Shown: in pieces, positions 1 through 64,000 of the stretch | Layout of the letters: each line of letters begins with the position of its first letter | Numbering within the stretch: position 1 is the first letter of the stretch | From: Alligator mississippiensis | Lineage: Eukaryota > Chordata > Crocodylia > Alligatoridae | Assembly: GCF_030867095.1 (NCBI RefSeq) | Contig: NC_081829.1 | Span: 54,640,491 to 54,704,490, forward strand | Length of the DNA: 64,000 bases | Direction: 5' to 3' | Notes under the pieces: generated by a model | The model's database searches: none | What the model was told of the DNA's origin: nothing | What the model saw: the letters and a program-made list of their open reading frames with translations, nothing else | Made by a program: the position numbers and the translations under genes

Positions 1-79
1 TCTCCACTGCAATAAATTTGCTAAGGTTTTGATGTTTCACTTACCTGAGAAAATCAAGACCACTCAGTACCTGCTAGAA
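1..79. other. Sequence upstream of MYPN exons, no feature seen
   Basis: Short AT-rich stretch before the first hAT copy. Positions 72-79 are the left copy of that element's probable target duplication. Confidence 0.5.
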
Positions 80-780
80 CAGAAGTGGGCAAAATATGGC
101 CTTGGGTCTTCATCCAGCCTGTGAAGGGATTTTATCTGGCCTACAGCAGGGCCCTTGTCCCTGCCTGGCCCAGGCATGGGGGGCAGCCTGAGCCATGGCA
201 TTTGCAGCCAGTCCTGCCACCCCTGGTGGGGCTGGGATGGTGTTGGTGCCAGACTTACTTCCCAGTAGCCCATGTGGTGGTGACTCCTTCCAGCTGCTGG
301 CGCCATTAGACCCAGCCCCACTGCACAGGCAACCTAGCCTGTCTGCTGGGGGTGCCAGACAGAGCAGGTAGGCGGGGTCTCCATGGAGACCAGCCCAGGA
401 CCTGCATGGACAGGCCATGTGGCTGGTCAGATGGAATGGGACCATGGGCAGGCAGGGAGCAGTGTCCAGGAGTGGGACAGGTGGGCGAGGCTGGGGCCGG
501 GGTCAGGATTGCAGGGCGTTAAAAATGGGAGGCCAGGGCCCAGGACAGAACTGCAATCCACTCTCCATACACCCCTGCAACAGGTGCCTGTTTGCACCAG
601 TTCCCGCCCTGACACCACTCCCTGCCCATGGCGCCATCCAGCTGATTGTGCTCTGGCCACATGGGTTCCAGGTTGGTCTCCATAGACCCCTGGGAATTGC
701 TGGGCAGTAACAGTGTGGAGCTGGGCCCTGGGGCTGGGTCAGTACCATCAACATTTGGGCCCAAATAATTGCCCACCCCG
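80..780. mobile_element. Non-autonomous hAT element (CAGNNGTGGGC termini)
   Basis: The left end CAGAAGTGGGCAAAATATGG and the inverted right end (CGGGGTGGGCAATTATTT read on the other strand) are hAT-like terminal inverted repeats. Flanks TGCTAGAA (72-79) and TACTAGAG (781-788) agree at 6 of 8 bases, fitting the 8-bp hAT target duplication. The interior is GC-rich and has no transposase. A partial second copy of the same family lies at 58640-59489, and a much shorter relative at 20412-20598. Confidence 0.7.
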
Positions 781-788
781 TACTAGAG

Positions 789-1232
789 ATACTCCCTTGA
801 GCTGTGCATTACTAGGAGTTCCATAAATGAAATTAGAAAGCTACAGTAGAGCGGTATGGCTACAGCATAAGCTTTATTGATCACACCAGTGTTATATAGG
901 TATTCCACACAGTACTTCTTACACTCCCAAAATTTTATCCCAACATGCACTGAGTTTACTGTAAAGTGTGGAATGGATCATGAAGGTCAGCCTTTTTTTC
1001 ACTGTTCCAAAGTTCTGAAGAAAAAAATGGAGTTCCCCAGAAAAATTTGTGTCACATCCTAAACTGGGGACCTGACCACATGATATCTGAGCCAGTAGGG
1101 GCATCTTAAATATTGACCCAGATCCTGACCTAAACTTTACAGCTTAGAATCCTATCTTTGCCATACAAGAACTAAGTGGTATCATTCACTATTACTAACC
1201 AAGTCTCTAACACTGTAGTCATTCCTCTAATG
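789..1232. other. AT-rich stretch without recognised feature
   Basis: No exon-like or repeat-like signal seen on either strand. Confidence 0.4.
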
Positions 1233-1416
1233 CAATGGCTTTCAACCAGTGGTTTGCAGACTCCTGGGGGTGCACAGACTGTGTCTAAGGGGTCTACAAA
1301 AGATTACTATGATCAATGGAAAGTATATGACTACCCACACTTACAAGTCAAAGGGGTCTGCACCTCCATTCAAAATTTTTTAGGGGTCCACAAATGAAAA
1401 AGTTTGAAAACCACTG
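1233..1416. mobile_element. Short hAT-type MITE (CARTGGYTTTCAA termini)
   Basis: Left end CAATGGCTTTCAACCAGTGG and right end GTTTGAAAACCACTG are inverted copies of the widespread amniote hAT terminus CAGTGGTTCTCAAC. Flanks CTCTAATG (1225-1232) and CTTAATG (1417-1423) look like an 8-bp duplication that differs by one inserted base. The body is 184 bp and has no coding capacity. Confidence 0.65.
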
Positions 1417-2320
1417 CTTAATGACCTTTTTGGTTGCTGGAAAGAAGCTTGGTAATAAATATATTAGTATTTTAGTATATAAATTAAATTTAGTCCTATC
1501 CCCATATTCTGGCACCTTGTCAGACTGTGTGCTTGACCTCATTTGAAGCTGGGCTGTTCTCTTCTAGATGTAAAATCTGGACAGCTTTAGCTTACCCAGA
1601 TAGTGTTCCTTAACACTTTGCTCCTGGTAGTGCTTAAGGTATACAATTCCTTATAAAAAAAAAAAAAGAAAATAAACTGCACATCTCTTAAGCCTTAGAT
1701 GTAACTTGGATGTCTGATTGTCTCAAGACAACCTATTGCTGAAATTCAGCATTGCTTTATTTGACTCTTGAAATCATGAGGATCACAATATTTCTGATTT
1801 TAAATAGCAATGTGCTGCCTCAAAGTGCAATATTTCACTAGTAGCCAATTACTTTTTTGCTAAAAATAGAACAAAATAATTTTCTATGCAAGCTGAACAT
1901 AGCAAAGAGTTAGCTATAACTTCATGACCTTGCATGATCTCTAAAGAAAAATGTAAGCATAAAACAGTTCAGACTGACCCTTTATTTTCAGGGCCAAGTA
2001 CTGTATGAAGTTATGCCTCACTGTGCTATCTCAGGAAGAATTCTGTGCTCCTATCTGCTCTGATGAGTGGGAGAAAGTAAGTTACTTCATCCCTTTCCTG
2101 GGATATTGCTTGTATCCTTCCACTCACACCTGGCCATTTCTCCTGGTTGAGGTATAACCAAGGCAAAACCGTTGTTTTGGCCTTTCCCTGCTTGTAAAGA
2201 ACACTGGTATATACCCTCTGTTGTCCCCCACATGTCTGAACTACCTTGCTTGGTCACATGAAGAAGCCCACCTTGATCCCTGTGTGCCAGTATTGTTGTT
2301 AGTCAAAATCTAGCTGTTAG
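1417..2320. other. AT-rich stretch without recognised feature
   Basis: Contains an A-rich run at about 1653-1668 and no other recognisable signal. Confidence 0.4.
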
Positions 2321-4341
2321 TAGGGGTGTGTGAAACAGGCCCTATTCGATTAGGATTTGGATTCGGGAAGAATTAGGGACAGTGATTCAATTCATGGTTT
2401 CATCGTTGGTAGGGTCCGAAGGGACTTGAGCAGATCATCAAGTCCAACCCCCTGCCACGGCAGGAAAAAGTACTTGGGTCAAACGACCCCGGCAAGGTGT
2501 TCATCCAGCCTCCTCTTAAAGACCCCCAGGGTAGGAGCCAGCACCACTTCTCTTGGAAGTTGGTTCCAGATCCTAGCCGCCCTGACAGTGAAGTAGCGCC
2601 TCCTGATGTCTAGTCTAAATCTACCCTCTGCCAGCTTGTGACCGTTATTTTTAGTCACTCCTGGCAGTGCTCAGGGGAACAGGGACTCCCCCAATGCCTG
2701 CTGGTCCCCCCGACCAGTTCGTAAATGGCCACTAGATCCCCCCCTCAGCCTTCTCTTTGTGGAGGCTGAACAAGTTTAGGTCCCTTAGCCTCTCCTCGTA
2801 GGGCCTGCCCTGCTGACTCCTGATCATGTGGGTGGCCCTCCTCTGGACCCTCTCCATGCTAGCCACATCTCTCCTGAAGTGCAGCGCCCAGAACCGGACA
2901 CAGTACTCCAGCTGCGGCCTGACCAGTGTCACATAGAGGGGGAGGATCACCTCCTTGGACCTGCCTGAGATGCATCTGTGGATGCATGACAAGGTACGGT
3001 TGGCCTTCCTGACCACTTCCCCACAATCAGCCCATGTTCATTTTGGCATCAATAATGACTCCAAGATCCTTTTCTGCCTCTGCACTGATGAGAAGGGAGT
3101 TCCCCAGCCTGTAGGTATGCTGCTGGTTCTTCCTCCCCAGGTGCAGTACCTTGCACTTGTCAGTGTTGAAACCCATCCTGTTCTCATCTGCCCACCCCTG
3201 TAGCCTGTCTAGGTCCAATTGCAGCCTATTCCTCCCTTCTAGCATGCCCACTTCTCCCCACATCTTAGTGTCATCTGCGAATTTGAACAGCGTGCTTTTT
3301 ACCCCCTCGTCCAAGTCGCTTATGAAGATGTTGAACAGTGCAAGCCTGAGGACCGAGCCCTGGGGGACCCCACTGCCCACATCCCTCCAGGTCGAAAATG
3401 ACCCATCCACCACCACTCTCTGGATGTGGCCCTCCAGCCAACTAGTGACCCATTTGACTGTGCAGGTGTCGATGCCACAGTCCCCTAGTTTTTTAATGAG
3501 AATCTCCCCTGCTGGCCCCTCACGGACATGCACCAGGATAACTGTCTCAAAAAGCTTACCCAAGACCAAGGTAAAACTGACTGGCCTATAGTTTCCTGGG
3601 TCCTCCTTCTTCCCTTTTTTGAAAATGGGAACCACATTGGCCCTTTGCTGATTTGTTGATTCAGATCACTGTCCCCAATTCGATTCGGCCAAACCCAAAT
3701 CTAAAGATTCAATGCTGATTCAGAGAATGAGCAATTCGGACATAGACAAAGCTTTAAATGGTTTGTCTACATACCTCAAGGTACTAGGCATGGCTCGTGA
3801 ATGCTGCAATGTTGGGGCAGATGAAGCGTCCCACAGGAGTGTGGGGGGCCCCCCTGCATGCTCGGCAGTAAACCCAGAAGTGGACCGGAAGTATTTCTAG
3901 TCCACTTCCAGGTTCTCTGCTGAGCACACTGGGGCCCCTCCACATCCCCCTGGCTCAGCAATCAGCCACAGGGGGACACCGGGTGCACCCCCCAGACCCA
4001 GGAGGCACCAGTTGCCGAACTGGAGGAGTGGGGGGGGGAGGAGGCCCAGTGCGCTCAGTGGTGGACCCATTAGTGGATCGGAAGTGCTTCTGCCAAGCAC
4101 TCTGGGGAGCCCTATGCGCTTCTGTGGGACACTCAATCCACCCCACCATCTCAGCGTTCATGAGCTGCCTGCTACCTAGAGGTATGTAGAAAAAACATTT
4201 AAGCTGTGTCTATGCCCAAATCACTGAATTTTTCTAAATCTCTCTGAATTGATTCAGAGGATTCTGATTTGAATCAATTCAGAGAGATTAAAGGGTCCTG
4301 TGATTTGATTCGGATTCAGAGATTCGGTCACTGAATCGAGC
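2321..4341. mobile_element. hAT MITE (TAGGGGTGTG family), split by a CR1
   Basis: The left terminus TAGGGGTGTGTGAAACAGGC matches the ends of the elements at 48419-49257 and 51124-57949. The halves 2321-2389 and 3649-4341 align, in inverse orientation, to the complete 839-bp copy at 48419-49257. Shared landmarks are the GGGACAGTGATT box, the CTACATACCTC segment, the paired 'agaagtggaccagaagt' motifs and the GATTCAG-rich subterminal part. The last 40 or so bases of the right end are missing; sequence leaves the family after about 4341. The interior CR1 (2390-3648) inserted later. Confidence 0.75.
2390..3648 (-). mobile_element. CR1 LINE fragment (RT C-terminal part and 3' end)
   Basis: Minus-strand CR1. 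The 3' end lies at the left, where TAGGGTCCGAAGGGACTTGA matches the 3' UTR of the other CR1s here. The minus-strand reading frame over 3635-3027 gives reverse transcriptase text: GNYRPVSFT, GVPQGSVL, the catalytic box FADDTKMWGE and CKVLHLGRKN. A second open part over 3016-2732 gives the CR1 C-terminal text (LVRPQLEYCVRFWA). The frame is broken between these parts. It is 5'-truncated near the start of the RT, as most CR1 copies are, and lies inside the hAT MITE. Confidence 0.9.
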
Positions 4342-4850
4342 CGCAGGAGGGTCTTCCCAGGCTCAGAGTCTCCTCACGGGCAGCTCCTCTCTTGTCCTGC
4401 CCTGGCAGGGCTCGGAGAGGAAGGGAGAGAGAACACATTGTTTGTGCAGCCTCTTGCTGCTACTTCTGCAGGGCTCTGACAGGGGCTCTCAGAGGGGCGG
4501 CCCTGGAGAGATCCTTTCCCTGGTCTCCAGCCTGTCTCTCACCTCCTCTCTCTCCCCTTTGTTCTCCTCCCCGGGAAAAACTGCTCCCCTCTTTTAAACA
4601 AGCCTCTCAGCCTATCCCAGACCAGGGCTCTTCCCAGGCTTTTGCTAAGGTCTCTCATTCAAACCCTGCTGAGGTTACATCACCTCTCCCACTTCCAAGA
4701 GGGCTACCTCCAAAGCAGCTTCACTGGCAGGGCAAACAGTGTCCCTGCTGGGACAAACTCTGTCTCTTCACACTCTGTCCCTCTGCAGGGCAGCCCTCCC
4801 TATTCCTTCAGGTGAGTCCATTTTTGATGCTGCTACACCTATAAAACCTC
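4342..4850. other. GC-rich, CT-rich stretch of unknown origin
   Basis: Base composition jumps at about 4342, where the hAT MITE homology stops. An open frame at 4392-4844 is Cys/Pro/Ser-rich and resembles no protein I know; I read it as chance. Possibly part of another repeat. Confidence 0.3.
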
Positions 4851-6210
4851 TGGAGTTGATCAACTTGAGGTACTTTTGGAGTGGCTGTATTTCCTATAAC
4901 ATCCACTGAAAATAGGCTGCACAATTTCCTTTTAATGCCCAGCCAGCTTCATGGTGCCGAGTAAGAACAAGGCTACAGCTCTGCCTCACCTGCTTTTGAG
5001 GGAGATGTGCTCCTGGTTAGCAAAAGAGCAACTGAAAATGTACATAGGCTCTGTTTGATATAGGCAAATGAGATAGAGTAGCTCTAGGGTGTTGTCCCAT
5101 CACCCATGTATGCTAGGTTTAAGGTCAACGTGGTCCTAGGCATTGCCATTTACTCAGTCCAACAGCTTCTTCTTCTATGACACTTGTTTATCTATTAGAT
5201 GGTAATCTTTTCAGGGCAAGGAGATTATTATTGGTTAAGTAGTAATATGTATCCTGGCATTGACTTGTGCATCAAAAAGGTATCGGCTGTACTCTTATGA
5301 GGTAGTATTATGTTCTCCATCCAGTCATGAAGCAGTTTACAACACAGTTACCTTCATCAAGTACCTCCATCTTCTGTGCACCACAAATCAATGTTCTTCT
5401 GTGTTCTAAAGATCTGCTGGAACAATGTGTCAATCAATTTTAGTGCCAATGCTTCCTTGTTCCGTGAATATCATAGACTGTCCCAACATAAAAAGGAATG
5501 GAGATGGTTTAGTGCTAGGAGCTGAATAGGATGCACACCAAATTAACATTTTAAAGTTATTCTATGTGTGACTTTTCCTACAGACTCACCTGTAACACTA
5601 AACTGGGTTTCAGATTTTTTGTCCCTTATAATTTTGTTTGTTTGACATTACCAAAACAGAGTCATAAAACTGCAGATACAAAATGACATTTAAGATAAAA
5701 TATTAAATAACTGCTTATTTGAACATTTTTCCAGTTTCCTCTGCACATCAGTTCAATAAACTTATACTTAAGTTTGAATGTAGTGTAGCTCCATTTTTGT
5801 CAATAGGGCTACTCATTTTCTTACTATTTGGCACATGCTTAAGTATCTTGCTGGAAGAGGACTGGGTGTTTTTTTAAGAGAAAAATGCTACTAAATATCC
5901 TTGTTGGGGCGAAAAAAGTTGATTTTTTTTACATAATTGCTAGATTTTGTTCTGAAAATCCATTTCATTTTTCCAAACAAAGGAAAGGAAATGCACGTGA
6001 GGGAGGAAAAAAGAAAAGCAACAACTAGGAAAAAGCAACTGCTGTTTTGAACATTAGCAGTTCGGGTGACAGAAGACCTAAAAGGCACATAGTAGCACCT
6101 TGTGCAACCTATTTACTCACCCTAGAACCTGGCAAACTATGCCAAAAATTGCCTGCCAGAGCATTCTTTTTAATTTCCTAATTTGGTCACGGCAAAGTGA
6201 TGCAAAAATC
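4851..6210. other. AT-rich stretch without recognised feature
   Basis: No exon, LINE or terminal-repeat signal seen. Confidence 0.4.
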
Positions 6211-6870
6211 GACTTCTCAGTTAGGGACAGAAGTTACATACAAACCAGCGTACATGAACAGGAACCGGTTCAAACCTGTAACAGAACAGAAGTTCAGTGC
6301 ACTTAAACTGCTTTCAAAATGGCTGAAACTGATTTAAGATAAACCTGTATAGATGTAGTATCAAACTTAACTGATTTAGGTCAAACCAGTGTGTGGAACT
6401 TCTGTCTCAGATCCCCTCCCAATTCACATTAACTCACAGTCCTCCACCATCTCAGGATGCTGTGCAGCCCTGGGCTGTGCTCTTGACTCCAGCAGAGCAG
6501 GGCTGGCCCCATCCCAAGCTGTCAGTGGGGACTTTTCCATCCCCTGCAGCCAGCTCCCAGGGCAGGGGGAGTAAAGCCCCCACTTCGGGCTTCCCCCCAC
6601 CCTGCCATCACTAGGTACAGCCCAGCAGAGGTCCAGAGCTGGGTTGGAGAGGCCATTTCTGCGCCCCCCCCGCCCCTTCTAGCATTGCCCAGATAGCACT
6701 CCCCAGATACTGGTATGGGCCATTGCAGGGGTCTGGCTGCTGTTCTAGTTTGAAAAATGAACATCAGTTCACTTGCTTATCAGTTCAATCTAGGCATTTT
6801 AATGAAACCTGCAAAGATTGAATCGATTCAGCCTCAGGCTTTTTGATTGTCTGTACTTGGCCCTCCTAGT
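6211..6870. mobile_element. Possible non-autonomous DNA element
   Basis: A GC-rich core (about 6400-6720) is flanked by two AT-rich arms that share words in opposite orientation (GGTTCAAACC-like, CAGTTCA, TTCAATC). Terminal inverted repeats are not clear enough to fix the ends or the superfamily. Confidence 0.3.
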
Positions 6871-7010
6871 TAATATGGCTGATTCCTATTCAAGAAGACA
6901 ACAAAAAGGGATAAAAGAGACAAGAAGAATAGTCTGAGGGAAGAAACAGACATGCTGTAAAAGGAACAGCAGTAGGAGTTTTAGGTTCACATTTTACGAG
7001 CTGCCTAGAG

Positions 7011-7299
7011 CAGTGATTCTTGACCAGGGTGCCACAGCATTCTGGAGTTCTTTGAGATCCATTCAAGGGTGCCACACAATATTAGTACTGTTAGGACACC
7101 AACATAATTCACAAGATGAACCAGAGATTTCAAATAGAAATCCATAATTGTGGTCTTTCTGAGTTCTTTGCAACAGAAAAAAGCGCTCCATTATTTTTCT
7201 ATAGGCAAACAATAGTGAAAACTAAGAGCTGGCATTTTCCAGAGAGTGCCTCAAGCCTATCCAGCAGGGCTTCAAGTCTAAAAAGATTGAGAACCACTG
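7011..7299. mobile_element. hAT-type MITE (CAGTGATTCTTGACC termini)
   Basis: Left end CAGTGATTCTTGACC and right end GATTGAGAACCACTG are inverted repeats of the common hAT terminus CAGTGGTTCTCAACC. Flanks GCCTAGAG (7003-7010) and ACCTAGAG (7300-7307) match at 7 of 8 bases. The body is 289 bp with no transposase. It belongs to the same broad group as 1233-1416, with a different interior. Confidence 0.75.
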
Positions 7300-7307
7300 A
7301 CCTAGAG

Positions 7308-7878
7308 GATAGCCTGGATTCATTCTTCTTATTTGTTCTGGTGAGAACATCTTTGAAAGTACTGACCAGTGAAAACAGGTCTCCTGGCCCATAAATGTAA
7401 ATTTTCTTTCACCATAAAAGCTTTTGGATCTATCACTATAATAGTTTTACAAACTGAACAGAAAGTATGAAAACCCTTAATCAGCAGTTTTTGTATTTTT
7501 TTAAAGTTCAGAGTTTTGGTCATATCATTCTTTGGCTTCTTTTTTGTCAATAAAAAAACTTCACACAGGAAGTATTTTACATATAGAATATTTATCTCTA
7601 TATATATTTTCAAATGATTAACATTTAAATGATTTTCTGCCACCCCTCACCCACTCTGGATAATTCAGGACTTTAACCTTGATGCATATATGAAACCCAA
7701 GCTGTTTATCTGAGAAGAATAGGTAGGAGAGGAACCAAATTAGATTGGTACAGTCCATAAGCAGGACCAAAGGGAGCTTCAGGCCTTCCAGAATGGATGA
7801 TAATAAGCTGGTTTCCATTTGCATTCATTTACTCAGTGTTGAAATTTGGGCTTCCTGATAGCATCTTGTCATCTGTAA
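7308..7878. other. AT-rich stretch without recognised feature
   Basis: A minus-strand open frame of about 100 codons is Lys/Ile/Phe-rich with no family match; taken as chance. Confidence 0.4.
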
Positions 7879-7883
7879 CAGTG

Positions 7884-9166
7884 TGTGCCCGCCTCCGCTC
7901 AACCAGGCGCTCCCGGGCTGCTCTAGCCCGGGTGGCTGTTCTCACTGGCCACGAGCTCACGAGAGGGCCCCGGGAGGTGCCTCGGGTGGTGACGGGAGGC
8001 CCCCTAACCTCGTCTGCCACGACTTTGAATGTAATCTCAGTGGTGGGGGTCTCCGTTAATGCTGCCTCCCGGGGTCGTTGCGCCTTCGGCAGGCACTCAT
8101 GGGGCTCTGACCTCCCCTACACCCTGGCCAATCGCCACCCGCTGCTGCTGGTCTTCTAGTGGCCTTCCTCAGGCGGCCCCGGCGTGTTTCCGGTCCTGTG
8201 CCTCCCGGTGGTCCCCACTCCGGAGAACCAAGCTTCCCAGGCTGGAATCCACCTTGAGGGTTTCACACCCCCTGATTCCCTGCTGCCCCTAGCCTATACT
8301 GACCCGAGGCCACCGCAACACAAAATGAGAGGAGAGCCTAAAGGAAAGTGAACAACAAAACAGAAAGTCGAGCCCTTCTATCATGCCTAGCCCGGAATCT
8401 GACCTGGGTGCCTAAGCCCCGATCGACGGGCTGCCCTGGCTCAGAGTCCGTTGGGTGGCTTAAGGCCACCGACTCCCCCGGGAGTCTACTCTCCAGGACT
8501 GTGGCTCCAGCTCTCTGGAAGCCTCGTATCCGGTGTTCACTCCCTCGCCGGTCCCACTGCCGGTTCCTCCGCCGGCCCGTCTGTCAGCTCTCTCGCCAAG
8601 TCCACTGCCGGTTTCCTCACCGGCTACGCTGCCCGCTCCTTTACCGGATCCGTAGCTGGTTCCTTCTCTAGTCTTGCTGCCGACGTTGTCTCCACCTTCT
8701 CCATCGGCTCCTTTAAGAATGCAGCTCTCGCTGCTGTAGCTGCAGCTTTCTTTGCCGGCTCCTTTAAGAACGCAGCTCTCGCTGCTGTAGCTGCAGCTTT
8801 CTTCGCCGGCCCCTTTAACGGTGCGGCTCTCGCTTCTGCAGCTGCCGTTGCCGACGTCGCTGCCGTTGCCACGACTTCCCCCGTCGGGCTGGGTACACAG
8901 GCCCCGCAGGCGTGGGTCCCGCTCTCGGGGTTCCCTGCGGGCTTTCCCCACTTCTCTTCCAGCCCCGCTTCCGGGGCTGCCTTTTATCTCTGCCGGGCAG
9001 CGTCTCCCAGCCCCAGCTGCATATAAGTGCGGCTTACAAACCGCGCTGGTGGTCTCGTCATGTGCGTGTCCCTGCCTGTCCCGGCCTCTGCGTGAGGTAA
9101 GTAAATGGTTACTTCCCCCCTGGTTCAGCCCCGGGGTACCCTCCTAACCGCGGCGTCCCTGGGACA
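7884..9166 (-). repeat. 3' LTR (element sense) of Gmr1-like fossil
   Basis: 1283 bp, starting TGTGCCCGCC and ending CCTGGGACA on the plus strand. It carries two tandem 51-bp units (8706-8756 and 8757-8807) where the partner LTR has one, and lacks a 13-bp stretch of the partner near 9013. A C-rich polypurine-tract complement lies directly next to it (9167-9180). Confidence 0.9.
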
Positions 9167-9180
9167 CAACCCCCCCCTCA
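9167..9180 (-). other. Polypurine tract next to 3' LTR
   Basis: A run of eight C flanked by CAA and TCA on the plus strand is a G-rich purine run in the element's sense, directly abutting the 3' LTR as expected for plus-strand priming. Confidence 0.75.
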
Positions 9181-12100
9181 AGATGCCTTGGGGCGCTTCT
9201 TCGGACCCAGCTCGGGTCGTACCTGTCAGGCTGGTCTGTCCACTTGGCTGGTCATCTCGGCTCCCGGTCTGGTCTTCTCCGTCACACCTGGATAGGAAGT
9301 CTGCCACTGCATTATCCTTCCCTGGTCAGTGTACTATGCAAAACTTATAAGGTTGGAGTGCCAGGGCCCACCGTGTTATTTGGGCGTTATCGGTCCTGGC
9401 CGTGCTCAGCCACCTTAGCAGAACATGATCCGTTACCAATTTGAATTCTCTGCCCATCAGGTAATACCTGAAGTAGTCTACTGCCCACCGTATGGCTAAG
9501 CATTCCCGTTCTATGGTGGAGTACCTTCTCTCCGCCGGCAGCAGCTTGCGACTGGCGTACGCCACGGGCCTTTCACTGCCCCTGTCCTCCTGGGTTAAGA
9601 CGGCCCCCAACGCAGTCTCCAAGGCATCCGTCTGTAAAACGAAGGGTTTTTTGAAGTCAGGAGTGTGTATTACCACTTCCTCGCAGAGGGCTTGTTTCAG
9701 CTTTCTGAAACTCCACGTCATTTCTTCCGTCCACCTGACTACCCCTGTTTTCCGCCCTCTGAGTGCCTCTGATAAAGGCGCGGACAATACTGAGAAGCGG
9801 GGTACAAACCGCCTATAATAATTGGTGAGCACCAGGAATGATCGAAGCTGGCAACAGTTTTGCGAGGGCATAAAATTGCGGATAACCTCCACTTTATCGG
9901 CTAACGATCTGATCATGCCTCTGCCAACCAGAAACCCCAGGTATGTAGTTTCCTTCTGGGCCAGGGCACATTTTCGAGGGTTGGCTGTTAGCCCCGCCCG
10001 TCTCAATTCCGTCAGGATGGCTCGAAGGGCTCTTTTGTGCTGTACCCATGTCTGGGTATATATGACGATATCATCTATATAGGCCGCGGCATACTCGGCA
10101 TGTGGGGCCAGTATCCGATCCATCAGGCACTGAAACGTCACAGCCGCACCATGTAACCCAAAGGGCATCCTGACAAACTCGTACAGCCCCCATGGGGTGC
10201 CAAATGCCATCTTCGGCTGATCTTCTTTGGCCACCGGGATCTGCCAATACCCCTTTGCGAGGTCGAGGGTTGAGATATACTGGGCATCCCCTATTCTCTC
10301 GACTAGCTCTTCCACATGGGGCATCGGGAATGCGTCGAATGTCGCCAAGGTATTCAATCGTCTGTGGTCTATGCAGAGTCTCAATGACCCGTCAGGCTTA
10401 TGCACTGGCACTAATGGACTCCTCCAGGGGCTTCTCAACAGCCAAATGACCCCTAACCTCAGCATTGAGTCTACCTCTTTACGAACGGCTTCCAAGAGGT
10501 GGTGTGGGATGGGCCGCCACCTCTCCCTCACTATTGCTCCGGGGGGGGGTCTTTATAGCATGAACGGCATCCTGAACCCACCCGGGTTCCTCACGGAATA
10601 CGTCTCGGAATTCCTCTGCCAAATTTCGGGCCTCTTGCCTTTGTACGGGGCCCACTTCCTCTCCGATCCGGACCAAGGGGCCCCCCTTGGTGACCCTGGC
10701 CCCTCTCCCCAAACCCTGGGGTCCAAGGTCCTTGTTATCTGCTTCAGAAAAGGCCACCCACCCTTCGGGCTCCTTCCACTCTCGCAGGAGGTTCACATGG
10801 TAGATTTGCTTTTCCCGACGGTGGCCGGGCCTATGGACCTCGTAATCTACCGGTCCAACTTGTCAGAGAATTTCGAATGGCCCCTGCCATTGGGTCAGGA
10901 GCTTACTGGTGGATGTCGGGAGCAACACTAGAACCCCTTTGGCCGGGTTCAAATTCCAGTTCTCGCGTGCGGCTGTCATACCTCTCCTTTTGTCGGGCCT
11001 GGGCTTCCCTCATGTTTTCACGAGCGAGGTCCTGGGCCACCTTAATCCTTTGCTGAAACTCTCTTTGGTACGTCTGCGGCTCTTGAGAGGAGCTTCTTTC
11101 CTGTTCCCAATCTTCTCTCAAGACCTGCAACAGACCTCGTGGCCGGTGCCCTAACACTAGTTCGAATGGCGAGAACTTCATCGAGTCCTGAGGGGTATCC
11201 CTTAGGGTAAACAATACTAGCGGGAGGAGGAGATCCCACTTTCGGGGGTCCCCCTGAATGCAGCGCCGCAACACCCATTTTATTGTCCCGTTAAGGCGCT
11301 CCACTAGGCCATTAGTCTGGGGGTGGTAGACTGAGGTGCGGAGTTGTTTTATTTGTAACGTTCGGCACACGGCTCTCAAGACTCCAGACATGAAATTCCT
11401 CCCCTGGTCTGTTAATATTTCGTGCGGGATCCCCATCCTGGAGATCCATTTTACTAACTCCTCCGCAATGCGCGGGGCGGTCACCGCTCGCAAGGGGATG
11501 GCCTCTGGGTATCGGGTGGCATAATCCACCATCACTAATATGTATTGGTGCCCTGAGCTACTACGGGGAAGAGGTCCAATGACATCTAGGGCTATCCACG
11601 AGAATGGGGTGTCTATGACGGGCATAGGCTGGAGGGGTGCCCGTGCCGGACGCTCAGTTCTCATCTTCTGGCACTCGGGGCAAGCTGCACACTGGCGGGC
11701 CACTTCCTCCCCCATCCCGGGCCAAAAGAACCACCAGCTTATCCTCGCAAGGGTCTTGTCCCATCCAAGATGCCCACCCGTGAGGCTCGCGTGTGCTAAT
11801 CGCCAGATGGTTTGGTGGAATCGGGTGGGTACCACTAATTGGGAGTGTAAGGCCTCCCTCCACCACTTCCCTTGCACGCGGTAAAGGAGGTGGTTCCTTA
11901 CCTCGAAGTAGGAAGGCCCTCCTTGCGGCGGTGCTGGGATGTCTTGGGGACCCTGGGCGCACTCCTGCAACTCCCGGATCTCTGGGTCCTCTGTCTGAGC
12001 CTCCCGAAACTGTAGACAGCTGGTGAAGTTGTTGAGGTCTAGCTCGCCCGCCTCATCCGCCAATTCCTCATCCTCCTGCATTTCGCCCAGCCAACCTTCG

Positions 12101-13351
12101 CAGTCTCGGATCTTTCTACGGGCTACCTCAGTGTCCCTTACCCTGTCCAAGACATCGTACACAGGCACCCAGTCTCGCCCTAATAACATCTCACATGCTA
12201 ATCGCGGTACCACCCCAACTAGGAGTTCTCCTTGATGTTCCATCACCCTGAGGCGAACCCACTGGCGCTCGACTAGTCGGGACTCCCCATGGAGACAAGC
12301 TATCCTCACGGGGTGGGCCCCCTGCCGGCCCTGTGGCCCTACCAGATCTGACCTCACCAGTGACTAGGCACACCCTGAATCCAGGGTCGCTTGCACAGGG
12401 CGACCCTCCACCCAGGCCTTCATGACTGGGCAACTCCAGGCTGCATTCTCCTCCCCGATCGCATAGCTACAGTCCATTGGTTTGCCCGATTCCGGACCCC
12501 TCCGTTTTTCGGTTGAGGCTCTCGACCTGTCGGTAGGGATCCAGCGCTCCACCGCTTGGTTTGGGCATTCTCTAGAAAAATGGCCGTTACGGCCACACCG
12601 GAAGCACACGGTTTCCCTGGTAGCCCCCCGACTCAGCGGCTTCCGGCGCTCCGGCTCTTTGGGGCTCCCCGGGAAGTACCCTGGGCTCCGCCTCTCTCGA
12701 GGGTAGCTGGCCTCCGAGACCGTGAACGCCTCCGCCAGCTTTAGGGCTTCATTGCAGGTGCGTGGGGTGTGCTGCCGGACCCAACGTTGTGTCCATTCTT
12801 CCAGGTCGTTTTGGAACTGTTCGAGCACGATTTGATCTGCCAGGGCTTCTCGGTCCTGTCCGGCTGGGCTCACCCACTTATCTAGCAGGTCCCTCAATAG
12901 TTATAATAGCACTCTGGGTCATCTCTCGTCAGACCCCTTTTTGGCCCAGAATAGGTGACGGTAGTGCTCCGGGTTTATTTCCAGCCTGTATAGGATGGCC
13001 TGCTTCACTAGCTCGTAGTCCTGGGCATCCTCTCTCGAGAGGGCCCGATAAGCGGCCTGGGCCTTGCCAACGACCAGGGCGCCCAACTGGCTAGCCCAAC
13101 AGCTCTGATCGAGCCCTGTCATGAGGGCGTGCCGCTCAAAGGCTTCAATGTAAGCTTCCGGGTCGTCATCTTTTGGGCATCTTAAAGGAAGCTAGGCCAT
13201 GCCGAAACCAATCTTGTTGCCTACCCATCATCTGTTGTTGGGAGTCCAGGATCTGAGCTAGAACCTGTAGGTTCTGCCCCAGGACATCGACGGGGCCTGT
13301 AGCCGCGGGTTGCATGTTGGCGTAGGGATCCACGTTGGGGTCCTCCATGTT

Positions 13352-13367
13352 CCCGGCCAATGCACCA
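13352..13367 (-). other. Primer binding site for tRNA-Gly(GCC)
   Basis: Plus strand CCCGGCCAATGCACCA is identical to the 3' end (with CCA) of vertebrate tRNA-Gly(GCC) as I know it. On the element's sense strand this is a 16-nt primer site, three bases inside the 5' LTR. Confidence 0.9.
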
Positions 13368-13495
13368 CGTTGTGCCCGCCTCCGCTCGACCAGGCGCTCC
13401 CGGGCTGCTCTAGCCCGGGTGGCCGTTCTCGCTGGCCACAAGCTCACGAGAGGGCCCCGGGAGGTGCCTCGGGTGGTGACGGGAGGCCCCCTAAC

Positions 13496-13508
13496 CTCGC
13501 CTGCCACG
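13496..13508 (-). other. U5 box complementary to tRNA-Gly(GCC) anticodon arm
   Basis: Plus strand CTCGCCTGCCACG is identical to the anticodon arm of tRNA-Gly(GCC), so the element RNA is complementary to it. It lies 128 nt upstream of the primer site in element sense. The other LTR of the pair has one mismatch (8009-8021). Confidence 0.6.
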
Positions 13509-14468
13509 ACTTTGAATGTAATCTCAGTGGTGGGGGTCTCCATTAATGCTGCCTCCTGGGGTCGTTGCGCCTTCGGCAGGCACTCACGGGACTCCGACCT
13601 CCCCTACACCCCGGCCAATCGCCACCTGCTGCTGCTGGTCTTCTAGTGGCCTTCCTCAGGGGGCCCCGGCGTGTTTCCGGTCCTGTGCCTCCCGGTGGTC
13701 CCCACTCCAGAGAACCAAGCTTCCCAGGCTGGAGTCCGCCTTGAGGGTTTCACACCCCCTGATTCCCTGCTGCCCCTAGCCTATACTGACCCGAGGCCAC
13801 TGCAACACAAAATGAGAGGAGAGCCTAAAGGAAAGCGAACAACAAAACAGAAAGTCGAGCCCTTCTATCACGCCTAGCCCGGAATCTGACCTGGGTGCCT
13901 AAGCCCCGATCGACAGGCTGCCCTGGCTCAGAGTCCGTTGGGTGGCTTAAGGCCACCGACTCCCCCGGGAGTCTACTCTCCAGGACTGTGGCTCCAGCTC
14001 TCTGGGAGCCTCGTATCCGGCGTTCACTCCCTTGCCGGTCCCACTGCCGGTTCCTCCGCCGGCCCATCTGTCAGCTCTCTCGCCGAGTCCGCTGCTGGTT
14101 TCCTCACCGGCTACGCTGCCCGCTCCTTTACCGGATCCTTAGCTGGTTCCTTCTCTAGTCTTGCTGCCAACGTCGTCTCCACCTTCTCCGTCGGCTCCTT
14201 TAAGAACACAGCTCTCTCTGCTGTAGCTGCAGCTTTCTTCGCCGGCCCCTTTAACGGTGCGGCTCTCGCTGCTGCAGCTGCCGTTGCCGACGTCGCTGCC
14301 GTTGCCACGACTTCCCCCGTTGGGCTGGGTACATGGGCCCCGCGGGCGCGGGTCCCGCTCTTGGGGTTCCCTGTGGGCTTTCCCCACTTCCCTTCTGGCC
14401 CCGCTTCCAGGGCCGCCTTTTATCTCTGCCGGGCAGCGTCTCCCGCCGGCGTTGCCCGGCCCCAGCTG

Positions 14469-14551
14469 TATATAAGTGCGGCTTACAAACTGCGCTGGCA
14501 GTCTCGTCGCGCACGTGTCCCTGCCTGTCCCGGCCTCTGCGTGGGGTAAGT
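14469..14551 (+). promoter_or_regulatory. Antisense LTR promoter candidate with splice donor toward MYPN
   Basis: TATATAAG (14469-14476) is a canonical TATA box on the plus strand, opposite to the element. A start about 30 bp on would give a short exon of about 47 nt ending at a strong donor GG/GTAAGT (14546-14551). The donor is also present in the other LTR (9097-9102, GAG/GTAAGT), which has CATATAAG as TATA-like box. The next good acceptor seen downstream is that of the first MYPN coding exon (ends 15568), 1.0 kb away. Motifs are seen; use is inference. Confidence 0.4.
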
Positions 14552-14620
14552 AAATGGTTACTTCCCCCCTGGTTCGGCCCCGGGGTACCCTTCTAACCCC
14601 AGCGTCCCTGGGACACAGTG

Positions 14621-14900
14621 CATTTAATTATGGTGCCCATGGGTGTCTTTACATATGATCCAACATCACGTGTATTCAGTGTCCCTCACTTCAAAATGGT
14701 GTCAGGGGCACTTTAGCTAAAGTTGTTTGACAAGTTTTAGTTAAAGCACCCCTGCTGCCATTTTGAAGCATGGGGATGCTAAATACATGTGACGCAAAGG
14801 CTACTGGAGACACTCCAGCAGACTTGATTAATCGAGTCTGTTCCATGTGCTAATTAGCACGCATTGAAGCAGGCGTCCAGTACATCTGTAGGTGCCCCAC
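14621..14900. mobile_element. Hairpin MITE, TTCAAAATGG family
   Basis: Two arms, about 14663-14715 and 14737-14795, are imperfect inverted copies of each other (TGTATTCAGTGT, TTCAAAATGG, AGGGGCACTTTA and complements). The same arm sequence builds the larger palindrome at 21923-22500. Outer words GGGTGTCTTTACATATGA (14644 on) and the inverted ACATCTGTAGGTGCCCC (to about 14899) are probable degenerate ends. Confidence 0.55.
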
Positions 14901-15568
14901 GACTCTAAGAAAGGGGTTTAAGTAGCTAGTAACACAAAGGACGATCAAGTTGAAGTATACGATAGAGGTCCATTTTTCTTTATTTTACATATTTAATTTA
15001 CAAAATGAGTATCCTGCATCATCTTATCCACAATGTAAGATGTTCATAATTTGGCACATTAATTGCACACTGAGAATCTGAGTAAAGTGTACTAGATGTT
15101 GTACCTGCATTTTCCTGTAATGCAATATCTTTTAGGAGTTTTCAATGAAAAATTATTTTGCATATTTTTATCTCCTCAAGATGATTTTGTGAGGTCAAAA
15201 GATTTATTGTCTCTCAGTGATGTGCAGATTAAATTTCCTCAATTTAAAAGTATTGTAATTTTCCCCTGATTGCCAGTTCTTCATAAGTCTTTCTGGCTCT
15301 TACATAACCAACATTTTGCAATTTTAACTGAGTTACAATTCTGTTTATGGTATGTTACCTGAAATAGAATACAAGAGATTATTCCAGAGCCTCTTTAACT
15401 CTGCAAGACTGCCAAGAGTAAAAAGTAATAAAAAATATTTTACCTAGTAAAGTTGCATGTCTGAACCTGAATATACACAGAAGCAACTTTATTTAAAAAG
15501 AAGGGGCCATATTTGCAGCTAATTTTCAGCATGCAAGGGCACTTAAAACACTGTATTCTGCTTTTCAG
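14901..15568. other. Intron 1 end, AT-rich, no repeat recognised
   Basis: Ordinary AT-rich intron sequence leading to the acceptor before MYPN exon; pyrimidine-rich tract at about 15555-15566. Confidence 0.5.
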
Positions 15569-15630
15569 AGGCCTATATAACTCTGTGCTGTTGATGAGGC
15601 GTGGTCCTATTTGTCCTTTCTGTTGACAGC
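15569..15630 (+). other. MYPN: Probable 5'UTR part of MYPN first coding exon
   Basis: A TTCTGCTTTTCAG acceptor ends at 15568, so 15569-15630 is probably spliced leader just upstream of the ATG. A competing acceptor (pyrimidine-rich tract ending GACAG) ends at 15629 and would place the exon edge one base before the ATG. Only transcript data can choose. The true 5' untranslated exon 1 was not recognised in 1-15568 and probably lies upstream of the window. Confidence 0.5.
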
Positions 15631-16550
15631 ATGCAAGACGACAGTTTAGAAACTTCTACTTCAATATCTCAACTTCTGAGAGAGAGTTATTTAGCTGACA
15701 CTAAACATCAAGGGAACAGTGAAAGAAGTAGATCAGAACCATCTCCACACACTATCCATTATGGCAATACTTCTGGGAATTCAGATGAGGTAACTGCCCA
15801 AGATGACCTTCCAGATCTCTCTGCCTTTCTGAGCCAAGAAGAGTTAGATGAAAGTGTAAATCTGGCAAGACAAGCAATTGATCAGAATCCACCTGAAAGT
15901 AAGCAGGATGAACAACTGACATATTATCCCTCTGATCAGCTGAAAAACTCTGTGAGAAAAGTTTCAAATAAACAAGTGGCCCAGTCTACAGCTTTGCCAA
16001 CTTCAGACAATGCTCTGCACTCAAACTTCTGTCATGATCATGTCAGTGGTTCCAAGAAGAGCTCTCAGGATCTAAAGAAACAACAGCTTCCTTCTGAAGC
16101 TGAATCAAAGAAAGAATTCCTAAATAAGGCAGCAGATTTTATTGAAGAGCTTTCCTCACTTTTCAAAGCACATAATTCAGAAAGAATAAGACCTAGAACA
16201 TGCAAAAACTACAGGAGCAAACTTGATTCTAAAAACAAGGATGCTCAAAAAGGTAGCTCTAGTTTCCCAACTCTATCAGAAAACAGAGAGAGACTTTCTA
16301 TTCCAACACCTGAAGACTCTGACAATAACTCAGAGCATGCACTTGAAAAAACAGATGATCAACAAGAGGCAAACTCTGAAGCTATGAATCAATTGGCAAA
16401 CACGGAGTCAGCACCTACATCCTTCTATTCTGATGAGCCTATTGGACAACCACCACGCTTTACTCAGAAACTGAAGAGCAGGGAAGTTCCTGAAGGAACC
16501 AAAGTGCAATTGGACTGCATTGTAGTAGGAATTCCAGCACCTGAAGTCAG
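15631..16550 (+). CDS. MYPN: Myopalladin, first coding exon (residues 1-306 plus 2 nt)
   Basis: Myopalladin tethers alpha-actinin, nebulin/nebulette and the repressor CARP (ANKRD1) at the muscle Z-line and I-band. The translation starts MQDDSLETSTSISQLLRESY, which I recognise from human MYPN. Two strongly conserved blocks follow: residues 57-80 (QDDLPDLSAFLSQEELDES and on) and residues 160-192 (KKEFLNKAADFIEELSSLFK and on). From residue 274 (PPRFTQKL) the first Ig domain begins, with its first cysteine at about 296. The frame stays open upstream to a GTG at 15601, but the ATG at 15631 matches the family start. A good acceptor (pyrimidine tract then CAG) ends at 15568, which would leave a 62-nt leader in this exon; a second CAG ends at 15629. 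The donor after 16550 is GTAAAC, weak at +5. The exon ends in phase 2, splitting an Arg codon completed at 35183. Confidence 0.96.
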
Positions 16551-18536
16551 GTAAACATATTCGACTCTTGCCATTTTGCATTATGATAATGGTAGGTATA
16601 TGCTCCACCGTGCTAAAATATATTTTATGGTAATTTATAGAAGCAATTCTTGGTTTTTGGTTATTACCATTGACTAGAAATAAATCCAGCTGTCTTCTTT
16701 AAACTATCCAGAAAGTTATTGCCATTTTAATTTAAGACATTTAAGGACAATTTTTCCTTTAAATTTTAGAGCACAGTTGTTAAAGAGGCAAGTCTTCTGC
16801 AATTAAATCGCTGAGAAAGGTATTTTCAGCTTGTTCACTATGAAGATTTGCTCAGTTTCCATAAAAGAAATAATCTATGTTAATGATGATGAGTAAGAAG
16901 TAAGAAAACATTTAAATTGAAAATGTACAGGATTGCATAAGCAAGAGACTTTTTAAAATTACAAAATACGTATATCAATAAGAGATTAAAAATCCCCGCA
17001 GAGCCAGAAACACCTCAATACCAATCCAGATTCTGGCAATGATTCCTCACACTTAACTTTAGTTTCTCCATCTATAAATGTTTCAGTTAGTCACTGTTTC
17101 CACCTGCAGCTGGGGAGATATTGATGACTAAATAGGAAGTGATTGTAAAGATTTTTGGAAATTAAATATAGGTCGGGTGGGAAACGGATTATTAAAATTG
17201 TCACTTTTATCCTGGAATTCTCAGTCTTCACTGGTATTTCTAAACCTAAAACTGTTAAAATATAGATTATAGGGCATTTTTTTCTTTCAGTTATGTTGGT
17301 GTAACCATATAGACTTTGATGAGGTTGTGTCAGTGTAAATACAAGGAGAATTTGATTTGTCTTCTAAGGAAATGCTATTTACTTAATTTTCTTATTAATA
17401 ACTTTAGTATTTTAAAAAAGTAGGTTAGTTGCCTACAGTTTTCTTAGATAAATCTTAGTTGCCTTCTAAAATATATTGAAGGGCCTTTCTTGTGCCTTCA
17501 GAGTTATCATTCAACACTAGGTTTATAGCTTCCCTAGTAAGTGTCATCTTCATCAAATGAAAGGCATTCAGAGATTTCTGGGGTAAAGAATTTGTCTTCT
17601 GTGCTCTCAGTCTCACTCCCCAGTGGTTGCTATCTCTCAGAAAGAAGGAGTCCTGGCAGTATGATCCTCTGTTAAGAGGAATGGAGTGAAGAGCTACAAT
17701 TCCTTTTGTTTTGGCCAGTCTTCAACTATGGAAAATCCTTCTAAAGAGGACAAAAAGAATTTCCTCCATTTATGAGAAGCCATTCTAAATGGAGATTGTC
17801 AGGCCATTTTTGTCCCCATTGAGCCTATGCTCTCAATCCCCCAAGCTAGACCATGATTTATAGTATCACAGTGAATCTTTTGCCAGATTTGTCAGTGACA
17901 GGAATGTGAATTTCCTCCAAAGGATCTGTTAGCTGTCAATAGAAGAGGCATGGTGTTCCTAAGCTGAAACTGAAGGAAAGCATCTTACTTGGGGGCAATA
18001 ACCTTCCAGCATGTTTGTTTCTTACTCAAACTCTCTGGTCTAATTAAGAGTTTGGGGGAGGGGAGTCTTTTCTTTTCTTCATAATCTGGTTGTTGCATTT
18101 ATGTCATCCAAAATGCTAAACTGAGTTCAGACCTCTGTCTGGTAGAAGAGAAACCTGCTAGAAAGGAGAATAATAAAAGGAAAGAGATTTTCCTGAAAAC
18201 AGTAGAATGGCTATACTTCCAGCCCGTATATATTCGTTTCCTGTTCTGAAGAAGTCTCTAGCTTCTAAAAAAAGGAGTTTTTGCCTAGACATTAGAAGCC
18301 ATTTTTCCCTCTTGGATGCAAACTACCATCTTGAACTGGAATACCTACATTTAGTTTGAGAATGTTTTTCTATTCTAATAGAGTTATTCTGAGTTAAGTT
18401 ACACTGGTGTAAGTTTAAATAACACCACTGCCTTCAAAAGAAGTGGCTATTGCACACATAAATGTTGTTAAACTGGGCTCTTTTTCTGATTCCTAAGACT
18501 GTATTAAGTTAGTAGTAAAAAGAGTAGAAATGACTA
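16551..18536. other. MYPN intron, no repeat recognised
   Basis: AT-rich single-copy-looking intron. No exon-like frame or terminal repeats seen. Confidence 0.5.
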
Positions 18537-18575
18537 TAGAAAGATCATTGCAAAGTGTTTCCATTGTAAATGCAT
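18537..18575. repeat. Left flanking direct repeat of fold-back element
   Basis: Starts TAGAAAGATCATTGCAAAGT and pairs in the same orientation with 20824-20862; 34 of 39 bases agree, the first 24 without mismatch. Confidence 0.7.
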
Positions 18576-18695
18576 AGTAGTGAAATTCACTTGACCAGAA
18601 ACACTGAACATGATAATATTCTGAATCTAAATTCTTGTTGAGAAATGTAAGTACTTGTCTAGAGACAGTAATAACAAGGTTAATTGGAAAATATA

Positions 18696-20143
18696 TTATA
18701 ATATAATAAAAGCCTTTGTCTATCTGTCTACGCGTCCATAATGCTCTGGGCCAACTGCACATGCGCTGCTTAGAGAGCGTGCGCTGATTGGCTATAAGGG
18801 TTATAGACAGACGGAGTGAGGGAACCACCAGTCTGCCCCCTCCCAACAGCTGGCAGGGAGGGGGGAGGCAGTGAAAAAGAGGGGAAGAAGGGAAGGGGGG
18901 AGGGCAAGGGGCGTTTCCGGTGGCAGTGCACCCCCACTGCCGCTGCACCCCCCCCACCGCTGCCCAGCCCCAACAACAGCCAGCAGAGAGGGGGAGGTGG
19001 CAGAGAGGGAGGGAGGGAGGAGAGGGGGGAGGGTGTCTTAGCCACCTGTGGAGGGTTCGGCATTGAGAGAGTGGTGGGGAGTAAAAAGGTAAGAAAAGTT
19101 TATTGACTTAACAAAAACACGACTACGTGTAGTAACAAAACAAGGACAGACAATAATAATTTGTGTTGGCAACTTATTGGCAGTCCCCTCTGATGCCTGA
19201 TATATGACAAGTTCCTCTTCTGCAAAGCTTCGCAAAGTTAGGCATCCCCGATCAGCGCTGTCTGAGGGGTACTGGGAAGGACCCCTTTAGAATGGTATTC
19301 AGTCCTTGGGCTCCTTGAGATCCACGGTCCCACTGATCCAGGTCAGCAGCTAATTAGTAGTTTCTTTTACAGAGCTGCATCTTCCTTTTAAATGATTTCT
19401 GGATGTGCCAGCTAATTTATAACTTATGAGCTATGCTGATAACTTATAGCTATTTAGAGTTTTTTATTATAATTATTTTTAGGACTGACTAATAGCAGTA
19501 CAAGCCTTGCATTTTTTTGATAAGGTTAATTTTAATTACACTACAAAGCTTACCACTACTTTTATAAGGCCTTGCTAAATTTACTAGGCCTCATTACTAC
19601 ATACGAGGCTTTATTACATCTTTGACTTTAATTAGGCTTTTAATAACAACATATAGCTTAATATCTGAATAAATGACAGAAAAACACTTGGCCTGATTTT
19701 TACAGTGTTTAGCAAGCACCTTAGACACAATTTTTAGCTGTTACACAGGGGAGGCAGGGAGGGGGAACATGTTGCGTGCTGCCAGGTGTTGGAGGCTGCC
19801 ACTGCATGCAAGCTCCCCTCCCCCCCCCCATTCCTGGGAGCTGCCAGTGGCACAGAGTGGAGTGGCAGGGGATGAGGGGGCGCATGGGGCCAAACCTGGA
19901 GCGACAGGGGGCGGGGGAGGCCACAGGGCCAGAGGTGGGGGTGGGGGAGATGTGGGGGGTGGGGATGCACATGGGGATGGAGGCAGGGGGGTAGGGGGGT
20001 GCAAAGGGCCAAATGCAGGGGGTAGGGGGGATGCAGGGGGAGACACATGGGGCCAGAGGCAGACCAGCAGCACCACAGGACACTGGGTGGCAGTGCTCCA
20101 TCCCCACCCCTGCCCCCCGTCATTCATGACTGCAATTTGCTAG
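18696..20143 (+). mobile_element. Helitron-like non-autonomous insert
   Basis: The uninterrupted opposite arm of the fold-back element shows the empty site: AAAATATA/TATTATTAATAAAG. Against it the insert lies between A and T, with no target duplication, and ends GCAATTTGCTAG. A small perfect stem GTCAT-TC-ATGAC (20119-20130) precedes the CTAG end by nine bases. The 5' part (TATAATAAAAGCCTTTGTCT) resembles Helitron 5' ends, though a leading TC is not visible. The interior is two GC-rich blocks (18800-19085, 19745-20125) around an AT-rich block. No Rep/helicase coding sequence. Confidence 0.55.
19088..19750 (-). mobile_element. Possible solo LTR inside the Helitron-like insert
   Basis: An AT-rich block with sharp composition edges. 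On the minus strand it would begin TGTAACAGCTAAAAATTG (plus-strand end GCTGTTACA at about 19746) and near its other end carries AATAAA about 20 bases before the edge (19099-19104 on plus as TTTATT). Target duplications were not found, so this is a weak call. Confidence 0.3.
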
Positions 20144-20411
20144 TATTATTAATAAAGCCCATGTGATAGTATCAGTATCTGCTAAAAGTTATCACAAACT
20201 ATGGCTTTGAAAGGTGCTCTCTAATAGTTGCATGCATGTGCTTTAAAAAAGCATCATCACTACCATTTGCCATGAACTACAGCAAATTAATTGTACAGAC
20301 AATACATGAATCCATGCCCTTTTAGAGACTCTTCTTTAGACATCTATCCAAAGTTTTATGAAGCTATGTAGCAAAGGTTAGTTCATGCTGTCAAGGTGAC
20401 TGATCCTAGGA

Positions 20412-20598
20412 CAGGGGTGGGCCAAATGCAGCCCGCAGGCCAGATGTGGCCTACCAGTCCATTCTATCCAGCCTGCGAGGCCCCTAAAAAATTTAGAAAA
20501 TTAATATTTATCTGCCCCTGGCTGCCTGTCATGCGACCCTCGATAGCTTGCCAAAACTCCGTAAGCAGCCCTCCACCCAAAATAATCGTCCACCTCTG
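20412..20598. mobile_element. Short hAT MITE with perfect 8-bp target duplication
   Basis: 187 bp with termini CAGGGGTGGGCC and (inverted) CAGAGGTGGACG. Flanks are identical TCCTAGGA at 20404-20411 and 20599-20606. Internal words (GCAGGCCAGATGTGGCC, CAGCCTGC) are shared with the 80-780 family. It sits in the loop of the fold-back element. Confidence 0.85.
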
Positions 20599-20823
20599 TC
20601 CTAGGACATGCATCCAATTATCTGAGAGCACCTTTCAAAGCCATAGTTTGTGATAACTTCTAGCACATAGTGGTACTGTCATGTGGGCTTTATTAATAAT
20701 ATATATTTTGCAATTGACCTTGTTATTACTATGTCTAGACAAGTACTTACATTTCTCAACAAGAAATTTAGATTCAGAATTTTATCATGTTCAGTGTTTC
20801 CAGTCCAGTGAATTTCATTACTG

Positions 20824-20862
20824 TAGAAAGATCATTGCAAAGTGTTTTCATCATTGATGCAT
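20824..20862. repeat. Right flanking direct repeat of fold-back element
   Basis: Direct copy of 18537-18575, directly outside the right inverted arm. Confidence 0.7.
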
Positions 20863-21922
20863 CATTCTAGGGAAAAACTACTACCCAATTATCATGGGGT
20901 AGCAAGAAAGCAAAGTGGGAGTTTGTCTGACTTTTTTTATTCAGATGCTTAGTAGAAGTTGCAACAGTTTGAGATAAAACGATCTGAATATCCTGTTATA
21001 GGCTGAAGTCTTGAACTGAGGTCTTAACTGAATTTCTCTTTCCTAGGGATGCCCAAGAGACTTAAGGGTGGGCATTGGAAGTTTCCCTAGGAGTTTGATC
21101 AGTCATACACACCACTACTTTTAACTGTAAGGACCATTCAATACAGGGAAGAAAGCCATCTACTATGGGCTACTCCAGCTGATTATTTTTCAATGTATTT
21201 GTCAACTTTTCCTGAATAATGAAGATGAATAACTTTCAGACCACGGGTTTTTCACAGATGGTTCACTTTGTCTATTCACTACTATTTTCACTGGGTGATG
21301 GCTTAGCTAATCATAGCAGAAGCTATGTTATATAAATGCTGGTATAATTAGCTTATTAAAATATTCTTAAGATGAACAGAAGATAACATAATTCCCATAT
21401 GAATTTTCAGACAAATGTTTTTGCTAAAATGTGTTAAACTTCTGGAATTCAAAAATATTTTCATGTCTGCTTAGGAGTTAAATGCACAGAACTTCAACTG
21501 TGCACCCGAGTATTGAGTCTAGTCCCTTGTGATCCACATTTGTCCACAAGATCCTCCAAAACCATCTATGGCACCATCAATGGCTTAGGCCCAGAACAAT
21601 GGCAAAAAATTAGTTCAGTTATCTTAACATATATGAATGAAATTACTCTATCAAACACAGCAAACTGTAGTTGGTACTTTGGCCAAAGTGTTCATTATGT
21701 TTAAGAAAACTATCCATCTAGTGGCAACCCTTAAAACATGTTAGTGCAGTAACATAGCATTCAGCTAGCACAAAGACAACTTTTAGCCCTTTTTTGGCCC
21801 TAAAATTGTATTTAAAAAAATAGGGAGTGTTGATGCCACTTAAATTTGTTTCTAGTTTTTTCCTCCAAAGCCAAACACCAGACCCTTTTATTTAGCTCAG
21901 CTTTTGTGCTTCCAGGACCAAC
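20863..21922. other. MYPN intron, no repeat recognised
   Basis: AT-rich, no feature seen. The open frame at 21513-21704 resembles no protein I know. Confidence 0.4.
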
Positions 21923-22500
21923 TGTGGCTCCCACAAAAATTATTCTTCTAAATCTGCACTTGTACATCCATAGAGTGTATATAAACGTGCTCTGGGTGGG
22001 TGGGTCATTTTAATTAGAGTGGCTCCCAGAGAACCTCTCTAATTAAAATGCTGCAGCATCACATGTATTCAGTGTTCCACATTTCAAAATGCCTGTGGGG
22101 GCGCTTTAACTGATGCTCATTCTATGAGTTTTAGTTAAAACACTCCCACCACCGTCTTGAAATATGGGATGCTGAATATGCACGACCCCGCAGCATGCTG
22201 GAGCATTCTAATTAGAACACTCCAGCAGACTCAATTAATCGAGTTTGCTCCAAGGTGTTTCAAGATGGTGGCAGGGGTGCTTTAACTAAAACTCATCAAA
22301 CTAGCTTTAGGTTAAAGTGCCACCACCACCATTTTGAAACACAGAACACCGAATACATGTAATGCTTCAGCATTTTAATTAGATCAGCTCCCTGAGAAAT
22401 ACTCTAATTAAAATACACCCACCCACACCAGATCACATGTATAGACACCCTATGGATGTACAAGTACAGATTTAGAAAAATATTTTTTGTGGGAGTCACA
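21923..22500. mobile_element. Large palindromic MITE (arms about 245 bp)
   Basis: The left arm (21923 to about 22165) and right arm (about 22255-22500) are imperfect inverted copies along their whole length. Paired landmarks: CTCCCACAAAAA, AAATCTGCACTTGTACATCC, TTTTAATTAGAG, CATGTATTCAGTGTTC, TTTCAAAATG, TTTTAGTTAAA. The 90-bp centre holds a smaller hairpin CTGGAGCATTCTAA/TTAGAACACTCCAG. The arm is the same repeat as in 14621-14900. A further CATGTGTATAGGCACCC end-like word lies at 22516-22532. No coding sequence. Confidence 0.7.
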
Positions 22501-22532
22501 ATTAGAATGCATCAGAGCATGTGTATAGGCAC

Positions 22533-23509
22533 CCATAATCTTTATCCACTGCTAAATGATGGCAGAAACACACAAGGGCACATGAATAGAATATCTTATC
22601 CAGAAGCTAGCTCCAGTATTTCTGAATCTCATATATAACTGAATCTATGTAGACGTGTGGGTGAATAAACAGCATCTTTATCAGGTGAGCCAAAACTCAA
22701 ATTTTGTCCAGAGGTGGCAGGTGTTTTTAAGGGGGTTATAAATGATTTTTACATAAAACTTACTAATTTTATTTTCTACATTAAAACCATGGTAGACCTA
22801 TGTTATTCTTGTGTAAAATACAGAAACATAACTAAAAGCAGTCAAGAACATAATTCAATACTTGCAAAGAGGTATATGCGTGTCTGGTAGGGAGCAAGAC
22901 CTAACTTAAGAATTTTTCCCACGCCTGAAAATTTCTGTGGGCAGCAGTGTTTCTTCCCTTCAGGTTCCAAGGTGGGGCATAAAGCCATGCTCCCAGCCAG
23001 AAGCTACTTATGGGGAGCAGCCCACCCAGTTAAACTGAGGATGTATTCACTCCTGCCCTACTTGTTCAGAACCCATACTTTGCATCTGAACAGCTGCTCT
23101 GGTTCCTTCACTATTGAGACCAGAGTACAACTGGATTTTACTCACTATACTAGTTGCCAGCTCTGTAGCTAGGAAGAAACATTCCCTACCCCACCCAGGT
23201 ATGGCTGAGGCAGGATGGGTATATTTGCCTTCCCCACAGTAGGTTAGAGATTCGGGTTGGTTGGTATGGTGTTTGGGACAGGGTAGGGTGGGTAGGTAGC
23301 AGCGGGTAGGGATCCACAGCAGGTAGTGCATTCTGTTCCATAAGGAGCCATCTTCCCAATAAAACAGAACTGGAAGCAGGGCCTGTGGACTCTCTCCTTC
23401 ATATGCCGGATCCAGCTCTTACTCTGGCTGATTCAGGTCTGACTGCACAGGTTACGTCCTAGACCTGCCAGAGCAAGTGCTGCTGGCACTGAATCCAGCA
23501 TGTTGGGAG
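22533..23509. other. MYPN intron, unresolved
   Basis: No clear repeat ends. GGGTAGG-rich stretch at about 23270-23330. Confidence 0.35.
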
Positions 23510-25822
23510 GGTCCTGGACTGGTATTGGCAACGGGAGATGACATGATAGGGGACCTCCAGATCGGTAGCTATCTGGGAGACAGTGCTCACCTTATGATAG
23601 AATTCAACATAAGACGGCGAGTGGGTAAGGTAACTAGTAGGGTGAAAGTGCTAGACTTTAGGAAAGCTGATCTCATTGCACTCAGGCGATTAGTCAAGGA
23701 AGCACTGCAGAGTAGGAATTTTGATGGGATGGGTGCCCAAGAAGGGTGGCTGTGCCTAAAGGAAACGATCCTTTGGGCACAAAGCAAGACGATCCCCGAG
23801 CGAGGCAAAAGAGGGAAAGGGGCCAGGAGGCTTCCATGGCTGACCAGAGAAATCCAGGGCAGCCTAAGGGCCAAAAGGGGAGCACATAAAAAGTGGAAAC
23901 AGGGTGAGATCACTAAAGATGAATATACCTCCTCTGCTCGTGCTTGTAGGGAGGCAGTTAGGCGGGCCAAAGCTACCATGGAGCTGAGGATGGCAACCCA
24001 AGTAAAGGACAACAAGAAATTGTTTTTTAGATACATAGGGAGTAAAAGGAAGGCCCAGGGAGGAATAGGACCCCTGCTAAATGGACAGAAGCAATTGGTG
24101 ACAGATAGGGGGGACAAGGCTGAACTCCTCAACGAGTTCTTTGCCTCAGTGTTCCTAAGCGAGGGGCACAACAAGTCTCTCACTGGGGTTGTAGAGAGGC
24201 AGCAGCAAGGCGCCAGACTTCCATGCGTAGATCCTGAGGTGGTGCAGAGTCACTTGGAAGAACTGGATGCCTTTAAGACGGCAGGCCCGGATGGGCTCCA
24301 TCCGAGGGTGCTGAAGGCACTGGCCGACATCATTGCAGAGCCACTGGCAGGAATATTCGAACGCTCGTGGCGCACGGGCCAAGTCCTGGAGGACTGGAAA
24401 AGGGCTAACGTGGTCCCCATTTTCAAAAAGGGGAGGAAGGAGGACCTGGGCAACTATAGGCCGGTCAGTCTCACCTCCATCCTTGGTAAAGTATTTGAAA
24501 AAATTATCAAGGCTCACATTTGTGAGAGCCCGGCAGGACAAATTATACTGAGGGGAAACCAGCATGGGTTTGTGGCGGGAAGATCGTGCCTGACCAACCT
24601 AGTCTCTTTCTATGACCAGGTTACGAAACGCCTGGACACAGGAGGAGGGGTGGATGTCGTATACCTGGACTTCAGGAAGGCCTTCGATACGGTATCCCAC
24701 CCCTTACTGGTGAACAAATTAAGAGGCTGTGATGTGGATGACTGTACAGTCCGGTGGGTGGCGAATTGGCTAGAGGGTCGCACCCAAAGAGTCGTGGTAG
24801 ATGGGTCGGTCTCGACCTGGAAGGGTGTGGGCAGTGGGGTCCCGCAGGGTTTGGTCCTTGGACCGATACTCTTTAATGTCTTCATCAGCGACTTGGACGT
24901 GGGAGTGAAATGTACTCTGTCCAAGTTTGCAGATGACACAAAGCTATGGGGAGAAGTGGACACGCCGGAGGGCAGGGAACAGCTGCAGGCAGACCTGGAT
25001 AGGCTGGACAAGTGGGCAGAAAACAACAGGATGCAGTTCAACAAGGAGAAATGCAAAGTGCTGCACCTAGGGAGGAAAAATGTCCAGCAAACCTACAGCC
25101 TAGGGAATGACCTGCTGGGTGGCACAGAGGTGGAAAGGGATCTTGGAGTCCTAGTGGACTCCAAGTTGAACATGAGCCAGCAGTGTGACGAAGCCATCAG
25201 AAAAGCCAATGGCACTTTATCGTGCATCAGCAGATGCATGACAAATAGGTCCAGGGAGGTGATACTTCCCCTCTATAGGGCGTTGGTCAGACCGCAGTTG
25301 GAGTACTGCGTGCAATTCTGGGCGCCACACTTCAAGAAGGATGCGGATAACCTGGAGAGGGTACAGCGAAGGGCAACTCGTATGGTCAAGGGCCTGCAGA
25401 CCAAGCCCTATGAGGAGAGACTAGAGAAACTGGACCTTTTCAGCCTCCGCAAGAGAAGGTTGAGAGGCGACCTTGTGGCTGCCTATAAGTTCATCACGGG
25501 GGCACAGAAGGGAATTGGTGAGGATTTATTCACCAAGGCGCCCCCGGGGGTTACAAGAAACAATGGCCACAAGCTAGCAGAGAGCAGATTCAGACTGGAC
25601 ATTAGGAAGAACTTCTTCACAGTTCGAGTGGCCAAGGTCTGGAACAGGCTCCCAAGGGAGGTGGTGCTCTCCCCTACCCTGGGGGTCTTCAAGAGGAGGT
25701 TAGACGAGTATCTAGCTGGGGTCATTTAGACCCAGCACTCTTTCCTGCTTATGCAGGGGGTCGGACTTGATGATCTATTGAGGTCCCTTCCGACCCTAAC
25801 ATCTATGAATCTATGAATCTAT
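23510..25822 (+). mobile_element. CR1 LINE, 5'-truncated, with intact 750-codon frame
   Basis: An uninterrupted frame runs from 23477 to 25729; its first codons are flank. CR1 text starts at the C-terminal end of the endonuclease (GDLQIGSYLGDSAHLMIEF). A central linker follows, then the reverse transcriptase: GLHPRVLKALAD, NYRPVSLTSILGKVFEK, QHGFVAGRSCLTNL, VYLDFRKAFDTV, VPQGLVLGPILFN, the catalytic FADD at residues 484-487, and CKVLHLGRKN. The CR1 C-terminal domain (LVRPQLEYCVQFWAPHF to VFKRRLDEYLAGVI) closes it. The 3' UTR ends in ATCTATGA repeats (25801-25822). Only the 5' part, including most of the endonuclease, is lost, so this copy cannot move alone but is recent. Confidence 0.95.
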
Positions 25823-25835
25823 GGTCCCTCCAGGG

Positions 25836-25897
25836 GATGGTGTGGCTCTATGGGCCAAATGTAGCCTGCAGGCCAGATCTTTGACACCCTTGTTATA
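25836..25897. mobile_element. hAT fragment
   Basis: GGGCCAAATGTAGCCTGCAG and GGCCAGATCTTTGACACCC match the terminal part of the GTGGGCCAAA-type hAT family (compare 20412-20598). Too short to fix both ends. Confidence 0.45.
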
Positions 25898-27590
25898 ACC
25901 TAATTAAACCACATTCTGTATGTCTTCTCTTTCTTCCCACTTCACCAGAACAAGGATATGCAAGTAATTCCATGAGCAACTTGCTCCTGAACTCAAATAG
26001 ATGTTTCAATTACATATGGAAACAGGGTGCAGTGTGGGAAAAAGCCATACCTCTTTGTGTAGTGTCATTTCTTCTTCTTTCCATTTAAATCTTTGTGTTT
26101 TATACTGTTACAATAACAATTTTCTAGAAAAAGGTTTAAGAAGCCAGTTACAAGCTGCAAATGATCAAGTCTTTTTATGCCCTTCTTGTTCAGCAGTTGA
26201 CCAATTCTTTGCAGAAGCAGCATTACCAGATGCTGTAGCACTCAGTACAAACAATGGCTTAAATGAACTCTGTGTTCTGTATTGTTTAATGATCCATTTG
26301 AAATATGGGACTTTTGCCTTCTTGATGAAGTTTCATACTTAATGGATTTAATACAGAGAGATAAGTAAAATTGAGTAATTTACTATATTTGAATGCCAAT
26401 TATACTTCAGAAGCAGGTTGCCAAAAGAGCCAAACCAATCCTACACAGTTTCTCTTCCAAGTGCTAAGTGTAAAGCTGAATAAGAGCCATGTATGGACAG
26501 GAAAGTCATTTTTAAGAAGTAACACCATGCTCTTGAGCAGGTCAGCAGCACGAAGGAAAAAACCCAAAGACCTCTGGATCTAAAAACACGAGCCCGCTAC
26601 TGAAGTGATTTCCTATTTTTTTGGGTGGAAAACCTACTTCTAGTCCCAGCCTGGCTGCTATAGTGGACTTTCTGTGGGGCTGGCAAGCTCACTTGCACAT
26701 GTTGTGATCCCCCTTAAGCCCTGCAGTTCTACTGGCATATTTAAAAAATCCAAGGCTGCAGCAGCAGGGTCATCAACCTCTATATGTGGCGCAGCAGCAA
26801 GAAGAAATAAGAGTACCCAATGGAGAAATACTTTATCCCCTTTAACCATCATGGAACCCTCATGGGTTCCATGGTGGTTACTAAGATAAGTTTAGAAATT
26901 GGTTGATCCACAAAAGAGATTGACCAGAATTTGGAAAGATCTGATATTCAAAAGTGATGTTAAATGGGATGTACGAAGGACCATATTCAGAGTTGATGTA
27001 AACAATGGGTAAATTTCACGTTGGGTTGATTCAGGGCAGAAAACAATTGTAAATGTTGATGTAGAGTATTCACTGAGGGACAGAACACTGATGGAGCAAG
27101 AAAAGAGCTAGAAGTTAATTCAACACAGTGATAAGTAGAGCTCTAGAGAGCTAGTTGTTGATTTGGATTCCCATCTGAATCCATCCCAACCTTTCAGGCA
27201 ACCAGACTTTACCATAAAGATGTTTGCAAGTCAGATGTAGTGAAAATAAGCCCAAATATCTCAGAAGATTTTATTAAGCATTTGACAAGGTGAAGTTGGT
27301 TCTGCTTATCTAAAAAAACAAGTTTTAACTAACTTGAATAAAAATGGACAAAGACAAGGATGACAACGTAAGACCTGGTATGATGCTAACCCAAAAATGT
27401 AGGTCATAGCTGAAGAACACCACTTAGATTTTTTAATGTGTACATTGAGATAGTTTCTAGAGACCATCCAGATGGGGGTCCCTTGTGCTAGACAAACATG
27501 TACAAGTGCCAGTCCCTGCTCAAAGACTTTGCAACCTACAAACTTGAGGGCACTGACAGAAATGCAGCTCTCTGCTGTAACTCGTGGCAC
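25898..27590. other. MYPN intron, no repeat recognised
   Basis: AT-rich; open frames here are short and without family resemblance. Confidence 0.4.
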
Positions 27591-27758
27591 TTTGCAGGAA
27601 GCATCGTGAGTTACAGTGTTCCTCCTGGCCCAACAGACATTTGCTGCTGGGTCTGGGGGGTTGAGGGGATTGAGCTCCAGTTTGGATTGACATCATGCTG
27701 CAGTCACTCTTCCCTAGCCCTGCCCACCCCCCTTCCCCACTCCAGCTCCAGTGTTGTC

Positions 27759-27925
27759 TTCAGAATGGGAGGGGGAGAGGAGGGAGTTCCATCTGGGGTT
27801 TGCCAAATCTGCACTGGAGGGTGGGTGGGGTGGGTGGACTGGAAGTGGAGCAGGGGGGCACAAACTGGGCAAACCCCAGACGGAACTCCCTCCCCTCCCT
27901 TCTCCCCCTCCCATTCTGAAGATAG
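27759..27925. repeat. Inverted repeat, GA/CT-rich arms
   Basis: CTTCAGAATGGGAGGGGGAG through GGGGTTTGCC (left arm, about 27760-27812) is inverted at about 27867-27921 (GGCAAACCCCAG to CCCATTCTGAAG). The loop is about 55 bp. Likely part of a non-autonomous element spanning roughly 27600-28170. Confidence 0.6.
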
Positions 27926-28077
27926 TACCAGGGGTGGGGATGGGTTGCATCAGCCCAGCCCTGCTCCTGGTGTGTGTTCACAGACATTAATGAAAGTGCT
28001 CTGCTTTGGAGCACCTTCCTCAGAAGTCATGTAACAGGGGTTCAGATTATCATGCAGTCGGGCACTTTTAAAGTGCT

Positions 28078-28113
28078 CTACAGCCTTGCCTTTCTGTAAG
28101 GGCAAGGCTGTAG
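28078..28113. repeat. Perfect 13-bp hairpin
   Basis: CTACAGCCTTGCC and GGCAAGGCTGTAG around a 10-nt loop; weaker pairing (AAAGTG with CACTTT) continues outside. Confidence 0.6.
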
Positions 28114-28170
28114 ACCACTTTCAAGGGGCCCATCACATGAAAAATGTAACTTCTGTCCACACCTCTAATG

Positions 28171-29706
28171 TAAAATGCAATTAAAATCCCCTCCACAACT
28201 CTGAAACAGTAACTTCTATTTATTTTGGCTACAGTGCAGATAAGAAGTAAGCACTAGTGGAGGGAGGCTCTCATGTGCTTTCATGAAGTTATAAGTTATG
28301 AGAACCTCCTCTAGCAATTTTTGAAGTTCTGATACAGAAGGAAGCATGTAATGTGGTATGTCTGACATACAATCCACCCTAGTGGTGGCAGATGGACCTT
28401 CCTTATCCTCTCGGGTTGAGAGGTGTCCACATTTTTCCAAACTGTTTGGCTCATCACTGCTAAGTTAATTTTACTTGTGAATCACATTGCATGGTCTGGC
28501 ATATACAACCATCCTGCAAGTGTCATGAGGGTTTGCAGTTCTAAAAACAGGCTGCATGTCATGAGATTTCTATGAAAGCATTCTCTAACATACACACAGA
28601 GAACTAAAAAGACAATAAACCTGTAATTATTTCATTTATAGTTAAAGGTCATTTAACCTCCATCAAGCTGTAAGAATTTCCTGAGATTTTAATAAAGACA
28701 TCTATCAGCTTTATCTTAAGCTCAAGGAGCCAAATTCAGCTTTGGAGTAACTCCACTCAAATCACTGAAGTTATACCAGGGATGAAAGCAACACAGATTA
28801 TTTGACGCTAGTTGTGCTTAATATGAATCTGACTTGTGCCATGGAGCTATTATTGCAATTCATGGCAGGAATAAAATGTCAGTGACAGAGACTATTGGTA
28901 CTTTAACCATGCCATGTATCTCAATGTCAGAACTCCCTTTGTAACTGACATTTCATTGCTACCACGTACAGTATTTCAACAGTAAGAATAAAATGTTAAT
29001 TAGTAAGAAGTATATGACATTTGAAATCTTATATGATGGTTGTAAAATCATACTAAAACATTCCTTAAAGTGGTAATGAAGAAAATAATATTTGGATATA
29101 AATATTTCTTTACATTTATAAAAATTAGAAAGGAATTACAAAGGAGCTTTCGTTTTCTTTTTTCATGATTTTTAAATAATTCAACTCAAACTTCAGGTAA
29201 AATGAAAGTAGTAAGTAAATGATATATGTTAAAACTGAGATCATGTCTAAAGTGTCTGTTGAAGTTTACTGAACAGTTTAACCAACTCAAGTTGCTAATT
29301 TTGGAGGGGTGAGAGGAAGAGTGAGTGTAGAGGAAAAGATAGAAATAACCCAATTATGCATCATCTCTTCTTATGGGTTTAATGGCAGGATTCTGCATTC
29401 ATGCAAGTTAATTGAAAGGAAAAAAAAGCTTACGCAGTATTTTCATTTTCCTTGCATGGAAAAAGCCCTTGCCTCAGAAGCAAGTGAAATATAGTCTCCA
29501 ACATGACCCTATATAATCATTAAATCCTTATATTTTACTCAGTAAGTTAGTCATTAGAAATATCAATAACCATTTTATTTTAGTGATGCTTGTATCAGAA
29601 CATTTAGTATAATACATTTCACTTTATCTGTGTGTTGAGATAGGAAACATCTAAGAGGACAAAGAAACAACATGGGTTTAAAAAAAGGAAAATTAAAGTA
29701 TATTAT
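28171..29706. other. MYPN intron, no repeat recognised
   Basis: AT-rich, no feature seen. Confidence 0.4.
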
Positions 29707-30165
29707 GGGTGTGTCTACATGTGCACTTTACTGCAAGTTGCCTAATTAGCTCCACAGTAAAGTGTCATCATCTACATGTGTGGTACTATTAGGCCACAGT
29801 AAACTAATTAACTCCACTGTTGGATAATACAGCCCAACAGAAGCAGTTACATGCACTCAAATGCATGTGTGGATGGTGACCCAGGCTGGCTGGGGCATGA
29901 GGGAGCTACAGTTAGCACCACACTGTAGCACCCTCATGCCCCTGCCAGCCCCTCTGCAGCATGTGGAGTCTGGGCAGAGCAGCTCCTGGCTGGCAGGTTG
30001 ACCCTTAGGGCCCACTGTCAGCTGGGGCTGCACCGCTCTAGCCCCGTGTGCTGCAGTCCCAGGCGCACATGAATACGCTGTGCCTGGGAGCAATGAACTG
30101 TGGCATGAACTGCAGCACAGTTTATTCAGCTGTGCTAATTGCACATGTAGATGTGCACTATTTTT
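29707..30165. mobile_element. MITE with TCTACATGTGCA-type ends
   Basis: Left end GGGTGTGTCTACATGTGCAC; right end GCACATGTAGATGTGCAC read inverted gives a matching terminus. The interior is GC-rich. Its right 130 bp recur, inverted, at 35509-35640 (GAATAAACT, TTATTGCTCCCA, CATGTG-GCCTGGGA), and related ends appear at 45845-46039. Target duplication not evident. Confidence 0.6.
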
Positions 30166-31530
30166 GGCAAGATACTGCTGAAACTTGTATGGTTTCTGTA
30201 TGGAAACTTGTACTGGTAATTCTTTATTCTCTATAATAGTATATTTCATTATTGTTGAAGCAAGATCACCTGTTGCCATAAGACTACTTTTTTTTTTAAT
30301 TGCATGAAGTGCATATATAAAAATGCATTTGTATTGCTATGACACATTTACCTAAAGTAATGGGCAACTACACATCAAAATGGTCTCTTTCACATACAAG
30401 TAACTGCTGATGTTTCTAGTTATACAACTGCAAATGAGCTTTTGCCTTCCTTTCTGAAAACTTGACCATTACTGTCAAGTGAAAGAACTGAAAAATAAGC
30501 CATGCTTTAGATCAAGCTAATGACCTCCTTTATTGCTCTTTGCGGATTACAGGATAATCATCTGAAATTTCCTAGTAGGGCCTAATCCAAAGAGTTCTGT
30601 TGACTTCAATGAGATGTTTGTGGTCAGGGTTTTAGTGCACAGGATTGTATTTTTCTTCTATGGCTGATAAGAGCTCCTAGACTTATTCATTGCCAAAAAA
30701 GTTATTCCTTCAGGAAAAAAAGTCCTGTTTTCCAGATGCCAAACCCCTAAATTGTATCCTCCCTAATTTTTGTAATGTTTGTATGTATGCAACCATGAAT
30801 TCATTTAAAAATATCAAATAATTTGTACTACAAACCACATTCAACAGACAGCTTTACCTATTTAATAAGTATAAAGATGTCATCCTCCCATGGTTTGCCC
30901 ATAACAAAGAGAAAACTAAATGAAAGTTCTTCTTTAGCTCAAATAAAAGGGTTTTATGATAGGTTTGAATATACTAGAATAGGTTCTGTCCACACTAATG
31001 GTGTGTGTACCAAACTGATGCAACCCTGGAGTCGCTGCTTCTTGACCAAGGAAAATGAGCAGAAAATATAATATATACTTGTGGAAATGCACCAAGCATT
31101 TGTTTTTTATATTCACACACACACACAAATATATCAATAGCAAGTACCTTAGCTATTGACACAGTATAGTGAGCATATATAAACAAAAAGCCAACAGGAT
31201 TTTGCCAAATAAAGAGTGAGTAAAGAGCTATGCAATGTCATTGTAGCTGTTAGGAGAGAAATAGTACTAGGCTAGCCAACCAATCCTTAAAATATAGACT
31301 TCCTTTGAGTTATTGTAAAATCCTTCTGGCTAGGTGGTGGCAGCAGCAAGAAAGACCAGGTTCAATTATCTATAGTTTTTTCCTGAAAAGGTTTAAACAA
31401 GATTGGCTCAAGTCCCTGCCCACAACCTAAAAACTAAATTACATCATGCGTGCTCATAACACACTACTTCCCCCAGTCACAAGCAGTAAGTCTAATACAT
31501 CTGGGTTTTCTTAGAAACGTCTTCTTTTTT
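30166..31530. other. MYPN intron, no repeat recognised
   Basis: AT-rich; short (CA)n at about 31117-31129. Confidence 0.4.
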
Positions 31531-31734
31531 GGACCCCTGTGCTGCATCTGGAGGGCAGGGGCTAAAAATAAGAGCAAATGTCCAGGTTTTCTGCTTTCCC
31601 AGGCCGGCTGCTTGGGGCTGGGAGCAGTGAGCAAGGTGATTGGTTGTCAGGTGTCATGTGCTTCCTGCATGGACTCTGGCAAGAGAGTGAGAGATGTGGG
31701 AGCTGCTTCGGCAGCAGGGCTGAGGGAGGCAGGG

Positions 31735-31995
31735 ATCTGCAGGTCATGAGTGAGGGGCACCAGCAGGGCTGGGGGGGCAGGGCAGGGGACTGCAGGTTGG
31801 GAGTAAGGGGCACTGGCAGGGCTGGGAAGGGAGCAGGGGGCTGCAGATCAGGAATGAAGGGCATGGGAGACAGGATGGGTGACTGTGGGTTGGGTGTTCA
31901 GGGCACTGGCAGTGCTAGGGGGCTGTGGGTCGGAAGTGAGGAGCACCAGCAAGGGGTCGGGGTGTGTGGCTTGTCAGTGAGGGGCAATAAAATGG
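31735..31995. repeat. GC-rich minisatellite
   Basis: Four to five degenerate units of about 55-65 bp, each with the core GGCACTGGCAGGGCTGGG and a CTGCAGGTTGGGAGT-like word. It lies inside a GC-rich island (31540-32190) that ends in a G-run at about 32143-32158; probably the core of a non-autonomous element. Confidence 0.6.
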
Positions 31996-32190
31996 GCAGA
32001 GGCAGGGCACTGGCATGTCACTGCCCCCACCACCAACATATTCCTCCTGCACCTCCCCCCCCACCCCCTCCCTAACAGGGATTGACAGGCCACAGCAGGG
32101 CCAGGGGGTTGAGGGGCCTTTCATTTTAATCATAGATTTTATTTGGGGGGGGGGGGGGCAGAGGGAGGGGGTTAGAGAATTTGCAAATCT

Positions 32191-33440
32191 TTTTATCAGG
32201 AAAAATGAAGATCCCTGTTAATTAGATCAATTTATAGTACTAGTTATAGTCATTGCTGGTAACTTCTAAAAGTAGATAAGCAAAGCAGACACGTGAAAGC
32301 ACAAAAGTGACACATACAGTCATTTAACCTTAGAACTCCAACACTCCAGTACAAAGGAATGTCCTTCTAATGGGAAAGCAACACAAGCAATCAGATTCAT
32401 GCCACCAAGCCAATAACTTTATGGTTCACAAGCTGTAAACTCATGTCAACTGACTCCACAGGCATGGATCTAAACTAAAACCAGCGCAAAATAAATTAAG
32501 GAATACCCTCTCCACTTTAAAAAGACCACATTAAGATTAATGGGCCACAAATGGCAGCTGATTTCTCCTCAGTTATGTAATTAGTATTTAATTTCTGCTT
32601 TTTACTACAGGTTTCTAAAACTGCACTAATTACAACACTCCCTTGGGGCTCAGCTTTCAGTTATGGGTTACGATTCTGTTAGATTCTATCTTCCAGTGCC
32701 ATGAGCTGCCTTTCCCTTCTTTTGCCAGGAGGCTTTTCTGAAGATTATCCAGAATTCTCATCCTGTCTGATGTATGCCACACGTTGGACTGAAATGTAAT
32801 ATTTCCAAGATGCTTATTCAACCGGAGTATTAAACCTAAGCAACCTCCTAACTAGGGTTAAAAGGCAAGAGGGTTCAGATTATGGCACAGAGCCCAACTG
32901 CCTGAACTGTACTTCTTCATGGGAATATTTTATATAGTAATAGAAAACTTCTTTTTCCTTGGCATATAAACATTATCCCTACACCTTCTTCTTAAATTAT
33001 GAAGTGGTTATAAATGCAGCATTATGTGACAGTAAAAAGAGCAATATTACAGTAAATTCCAGCTCTGCTTTACTTTGTTCCAAACTTGTTATGACACTTT
33101 AGAGGGATAAAGCTTAAGGCAGATTTTTTTACCAAGTAATTTACTCCTTGTAAGTAGAAATGAGCCTAAACCAAAACAGTGATCTGTATACATCCTGGGA
33201 GGAGTTCATACCTGGATCTGCACTTTATGATTTGACAGAGCTGTGTCTGGAAGACAGATACCATACTTTCTTACATACAATACATATTTTTTTTCCAAAA
33301 ACTAGCTGCTGGAAATGATAGTGGGCATCATATGCAAGAAATACAGGAAGAGCAATTTCTGCCAGTTACCAGGCAAAAGCAAAAGTAAAATCTGCTCAAG
33401 ACTCACAGGGAACAGAATAGTGAGCAAGCTTAACTGCTGG
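32191..33440. other. MYPN intron, no repeat recognised
   Basis: AT-rich, no feature seen. Confidence 0.4.
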
Positions 33441-33478
33441 CACTCGGTGGCCAACTCCCAATGAGTGTAGACATTTGG

Positions 33479-33541
33479 TTCCCTACGGACAACTAGCAGC
33501 AGGACACCTTGTGCTGCTGCTAATTGTCCCTAGGGAATGCC
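33479..33541. repeat. Hairpin, about 28-bp stem
   Basis: TTCCCTACGGACAACTAGCA and its imperfect inverse TGCTAATTGTCCCTAGGGAA with paired CAGCAG/CTGCTG at the top. A MITE-like fold next to a GC-rich stretch (33540-33720). Confidence 0.55.
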
Positions 33542-33721
33542 TGTGCCACGAACCTTCTAGCATGCAGCAGGTTACCTCAGGTAGGGTACAGTAGGCTGGG
33601 GGCCACCTAGCAGTCTTACCTGGGGTCCTAGATGCCGGAGAATCTGCAGCTGCGTCACTCCTGCAGCTTGGAACTTAACCAGCAGACAGAGCATGGCTCT
33701 GGCTGGCCAGGCTCCAGTTTT

Positions 33722-33795
33722 CATAGAATCATAGAATAGAAGGACCGCAAGGGACCTATATGATCATCAAGTCTGGTCCCCTGCCATGGGCAGGA
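33722..33795 (-). mobile_element. CR1 3' tail fragment
   Basis: CATAGAATCATAGAATAGAA then GGACCGCAAGGGACCTATAT and ATCAAGTC read on the minus strand as a CR1 3' UTR with its tail; ends at a Pro-rich GC stretch. Confidence 0.75.
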
Positions 33796-34240
33796 GGTGG
33801 TTGGGTGTGTGCATAAGGGGGGCTCGCACCAGGAGGGGGGAAGGGAGGTTCCCTTGCTGTACATGCCTCCCCACCTACCCCTACTGGGGTTTTGGGGGGG
33901 AAATGGGGAGCAGTCACAAGGCAGGGGGCCTCCGTTCCCTGCCCTGCCCTTCCCCAGCTCTGGGTGCAGTAGGCATGAGGCTGCTGCTATCAAGACACTC
34001 ACATGGGTAGCGCAGGGGTGTAGGGAACCCATCCCCCACCACACGGGCCAAACCTGTTCCCCCCACCCCCCAAGACCTGTGCACACTCAAAAGAGGAGGC
34101 TCCTTTCCCACACACCCCCAGCCTCTGCGTGAGCATCTTGACAGCAGGAGAGGCTGGCATTCCCAGAGCTGGAGCAGGGTTGGGGAAAATGGAGCCCCCC
34201 TGCTTGCGGGCCCAGCCCAGCCCCCACAAGACCCTTCTTG
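33796..34240. other. GC-rich stretch of unknown origin
   Basis: Sharp composition change after the CR1 tail; only Pro/Gly-rich chance frames. Confidence 0.3.
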
Positions 34241-35182
34241 GGTTCATTGGTGCTCTAACTCATGGCATTTTGTGTAAACCAGCATAGAGCGCCTCTCCAA
34301 CATTCTGCCTGAACTTTTGTACACACCTTTAGTTAATTATTACAAGGAAAGATGTTTTCTCCTTCATTCTGACTTTCAAAAATAAGGTTGTGCATTTTAT
34401 TTTAGTCTGTGCTGTATGTGATAAAATATGGTAATTGGTAAGAAGCCACCTTCAGCCTACTGAGAGTACCCTATCTCATCTGCTAATTTTTTTTTTCAGT
34501 TGCCAAACATCAGTACAAAAAACCAGCATATCACATACATAATAAGGAGGAATAACCATCTTTACTAAGGAAACACTGATCCAGTCTGTTGTCCCAGTCT
34601 CCCACGCCACATATAATGAACATCAGGAAAGGATGCCACCTGAATTTTAGAGTTACATAAACAAACTGAGAGAAAAGGATCAAAGAGAAGCTTCATAGTG
34701 CCAATAAAATTGTTTTTGGCTCTCTCAAAATATATTCAAAAAATGTATACACCTTGTATATCAATTTATTCAAGTAAATGTAATCTAATTCATGTGATGT
34801 GAAAAGAAACTGAAACAGAACTCCAAAGTATGGGCTCTTTCTCTTCTTTTTATCCTGTTAAACCCCTATACCTGAAAAAAGAGCTCTTCATTTCTCTCCA
34901 GTCCTTTCTTTTATATCCCAAAACCTGGAAAAAAAGTTGCTCCTGAAGCATACTTCTTGGTGTTTTAAATAAACTGTGTTAATATGATGTAAGTGCCATA
35001 TAAAAACAGCCACACTATTTGCTGTAATTACATATTCTAAAGACATATATTGTTTATTCTTTCACTGTCAATTTAATTTGCCCATGACAGCTATTTGCTT
35101 AAGGCAATAAACCATCTGGTTCGTTAGACCTCGTTCTGGTTGTCAAGTTTCTGTCATGATAAAATGTATGCTTGCCTTACAG
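34241..35182. other. MYPN intron before the Ig exon, no repeat recognised
   Basis: AT-rich; acceptor tract at about 35168-35182. Confidence 0.5.
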
Positions 35183-35358
35183 GTGGTACTGTGAGGGAAA
35201 GGAGCTTGAAAACTCACCAGACATTCAAATTGTTCAGTCAGGGGATCAGCACTCATTGGTTATTGTTGACGCTTTTGAAGAGGACACAGGACGTTATTCT
35301 TGCTTTGCTTCAAACATCTATGGGACAGACTCAACTTCTGCAGAGATTTACATAGAAG
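35183..35358 (+). CDS. MYPN: Myopalladin exon: second half of Ig domain 1 (residues 307-365)
   Basis: The acceptor ends CTTGCCTTACAG at 35182. The first base completes the Arg codon left open at 16550, then the frame reads WYCEGKELENSPDIQIVQSG and continues to IYIEG. This is the C-to-G strand half of the I-set Ig domain. It holds the core Trp (about 308), the DxGxYxC signature (EDTGRYSC, Cys about 347, pairing with Cys 296) and the closing strand. It is nearly identical to human MYPN over this stretch. The donor is GTAATG at 35359. The exon is 176 nt, phase 2 in and phase 1 out. It follows an intron of 18.6 kb that is full of repeats. Confidence 0.95.
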
Positions 35359-35508
35359 GTAATGTTATAAATCTTTGCAGAAAGCAATTAATAAGACATA
35401 ATTTAAAAAGTAGGATGTATTTTATATACTAGCACTAGATTTACAGGTTCTCAGGGATGATCTAGAAGAAAGAACAACTCCATTCTGGATGAATCTAGTT
35501 ATCATTGG

Positions 35509-35640
35509 GTGCATCTACGTGTGTAATGAATGCACCTGAATAAACTCTGGCACAGGTTACACTGGAGTTTATTGCTCCCAAGCTACAGTATCCTCATGTG
35601 TGCCTGGGACCACAGCACATTGAGCTCATCTGGACATGCC
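35509..35640. mobile_element. MITE fragment, TCTACATGTGCA family
   Basis: GGGTGCATCTACGTGTGTAA and the following 120 bp match the inverted right end of 29707-30165. The other end is missing. Confidence 0.55.
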
Positions 35641-36057
35641 CTATATGGTCATCAGACCTTGATATTTTTGTGATGGTAGTACTGGACATCTGAGTGAAAC
35701 CTTTATCTGAGCACACAAAACTCCAATTTATATGGCCCAGGGTATGTAGTAATCAAAAAATTTAGTCCTATTAGTAACAGATAAGGAAACCAGTAGCGTA
35801 CCCAGTCAGGCATTCACTTAGGGATGCTGTTTTCTTCATTTAAATCCCAGCCTCCAGATTTATTACTGGCATTCTGTATTTATTTCAGCACAGAACTTTG
35901 CTTATTTTTACAACACGTCTTTTAGTTTATTTTAGCTATCTAATATTCTGATCTCAGAAACTTATACAAAAAATTCCAGTAATGAAGGGTTGTATGATCA
36001 TTGCACAAATTGCTGAAAAAAGTAAGAAGCTAAGTAAATGTTTTTGCTTTTTTACAG

Positions 36058-36109
36058 GTGCCTCTTCATCTGAATCTGAAGGTGAAATTAGCAAAGAGGA
36101 AATGGATCA
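36058..36109 (+). CDS. MYPN: Myopalladin micro-exon (residues 366-382, linker after Ig1)
   Basis: A 52-nt exon with acceptor TTTTTTACAG (ends 36057) and a strong donor GTAAGT at 36110. Spliced to the previous exon it completes Gly366 and reads ASSSESEGEISKEEMD, then passes two bases of a Gln codon to the exon at 46347. Human MYPN has GVSSSDSEGDPNKEEMNR at this place, so the match is clear despite the short length. The acidic Ser-rich linker is unstructured. It lies only 0.7 kb after the preceding exon. Confidence 0.9.
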
Positions 36110-37404
36110 GTAAGTGTTACTTTAATTTAAATCTTCTAAATGTATTATTTAAAACAAACAAACAAAATATGGATGCAATTTTTAAGTTTTTAGGAATGAG
36201 GTGCAAGGATTTTGTGGTTGATATCTTTTATTAGACCAACTGCATAGCTGGGATAGACCAAGATAAGCTTTTAAATGCAGCACATTGTATACAGTGTCTA
36301 CATGTACAATGATTGCTTGCACACATCTACAATGATTGTTTACAAACAATGCTGAAAGGTATAAATATTAATATAAATGTCTGTGAGCTGCAATACATTA
36401 AATGAACTGCAAATTCATGCAGAATGAAAAATTTCAGATTTCAGACATAAAGAGAAATTTTTTAGTAGAAATGTAAACCAGTATATTAATTCCTTTAACT
36501 TGATGTTTTGACCAAATACAGGTATTCAGTTTCCTTAAATGTTATATCCAAGTTCTATTTTAGATAGAATTTAGTAAAGTTTTCTCCAGTTATAGATAGC
36601 AAAAAAGTGACATGCTAGGAAGTCTTCACTCTGTTGCAGAAAGTGATTATACAAGGACTAGTTATATTTAAAGTCAGGGAATTAGTATTTGTAAGATACC
36701 CTTCAGAGATCTGTAATATCAATATGAGATAGAAAAGTTCTTGTTTTATTAGGAAGGTCCAGAAAGCCAACAATGTGTCATATCTATTTAGGTAAAAGTT
36801 TAGAAAATGATTCAGCCCTTTCATAGTGAAATCCACCATCTTTCACATTTAGATTCTGATTCAATACTATTCAAATCAATGTCAGTCTTCTCATTAATGG
36901 ATATGGAGGTGGAATCAAATTGAAAACCAGAGCAGTCAGAGCTTTATGCTGAACTCCTTCAAGTGCATTAATTTAACATCAAAGGCAAGAAGTCCTGAAA
37001 AAAAATCCAAATTGTTTTAATCAAAGGGACTCAAGCAGGCTCTTTTTTTCTAATTTTCATGAGATGGGTTTGCATCTCTGGGAATTTCATTTTGATTTTA
37101 AAATTCAAAGCCAAGTTTGGACAAACCTGCTCTGTTTTTCCCTTATTTTAGGCAGGAACCAGAAAAACCTTACCTTCACATGCTTCACACTCACGAAAAA
37201 CCCTAGGCTAGCTTGAATTGTGACTTTTGCCAAAAATGTTATACTTACAATGTACTCAAGATCAGGAGTTTTACTAGGGTCAAGGTTGTATAATGAAAAC
37301 ATGGCACAACACTAGCAATGTCTTCTTTAAATGTCTCACATATAACACAGTTCTTCTCAATCATAAGGTTGAGACAGAGAGTTTATCCATTTGTGCTATG
37401 TCAT
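36110..37404. other. MYPN intron, no repeat named
   Basis: AT-rich. A stretch at about 36205-36275 (TTGTGGTTGATATCTTTTAT) looks like an old amniote repeat I cannot name. Confidence 0.35.
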
Positions 37405-37866
37405 AGATTTCGTAGGTTTCATAGACATTAGGGCTGGAAGGGACCTTGAAGATCATCAAGTCCAGCCCCCTTCCCCAAGGGCAGGAAGTCAGCTAGGGTA
37501 AAAGGATCCCAGCAAGATAAGCATCTAATCGTTTCTTGAATGAGTCCAGAGTAGGTGCCTGCACCACTTCTGGAGGGAGTCTATTCCAGGCCTTGGGGAC
37601 TCGGACAGTAAAGAAGTTTTTCCTTTTGTCCAGCCTAAAGTGGTCATGAAGGAGTTTATGACCATTGGTCCTTGTTATCCCTTGGGGTACTCTGGTGAAC
37701 AGACATTCCCCCAGATCCTGATGCACACCCCTTTTGAACTTATAGGCAGCCACCAGGTCACCCCTGAGCCTGTGCTTTTCCAGGCTGAAGAGTCCCATGG
37801 CTCTCAGCCTTTCATCATAAGGCATATTCTCTTGCCCCCTGATCATGCACGTGGCTCTCCTCTGGA
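37405..37866 (-). mobile_element. CR1 LINE 3' fragment
   Basis: On the minus strand, 37846-37493 reads the CR1 C-terminal domain (YDERLRAMGLFSLEKHRLRG, DLVAAYKFKRGVHQDLGE, VFTVRVPKAWNRLP-like text). The 3' UTR follows to the tail at about 37405. It differs in sequence from the 23510 copy, so it is another subfamily. It abuts the left end of the second gypsy fossil. Confidence 0.88.
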
Positions 37867-38740
37867 CTCGACATGCTCTTTGATGACCAAACAGTCATGC
37901 TCGACCATCACATACCTCTCTCCTGTGGACTCAGCTTCCAGGTGGCATAGGCTATGGGCCAGAGAACTCCATTAACTTCTTGCGAAAGAACAGTGCCAAA
38001 TGCTCTATCCAAGGCATCCGTCTGTAGGGTAAAAGGTGATTCCAAGTCCGGAGTCTCCAACACTGCCTCATGACAGAGGGCTTCTTTGTCTTCTTGAATG
38101 CCTGCCTTATTCCCTGCATCCCATTTAAGGGGGCCCTTACTCTTCCTTTGCAGTAAGTCAGTTAAGGGCGCTGCGATTTCTGCAAACTGGGGTATAAATC
38201 GATGATAATACCCTGCTAGACCTAAGAACACCCTCAGCTGTTTGCAGTTCTGGCAGGGATTATAATTACACAAGGCTTCTACCTTGTCAGCTAACAGGCA
38301 AATATGTCCCTGACCTACCATAAACCCTAGGTATTTCATCTCTGCCTTACCCAGGACACATTTCTTTGGGTTGGCTGTGAGCCCAGCTTGGCATAATTCT
38401 TGCAGCACTGCCTTAACTGCTTCTAGGTGCTCCTCCCAACCTTGCATATAAATAATAATATTGTCTATGTATGCGGCCGGCGTATTATTGATGTGGGGCC
38501 AACACCCACTCGATTAACCTTTGAAAGGTAGCTGCCACCCCATGTAGCCCGAAAGGCATCCATCTAAATTCATACAAGCCCCACAGTGTCAAATGCCATC
38601 TTGGCTCTATCTTCCCTCCACAGTGGCACCTGCCAATACACTTTTGCCACATCCGGGGTTGAGATAAGCCTGGTCTGTTCCACTTTTTCCAGCAGCTCAC
38701 TAATCTGAGGCATGGGAAAAGCATCAAATTGCAATATGGC

Positions 38741-39855
38741 TGTGACAGGGGGCCTCCCGGGGCCGAGCTCTGTGGCCCGCCCGCCTGTCGCCATGACAGC
38801 AGGCCTACTCAGGGCCAAGCTCTTCATGGCCCACCCACCTGTCTCTGGGCAACCGCCCGCTCATCTCGCCCGCCACGCCTTTGATGATAATCAGTTCAAT
38901 TAAGATGATAATTAAGCGGGAGGCTGCCCTTCGACTGCCCCGATGCCCAGGGGCGCTCTGCGGCTCCGACCTCCCCTAATACCGCAGCCCAAGCCTCGCA
39001 GATGGCATCATGGTGTTCTTCCTCACCGGCCCCCGCACTGGGCCCCAGAATCTTCTATGCAAGACCCCACTATGGTCTTCTCTACTCAGGCGGCCACTCC
39101 GCCGTCATCTAGGCTACCTCACCCTCCCGAAGCCTTGTTCCCCTCTCGAGTGTGGTTCCCCTGGAACCTTCGGCTACCTAGCCCTGGCCCACCTCAAGGC
39201 CAGTCGGGACCCCAGGCCCCCGGCTCTTGGGCGTCCCTCGCGGTGGGCCCCCGGCCCTTTTGACCCTCACTGGTCCTGGCCCCAGCATGGGCCAGTCAAG
39301 GGAACTCTCCCCTTCGGGCTGGGTCTTTCTAGCCACTCACTCTACTCCTTGGGCCTCACCGTGCCACTACTCCCTTCCTCCTAGGAGCAACCGCGGCACC
39401 TCGCCCACCTTACTCCCACTCTCGGGGTCCGCCCTCTCTGGGCCCCTCAGAAACACTGGCCCTCTCGGCCCTCATCCAACTCAGGGGTCACCCACCCGGT
39501 GGTGGTGGGAGCTAGGGGTTAAGGCGCCCCGACCCGCCTTTCATTGGGGTGATCACTGGCCTGGCATTTCCTGGGGGCTCCCGCACCACTGAGAGCCCCA
39601 CCAGACCACCCACTCCCGGCAGGGTGCAGTTTCAGGTCATGCCCAGGACCAGGAGCCTCCTGCCAACCCCTTGCAGCTCCCCCTTACCTCCGGGTCATTC
39701 ACAGCAGCCCTAAGGCCAGGCGATGTTGCTGCCTGCTCTCCTGCAGCCAAACTGCCTGGTTTATGTAGGCCCCAAAATGGCTGCCCTAATCAGGCACCTG
39801 GAGGCTGCCAGCTCCAGGCCCTTAAAGTGGCAGGAGCACCCTGTGCTCCGCCACA
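38741..39855 (-). mobile_element. Solo gypsy-type LTR nested in the RT region
   Basis: 1115 bp beginning TGTGACAGGG and ending TCCGCCACA, flanked by an exact 5-bp duplication ATGGC (38736-38740 and 39856-39860). It splits the coding region of the second fossil between conserved RT motifs. It contains the tRNA-Gly-like box TCTCGCCCGCCACGC (38864-38878) 123 bp from its left edge, which suggests the same family and orientation as the LTRs at 7884 and 13371. Confidence 0.85.
38864..38878 (-). other. U5 box complementary to tRNA-Gly(GCC) anticodon arm
   Basis: TCTCGCCCGCCACGC, 14 of 15 identical to the tRNA anticodon arm, 123 bp from the LTR edge. Confidence 0.5.
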
Positions 39856-42800
39856 ATGGCATTCACTTTCCTGAAGTCCACACATAGCAGCAACGACCCA
39901 TCAGGCTTAGTCACTGCCACAATGGGACTGCACCACGGACTTCGGGACTCCTGAATGATGCCCTGTTCCAACATTTTAGTAATTTCCATCCGAATAGCCT
40001 CATATCTATAGTGGGGAATCCTCCTCCATTTTTCTCTGACAATCTGTCCCACAGGGGTTATTATCTGATGCGTTATCCCTCTAGCATATCCTGGAACCTC
40101 ACTAAAAATGTCTTGAAACTCATCCACCAAAGCCCTCAACTGTTGTTGTCGCCGAGGACTGAGTTGAACCCCAACCAAGATGATTATCCCCTCGGCACTC
40201 TGCTTCGGGTCCACCACCACATCCCAACCAAACTCCCCGTCTGGTGGAGAGGGGTCACTCAACAGACCCTCCTGGTCCCTCTACTCCTTAAGAAGATTAA
40301 CATGATATATTTGCCTCTCTGTTATGCCCTGGTTTATATACCACATAATCAATGGAGCCAACTTGCCGAACCACCTCAAAAGGCCCTTGCCAACACCTTA
40401 GGAGTTTGTTCCCAGTATCTAAGAGTAACACCAAGACCTTATGGCCTACTTGAATGCTTCTTCCCTGAGTCTTCTTGTCATAGGCAGCCTTTTGAGTACT
40501 CTGTGCTACCTTCAAGTGTTCACATGACAGCTCTGCCACCCTCTGCAAGCACTGCTTTAATTCTTGCACATACTCTATGTGGTTCATGCCCTCCTGAGGT
40601 ACTTCTTCCCAACCTTCCCTCACTGTGTCTAACAAGCCCCTTGGACAATGTCCATATACTAAATTGAACGGGGCACACCCCAAAGATGACTGTGGGGTCC
40701 CCCATGCCGCAAACAACAGCAACGGAATCATCAGGTCCCACTTACAGGGCTCAGCTTGCACACACCACCACAGCATATTTTTCAAGGTCCCATTAAACCT
40801 TTCCACTAACCCATTGGTTTGGGGGTGGTATACGGTTGTATGCAGTTGTTTAATTTGTAGTACCCTGCACAGACTCCGCAGAACCCCTGACATAAAATTA
40901 GACCCTTGGTCCATGACAATTTCTTTGGAAATGCCTACCCAGGCAATCCATTTTAGAAGTTCTTCCACCACCCAGAGCCCAATGACAGTTTGCATAGGGA
41001 CTGCCTCGGGGAACCGGGTCACATAATCTATGATAACCAATAAATACTGATGTCCTGCCAAACTTTTAGGGAGGGGACCCACCATGTCCAGCACAATAAG
41101 GGAGAACAGAACTCTTATCATGGGTATAGGCTGTAAAGGTGCTCGAGCTGGCTTATGCGTGCTTACCCTCTGACATGCCAAGCAAGCCCGGCAGAAATTC
41201 TCCACCTGCTTGTACATCTTAGGCCAGAAGCACCATTTTGTTAATCGGGCTTCTGTCTTGTTATACCCCATATGTCCGTCCAAGGGGTTTTCATGGGTCA
41301 ACCATCTAAATCGATATGGTATTAACAATTGAGCTACCTCTTCCCCCATCTTGGGGCCCTCTCTTTATCCTATAAAGCAACCCCCTCGTGACCTCAAATC
41401 TGGGCAGACTTGCGTAACATCCTGGGTCCACCATTTTCTCATCATTTTTCGCCAACTCAGTCTCTTTGATGGTCCAGAACTCCTCCTCTACCTCTTGCAC
41501 ATTCCGGAATGACCTACTACAGGATAGCCATTCCACGTTGAAGCCTTCCTTCACTGGGTCATCCTCCTCGCTCCCTAATAGGCCAGCTTCGCCTAGCCTG
41601 TCTCCTCTCATGATGTTTAATACCTTGTAGATTTCTCTCCAGTCCCAGCCTAGAATCATCAGGTATGGTAAATCAAGGGCCACTCCAACAGTCATTTCCT
41701 TAGTGGTCTCCAATACAGTAACCTGATACACCTTCCGGGGGTAGTAAGTGCTTTGTCTGTGCATGCACATCATCTGGATCGGAGTGGCTTTCTGCACGTA
41801 TTCACCAGGTGCTAGGGTCTCATGTATAAATGTGTGGGCGCACCCGGTATCTATGATGGCTTCAAACCTCTCACCTCCGACCCATGCCTCCACTACTGGC
41901 CGTGGCAAGGGGCCACTTTTAATCTCCTTCCCTATGCTACAGTCCATGGACTCCATGCCTCCAGATTCTCCGGGGCCCAGAGTGGTACCTAAGTCTTCGA
42001 ATGGGGAATGTACCACCTTAGGTACTGTCTGCATCAAGTTGGTGCAGTCTTGGGACATGTGCCCTGCCTTCCCGCATTGGAAACAGATCACTGAGTTGCT
42101 GTTGGGTCTCTGATGGTCTCACATCTCTCTACTCCCTGGTCTCATGAACTCACAGGGTCTCGAGTACTCGGCAGCCTTCACGTTCCAATCTGCAGGCCTT
42201 TCCCCTAGGGCGCTGCTGAAGTTCTCAGCCAACCTCAGTGCCTCAGCTGAAGATACCAGCTGATGGTATCGGACCCAATTCTCGGTTTCCTCATCTAGGT
42301 CATTCAGAAACTGTTCTAGTAAGATCCGGTCGCAAACATCATTCTTTGAACTTTCCACCAGCTTCAACCATTTGGTTACCAGGTCAGCTAGATGTTGCAG
42401 CAGAGTCCATGGCTCCTTTTCCTCTTTCTGGCCCTGAACACCTGCTAGTAGGTCTCTGAATTAATATCCAGGCAATAAAGGATTTCTCTCTTCACCTTAT
42501 CATTATCCATGGCTTCATCTCATGCCATAGCCCCACAGGCTGCTTGAGCTTTTCCTATTAGTAACACTCCCAGCTGTCCAGCCTAGCGGGATTTCTCAAG
42601 TCCAGCTGCCAACACTGCTCACTCAAAACTTTCCAAGAATACCTCTGGGTCACCATATACTATCATCTTGGATACCCACAGTTCCATGGCATTCCTCTGG
42701 TGCCATGCTTGTTGTTGGATCCAATTTTCCTCCAGGGCAAGCTGACAAGCCAACTGCTGTTATTGTTGCTGGAGGACTTGTCCCATCAAATGAAGTGTCT

Positions 42801-42882
42801 GCTGGATAGGGTCTGCTCTGGCTGCTGCCGCTGCCATCGAGACCTCCATATAGTCAGCTTCCCCTCGGCCATCATCAGTCTT

Positions 42883-42898
42883 CCCGGCCAATGCACCA
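42883..42898 (-). other. Primer binding site for tRNA-Gly(GCC), second fossil
   Basis: Plus strand CCCGGCCAATGCACCA, identical over 16 nt to the site at 13352-13367. Confidence 0.88.
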
Positions 42899-43016
42899 CT
42901 TAGTCATGATATGACTTGTATGGACGTGGGCCTTTACATCCTGTTGACATTCACTGGTTTCCCTCTTTCAAGGCCGGTGCTGGCCAACGCAAATGAGTCA
43001 GTCTTCCTCTCTATTA

Positions 43017-43030
43017 TCTCACCTGCCACG
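43017..43030 (-). other. U5 box complementary to tRNA-Gly(GCC) anticodon arm
   Basis: Plus strand TCTCACCTGCCACG, one mismatch to the tRNA over 14 nt, 118 nt from the primer site. Confidence 0.5.
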
Positions 43031-43471
43031 ATTTTGAGGACCTAATTAATGGATGGAGGGGTGATGACTCCCTAACCCAGTGTTGGCTGTCACCTGCCCA
43101 GTGCCGGACCCACTATACTCAATGAAACAAAACTTCTTGGCATAAGAAGCAAAATTACAGGAAACTTGCCATCCGTCCAGTGGTGCCTCTCCCAGCTGCA
43201 GGGGACTCAGATGCAGGCTCTCCCTTCCCAGTTCCTTTATCCATAAATGCTTGATCGCTGAAGCTGCGATCAAATGTTTCCTTCTCCTTTTTATTTTTCT
43301 TCAGTAATTGATGCTGCACTGGCTTAATTGACTGCACACAGCAGCCAATTATTGCAGGAGTGCCGGCTTCCCCTGAGGATGTGAGTTCCTCCAAACTCTC
43401 AAGACCATGCAGGTCTACAGCCCACCTGATTGGCTCCGGGGGGTCTACCTGAGCATTGGATCTGGGAGCAG

Positions 43472-43502
43472 TTTACTTGCGAGTAAATTATTCGCAAGTA
43501 AA
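43472..43502. repeat. Hairpin TTTACTTGCGA / TCGCAAGTAAA
   Basis: 11-bp perfect stem, about 8-nt loop, 30 bp before a second, longer hairpin. Confidence 0.6.
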
Positions 43503-43531
43503 TGCTTTTGGGCAGGCGTCTACATGTGTAG

Positions 43532-43580
43532 GGAAGCGGGAGCAATTTGCTGCTAATGGCAGCAAATTGCTCCCGCTTCC
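43532..43580. repeat. Perfect 22-bp hairpin
   Basis: GGAAGCGGGAGCAATTTGCT continuing GC pairs perfectly with its inverse across a 5-nt loop TAATG (43554-43558). It follows the word GGCGTCTACATGTG, the same end-like word as in the TCTACATGTG MITEs, so it is probably part of such an element (about 43450-44130). Confidence 0.7.
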
Positions 43581-44130
43581 TGGGGCCCTGCAATGGGCCC
43601 CTGCTGCCACCAGAGGGAGCTCTAGGCTCCCCCTGGGTGCTAGCCCAGGGACTGGCACAAAGCACTGGGCCAGGCGACAATTGCCTCCTGGATGGGGCTG
43701 TGACACTGCGCCCAATCCTGCAGGGGCTGCCTGCTGCTGGGAAGGGACAATGTCTCCCTGCCCCAGCAGCAGGGAGCTCTTGGCCCCAGCATCCAAGTCA
43801 GGGCCAGGGGACTTAGAAAGAGCTGCAGCGAAGGGGCATGTCCCATCCCCCAGCCCTGATCCGCCAGTGGGGCAGCTAGCAACTAGCTCACTGCTAGGTA
43901 CCCCACCAGTAGATCAGGGCAGAGAGCTGGGACCTGCCACACTACTGCAGCTCTTTCCAAGCCATGTGCCTCAATCATCTGATTCGGGTCTGGGGCTGGG
44001 ACCTGCCCCTGACTGGGACAGTTCCCAGCCCTTGCTCCATGATGGTGGGGCAGGGGCTGGGCAGCCTGTTCCCCGCCCAGCTCCGCAATCACAGAACTGA
44101 GCTCAGCTGTGTGATTGTGTGGGCTACAAA
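43581..44130. other. GC-rich interior, probable MITE body
   Basis: Gly/Pro/Ser-rich open frames on both strands are low-complexity and without family. Contains scattered short inverted words (CCCTGGGCTAGC-like). Confidence 0.35.
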
Positions 44131-44149
44131 GGACCAACTCACAGGATCA

Positions 44150-44246
44150 TAATACATTCTAATTTATTGTACAGGATGTAAAGTTACCAATAAAATGTTA
44201 AATGCAAACTTTGAGTTACATGGGGTACTGGTCACCTTAGCATGCG

Positions 44247-44290
<44 letters not shown>

Positions 44291-45433
44291 CACTCACTCA
44301 TGCAAACCCATGTAATTTAAACCCATGTAGTATAGTGTATAGTAGCTGCTGTAATGATTGTGAGAGCACTGGTGTCAGTATATCTACCTATCCGAGGCCC
44401 TGGACTCTGCTGTCAATGGTCAGCTTCCTTCAAGGCGATGTCTTCTCCAGAAGGGGGTTGTCTGCTTGTCCTTCTGTCTCAGTAGATCAGGTGCTGGATG
44501 AGAGGGCACCACTGAGGATCACACTTCACTGCCTTTTATCCCTTTCTGACAGACTTGTGTGATCCCCCAGCATCATCTTGGCTGCCCAATCTGGAGGTCG
44601 CTGTCCCACGTGGGTCTTGAGTAGTGCATGACAGCTGTTAGTCACAGGGGTCTCTGTCCACTGTTACCTGAAGTTTCGGGAGTCCACCCTTGACTTATTA
44701 ACTTGATAGCTGCATTTTGGTTACAGGAATAGTTAACAGGGTGGGTATGCAGTCCCAGGAATCAGTTCCTTGACTTGATTAGCCTAAAATGGCTTGTAGA
44801 GTAGAGTTGTGTAATGCTAAGTTTCTCTTGATAGGTGATTGTCAATTAACAGCCAGAGTCTCTTGCTTTGTCTTCAATTATCTACTGACTCATCATACAT
44901 ACTCGCATTCACTCAAGGGGGACCAGCCCAATACAGCAATACAATTCCAGTGATTACAATTCCAATGCATTCTTACAATAATAGTTCTAGTAATACAAGG
45001 TATGACTTTAATTTAAAGAAAAATACATTTGTTAAAAAATTAAAAGGTATAAAATATAAAATACTGAATTCCAGGGTAAAGATGAGACAGATGAAATATA
45101 AACATGCACTGTGAAGTAGTAAGAATCAAACACTGGGGACAGTAAGTGAATTAGGTTAGATGCAGTAGGCTGATTTAGCATAAGCTTTAGACAGATATGG
45201 GAAGTTTGCTTTGGGAAATAGGTTTTAAGCAAAGGGGGAATGTGTTCACCAGGATATATTTACAGTCCTGTTTTCAATGTACCTTGGCCTTTAAAGGCTT
45301 TGCTTTAAAGTGGATATTTTAGTTCTTTTGTTTTCTTTAGTGACACTTAATTTAATTGATATGTAGATGTAGTTTGTAGGTTTCTCCTACAAAAAGCTAC
45401 TTCAGCTTTCTGGCTTGCTCTGACCCTTGCCAC
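44150..45433 (-). mobile_element. Possible LTR or ERV-derived fragment
   Basis: On the minus strand it could start TGTGGCAAGGGTCAGAGCAA (at 45433) and ends with AATAAA words near 44166-44195. No target duplication or internal coding part was found, so this is weak. Confidence 0.25.
44240..44289. repeat. (CG)n(CA)n microsatellite
   Basis: About six CG units followed by about eighteen CA units, interrupted at the right by ATGCACTCACTC. Confidence 0.9.
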
Positions 45434-45479
45434 ACCCAGGCAATGAGTGTGCCAGGTCTCTGCCAATACTTAGAAGGAA

Positions 45480-46039
45480 AAAGAAATGCACAAAATAGGG
45501 GGTGCAAGCAAGAAGGAGCTTCTTGTTACAATTGCGTAGCTGGATGCAAACAGGATGCGATCATGGAGCTGAGCAGAGAACAGGCTCCCCAGCCCCAACT
45601 AGCAGGGAGCTCCCCATGCCAGCTCCTCAACTGTGGACCCAGCAGTGCTAGTTCCATGGTCCCAGCCCCCACTCCCTGATCATGATCTCAGAGTGTGGAG
45701 CTTGGAGCTGCCTGCTGCAGGAGCAGAGACATAGTCCCCACCTGGGCTCCAGTGACAGAGCCCACCCTGGCAGCAGACAGGTCCCAGGGGCAGGGACCAA
45801 TCTTCAGCCCCCTGGTGGCTGTCTGACTGGGAGTGGATTTGCTCCTGGTCAGGTATCTACATGAGCGCTACTGCACAGTAACTAATCACAAGCAAATTTG
45901 CTACTTGCATTTGCATGTAACAAATTTATTTATGATTAGCAAGGTTTACTGCACAGTAAGAATGTGCACATGTAGACGCACACACTTACTGTGCAGTAAC
46001 TATGCTACTGTACAGTAAAGCATCTCATGTAGATGCACC
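45480..46039. mobile_element. Probable MITE, TCTACATGTGCA family
   Basis: Ends at CTCATGTAGATGCACCC (46039). Internal words TACTGCACAGTAA occur several times in both orientations (45868, 45947, 45990), and ACATGTAGACGCACAC at about 45969. GC-rich left half (45540-45850). Left boundary uncertain. Confidence 0.45.
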
Positions 46040-46346
46040 CTCCATGTTGTTTTTTGTAAGCATGTAATATGGTTAAATTAGCTATGAGAGATTACATTGG
46101 CTGTTATACAGCCTGACACCTACCTGTAATTCCATATTGCAATGTAAAACTTACTCTACATCAGCTTAAATTAAGCCAAGAACAACATTGTTCATAATAT
46201 AATACTGTAATACTATATGCATTCAAGGATATCATTAATATGAGATTAAATTACCTATGTAATACCTATGTAATACACTCCTGTCATCAGAGAAGCATTA
46301 GAATTAGAATTCACATTAGAATTCTTTTTTGCTTAATATTTCACAG

Positions 46347-46473
46347 GGTCCAGAAACCAACTGATGTGTCTTCGAATGTGCCATCTCCTGTTATGAATGC
46401 TACCACTACCCATCAAGAGCCACCTAAAGTGCCATCTCCAGTGGTTCGGCCTGTGTCAATACCTGTTCAGCAG
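46347..46473 (+). CDS. MYPN: Myopalladin exon: Pro/Ser-rich linker (residues 383-425)
   Basis: The acceptor ends ATATTTCACAG at 46346. The first G completes a Gln codon, then the frame reads VQKPTDVSSNVPSPV and runs to VRPVSIPVQQ. The human counterpart is IQKPNEVSSPPTTSAVIPPA and on to ATIQQ, so the exon is orthologous but the linker is diverged, as expected for a low-complexity inter-Ig region. The donor GTAAGG at 46474 follows a complete codon (phase 0). The frame stays open into the intron up to 46704, but that part has no resemblance to MYPN. The next exon (human CQSPTNYLQGLDG, leading to Ig2) is not found in the remaining 17.5 kb. Confidence 0.92.
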
Positions 46474-47399
46474 GTAAGGAAGACACTACTCTTCAGGGAT
46501 TATTTTAATAAAGAACAAAATATTAGGAGTGCTTTTTTGGCCAAATTTTACATAAAATTCTCTTGTTCTCTGGAATTTAGAGAATTCTGGAATCTAGCAG
46601 TAGTTGCCTACACACAAGGATGCTATGACTGCCAGCTAAGTGATAACACAGAGCAAAGAATGGAAACTTTTGCTCCCAGAGTACAAGCATCTATAAGCTA
46701 CTGAGCAAAAGCAGCAGCTGCACTAACTTAGCCAGCAGAGGGAATCCAAGTGTACTCCAGACATTCCTTCTAGTAAAAGGCAGTTGCACATATGAGTCAG
46801 TTCATTAAAGTCTTCATATTGCACACTGACTTGCTCATATTCAGGAGTGACATGCATATCATAATGTAGCCTAAGAGTTCTCTTTTCCCTAAGAAAGTTC
46901 ATTGAAGTACATTCCCATTTAGCAAAACTATTATGATTTGTGTTTATATATTATGTATGTGGGCATGTGTGTGTATATATATTTGTGTGTGTGTGTGTGT
47001 GTGTGTGTATTTAGGATAACATTTTCATATTCTTATTTAGAGTTTTTCTGATTAATTTTACCTGATATTTTTTCCCTCTTATTGAAGGAGATCAGAATAT
47101 TTGCTTTTAAATGCAAACTCTTTCCCTCATTAAAATAAACAATTAGCTGTTTCATTTATTAAATAAATTGAGGAGATACAAATTAATTTTTGACAAGTAA
47201 TTTCCTTTAAATGTTCAGTCTAAGCTTATTTTCCTATTTTTTGCTATGAGTGAAAAAGAGTTATTTATGTGGCTTGACATTTTTGTCCACCCAGTTAGTA
47301 GTACAGTGTACCTACAGAATATAGAAGACAGCTTCCATGAAATAGAAATGGTGGAATCTTATTTGCACAGCTAGTTTTACTATATTTTATGGCTTTGAA
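46474..47399. other. MYPN intron with (GT)n
   Basis: AT-rich intron after the last visible exon; (GT)n at 46984-47008. No further MYPN exon. Confidence 0.5.
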
Positions 47400-48418
47400 A
47401 GGTGAGCAAAAACTAAACCAGAAAAACCTGGTTGAATTCAGCCCCGGTTTGCAATAGTAGAGTGTTTGTACAAATGTTGGGGGTTTAATCCCCAAGCTTT
47501 TATTTTATGCCCTCTAAATTGAAACCGGGGGGGGGTAATTGAAACCCATCATTTCAATTTTTCCATTATGTTATAGCAAGGAGCCCAATCCTTTCTTTTT
47601 TTTCTACCTGCAGCCAGAGGGGGAGCTGCCAGTAAGCTAAGCAGCCCCTGAGCTGCAGGAGGCCCTGGTCCTTCCCTCTGTGGTAGCAGTGCCCTCCCGG
47701 TCAGGGGGCCTTGCTCAGGTGGGCTGCTAGCAGCCTGGGGGCTGCCCCAGCTTGGAGGCAGAACCAGGCCCAATCCAACTGTTCCCCATGCTCGCCTGCT
47801 GGAAGCCTGCTGGGCACTGCTCCCCAGGAGGGCTCAGGGAACGGTTGGATAAGCCTGGGTCCTTCCTCCAAGCTGAGGCAGCACCTGTACACTGGCAGCC
47901 CACCTGGAAAGCCCTGGGGGGTGCTGCCAATGCAGAGGGAAAGACCGGGCCCCCCACAGCTCAGGGGCCACTTGGCTCACCACCAGCTCCCCCTGGTCAC
48001 AGGCAGACCCTACCAGAAAAAAAAAACAAAGTTCAGGTCTCTTGCTGCCTTTAGCAGTTGTCTGCTGAAGGCAGAAGTGGAAAGGGGCCTGATCTTACTT
48101 TTTTTTATTTTTTAGTGGACTCTCCCACAGCCAGGGGGCAAGTTGGAAACAGGCCAAGTGGCTCCTGAGCTGCGGGGGACTGTAGTCCTTCCCTCCATGG
48201 CAGAGGCACCCCCTGGAGCCACCCAGGTGGGCTGCTAGCAAGCAGGTGCTGCCCCAGCTTAGAGGCAGCACCCAGCCAGATCCAACTCTTCCTTGAGACC
48301 TCCAGAGCTTCCAATGCCCCATGCACTGTCCTGCCACCTTCCTGCCACCTAGGACTGCCTAGGAATGGGATGGCTTGCCCCTGGGGCAAGCAGGGAAAGT
48401 GGTGGAGATGGTGCACAG

Positions 48419-49257
48419 TAGGGCTGTGCGAAGCTTCGGTCCCTGATTCGTTCAGTGAAGATTCGGCCCAATTCGGTCGCTGAATCTCCGAATCTTAATC
48501 AAATCAGAGGACCCTTTAATCTCTCTGAATTGAATCAGAACCCTCTGAATCAATCTGGAGAGATTCAGCGATTCAGGCATAGACACAGTTTTAAATGTTT
48601 TTTCTACATACCTCTAGGTAGCAGGTGGCTCGTGAATGCTGAGATGGTGGGGAGGATGAAGTGTCCCACGGAAGCATGGGGGGCTCCCCAGCATGCTTGG
48701 CAACAGACCTGGAAGTGGACCAGAAGCACTTCTGGTCCACTTCTGAGTCTGCCACAGAGCGCACTGGGGCCCCCCCTGCACTCCTCCAGCTCAGTGCCTG
48801 GTGCTTCCTGGGCCTGGGGGGGCACCCCGGGTCCCCCCATGGCTGATCGTCAAGCCAGGGAAGCACGGGGGGGAAGGAGGGGGGGGCTCTGCATGCTTGG
48901 TGGAGAGCCCAGAAGTGGACCAGAAATACTTCCAGTCCACTTCCAGGTTCGCTGCTGAGGATGCATGGGGGCCCCCACGCTCCTGTGGGACACTCCATCC
49001 ACCCTAACATTGCAGCATTCACGAGCCATGCCCAGTACCTTGACGTATGTAGAAAAAATACTTAAAGCTGTGTCTATGGCCGAATCACTGATTCTCCAAA
49101 TCAGCATCGAATCTTCAGATTCAGGTTTGGCCAAATCAAAGTAGGGACAGTGATCCAAATCAACAAATCAAATCACTGTCCCCGATTCAGGCTGAATCCA
49201 AATCCAAATCGAATAGGGCCTATTTTTTTTGCACACCCCTAGTTTTGCACACCCCTA
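48419..49257. mobile_element. hAT MITE, complete, perfect 8-bp target duplication
   Basis: 839 bp. Left end TAGGGCTGTGCGAA, right end inverted TAGGGGTGTGCAAA. Flanks are GTGCACAG at 48411-48418 and 49258-49265, an exact 8-bp duplication as made by hAT transposases. AT-rich subterminal GAATC/GATTC arrays surround a GC-rich centre with paired AGAAGTGGACCAGAAG words. No coding capacity. Same family as 2321-4341; ends shared with 51124-57949. Confidence 0.9.
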
Positions 49258-49690
49258 GTGCACAGGGTGTTGGAAGTCCACCAAGCCCACATTTCCCCAA
49301 GCCCACATAGGCTTCCAGCACCCTGTCCACCATCCCTGCAGCCTTCTCTGACTACAAGCACACCCAGCCACCCTTCTGCTGCCTCCTCACACTGTCTCAG
49401 GGGCAAGCCAGCCTGTTCCTGGGTTGTCCCAGGCAGTGGGAACAGTGCACGGGGTGCTGGAAACCCTGGTGGGCTTGGGGAAGAGCTTGATTTGGCTGGG
49501 TGCTGCCTCTGAGCTAGGATAGAACCCATCTGTTGCCAGTCTGCCTGGGTGGCCCCAGGCAGGGGGCGGGGGGGGGATGCCACCGCCACAGAGGGAAGGA
49601 GAAAAGGGAAGAACTAGCAGGGACTGCTCAGCCCACTGGCAGCTTGCGCCCCCCCCCCCCCCAACCGTGAGAGAGGCAGGCAGGCTCTGC

Positions 49691-49713
49691 AAAATAAATA
49701 AATAAATAAATAA
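49691..49713. repeat. (AAAT)n microsatellite
   Basis: Five to six AAAT units. Confidence 0.85.
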
Positions 49714-50110
49714 GGTTTGGGCCCCTCGCCACTTTTTGCCTTCAGTAGGTGCCTGCAACAGTGAAATGCCTGCTGAAGACAGAAGTGGCGAGAGGCCCAA
49801 CCCTTTTTTTTCTGCGAGGCCTGCCCACCTCTCCCACAGCTGGAAGGCGAGCGGACAGCTGCTTCATTGCACTTGGCAACATTGCAAAGTAAACTACATC
49901 CAGACATAATTTCATTTGCAATGATGCAAAGTCATTTAAAACCCCCAAAACTGGCACATGTGTAATTGCTTGATGCCATTAAGCCACACAAATTACATTT
50001 TTGTCACATGTACATTGTGACATCCATCACATGTACAAGCACCTGCATATGTCAGATTTAACCCCAATTAAACCAGAGTTTTTCTGGATGTGCATGATGG
50101 TAATGGCAAT

Positions 50111-50601
50111 TACACAACAGAATTGTGATAGCCATACATGTTACAGACAGCCCATAGGCATCCTATACAAATTAGAATAGTGTAAAATGGATAGGAAAAG
50201 TTTTAGGTTGAAAAGTATCTACCAGCCCTGCTCTTTTAAATGATGTGGGTCCTCTCTTCACTTTTGTTATCCTTTTTATGTTCTCATAAGAAATTACACA
50301 GATGAGGGGTATTTGCCTCATGAGGAGACAAATGCCAGCTATCACTTATGGCTGTCAAGCAAACAAGCTTTCCATTCTATGATCCTGTCAAGCAATGCAG
50401 AGAGAAGAACATTTCTAAGATTAAACTGATGGGTTTTCATCCACACATCCTTGCTTGGGAAACTGTTTCAATACATTTTTTAATCTCCAGATTCTCAAAA
50501 CTTATAGTATTCATCTTTTTTTTTTTCCTAAGACTTTAAGGGCCACATTTCCAGAAGTAACTTTTTGCTTGGCATTCTTAAATTTGAGTTAAACACACAT
50601 T
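50111..50601. other. MYPN intron, no repeat recognised
   Basis: AT-rich; T-run at about 50517-50528. Confidence 0.4.
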
Positions 50602-51115
50602 TACTGCGTGCAATTTTGGGCGCCGCACTTCAAGTAGGATGTGGATAACCTGGAGAGGGTCCAGAGAAGGGCCGCTTGTATGGTTAAGGGCTTGCAGGCC
50701 AAGCCCTATGAGGAGAGACTGGGGCACCTGGACCTCTTCAGCCTCTGCAAGAGAAGGCTGAGAGGCAACCTTGTGACTACCTATAAGTTCATCACGGGGG
50801 CACAGAAGGGAATTAGTGAGGCTTTACTCACCAAGGCGCCCCCGGGGCTTACAAGAAATAATGGCCACAAGCTAGCAAAGAGCAGATTTAGAATGGACAT
50901 TAGGAAGAACTTCTTCACAGTTAGAGTGGCTAAAGTCTGGAATGGGCTCCCAAGGGAGGGTGGTGCTCTCCCTTACCCTGGGGGTCTTCAAGAGGAGGTT
51001 AGACAGGCATCTAGCTGGCATCATCTAAACCCAGCACTCTTTCCTGCTTATGCAGGGGGTCAGACTCGATGATCTTTTGAGGTCCCTTCCGACCCTAACA
51101 TCTATGAATCTATGG
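50602..51115 (+). mobile_element. CR1 LINE 3' fragment
   Basis: Starts inside the C-terminal domain (YCVQFWA region) and reads NLERVQRRAACMVKGLQAKP, DLFSLCKRRLRGNLVTTYKF and ITGAQKG in the frame over 50641-51072, which goes out of frame near the end. The 3' UTR ends in ATCTATGAATCTATGG. Close in sequence to the 23510 copy. The large hAT element begins eight bases after its tail. Confidence 0.92.
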
Positions 51116-52179
51116 ATATATGGTAGGGTTATGCAAAATTTTGCCAGCTGTTTTGTTTCAATGCTGTTTTGACTCATTTTAAGCTCGAAACAGTAAAATA
51201 GAAATTAAATGAAGGGCTTCAAAACAGCCTCAAACAAAACCAGGGCAGTTGAAACATTTTGAAAGTTTCAAAACATTTCTAGTTTTGAAGCTAAAGCTGG
51301 GCTTGCTTGCAGGGAAACAGAAAATAAGGAGGGGGAGAGAGAAGAGGGGGAAAGGACTGCTCTGAGATTGACTGTGTAGCTGGCCAGTGACTGTGATTCT
51401 TCCCTGAGGTCCCTTCCAATCCCAGTGCTCTGGAGGAGGGATGGGAAAAACAGCATAAAAAGCAGCATTGTTTGAACTGAGCTGCTTTCTGCCTTGGGGT
51501 CAGTTACTGAACTGTCTTCCAGCAGCTCAGCAGCGTCAGACAACAAATGCTACCATTCATTTCCTACTTGCTAACCTAAAAAGTGTGATTCATCAATACC
51601 TTTTGCTTTCTATACCCTTTTATTTTATTATTATATTAATTAATTTCTTTCAATTTATTCTTCCCCCAAAATCCTCTTTTTGTTTTTGTTAGTCTATTTG
51701 GATTCTTTTCAAATCTGTGCTTTCTCTTACAGTGTGCATTACATTCACTGTGCAGGGAAGCACAGCATAATTATACTGCATATTATAATATAGAATTTAT
51801 ATAGGAACACATACATGCATTTATATATTTTTATTTATTACATAAATACATACATACAATACATAAATACACATACATATACATTTATGTACATATATTA
51901 CATAAATCAGATATCATTACAGAAGAACACACAGCTTTTCCAGCACACCAAGGCAAAGACAAGACACTATGAAACACACCACAAAGCATGCTGGAAAGGC
52001 AGCTGGCAAGCCTTCAGGGAGAGGCAGAAGAGAGGGAAGCAGTGCCAGTGCCACTGCCTGTGCCTGAGTCTGCATCCCTTTCAAGAACACCAGCCATAAC
52101 CTTCCCCCCCCCCCCACCACCACCATGATAACAACCAGCAGCACCAGCATAAGTCTCCTCCACCCCTATTTCACTTCCC

Positions 52180-52625
52180 ATGCTGAGCCTTCCATTGCCA
52201 GAGGAAGAGCTGGAGCTGGATCTCAGTGCCCTAGCAAGGGAAAATCTGGGGAAGGAGTTGGAATCAGCTGAGTTTCTGCTCCACACCCCTCAAGTTTCCC
52301 CTAGAGCCAGGTCTCCTTCCCCAGAAGGCACTTTACAGGAGGTTAAGGTAGAGGTTGCAGAGGCAAATGGCTCAACTGAGTCCACTCCTCCTGTTGCTGT
52401 GCCTCTCCCTGCTGAGGAGGGGGGAAAGGCAGCATCTGCACATGTACCCAGAATTGAGTGGGTAGTGTGGTCTGGGATCATTTTGAGCTGGCAGATGATC
52501 CCACATAAGCTATCTGCCTACACTGCCAAGCCAAAACCAGCCAGGGCAAGGGAACGAAACACATGAGCACATGGGGATTCTGACGCATCTCTGCAGGCAC
52601 CACCCCCTTGCCCTTGCTTCTCCTC
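52180..52625 (+). pseudogene. hAT transposase remnant: acidic N-terminus and BED zinc finger
   Basis: 52180-52566 is open and begins with an acidic Glu/Leu/Ser-rich leader (LPLPEEELELDLSALARENL). The BED finger lies in the next frame from about 52469: VWDHFELADDP, then CLHC (zinc Cys pair), then HLCRHHPLA in a third frame near 52585-52610. One stop after DDPT and at least two frame changes are therefore needed to follow the finger. BED fingers bind transposon ends. Domestic ZBED genes have the same domain, but the terminal repeats and decay argue for transposon. Confidence 0.7.
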
Positions 52626-52818
52626 AGCCTGGCACCAGTGGGAGCATGCCCAAAAAGAAGTCCCCCTCTTGCTCCAAAGACCCCATTCTCACAAAGCAGA
52701 GGCAGGCCACCCTGGAACAGTGGGAGAAAGGTGGACAGAAAGGAGGTTATGATGCCTCCTGCCCACTGGGGGTGGGGGCATTGCAAGGGTGAGTGAGATC
52801 ACCTAGCCCACTGGGGAG

Positions 52819-52977
52819 ATGCTTGCTTTCAATGGCCAGCCCTTCTCCTTAGTTGAGTGGCCAGGGTTCAGACGGCTCATGGCACTTGTGGCCCCATCGT
52901 ACAAAGTGCCCGCACACACCACCTTCAGCGGGACGGTGGTGCCCTCCATGTATGAGGAATGCACATGTCTCTGCTGA
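52819..52977 (+). pseudogene. hAT transposase remnant: start of catalytic region
   Basis: 52 open codons reading PFSLVEWPGFRRLMALVAPS then YKVPAHTTFSGTVVPSMYEE, the conserved 'FSLVENxGFRxLxxxLxPxYxVPSRxTF' region that opens the hAT transposase core. A stop follows at 52975. It lies about 200 bp after the BED finger, as in ZBED-type transposases. The DDE catalytic residues were not located; the frame is lost before the CR1 at 53351. Confidence 0.75.
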
Positions 52978-53350
52978 GCTCCCGTGCCAGGAAAAACTTG
53001 GAGGTATGGCCTGGGGCATGGGGAAGGAGGAGGCCCCAGGTCCTGGGCATAACCTCTAAAACTGCACTCTGCCAGGGTTGGGAGGCCTGGTGGGACTGCC
53101 AGCGGCACAGTAGCCTCAGGAAATGCCAGGATTGAGAATCTGCCTGGTGAAAGGTGGGCAGGAGGCATCATAACCTCCAGCCACCATACACACACACACA
53201 GTCCTGAGGCTTGCTGGTTGCAGTGGAGTTGTCAAGCTGTAGGTAAACTCAGCTTAGTTGCCTGGGATGCCAGCTTTTGGGCTGAAAAACCCTTCAACAG
53301 GCTAAGGAAGCACCTGCAGCTGGCGTGTGTGTGCTCTTCCTGGATGGAAT

Positions 53351-55215
53351 CTTTGAATCATAGGGCTGGAAGGGACCCCAAAGGATCATCTGGTCAAGCC
53401 CTCTGCATGAACAGAAAAGACATCTGAGGTCAGGTGACCCCAGCCAGGTGACCATCCAGTCTTCTCTTGAAGACCTCCAGGGCAGATGATTGTACCACCT
53501 CTGGGGGGAGTTTTTCCATAGTCTGGACACCCTAGTTGTGAAGAAGTTTTTCCTAATGTTCAGCCTGAAACTATCTTCTAGGAGTTTGTGGCTGTTGTTT
53601 CTAGTTTTCCCCCAGGGCACCCTGGTGAACAGTTGTTCACCGAGCCCCCGATGTATGCCTCTGATATAGCAGTAAGCCACAATCAGGTCCCCTCTCAGCC
53701 TTCTTTTCTTTAGGGTGAAGAGTCTGAGATCCCTCAGCCTCTCCTTGTATGGCTTGCCATGCAAGTCTCTGCTCATACAGGTGGCCCTTCTCTGGACCCT
53801 CTCAAGCTTTAGCACGTCCTTGTTGAAGTGCAGTGCCCAGAACTGGATGCAATACTCCAGCTGCGGTCACATCAATGTTGAGTAAAGCAGGGGAATCACT
53901 TCTCTGGTTTTACTGGAGATGCATTGATTGATGCATGCCAGAGTTTTATTGGCCCTAGCAGCTACTGCATCACATTGCTGGCTCATATTCATGCTGGGGC
54001 CTACTGTTACCCCCAGATTCCTTTCATTTGTAGTGCTGGTCAGGTTAGCATTGCCCAGCCTGTAGGTGTGCTGGTGGTTCCTTGCTCCCAGATGTAGCAC
54101 TTTGCATTTCTCTACATTGAACCTCATCTGGTTCTGTTCTGCCCAACATGCCAGCCTATGTAGGTCTGCTTGTATCTGCAGCCTATCTGCACTTGTGTCC
54201 GCGCAGCCCCATATCTTGGTGTCATCCACAAACTTGGCCAATGGGCTTTTCACCCCCTCATCCAGGTTGTTGATGAAGGTATTGACAGCACTGGGCCAAG
54301 TACCAACCCCTGGAGTACATCACTGCCCACACCTCACCAGGACAACACTGATCCATTCATTTGGACTCTGCATCCTACACCGCAAACAGTTTTGCACCCA
54401 CTTGACAGTCTGGCAGTTGAGCCCGATATCTTCCCATTTTCTGATCAGTAACTCATGGAATACCAGGTCAAAGGCTTTCTGGAACTCGAGGTATATGATG
54501 TCAACCACTTTTCTCTCATCCAGGTGATGAGTAACCTGATCACAGAAAGAAGTGAGGTTGGTCAGACAAGACCTGCCCACGACAAAGCCATGCTGGCTAT
54601 CATTCAGTATCATGCCTTCTGCACGTTTGTCACATATAGCCTCTTTGATAAATGTTTCTAGTATTTTCCCTCAAATAGAAGTTAAGCTAATTGGCCTGTA
54701 GCTTCCCGGGTCCTCATGCTTCCCCTTCTTGAAGATGGGCACAACATTGGGCCTCTTCCAGTCCTCTGGGATTTCTCCAGAGGCCCATGATTTTTTAAAG
54801 AACTTTGCCAGGGGCTCTGCAATTATTTCAGCCAACTCTTGCAGCACTGTTGGGTGGAGTTCATCCCGTCCTGCTGATTTACATACATCTAATTTCTTTA
54901 ATTGATCGTATACCTAGTCTGTGTCAATGGTGGGAATGGTGTCAATCCCACCCTGTTCGTTCTGTGCCCTACCTGGCGTGTTGTTCCCCTTGGTCTTGTG
55001 AAAGACCGAGGCAAGTAGTCACTTAGGAGTTCTGTTTTTTCCTGAGTGGTAGTGATCAGGTACCCTGAGGCATTGAACAGCAGCCACACGCTCCCATTAG
55101 TTTTCCTTTTACTCCCTATGTAGCTAAAGAAGAACTTCGTGTCCTCGATTCTTGTAGCCAGTTTTAGTTTGGTTTCTGCCTTAGCTTGCCTAATCTGGTT
55201 TCTACAAGTACAAGG
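53351..55215 (-). mobile_element. CR1 LINE, older subfamily, inside the hAT
   Basis: Minus strand. 3' end at left (ATCATAGGGCTGGAAGGGAC). Reads the C-terminal domain (LKLERVQRRATCMSRDLHGK), RT with LAKFVDDTKIWG (YxDD-type box, about 54245-54210), CKVLHLGARNHQHTYRLGNA, HGFVVGRSCLTNLTSFCDQV, and the linker IGSKRKTNGSVW near 55110. Many frame breaks. It differs clearly from the 23510 and 61513 copies and is older. Confidence 0.88.
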
Positions 55216-55636
55216 AAGGAATAGTGAAGAAGCCAGAGGCTGGCACACAATGCAGGCAAGAAAGCCATTAGTGAAAATGGAAATAGAGGTGTCAGGGGGT
55301 GAGGGACAGGCTGGGGGGGAGGGGAGAGGGGGATGTAGCAGTGCAGGTAAAAGTGGAGGGTTACCTGGGGAGTCAGAGGTCTGGCAGGTTGTAGTGTGTC
55401 AGAATTCCACTTTCTATATTGAGTCCATGAGTTTCTGTAACTAGGAGGTTGATGTAGTGCAGTTCCTAGGTTCGTCTATGAAAAGTGGTCTGTAAATTCC
55501 CATTAAGGATCAGGCCTGAAAGACTGGAGGCAGGTAGTGTTCTGTTCTTGTCTTTGATAGATTTTTGGTGTGCGCTCATTCTGGTGCGCAGTTGTTGGTA
55601 TCGCCTACGTATTTTCCATCAGGGCACTTGGTGCCC
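55216..55636. other. hAT interior, unresolved
   Basis: Mixed composition between the nested CR1 and LTR; includes a G-rich run (about 55298-55332). Not recognised as transposase. Confidence 0.3.
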
Positions 55637-56972
55637 TGTAACAGGAGGGCGGTCAGGGTCGCCGTGCTCTCCCCTGCCGCCTCCTTTACCATGCCAAGCT
55701 GCCGACTCGCACCCTCCAATTCTCGCCTGCCATGACTTTGATTTTATATATTTCGAGAGGGAGGCTGCCTTCTGTCTTCTTGGCCACGGTTCTCCTGTCT
55801 CGGGTGTTCCGTACATCCCAGCCTTATGGGCTATGTGTGGCTCCTACCACCCCTGTACCTCACCCCAAGCCTCGGAGGTGCAACGGACGTTGTTTTGTCT
55901 CTCTCTCTGTCTCCACGCCCTCTCTGGCACTCGGCCTCTCCGCAGCCCTGTCTCTCTCCATGCCCTCTCTCAGGGCCTTCTCAGTAATGCCGCCCTCTCT
56001 CAGGGCCTCACTGTGCCCGCACTGGGGCTTCTCGGTAAGGCTGCCCCCTCTCTGGGGCTCCTCAGTAATGTTGCCCCCTCTCTGGGCTCACCACGCCCAC
56101 ACTGGGGCTTCTTAGCAATGCCCCCCTCTCCGGGGCTCACTGCACCCGCACTGGGGCTTCTCAGTAATGCCCCCTCTCTGGGGCCTTCTCAGTAATGCTG
56201 CCCTCTCTCTGGGGCCATCTGGATAAAGGCTGCCCTCTCTCTGGGCTCACCACACCCGCACTGGGGCTTCTCAGTAGTGCTCCCTCTCTGGGGCCTTCTC
56301 AGTAATGCTGCCCTCTCTCTGGGGCTGTCTCGATAAAGGCTGCCCTCTCTCTGGGCTCACCACGCCTGCACTGGGGCTTCTCAGTAGTGCCCCCTCTCCA
56401 GGGTTCCTCAGTAATGCCACCCCTCTCCAGGGCTCACCGCGTCCGCACTGGGGCTTCTCCACAATGCTTCCCCCTTCTCTGGGGCTTCACCACAATGCTG
56501 CACCCTCACTGGCGCTGGGGTCCCCACTCTGCTGTGGGTCCCCTAGGAGGCCTCTTCCAACCCCTAGTAGCCTCACCCAAACCACCGATTACAAACAACA
56601 ACACAAACGTAAGCCACTTGGCTATAACATAAATGGAAGCCACCCGGCCATAACAACAGTCCAGCCTACCAGGGAATACTCCATCCCTCAGCCGTGTCAG
56701 ACACTGCCCCTTCAGTTAGGCTTTCCCTCTCTTCCATAGCAGAGAGCTCCTTCCCCCTTGGCTGCAAGCAGTGAACTGCCTCTGGCCTCAGCTCCTAGAG
56801 TTTATAAAGGCCAGGCCCTGCCCCTTTCAATCAGCTGACCGCTGGCAGTGTGATCTCTTGCTCCCTCCAGTTGCCCTGGCAACCAACAGCTGGGCTCCTT
56901 ATTCACTGCTAGGGCTCTTTCCCTAGCAGTTTTCCCCTCTTTAGGAGCAGGGCACCTCAATGCTCTGCGACG
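55637..56972 (-). mobile_element. Solo gypsy-type LTR with internal tandem repeats
   Basis: Begins TGTAACAGGAGGG. TGCCC occurs directly outside each proposed edge (55632-55636 and 56973-56977), a fitting 5-bp duplication; the last two bases are CG instead of CA. The box AATTCTCGCCTGCCA (55718-55732) equals the tRNA-Gly(GCC) anticodon arm over 15 nt. The middle (about 55985-56510) is a minisatellite of ACTGGGGCTTCTCAGTAATG and CCCTCTCTGGGGC units. TATA-like TTTATAAAGG at about 56790-56799. Confidence 0.7.
55718..55732 (-). other. U5 box complementary to tRNA-Gly(GCC) anticodon arm
   Basis: Longest exact match of the LTR boxes in this window (15 nt), 81 bp from the LTR edge that would face a primer site. 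Confidence 0.55.
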
Positions 56973-57484
56973 TGCCCTCATGGAGATATGTATTGTATTG
57001 TGAAGATATCGTCATACTAGAGATACTGTTGACAGGTTTTGCATGTCTTGTCATGGCATGGCCTGGATCCATTCAGTGCATTTTGGGCTGTAGGAAGTTG
57101 GCTTCTGGTGATGAGGTTAGTGAGGTTCAGTGCCTGTTTGAATTTACAACCAGTTTTCACAGACGAGTCTATGAGTCAGGTCTCTGACCCAAAGGATGAA
57201 GGGCCCTGGGCACATCAAAACCCCAGGGCTAGGGCTGGCAGGGAGAGTTCTCTGGCAACTGCTGGAGAAGAAGCTCCTGCAGGAAAGGAAAGAAAGGCTC
57301 TGTGAAAGTTTGGTTGCCTGAGATGCTACTAGTGCTACTGTCCTGCTTACCTGTTGTTATTTAAAGTAGTGGACTGGGCTGAGGCTGTAGAGGAGGAGGT
57401 AGCCTCATTGGGGCACACTACCATGTCATGTAGAGGCCCCAGCGCCAGTGAGGGCATGCCTTAACACATACACAAAGTCAGACA

Positions 57485-57750
57485 GCATGAGTTTTGCTTG
57501 TCAGCAGCTTGAGATGCAGTTTCCCAGAAACCCCTCACCTATCTCCTTGGAACTTAGCAAGCTTCGTGGCCTCAGAAGAGGCTACCATGCCTGTAGTTTT
57601 CACCCGCCTGTGCCTTCACCTTTACAAGTGACACAAGTTTTGCTTTCAAGATTTTGAGGTGCCATTTCCCAGAAACCCCTTCAGCTATCTCCTTGAAACT
57701 TGACAGGCTTTGTGGCCTCAGCAAGGGCTACTCTCTCTGCTGTTTTAATT
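57485..57750. repeat. Diverged tandem duplication in hAT right part
   Basis: TTTCCCAGAAACCCCT, ATCTCCTTGRAACTT and TTYGTGGCCTCAG occur twice about 150 bp apart (57520-57580 and 57664-57722). Confidence 0.6.
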
Positions 57751-57957
57751 TGAATCAGGCAAGAAATGACAAAGTTATAGGCAGTTTCATGATTCCCCAT
57801 TATAGCCTATGGGAGAAAAGTTGAAACAGTTTCGATGAAACAAAATGGAACAGTACTTCAAAACAAAATGAAACTCAAAACAAAACACTGTCCCATCAAA
57901 ATGGTGAAATGGAAGTCAAAACGAAATGGTGCTGTTTCACACAGCCCTAGTATATGG

Positions 57958-58639
57958 GTGTCCAAATATTCAATTTATACACAGAAATGCAGAAAGTGTA
58001 CTTCCATAGTTGCAAAGAGAATTCACGTAAGCAAAATTACAGCCCACCTAAAAATGTGGCTTCATATGTCCTCAAAGTAAGGTTACCTACCTTCAGCTTT
58101 CTGCAAGTCATTTTCCCCAGAGTTCAGATCATTTAGCCCAAGACTCTCTATTTATAGTTACCAACAAAATCTCATTGGCAAAAAGTTGTTGGAGACCATT
58201 ATTAACCACCTGAAAGAACAATAGAAAAAAGAATTAATAAAAAGAGCATTTACTATAATGTGCCACACTGAAATAGCTAACCATCTTGGATACAGCTTAT
58301 AGATCAATCCAAACACTCTTACGAGCAGAAATGCTCCAAGATATAAAGGCCTTTCCTTTCACACCATTTTTCCTCTCTTCCAGGAAGAGGTACACACCCC
58401 TTACTCTTAAAGGCCACTGAGGTCATTTGACAGCTCACTCCTTTCCTAGCTGTTCCTTTTCTCTGTCACAAGCATGTAGAGATGCATGTAGGCACCTAGT
58501 GCAATTTAGAAATCTAAGCACATTTGATATCTGAGCAGGTGCCTACCTGCTTCTTTATGCACTTCAGTATCTTTAAAAATCAGGCAACTAGCACACAAAA
58601 GAAAAATTCTGGCAAGCTAAAAATCTTTGATTATGCTAC
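57958..58639. other. MYPN intron, no repeat recognised
   Basis: AT-rich, no feature seen. Confidence 0.4.
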
Positions 58640-59489
58640 CCAGGCCCCAAGGCATGCACAGCAGGGCTGGGATGGTGCAGCAGCTGGACTGACTTCCCAG
58701 CATCCAGTGTGGTGCTGACTCCTTCTGGCTGCCACTGCCAATCTCCACTGCCAGACTCCACTCTGCTGCCCAGGCAGCCCAACCTGTCTGCCCTGCACCC
58801 ACCACTGAGGTACCAGGTGGAGTGGGAGGGTGGGGTCTCCATGGGGACTAGCCCAGAACTCAAGCAGGCAGGGCGCACTGGGCCAGGCAGATGGGGGCAG
58901 GTAGGGAGTAGCATCCAGGAGCAGGATAGGAGGGCACAGTTGGGACTAGAATTGGGATCACGGAGTGGTGATAGCACAGGGCCATGGCCCTGGGCAGAGC
59001 CACAATCCACTGCTCACACATCCCTGACCTGGACCTGACCCCAGACCCTACCTGCCCATCCCAGTCCCAAACACCACTCCCTGCCCACCAGCAGCTCCAT
59101 TCCATCAGCCTGGATGCACACCTTGCCCATGCAGGTCCCAGCCAGTCTTCATGGAGACCCCAGGATCTCTGGGTGGTGACAGCACAGGATCAGGGCCCAG
59201 GAATTGGTGCCTGTTGCAGGGTCAGATTGCGGCTCTGCCCCAGGCCCGGGCCCCATGCTGTCACCACCCAGTGATCCTGACCCCACCCTGGCTCCACCCA
59301 CCCACCCATCCCACTTCCTGCCCAGCCGAGTGCAGGGCAGAGCCACTTAGGGAGTTTTGGTGAGCTGTTGTGGGCAGGGGGAGCAGGGATGCTGACCCAG
59401 CACAGCACTGGCAGAATGCTGACCCGGCCTGTGACAGCTCACAAAAAACTCCGTAAGTGGCCCTCCAGTCCATATAATTGCCCACCCCT
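58640..59489. mobile_element. hAT non-autonomous element, left-truncated
   Basis: Same orientation and family as 80-780: GGGCTGGGATGGTG, GTGGTGCTGACTCCTTC, GGGGTCTCCATGGGGAC and CAGCCCA words in the same order. The right end ATAATTGCCCACCCCT is the inverted terminus. The expected left end CAGNNGTGGGC is missing. Confidence 0.65.
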
Positions 59490-60650
59490 ATTATACAGAG
59501 TATTTATCAGCTAATTGTGGGCAGCTTCAAGGTACCAATCAACATAGATTTCTGAGGCAAATAGAAATATGAGATCTTCTGAACCATAGTAAATTTCTTT
59601 GTTTCCTACAGTTAGGCTAGAAACTTCAAGCCTGATGCAGATTTACTAAATTTATGGGATTTTGCTCTTGATTTCAATGAGAACATGGCTGATTCTTTGA
59701 TTGAACTTATCACTGACCATACTGCCTGGGGTATTCAAGTATTGTAAAAGATTGCCTCTGAAACCTGAATGCCTCCATACTTCAGGAACACTAAATATTT
59801 AACTACGTTGATTTGCAGCCATTCTGCCCCAGAGAAAGGGAATAGGTAATACAGGCTGGAAAAAAAAATTCGGCAGCATGATAGTATCATTTTGATTTCA
59901 CTGGTCCTGCTGAGGAAGGTCACTGGGGAGGTATTTCTCTTCTGTAATTCTGCTTGCATTTGGCAAAGGGGAAGTTTTACAACGGAGGTTATACATAGTG
60001 TTTCCAGATTTGCCTGTCACTGTGGGGTGCACTCATTTATTAGGGGTACATTTCTGAGGTCTCTGTAATTCTATCGATGTGCTGCTTGTGTTACTTGTGT
60101 TTCTGTATGGAGCTGTATCTCTCCCTTCTGCAAGTCCTCACCCCCAATGGAGCTATCTTGCTGGACTCAATTTCAATGGGGCTGGGTTCCTCCAGCCACT
60201 AAATCAGTCAAACACATTTACGCATATACACACAGATTAACAGGGCACGTCTGAGCCGGGCCGGGTTATTGAGCATTGACAGGCTGACAGCCTCATGTGC
60301 CTTAAACTCAGTTCATCCCTTATTTCAGCAGGACAATAATAAATGCAGTTTGTTAGCGTATGTGTATGCATGTCTAAGTGTCTGAGAAGGCTGGGTCTGA
60401 TCAGCACTTTCAGCTGATACCCTCATGAGCCTCAAAACTCAGCACATCCCAATCTCTTGTCACAATGGTCCTAGTAGTAACTCCCTTAATAAGCAGACGC
60501 CACTGTAGTTTTGGGCATTGCAGGAATCTTTGGCTTAGGTAAAAGAAGCGTTGCGGCAGAGCAAATGGGAAGTGTGTCTAGTGGGTTATGGAACAGAGAA
60601 AATCCCACACAACTTACTGATTCGTTTGATGCACTGGCTGGGGGAGTAGT
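59490..60650. other. MYPN intron, no repeat recognised
   Basis: No clear signal; short GC-rich patch at about 60245-60275. Confidence 0.35.
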
Positions 60651-61510
60651 TAGTTGATTGCACAATTTCACAATGATTGCACACTTAATTCATACGGCAC
60701 AATTTTATTTTAAAATTCTTTGCTACGCATATAACACCGCTTAGCTTTAAGAAATACCACAAACATTAAGAACACAATAACTACATGTATCAGAAACAAT
60801 GCTCCAAATGCACTTCTTTAAAACAATTACAATTACAACTAAAAGTTAAATTTGAATCAATACTATTATTTTTCATAATATACTTACAATCCTAGAATTC
60901 TGAGAAGCCAAACACCTAAATATGGTTTCATTCCTCAGTAGTACAATTTAATGGGTTGGCCTCAGTAGTACAGTTCAATGGGCTGGCCTCAATACTGATA
61001 GGATTAAGTCCCCTTCCTTCAGTCCCTTTCGGGTGCTCCGCAGCTTCAGCGTGAACTAAGAGATTTGTCTTCACGGAGAGGGTGGTTCAGGTGATCAGTC
61101 TGATCCAGCCTACACTTGCGACTCTTCCTTCGGTGTTCTGCAATTGAGGTTACCTCCAAATTGGAACAGTAGGTTACAGTTTTTATTGAGTGAGTTGCCG
61201 TCTTGGGCCCCTCCTACCCAAACCTGTCACTACTCCCAAATTTGGGCTCAGACCTTACTCAACAGATTTCTGCTGGGTTCAGTTTCTTTTCTTGACCATT
61301 TTAATTACTTTGGGGAATTTCCATATCACTGAATTGACTTTTATTTCCAATCTTTTAAAAGGCTCCTAGGGTTTGATTTCTCGGAATGTGGGATGTTTGC
61401 TTAAGGGTCATTTTTATGTTAACTTTGTTAAAGGCCTCTAAAGATAAAATTCAAGAGTTAAAACTTTGAGCAAAGTCAGGACCTTCCGCACGTAGACCAA
61501 AACAATGGCC
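60651..61510 (-). mobile_element. Possible LTR fragment
   Basis: An AT-rich block with minus-strand AATAAA near its left edge (TTTTATTTTAAAA at about 60700) and a more GC-rich centre (60960-61140), LTR-like in layout. No target duplication seen. Confidence 0.2.
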
Positions 61511-61512
61511 TA

Positions 61513-62517
61513 GATAGATTCATAGATGTTAGGGTCGGAAGGGACCTCAATAGATCATCGAGTCCGACCCCCTGCATATGCAGGAAAGAGTGCTGGGTCT
61601 AGATGACCCCATCTAGATGCTTATCTAACCTCCTCTTGAAGACCCCCAGGGTAGGGGAGAGCACCACCTCCCTTGGGAGCCGGTTCCAGACCCTGGCCAC
61701 TCTAACTGTGAAGAAGTTCTTCCTAATGTCCAATCTAAATCTGCTCTCTGCTAGCTTGTGGCCATTATTTCTTGTAACCCCTGGGGGCGCCTTGGTGAAT
61801 AAATACTCACCAATTCCCTTCTGTGCCCCTGTGATGAACTTATAGGCAGCCACAAGGTCGCCTCTCAACCTTCTCTTGAGGAGGCTGAAAAGGTCCAGTT
61901 TCTCTAGTCTCTCCTCATAGGGCTTGGTCTGCAGGCCCTTAACCATATGAGTGGCCCTTCTCTGGACCCTCTCCAGGTTATCCGCATCCCTCTTGAATTG
62001 TGGTGCCCAGAATTGCATGCAGTACTCCAACTGCGGTCTGACCAGCGCCCGATAGAGGGGAAGTATCACCTCCTTGGACCTATTCGTCATGCATCTGCTG
62101 ATGCACGATAAAGTGCCATTGGCTTTTCTGATGGCTTCGTCACATTGCCAACTCATGTTCATCTTGGAGTCCACTAGGACTCCAAGATCCCTTTTCACCT
62201 GTGTGCCACCCAGCAGGTCATTCCCTAGGCTGTAGGTGTGCTGGACATTTTTCCTCCCTAGGTGCAGCACTTTGCATTTCTCCTTGTTGAACTGCATTCT
62301 GTTGTTTTCTGCCCACTTGTCTAACCTGTCCAGATCTGCTTGCAGCTGTTCCCTGCCCTCCGGCGTGTCCACTTCTCCCCATAGCTTTGTGTCATCTGCA
62401 AACTTGGACAGAGTACATTTCACACCCTCGTCCAAGTGGCTGATGAAGACATTAAAGAGTATTGGTCCAAGGACCGAGCCCTGCGGGACCCCAGTGCCCA
62501 CACCCTTCCAGGTCGAA
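61513..62517 (-). mobile_element. CR1 LINE, 5'-truncated, frame largely intact
   Basis: Minus-strand frame over 62564-61599 (321 codons, first about 15 from flank) reads STWKGVGTGVPQGSVLGPIL, the catalytic FADDTKLWGE, CKVLHLGRKNVQHTYSLGND, LVRPQLEYCMQFWAPQF and closes GVFKRRLDKHLDGVI. 3' UTR and ATAGATTCATAGATG tail at the left. Very close to the 23510 copy, so of the same young subfamily; truncated within the RT. Confidence 0.94.
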
Positions 62518-64000
62518 GATAAGAAGATGAATCTTGTCTTCTTCCTAAACTGGCTAATGGGCAACTATTACAAACATTCAAATATTACATTCAATATGAC
62601 AGGAAGGTCAAGGGGAAGGAAGAGTAAGTGAGGTTCAGAGAGAAAATATAGCCACCAGCTTGACCATAAACGTTACTTATTGCCAGGTATATGAATTTAT
62701 GATGATACCAGTAGTAACAGTCATACAAGATACACAAATAAAACAGTTACATCGTTTCAGTTAGGTATTTGGGAAAGTCTAGCTCAAGTTTGATCAGCAA
62801 AAGTCAGATTTGGAAAGCTGTGCCTGGAGTCAGAGAGAGAAAGAGAGAGTGATCAGCAAAAGTCCAGTTTAGAAAGCTGTGCCTGGAGTAAGAGAACAAG
62901 AGTCAGGTTCCTGGAGTCAGGAGAGAAAGAGAGAGTTGGGATCTCACCACTCAGCGAAGCTTGAACCATTCAAGGTTCCCAGGTGTTTTTGGAGCTTGCA
63001 GACAGGCAGAGCCCCCAGCATGCTTATTGAAGGTATTCCAGGCAGAAAAGGAGTGGAACTGGTGCAGCTTTGGCTCCAAGCACCAGGACAGAAACTTGAG
63101 CTTGGGTAGGGGGTTTTGTAGAGAACTAACAATGGCTCAAGGGAGAGCACTAGGTTTGTTTATGGGTAAACAATGGCTCATATGCTGGATATTAGGAACT
63201 GACCACTGCTGGCTATGGGTGGCATTACTCTGAGGAAACTCACAATACAGACAGGCAAATTCAATGTTTTGGGTACCAATAAAGGAGTCATTGCTGGAAT
63301 TGGTCTGATAAATGCTGAGCTGGGTGTGTGCAGATGTGGGTTGATTAGCATTTGGAGCAGGGATCCCCCATCATGCAGTGTTTCCCTGCTTCTCTGGTCC
63401 CAGAATTCAGTGCGGTCCTTGCCTTGGAATCTGTTCTCCATCCTGAATGCTAATGAAGATGCTTTCCTGTCCCATCTCCCATGTAAATGAGTTGTCATCC
63501 AGTTCCATCTCCGATGTAAATGAGATCAGGGGAGTTGCTTCACTCCTATCACCCTTGTCTGGAGGGGCTTAGGTGCATCTCCCACTACATCTTCATTGTC
63601 TTTTGTAAGTCCTTGCTCTAATCAGTTCTTGTTCAGGTGTGGAGTGGGGCTGAGTCCTTTGAGAGTCAGACAGGCTGCATACTGTACCAGGGTTCCCCAA
63701 GAACACAGAGATGACAGGTAACAATAGGGCTAACATTACCCAGAATTAACACCCCTAAGTATTTTACATGTCAGAATGCTCACTTGAAAGAAACTTGCCA
63801 TTTGCCACCAGGCATGGTACCCAGAACTGATACAGTTCATTGTAACAAAGAATTCAGCCCCTTCATGACACAATAAAGCAATTTCTTTAAATAGGGCTAG
63901 TGGTACACAGACAACAGCAGATCCAAAAAAATTACTACTAGTACCAATCTTGTAGAGAATAACATTTGTTCTACAGTTTAAATATTCAGGACTGGATCCT
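62518..64000. other. MYPN intron, unresolved
   Basis: Mixed sequence. It contains a tandem duplication (62793-62908) and no coding or terminal-repeat signal. It may hold an old LTR, but the ends are not visible. Confidence 0.3.
62793..62908. repeat. Tandem duplication, about 58-bp unit
   Basis: GATCAGCAAAAGTCAGATTT and GATCAGCAAAAGTCCAGTTT each lead to GAAAGCTGTGCCTGGAGT and a GAGA-rich end; two units, diverged. Confidence 0.75.

Follow-up and report, generated by a model that had tools for sequence, protein, structure and literature searches.

Four LTR lineages in the window, by which we mean the whole 64,000-nt stretch of DNA analysed here, share a 20-nt box that reads TCAAAGTCGTGGCAGGCGAG in element sense. 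As far as four LTRs can tell, this 20-mer is far better conserved than its surroundings. Most of it is complementary to the anticodon arm of tRNA-Gly(GCC), the same tRNA whose 3' end fits the primer binding sites of the two fossil elements concerned. Since shuffled sequences rarely reach such a match, and since only Gly-GCC exceeds 8 nt among the 24 tRNAs compared, the tie between the box and the primer tRNA looks real at the level of sequence. We tentatively favour the reading that the box is an extended primer contact, in which the anticodon would be read in an HIV-like manner.

Two fossil elements and their LTRs

Both elements and all the LTRs compared here lie on the minus strand. Element 1 (7884-14615) is decayed and runs from LTR to LTR between copies of the 5-bp target duplication CAGTG, which were found at 7879-7883 beside the 3' LTR (7884-9166) and at 14616-14620 beside the 5' LTR (LTR1, 13371-14615). 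The two LTRs differ at 60 of 1232 aligned positions (gaps left out), which amounts to about 0.5 substitutions in every 20 nt after insertion, and the variation still seen in the box is likely to stem in part from decay of the fossils. The coding pieces of element 1 (9326-12900) comprise gag, with a SCAN-like capsid and a zinc knuckle, followed by integrase and then RT-RNase H, in several broken frames. Element 2 was taken from about 37908, with the far and near ends of its LTR (L2) as working limits, and its coding pieces (37908-42118) encode a zinc knuckle, protease, integrase and RT, interrupted by the solo LTR S38.

Seven pieces of elements 1 and 2 were scanned with Pfam. On the minus strand, the matches followed the order SCAN/zinc knuckle, H2C2 with rve, and RVT_1 with RNaseH in element 1, and zinc knuckle/protease, H2C2 with rve, and pieces of RVT_1 with RNaseH in element 2. 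The SCAN-like capsid of element 1 matched PF02023 (E 3.3e-13; the capsid region of element 2 lay outside the scan), and the short first gag piece of element 1 at 13166-13360 gave no Pfam match. Both elements are Gmr1-order Ty3/gypsy fossils, with integrase ahead of RT-RNase H. When the integrase piece was compared with proteins, 1490 of 7987 scored candidates passed; among the matches listed (taxa from the best 120 of the 1490), relatives were found in Alligator, turtles, frogs and fishes including Gadus morhua, and some of the vertebrate relatives listed had SCAN domains.

The primer binding sites for tRNA-Gly that the preliminary description assigned to both fossils were recovered at 13350-13367 in element 1, starting 3 nt beyond the LTR end, and at 42881-42898 in element 2. 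Each matches the 3' end of tRNA-Gly, including CCA, at 18 of 18 positions, and the nineteenth nucleotide mismatches at both sites. ARAGORN classifies the tRNA sequence used for comparison as tRNA-Gly(gcc). The last 18 nt of Gly-CCC are presumably the same as those of Gly-GCC, so that the primer site is blind to the difference, whereas the mismatch between the box and Gly-CCC sits in the anticodon itself.

The solo LTR S38 (38741-39855) has the target duplication ATGGC and sits in the RT region of element 2; this nesting gives the order in time of the two insertions. The 3' end of a further LTR, S55 (55637-56700), was set by its TGT...ACA-type end, 56700 being a working limit, and no target duplication was found for it. 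Tandem repeats at 55935-56517 lie inside or adjoin S55. The preliminary description counted five LTRs with a box. All five boxes stand, but they represent four independent witnesses (LTR1, S38, L2 and S55), since those starting at 8009 and 13496 belong to the two LTRs of element 1, which share the CAGTG duplication. An S38-like LTR fragment on the opposite strand (52991-53186), whose match to S38 ends in U3 and gives way to a CR1-like piece, was left out of the four. It is boxless, the closest box-like 20-mer on that strand between 52.9 and 55.6 kb having 8 mismatches.

Two further kinds of open frame were seen in the window. A 765-aa frame at 23432-25729 belongs to a CR1-type retrotransposon, and related pieces lie at 2390-3494, 50602-51124, 53344-55220 and 61514-62520. 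Together with the Alligator and turtle proteins among the integrase matches, the CR1-like copies point to a sauropsid host. A 318-aa frame at 15598-16554 ends in an immunoglobulin-like stretch. It resembles palladin or myopalladin and is perhaps a host exon.

Related DNA was also searched for in viral contigs and GTDB genomes. In the viral contigs, the exact 20-mer, the exact primer-site pattern and the exact pattern of box plus primer site gave no match, and neither did a protein-guided scan with the integrase piece. A loosened 20-mer found 10 stretches there, none of the ten followed by a tRNA-Gly primer site within 220 nt (the best had 3 mismatches in 12), and these were taken as chance. 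An alignment of 22 integrase sequences yielded 19 candidates in the viral contigs, none of them confirmed, and a protein-guided scan of GTDB with the RT piece yielded 10 candidates, again with none confirmed. With the same integrase alignment, 10 of 30 GTDB candidates were confirmed as loci. No sauropsid element was found in the viral contigs and GTDB genomes scanned. The one of the 10 confirmed loci that was examined, L001, has an unbroken gag-pol frame of Gmr1 order (845-5275) on a contig assigned to a Candidatus Thiodubiliella MAG, and is probably animal host DNA within the symbiont MAG. With LTRs that are absent or truncated, and with no Gly primer site found, L001 is no test of the box.

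The conserved 20-mer and its match to tRNA-Gly(GCC)

The 20-mer lies at 13496-13515 in the 5' LTR of element 1, where 13496-13508 are complementary to standard positions 27-39 of tRNA-Gly(GCC), and at 8009-8028 in the 3' LTR, with one mismatch that breaks one pair. In S38 (38865-38884) and in the 5' LTR of element 2 (43018-43037), the sole difference within the tRNA part would be a G-U pair and a U-G pair, respectively. The copy in S55 lies at 55722-55741; the exact tRNA match there covers 55718-55732 (15 nt) and is followed by one broken pair. The five matches described earlier, starting at 13496 (13/13), 8009 (12/13), 38864 (14/15), 43017 (13/14) and 55718 (15/15), were thus all found again at their places.

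When the 20-mers of each LTR were scanned against the three other LTRs, the same 20-mer was the best in every LTR, with 5-9 summed mismatches. The next best windows had 15-18, and 60 dinucleotide-shuffled sets gave best values of 15-19 (with S55 as the only reference). All the conservation data come from four fossil LTR lineages within one 64-kb window. The preliminary description had named conservation above the LTR background as a check on the box, and the outcome favours it: pairwise identity among the four LTRs is 16-19 of 20 in the 20-mer, compared to 29-48% of aligned positions in the flanking 60+60 nt. Outside the 20-mer, element 1 and S38 are about half identical (132/271). The box had been described as a match to the anticodon arm, which holds for 13-14 nt; the conserved unit, however, is 20 nt long and includes TCAAAGT, seven bases that have no tRNA counterpart and are left unexplained by the match. 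TCAAAGT is conserved at 5-7 of 7 positions in pairwise comparison, and the tRNA part at 11-12 of 13. A second block, TAGGGGAGGTCGGAGCC in S38 in element sense, is common to LTR1 (about 13590-13606), S38 (38962-38978) and, more weakly, S55 (55839-55856), about 75-100 nt upstream of the box. It is not tRNA-Gly-like, and element 2 has no counterpart at that place.

The exact complement to tRNA-Gly(GCC) is 13 nt long, or 14 nt with the next A, which is present in three of the four lineages. It takes in the anticodon stem's 5' strand and all seven bases of the loop, plus a single further base (standard positions 27-39, numbered with the anticodon at 34-36); it extends by one base in three lineages and further in S55, and does not continue into other tRNA arms. 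Over the 64 kb, on both strands, all 24 start positions of exact tRNA-Gly(GCC) matches of at least 11 nt fall in primer sites or boxes. Moreover, only 7 of 300,000 shuffled 20-mers reached at least 13 nt on either strand (about 2 in 100,000). This shuffle exchanged single letters of a 20-mer that was picked once the match was known, and the rate presupposes that the 20-mer was picked first; the finding was picked by a reader from 64 kb, and the figure is not decisive.

The specificity of the match was compared among 24 human tRNAs. The longest match was 14 nt for Gly-GCC and 8 nt for Gly-CCC, and the other 22 reached at most 7 nt; over the 13 nt, one mismatch separates Gly-CCC from a full match, and two separate Asp-GTC from it. 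The predicted duplex energy was -30.5 kcal/mol for Gly-GCC, followed by -23.8 for Gly-CCC and -22.7 for Asp-GTC and Glu-CTC, a margin of about 7-8 kcal/mol over the other tRNAs. For the five boxes, the predicted duplexes with the tRNA range from -23.4 to -34.1 kcal/mol, the cost of opening tRNA and leader being excluded from these energies, and in four of the five the energy lies below all 200 shuffles, the exception being the 3' LTR of element 1. Of the four differences from the exact complement, those in S38 and L2 preserve pairing as G-U, and those in S55 and in the 3' LTR of element 1 each cost a pair. The box of element 1 is predicted to be partly open, and 9 of the 13 bases in that of element 2 are predicted to pair in a local hairpin.

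The gaps between primer site and box agree with those claimed before, at 128 nt in element 1 and 118 nt in element 2. From the 3' end of the box to the LTR end, the distance is 125 nt in LTR1, 124 nt in S38, 118 nt in L2 (presuming an LTR end at 42900) and 85 nt in S55. In LTR1, S38 and S55, neither AATAAA nor ATTAAA was found within 400 nt of the box, so that R could not be bounded; U3, the cap site and U5 are all candidate places for the box, which the preliminary description had put in U5.

Possible roles of the box

If the box is an extended primer contact, the primer site would hold the 3' end of the tRNA while the box would open and bind the anticodon stem and loop. Such pairing would keep the tRNA on the element RNA and read its anticodon, and Gly-GCC would then be favoured over Gly-CCC, which the primer site cannot tell apart. 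For this, the pairing would have to form and to matter for reverse transcription, and the box would have to be transcribed from the 5' LTR, close to the primer site as in HIV, and not solely as part of the 3'-terminal U3 as in Ty3. We infer function from complementarity throughout. In support of the contact, a second site is complementary to the anticodon of the primer site's own tRNA. Against it, the spacing in S55 is only 85 nt, no covariation was found, and no family with another primer occurred among the sequences reached. The two broken pairs, the predicted local hairpin in element 2, the only partly open box of element 1 and the failure of its 3' LTR copy to beat the shuffles also count against the contact. 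The preliminary description had suggested that the box holds the primer tRNA; the link to tRNA-Gly(GCC), with a better fit than that of 23 other tRNAs, supports this in part, but TCAAAGT does not follow from it. Since TCAAAGT is as conserved as the tRNA part, primer pairing alone leaves the block unexplained. These seven non-tRNA bases, being equally conserved, require either a second function or a role at the DNA level, and next to a primer contact TCAAAGT would need a further role, for instance in a promoter.

The chief rival places the whole box at the DNA level, as a promoter element, and we consider it rather unlikely. The 20-mer would either be a binding site for a transcription factor or separate a TATA-like stretch from the cap site, and the tRNA complement would be due to chance. 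In all five copies, the 15 nt that immediately precede the 20-mer are AT-rich (60-87% A+T, compared to LTR averages of 36-48%), and S55 has TATATAAAA at this place in element sense. Furthermore, conservation runs on through TCAAAGT, outside the tRNA match, and TCAAAG resembles a TCF/LEF core. With a TATA-like stretch upstream, transcription would start near the 3' end of the box, which would then lie at the U3/R border rather than in U5. However, a promoter element needs the coincidence of about 2 in 100,000, and with the primer's own tRNA among 24. A TATA-like hexamer near the box was found in S55 only and in none of the other copies, and element 2 has further windows nearby whose A+T content equals or exceeds that of the stretch upstream of the box.

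Two signals of other kinds were considered for the box and rejected. As for a splice donor, only L2 reads CAG/GTGAG, which is probably CpG decay of GCGAG. As for a Pol III promoter, the anticodon arm is neither an A nor a B box.

The preliminary description offered, as its own alternative, an old tRNA-derived segment that is kept in the LTRs with no present pairing function. Such a segment would account for the 13-15 nt antisense match to tRNA-Gly, and LTRs with tRNA-like sequence are known, as in Helenus (PMC10886601). The alternative is weakened and appears improbable, since the match ends at tRNA position 39 with no other tRNA arm adjoining the box, ARAGORN and Rfam found no tRNA in the whole window, and a neutral remnant is not expected to outlast its flanks. 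Primer read-through was rejected as the origin of the box; it would presumably land downstream of the primer site, not upstream, and the box is on the wrong side.

It is quite improbable that the box serves, or once served, as a primer site for tRNA halves cleaved at the anticodon, like the sites of copia and Ty5, and became trapped in the LTR when a site further downstream came into use. The match over positions 27-39 is presumably close to the stretch used by the primer site of copia, the integrase/RT order of Gmr1 is the same as in copia, and the invariant TCA just upstream could, speculatively, be an old LTR end. However, the LTR end of element 1 is fixed by the target duplication and by the 18/18 primer site 3 nt beyond it, and that of S38 by its target duplication, so that half-tRNA priming at the box could not make today's LTR. 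As a working half-tRNA primer site the box is excluded, lying inside the LTR in elements that both have standard primer sites. Finally, the box could be a target of host tRNA-Gly 5' fragments that silence the element, since its complement is the 3' end of 5' tRNA-Gly halves, fragments that are plentiful in vertebrates; this is very improbable, since such a target should tend to disappear from an element, yet the box outlasts its surroundings.

Should Gmr1-like elements have a long and near-invariant second primer contact with the anticodon of their primer tRNA, primer choice would be checked twice and isoacceptors that look alike to the primer site would be told apart, and a mechanism best known from HIV would turn out to be ancient and common among vertebrate Ty3/gypsy elements; we regard this as possible rather than probable. 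The choice of tRNA by LTR elements is debated even for HIV, and additional primer contacts are hard to prove or to establish unambiguously, as stated in a review (PMC3185550). A strongly conserved 13-14 nt complement of the anticodon arm allows a comparative test across vertebrates, namely whether the box changes with the primer. If the box does not follow the primer, the 20-mer would be a strong candidate for a promoter element in LTRs that are otherwise almost unalignable in this window.

Comparison with known systems

Elements 1 and 2 resemble Gmr1-like vertebrate elements in the SCAN-like gag and in having integrase ahead of RT. No description of such a box in Gmr1-like elements was found in the literature titles and beginnings of abstracts searched, which does not establish its absence from print, and the main texts searched on vertebrate Gmr elements make no mention of primer binding, tRNA or PBS. 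The match here differs from the tRNA-derived sequence of Helenus-like LTRs in being antisense and confined to the anticodon arm, and neither a tRNA nor an Rfam match was found in the window.

With copia and Ty5, the box shares complementarity to the anticodon stem-loop of a tRNA; in those elements, the complementary site is the primer site itself and adjoins the LTR, whereas the box lies 85-125 nt inside the LTR (PMC10886601, PMC5371799). Moreover, a standard primer site is present in both elements here that keep an internal region.

In HIV-1, tRNA-Lys3 binds the 18-nt primer site and also pairs through its anticodon with RNA lying upstream of that site, and the order of the sites along both RNAs is the same as here (PMC7793103, PMC11181671). 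When the contact bases were changed, reverse transcription products in infection fell about twofold and extension in vitro increased, and matching these bases to another tRNA helped the virus to keep that tRNA (same sources). The contact is itself disputed (PMC3185550, PMC7793103). The box differs in its predicted 13-14 contiguous pairs, which would take in the 5' strand of the stem and the whole loop, and in lying 118-128 nt away from the primer site. The gap between anticodon contact and primer site in HIV is much shorter.

Ty3 is likewise a Ty3/gypsy element with a second primer contact, and the box may also lie in U3, as the second part does in Ty3; the second part of Ty3, however, contacts the T-psi-C arm and is about 4800 nt away, whereas the box matches the anticodon arm (PMC5371799 for Ty3). 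If the box lies in U3, Ty3, with its second contact in the 3' U3, would by analogy be the nearer model.
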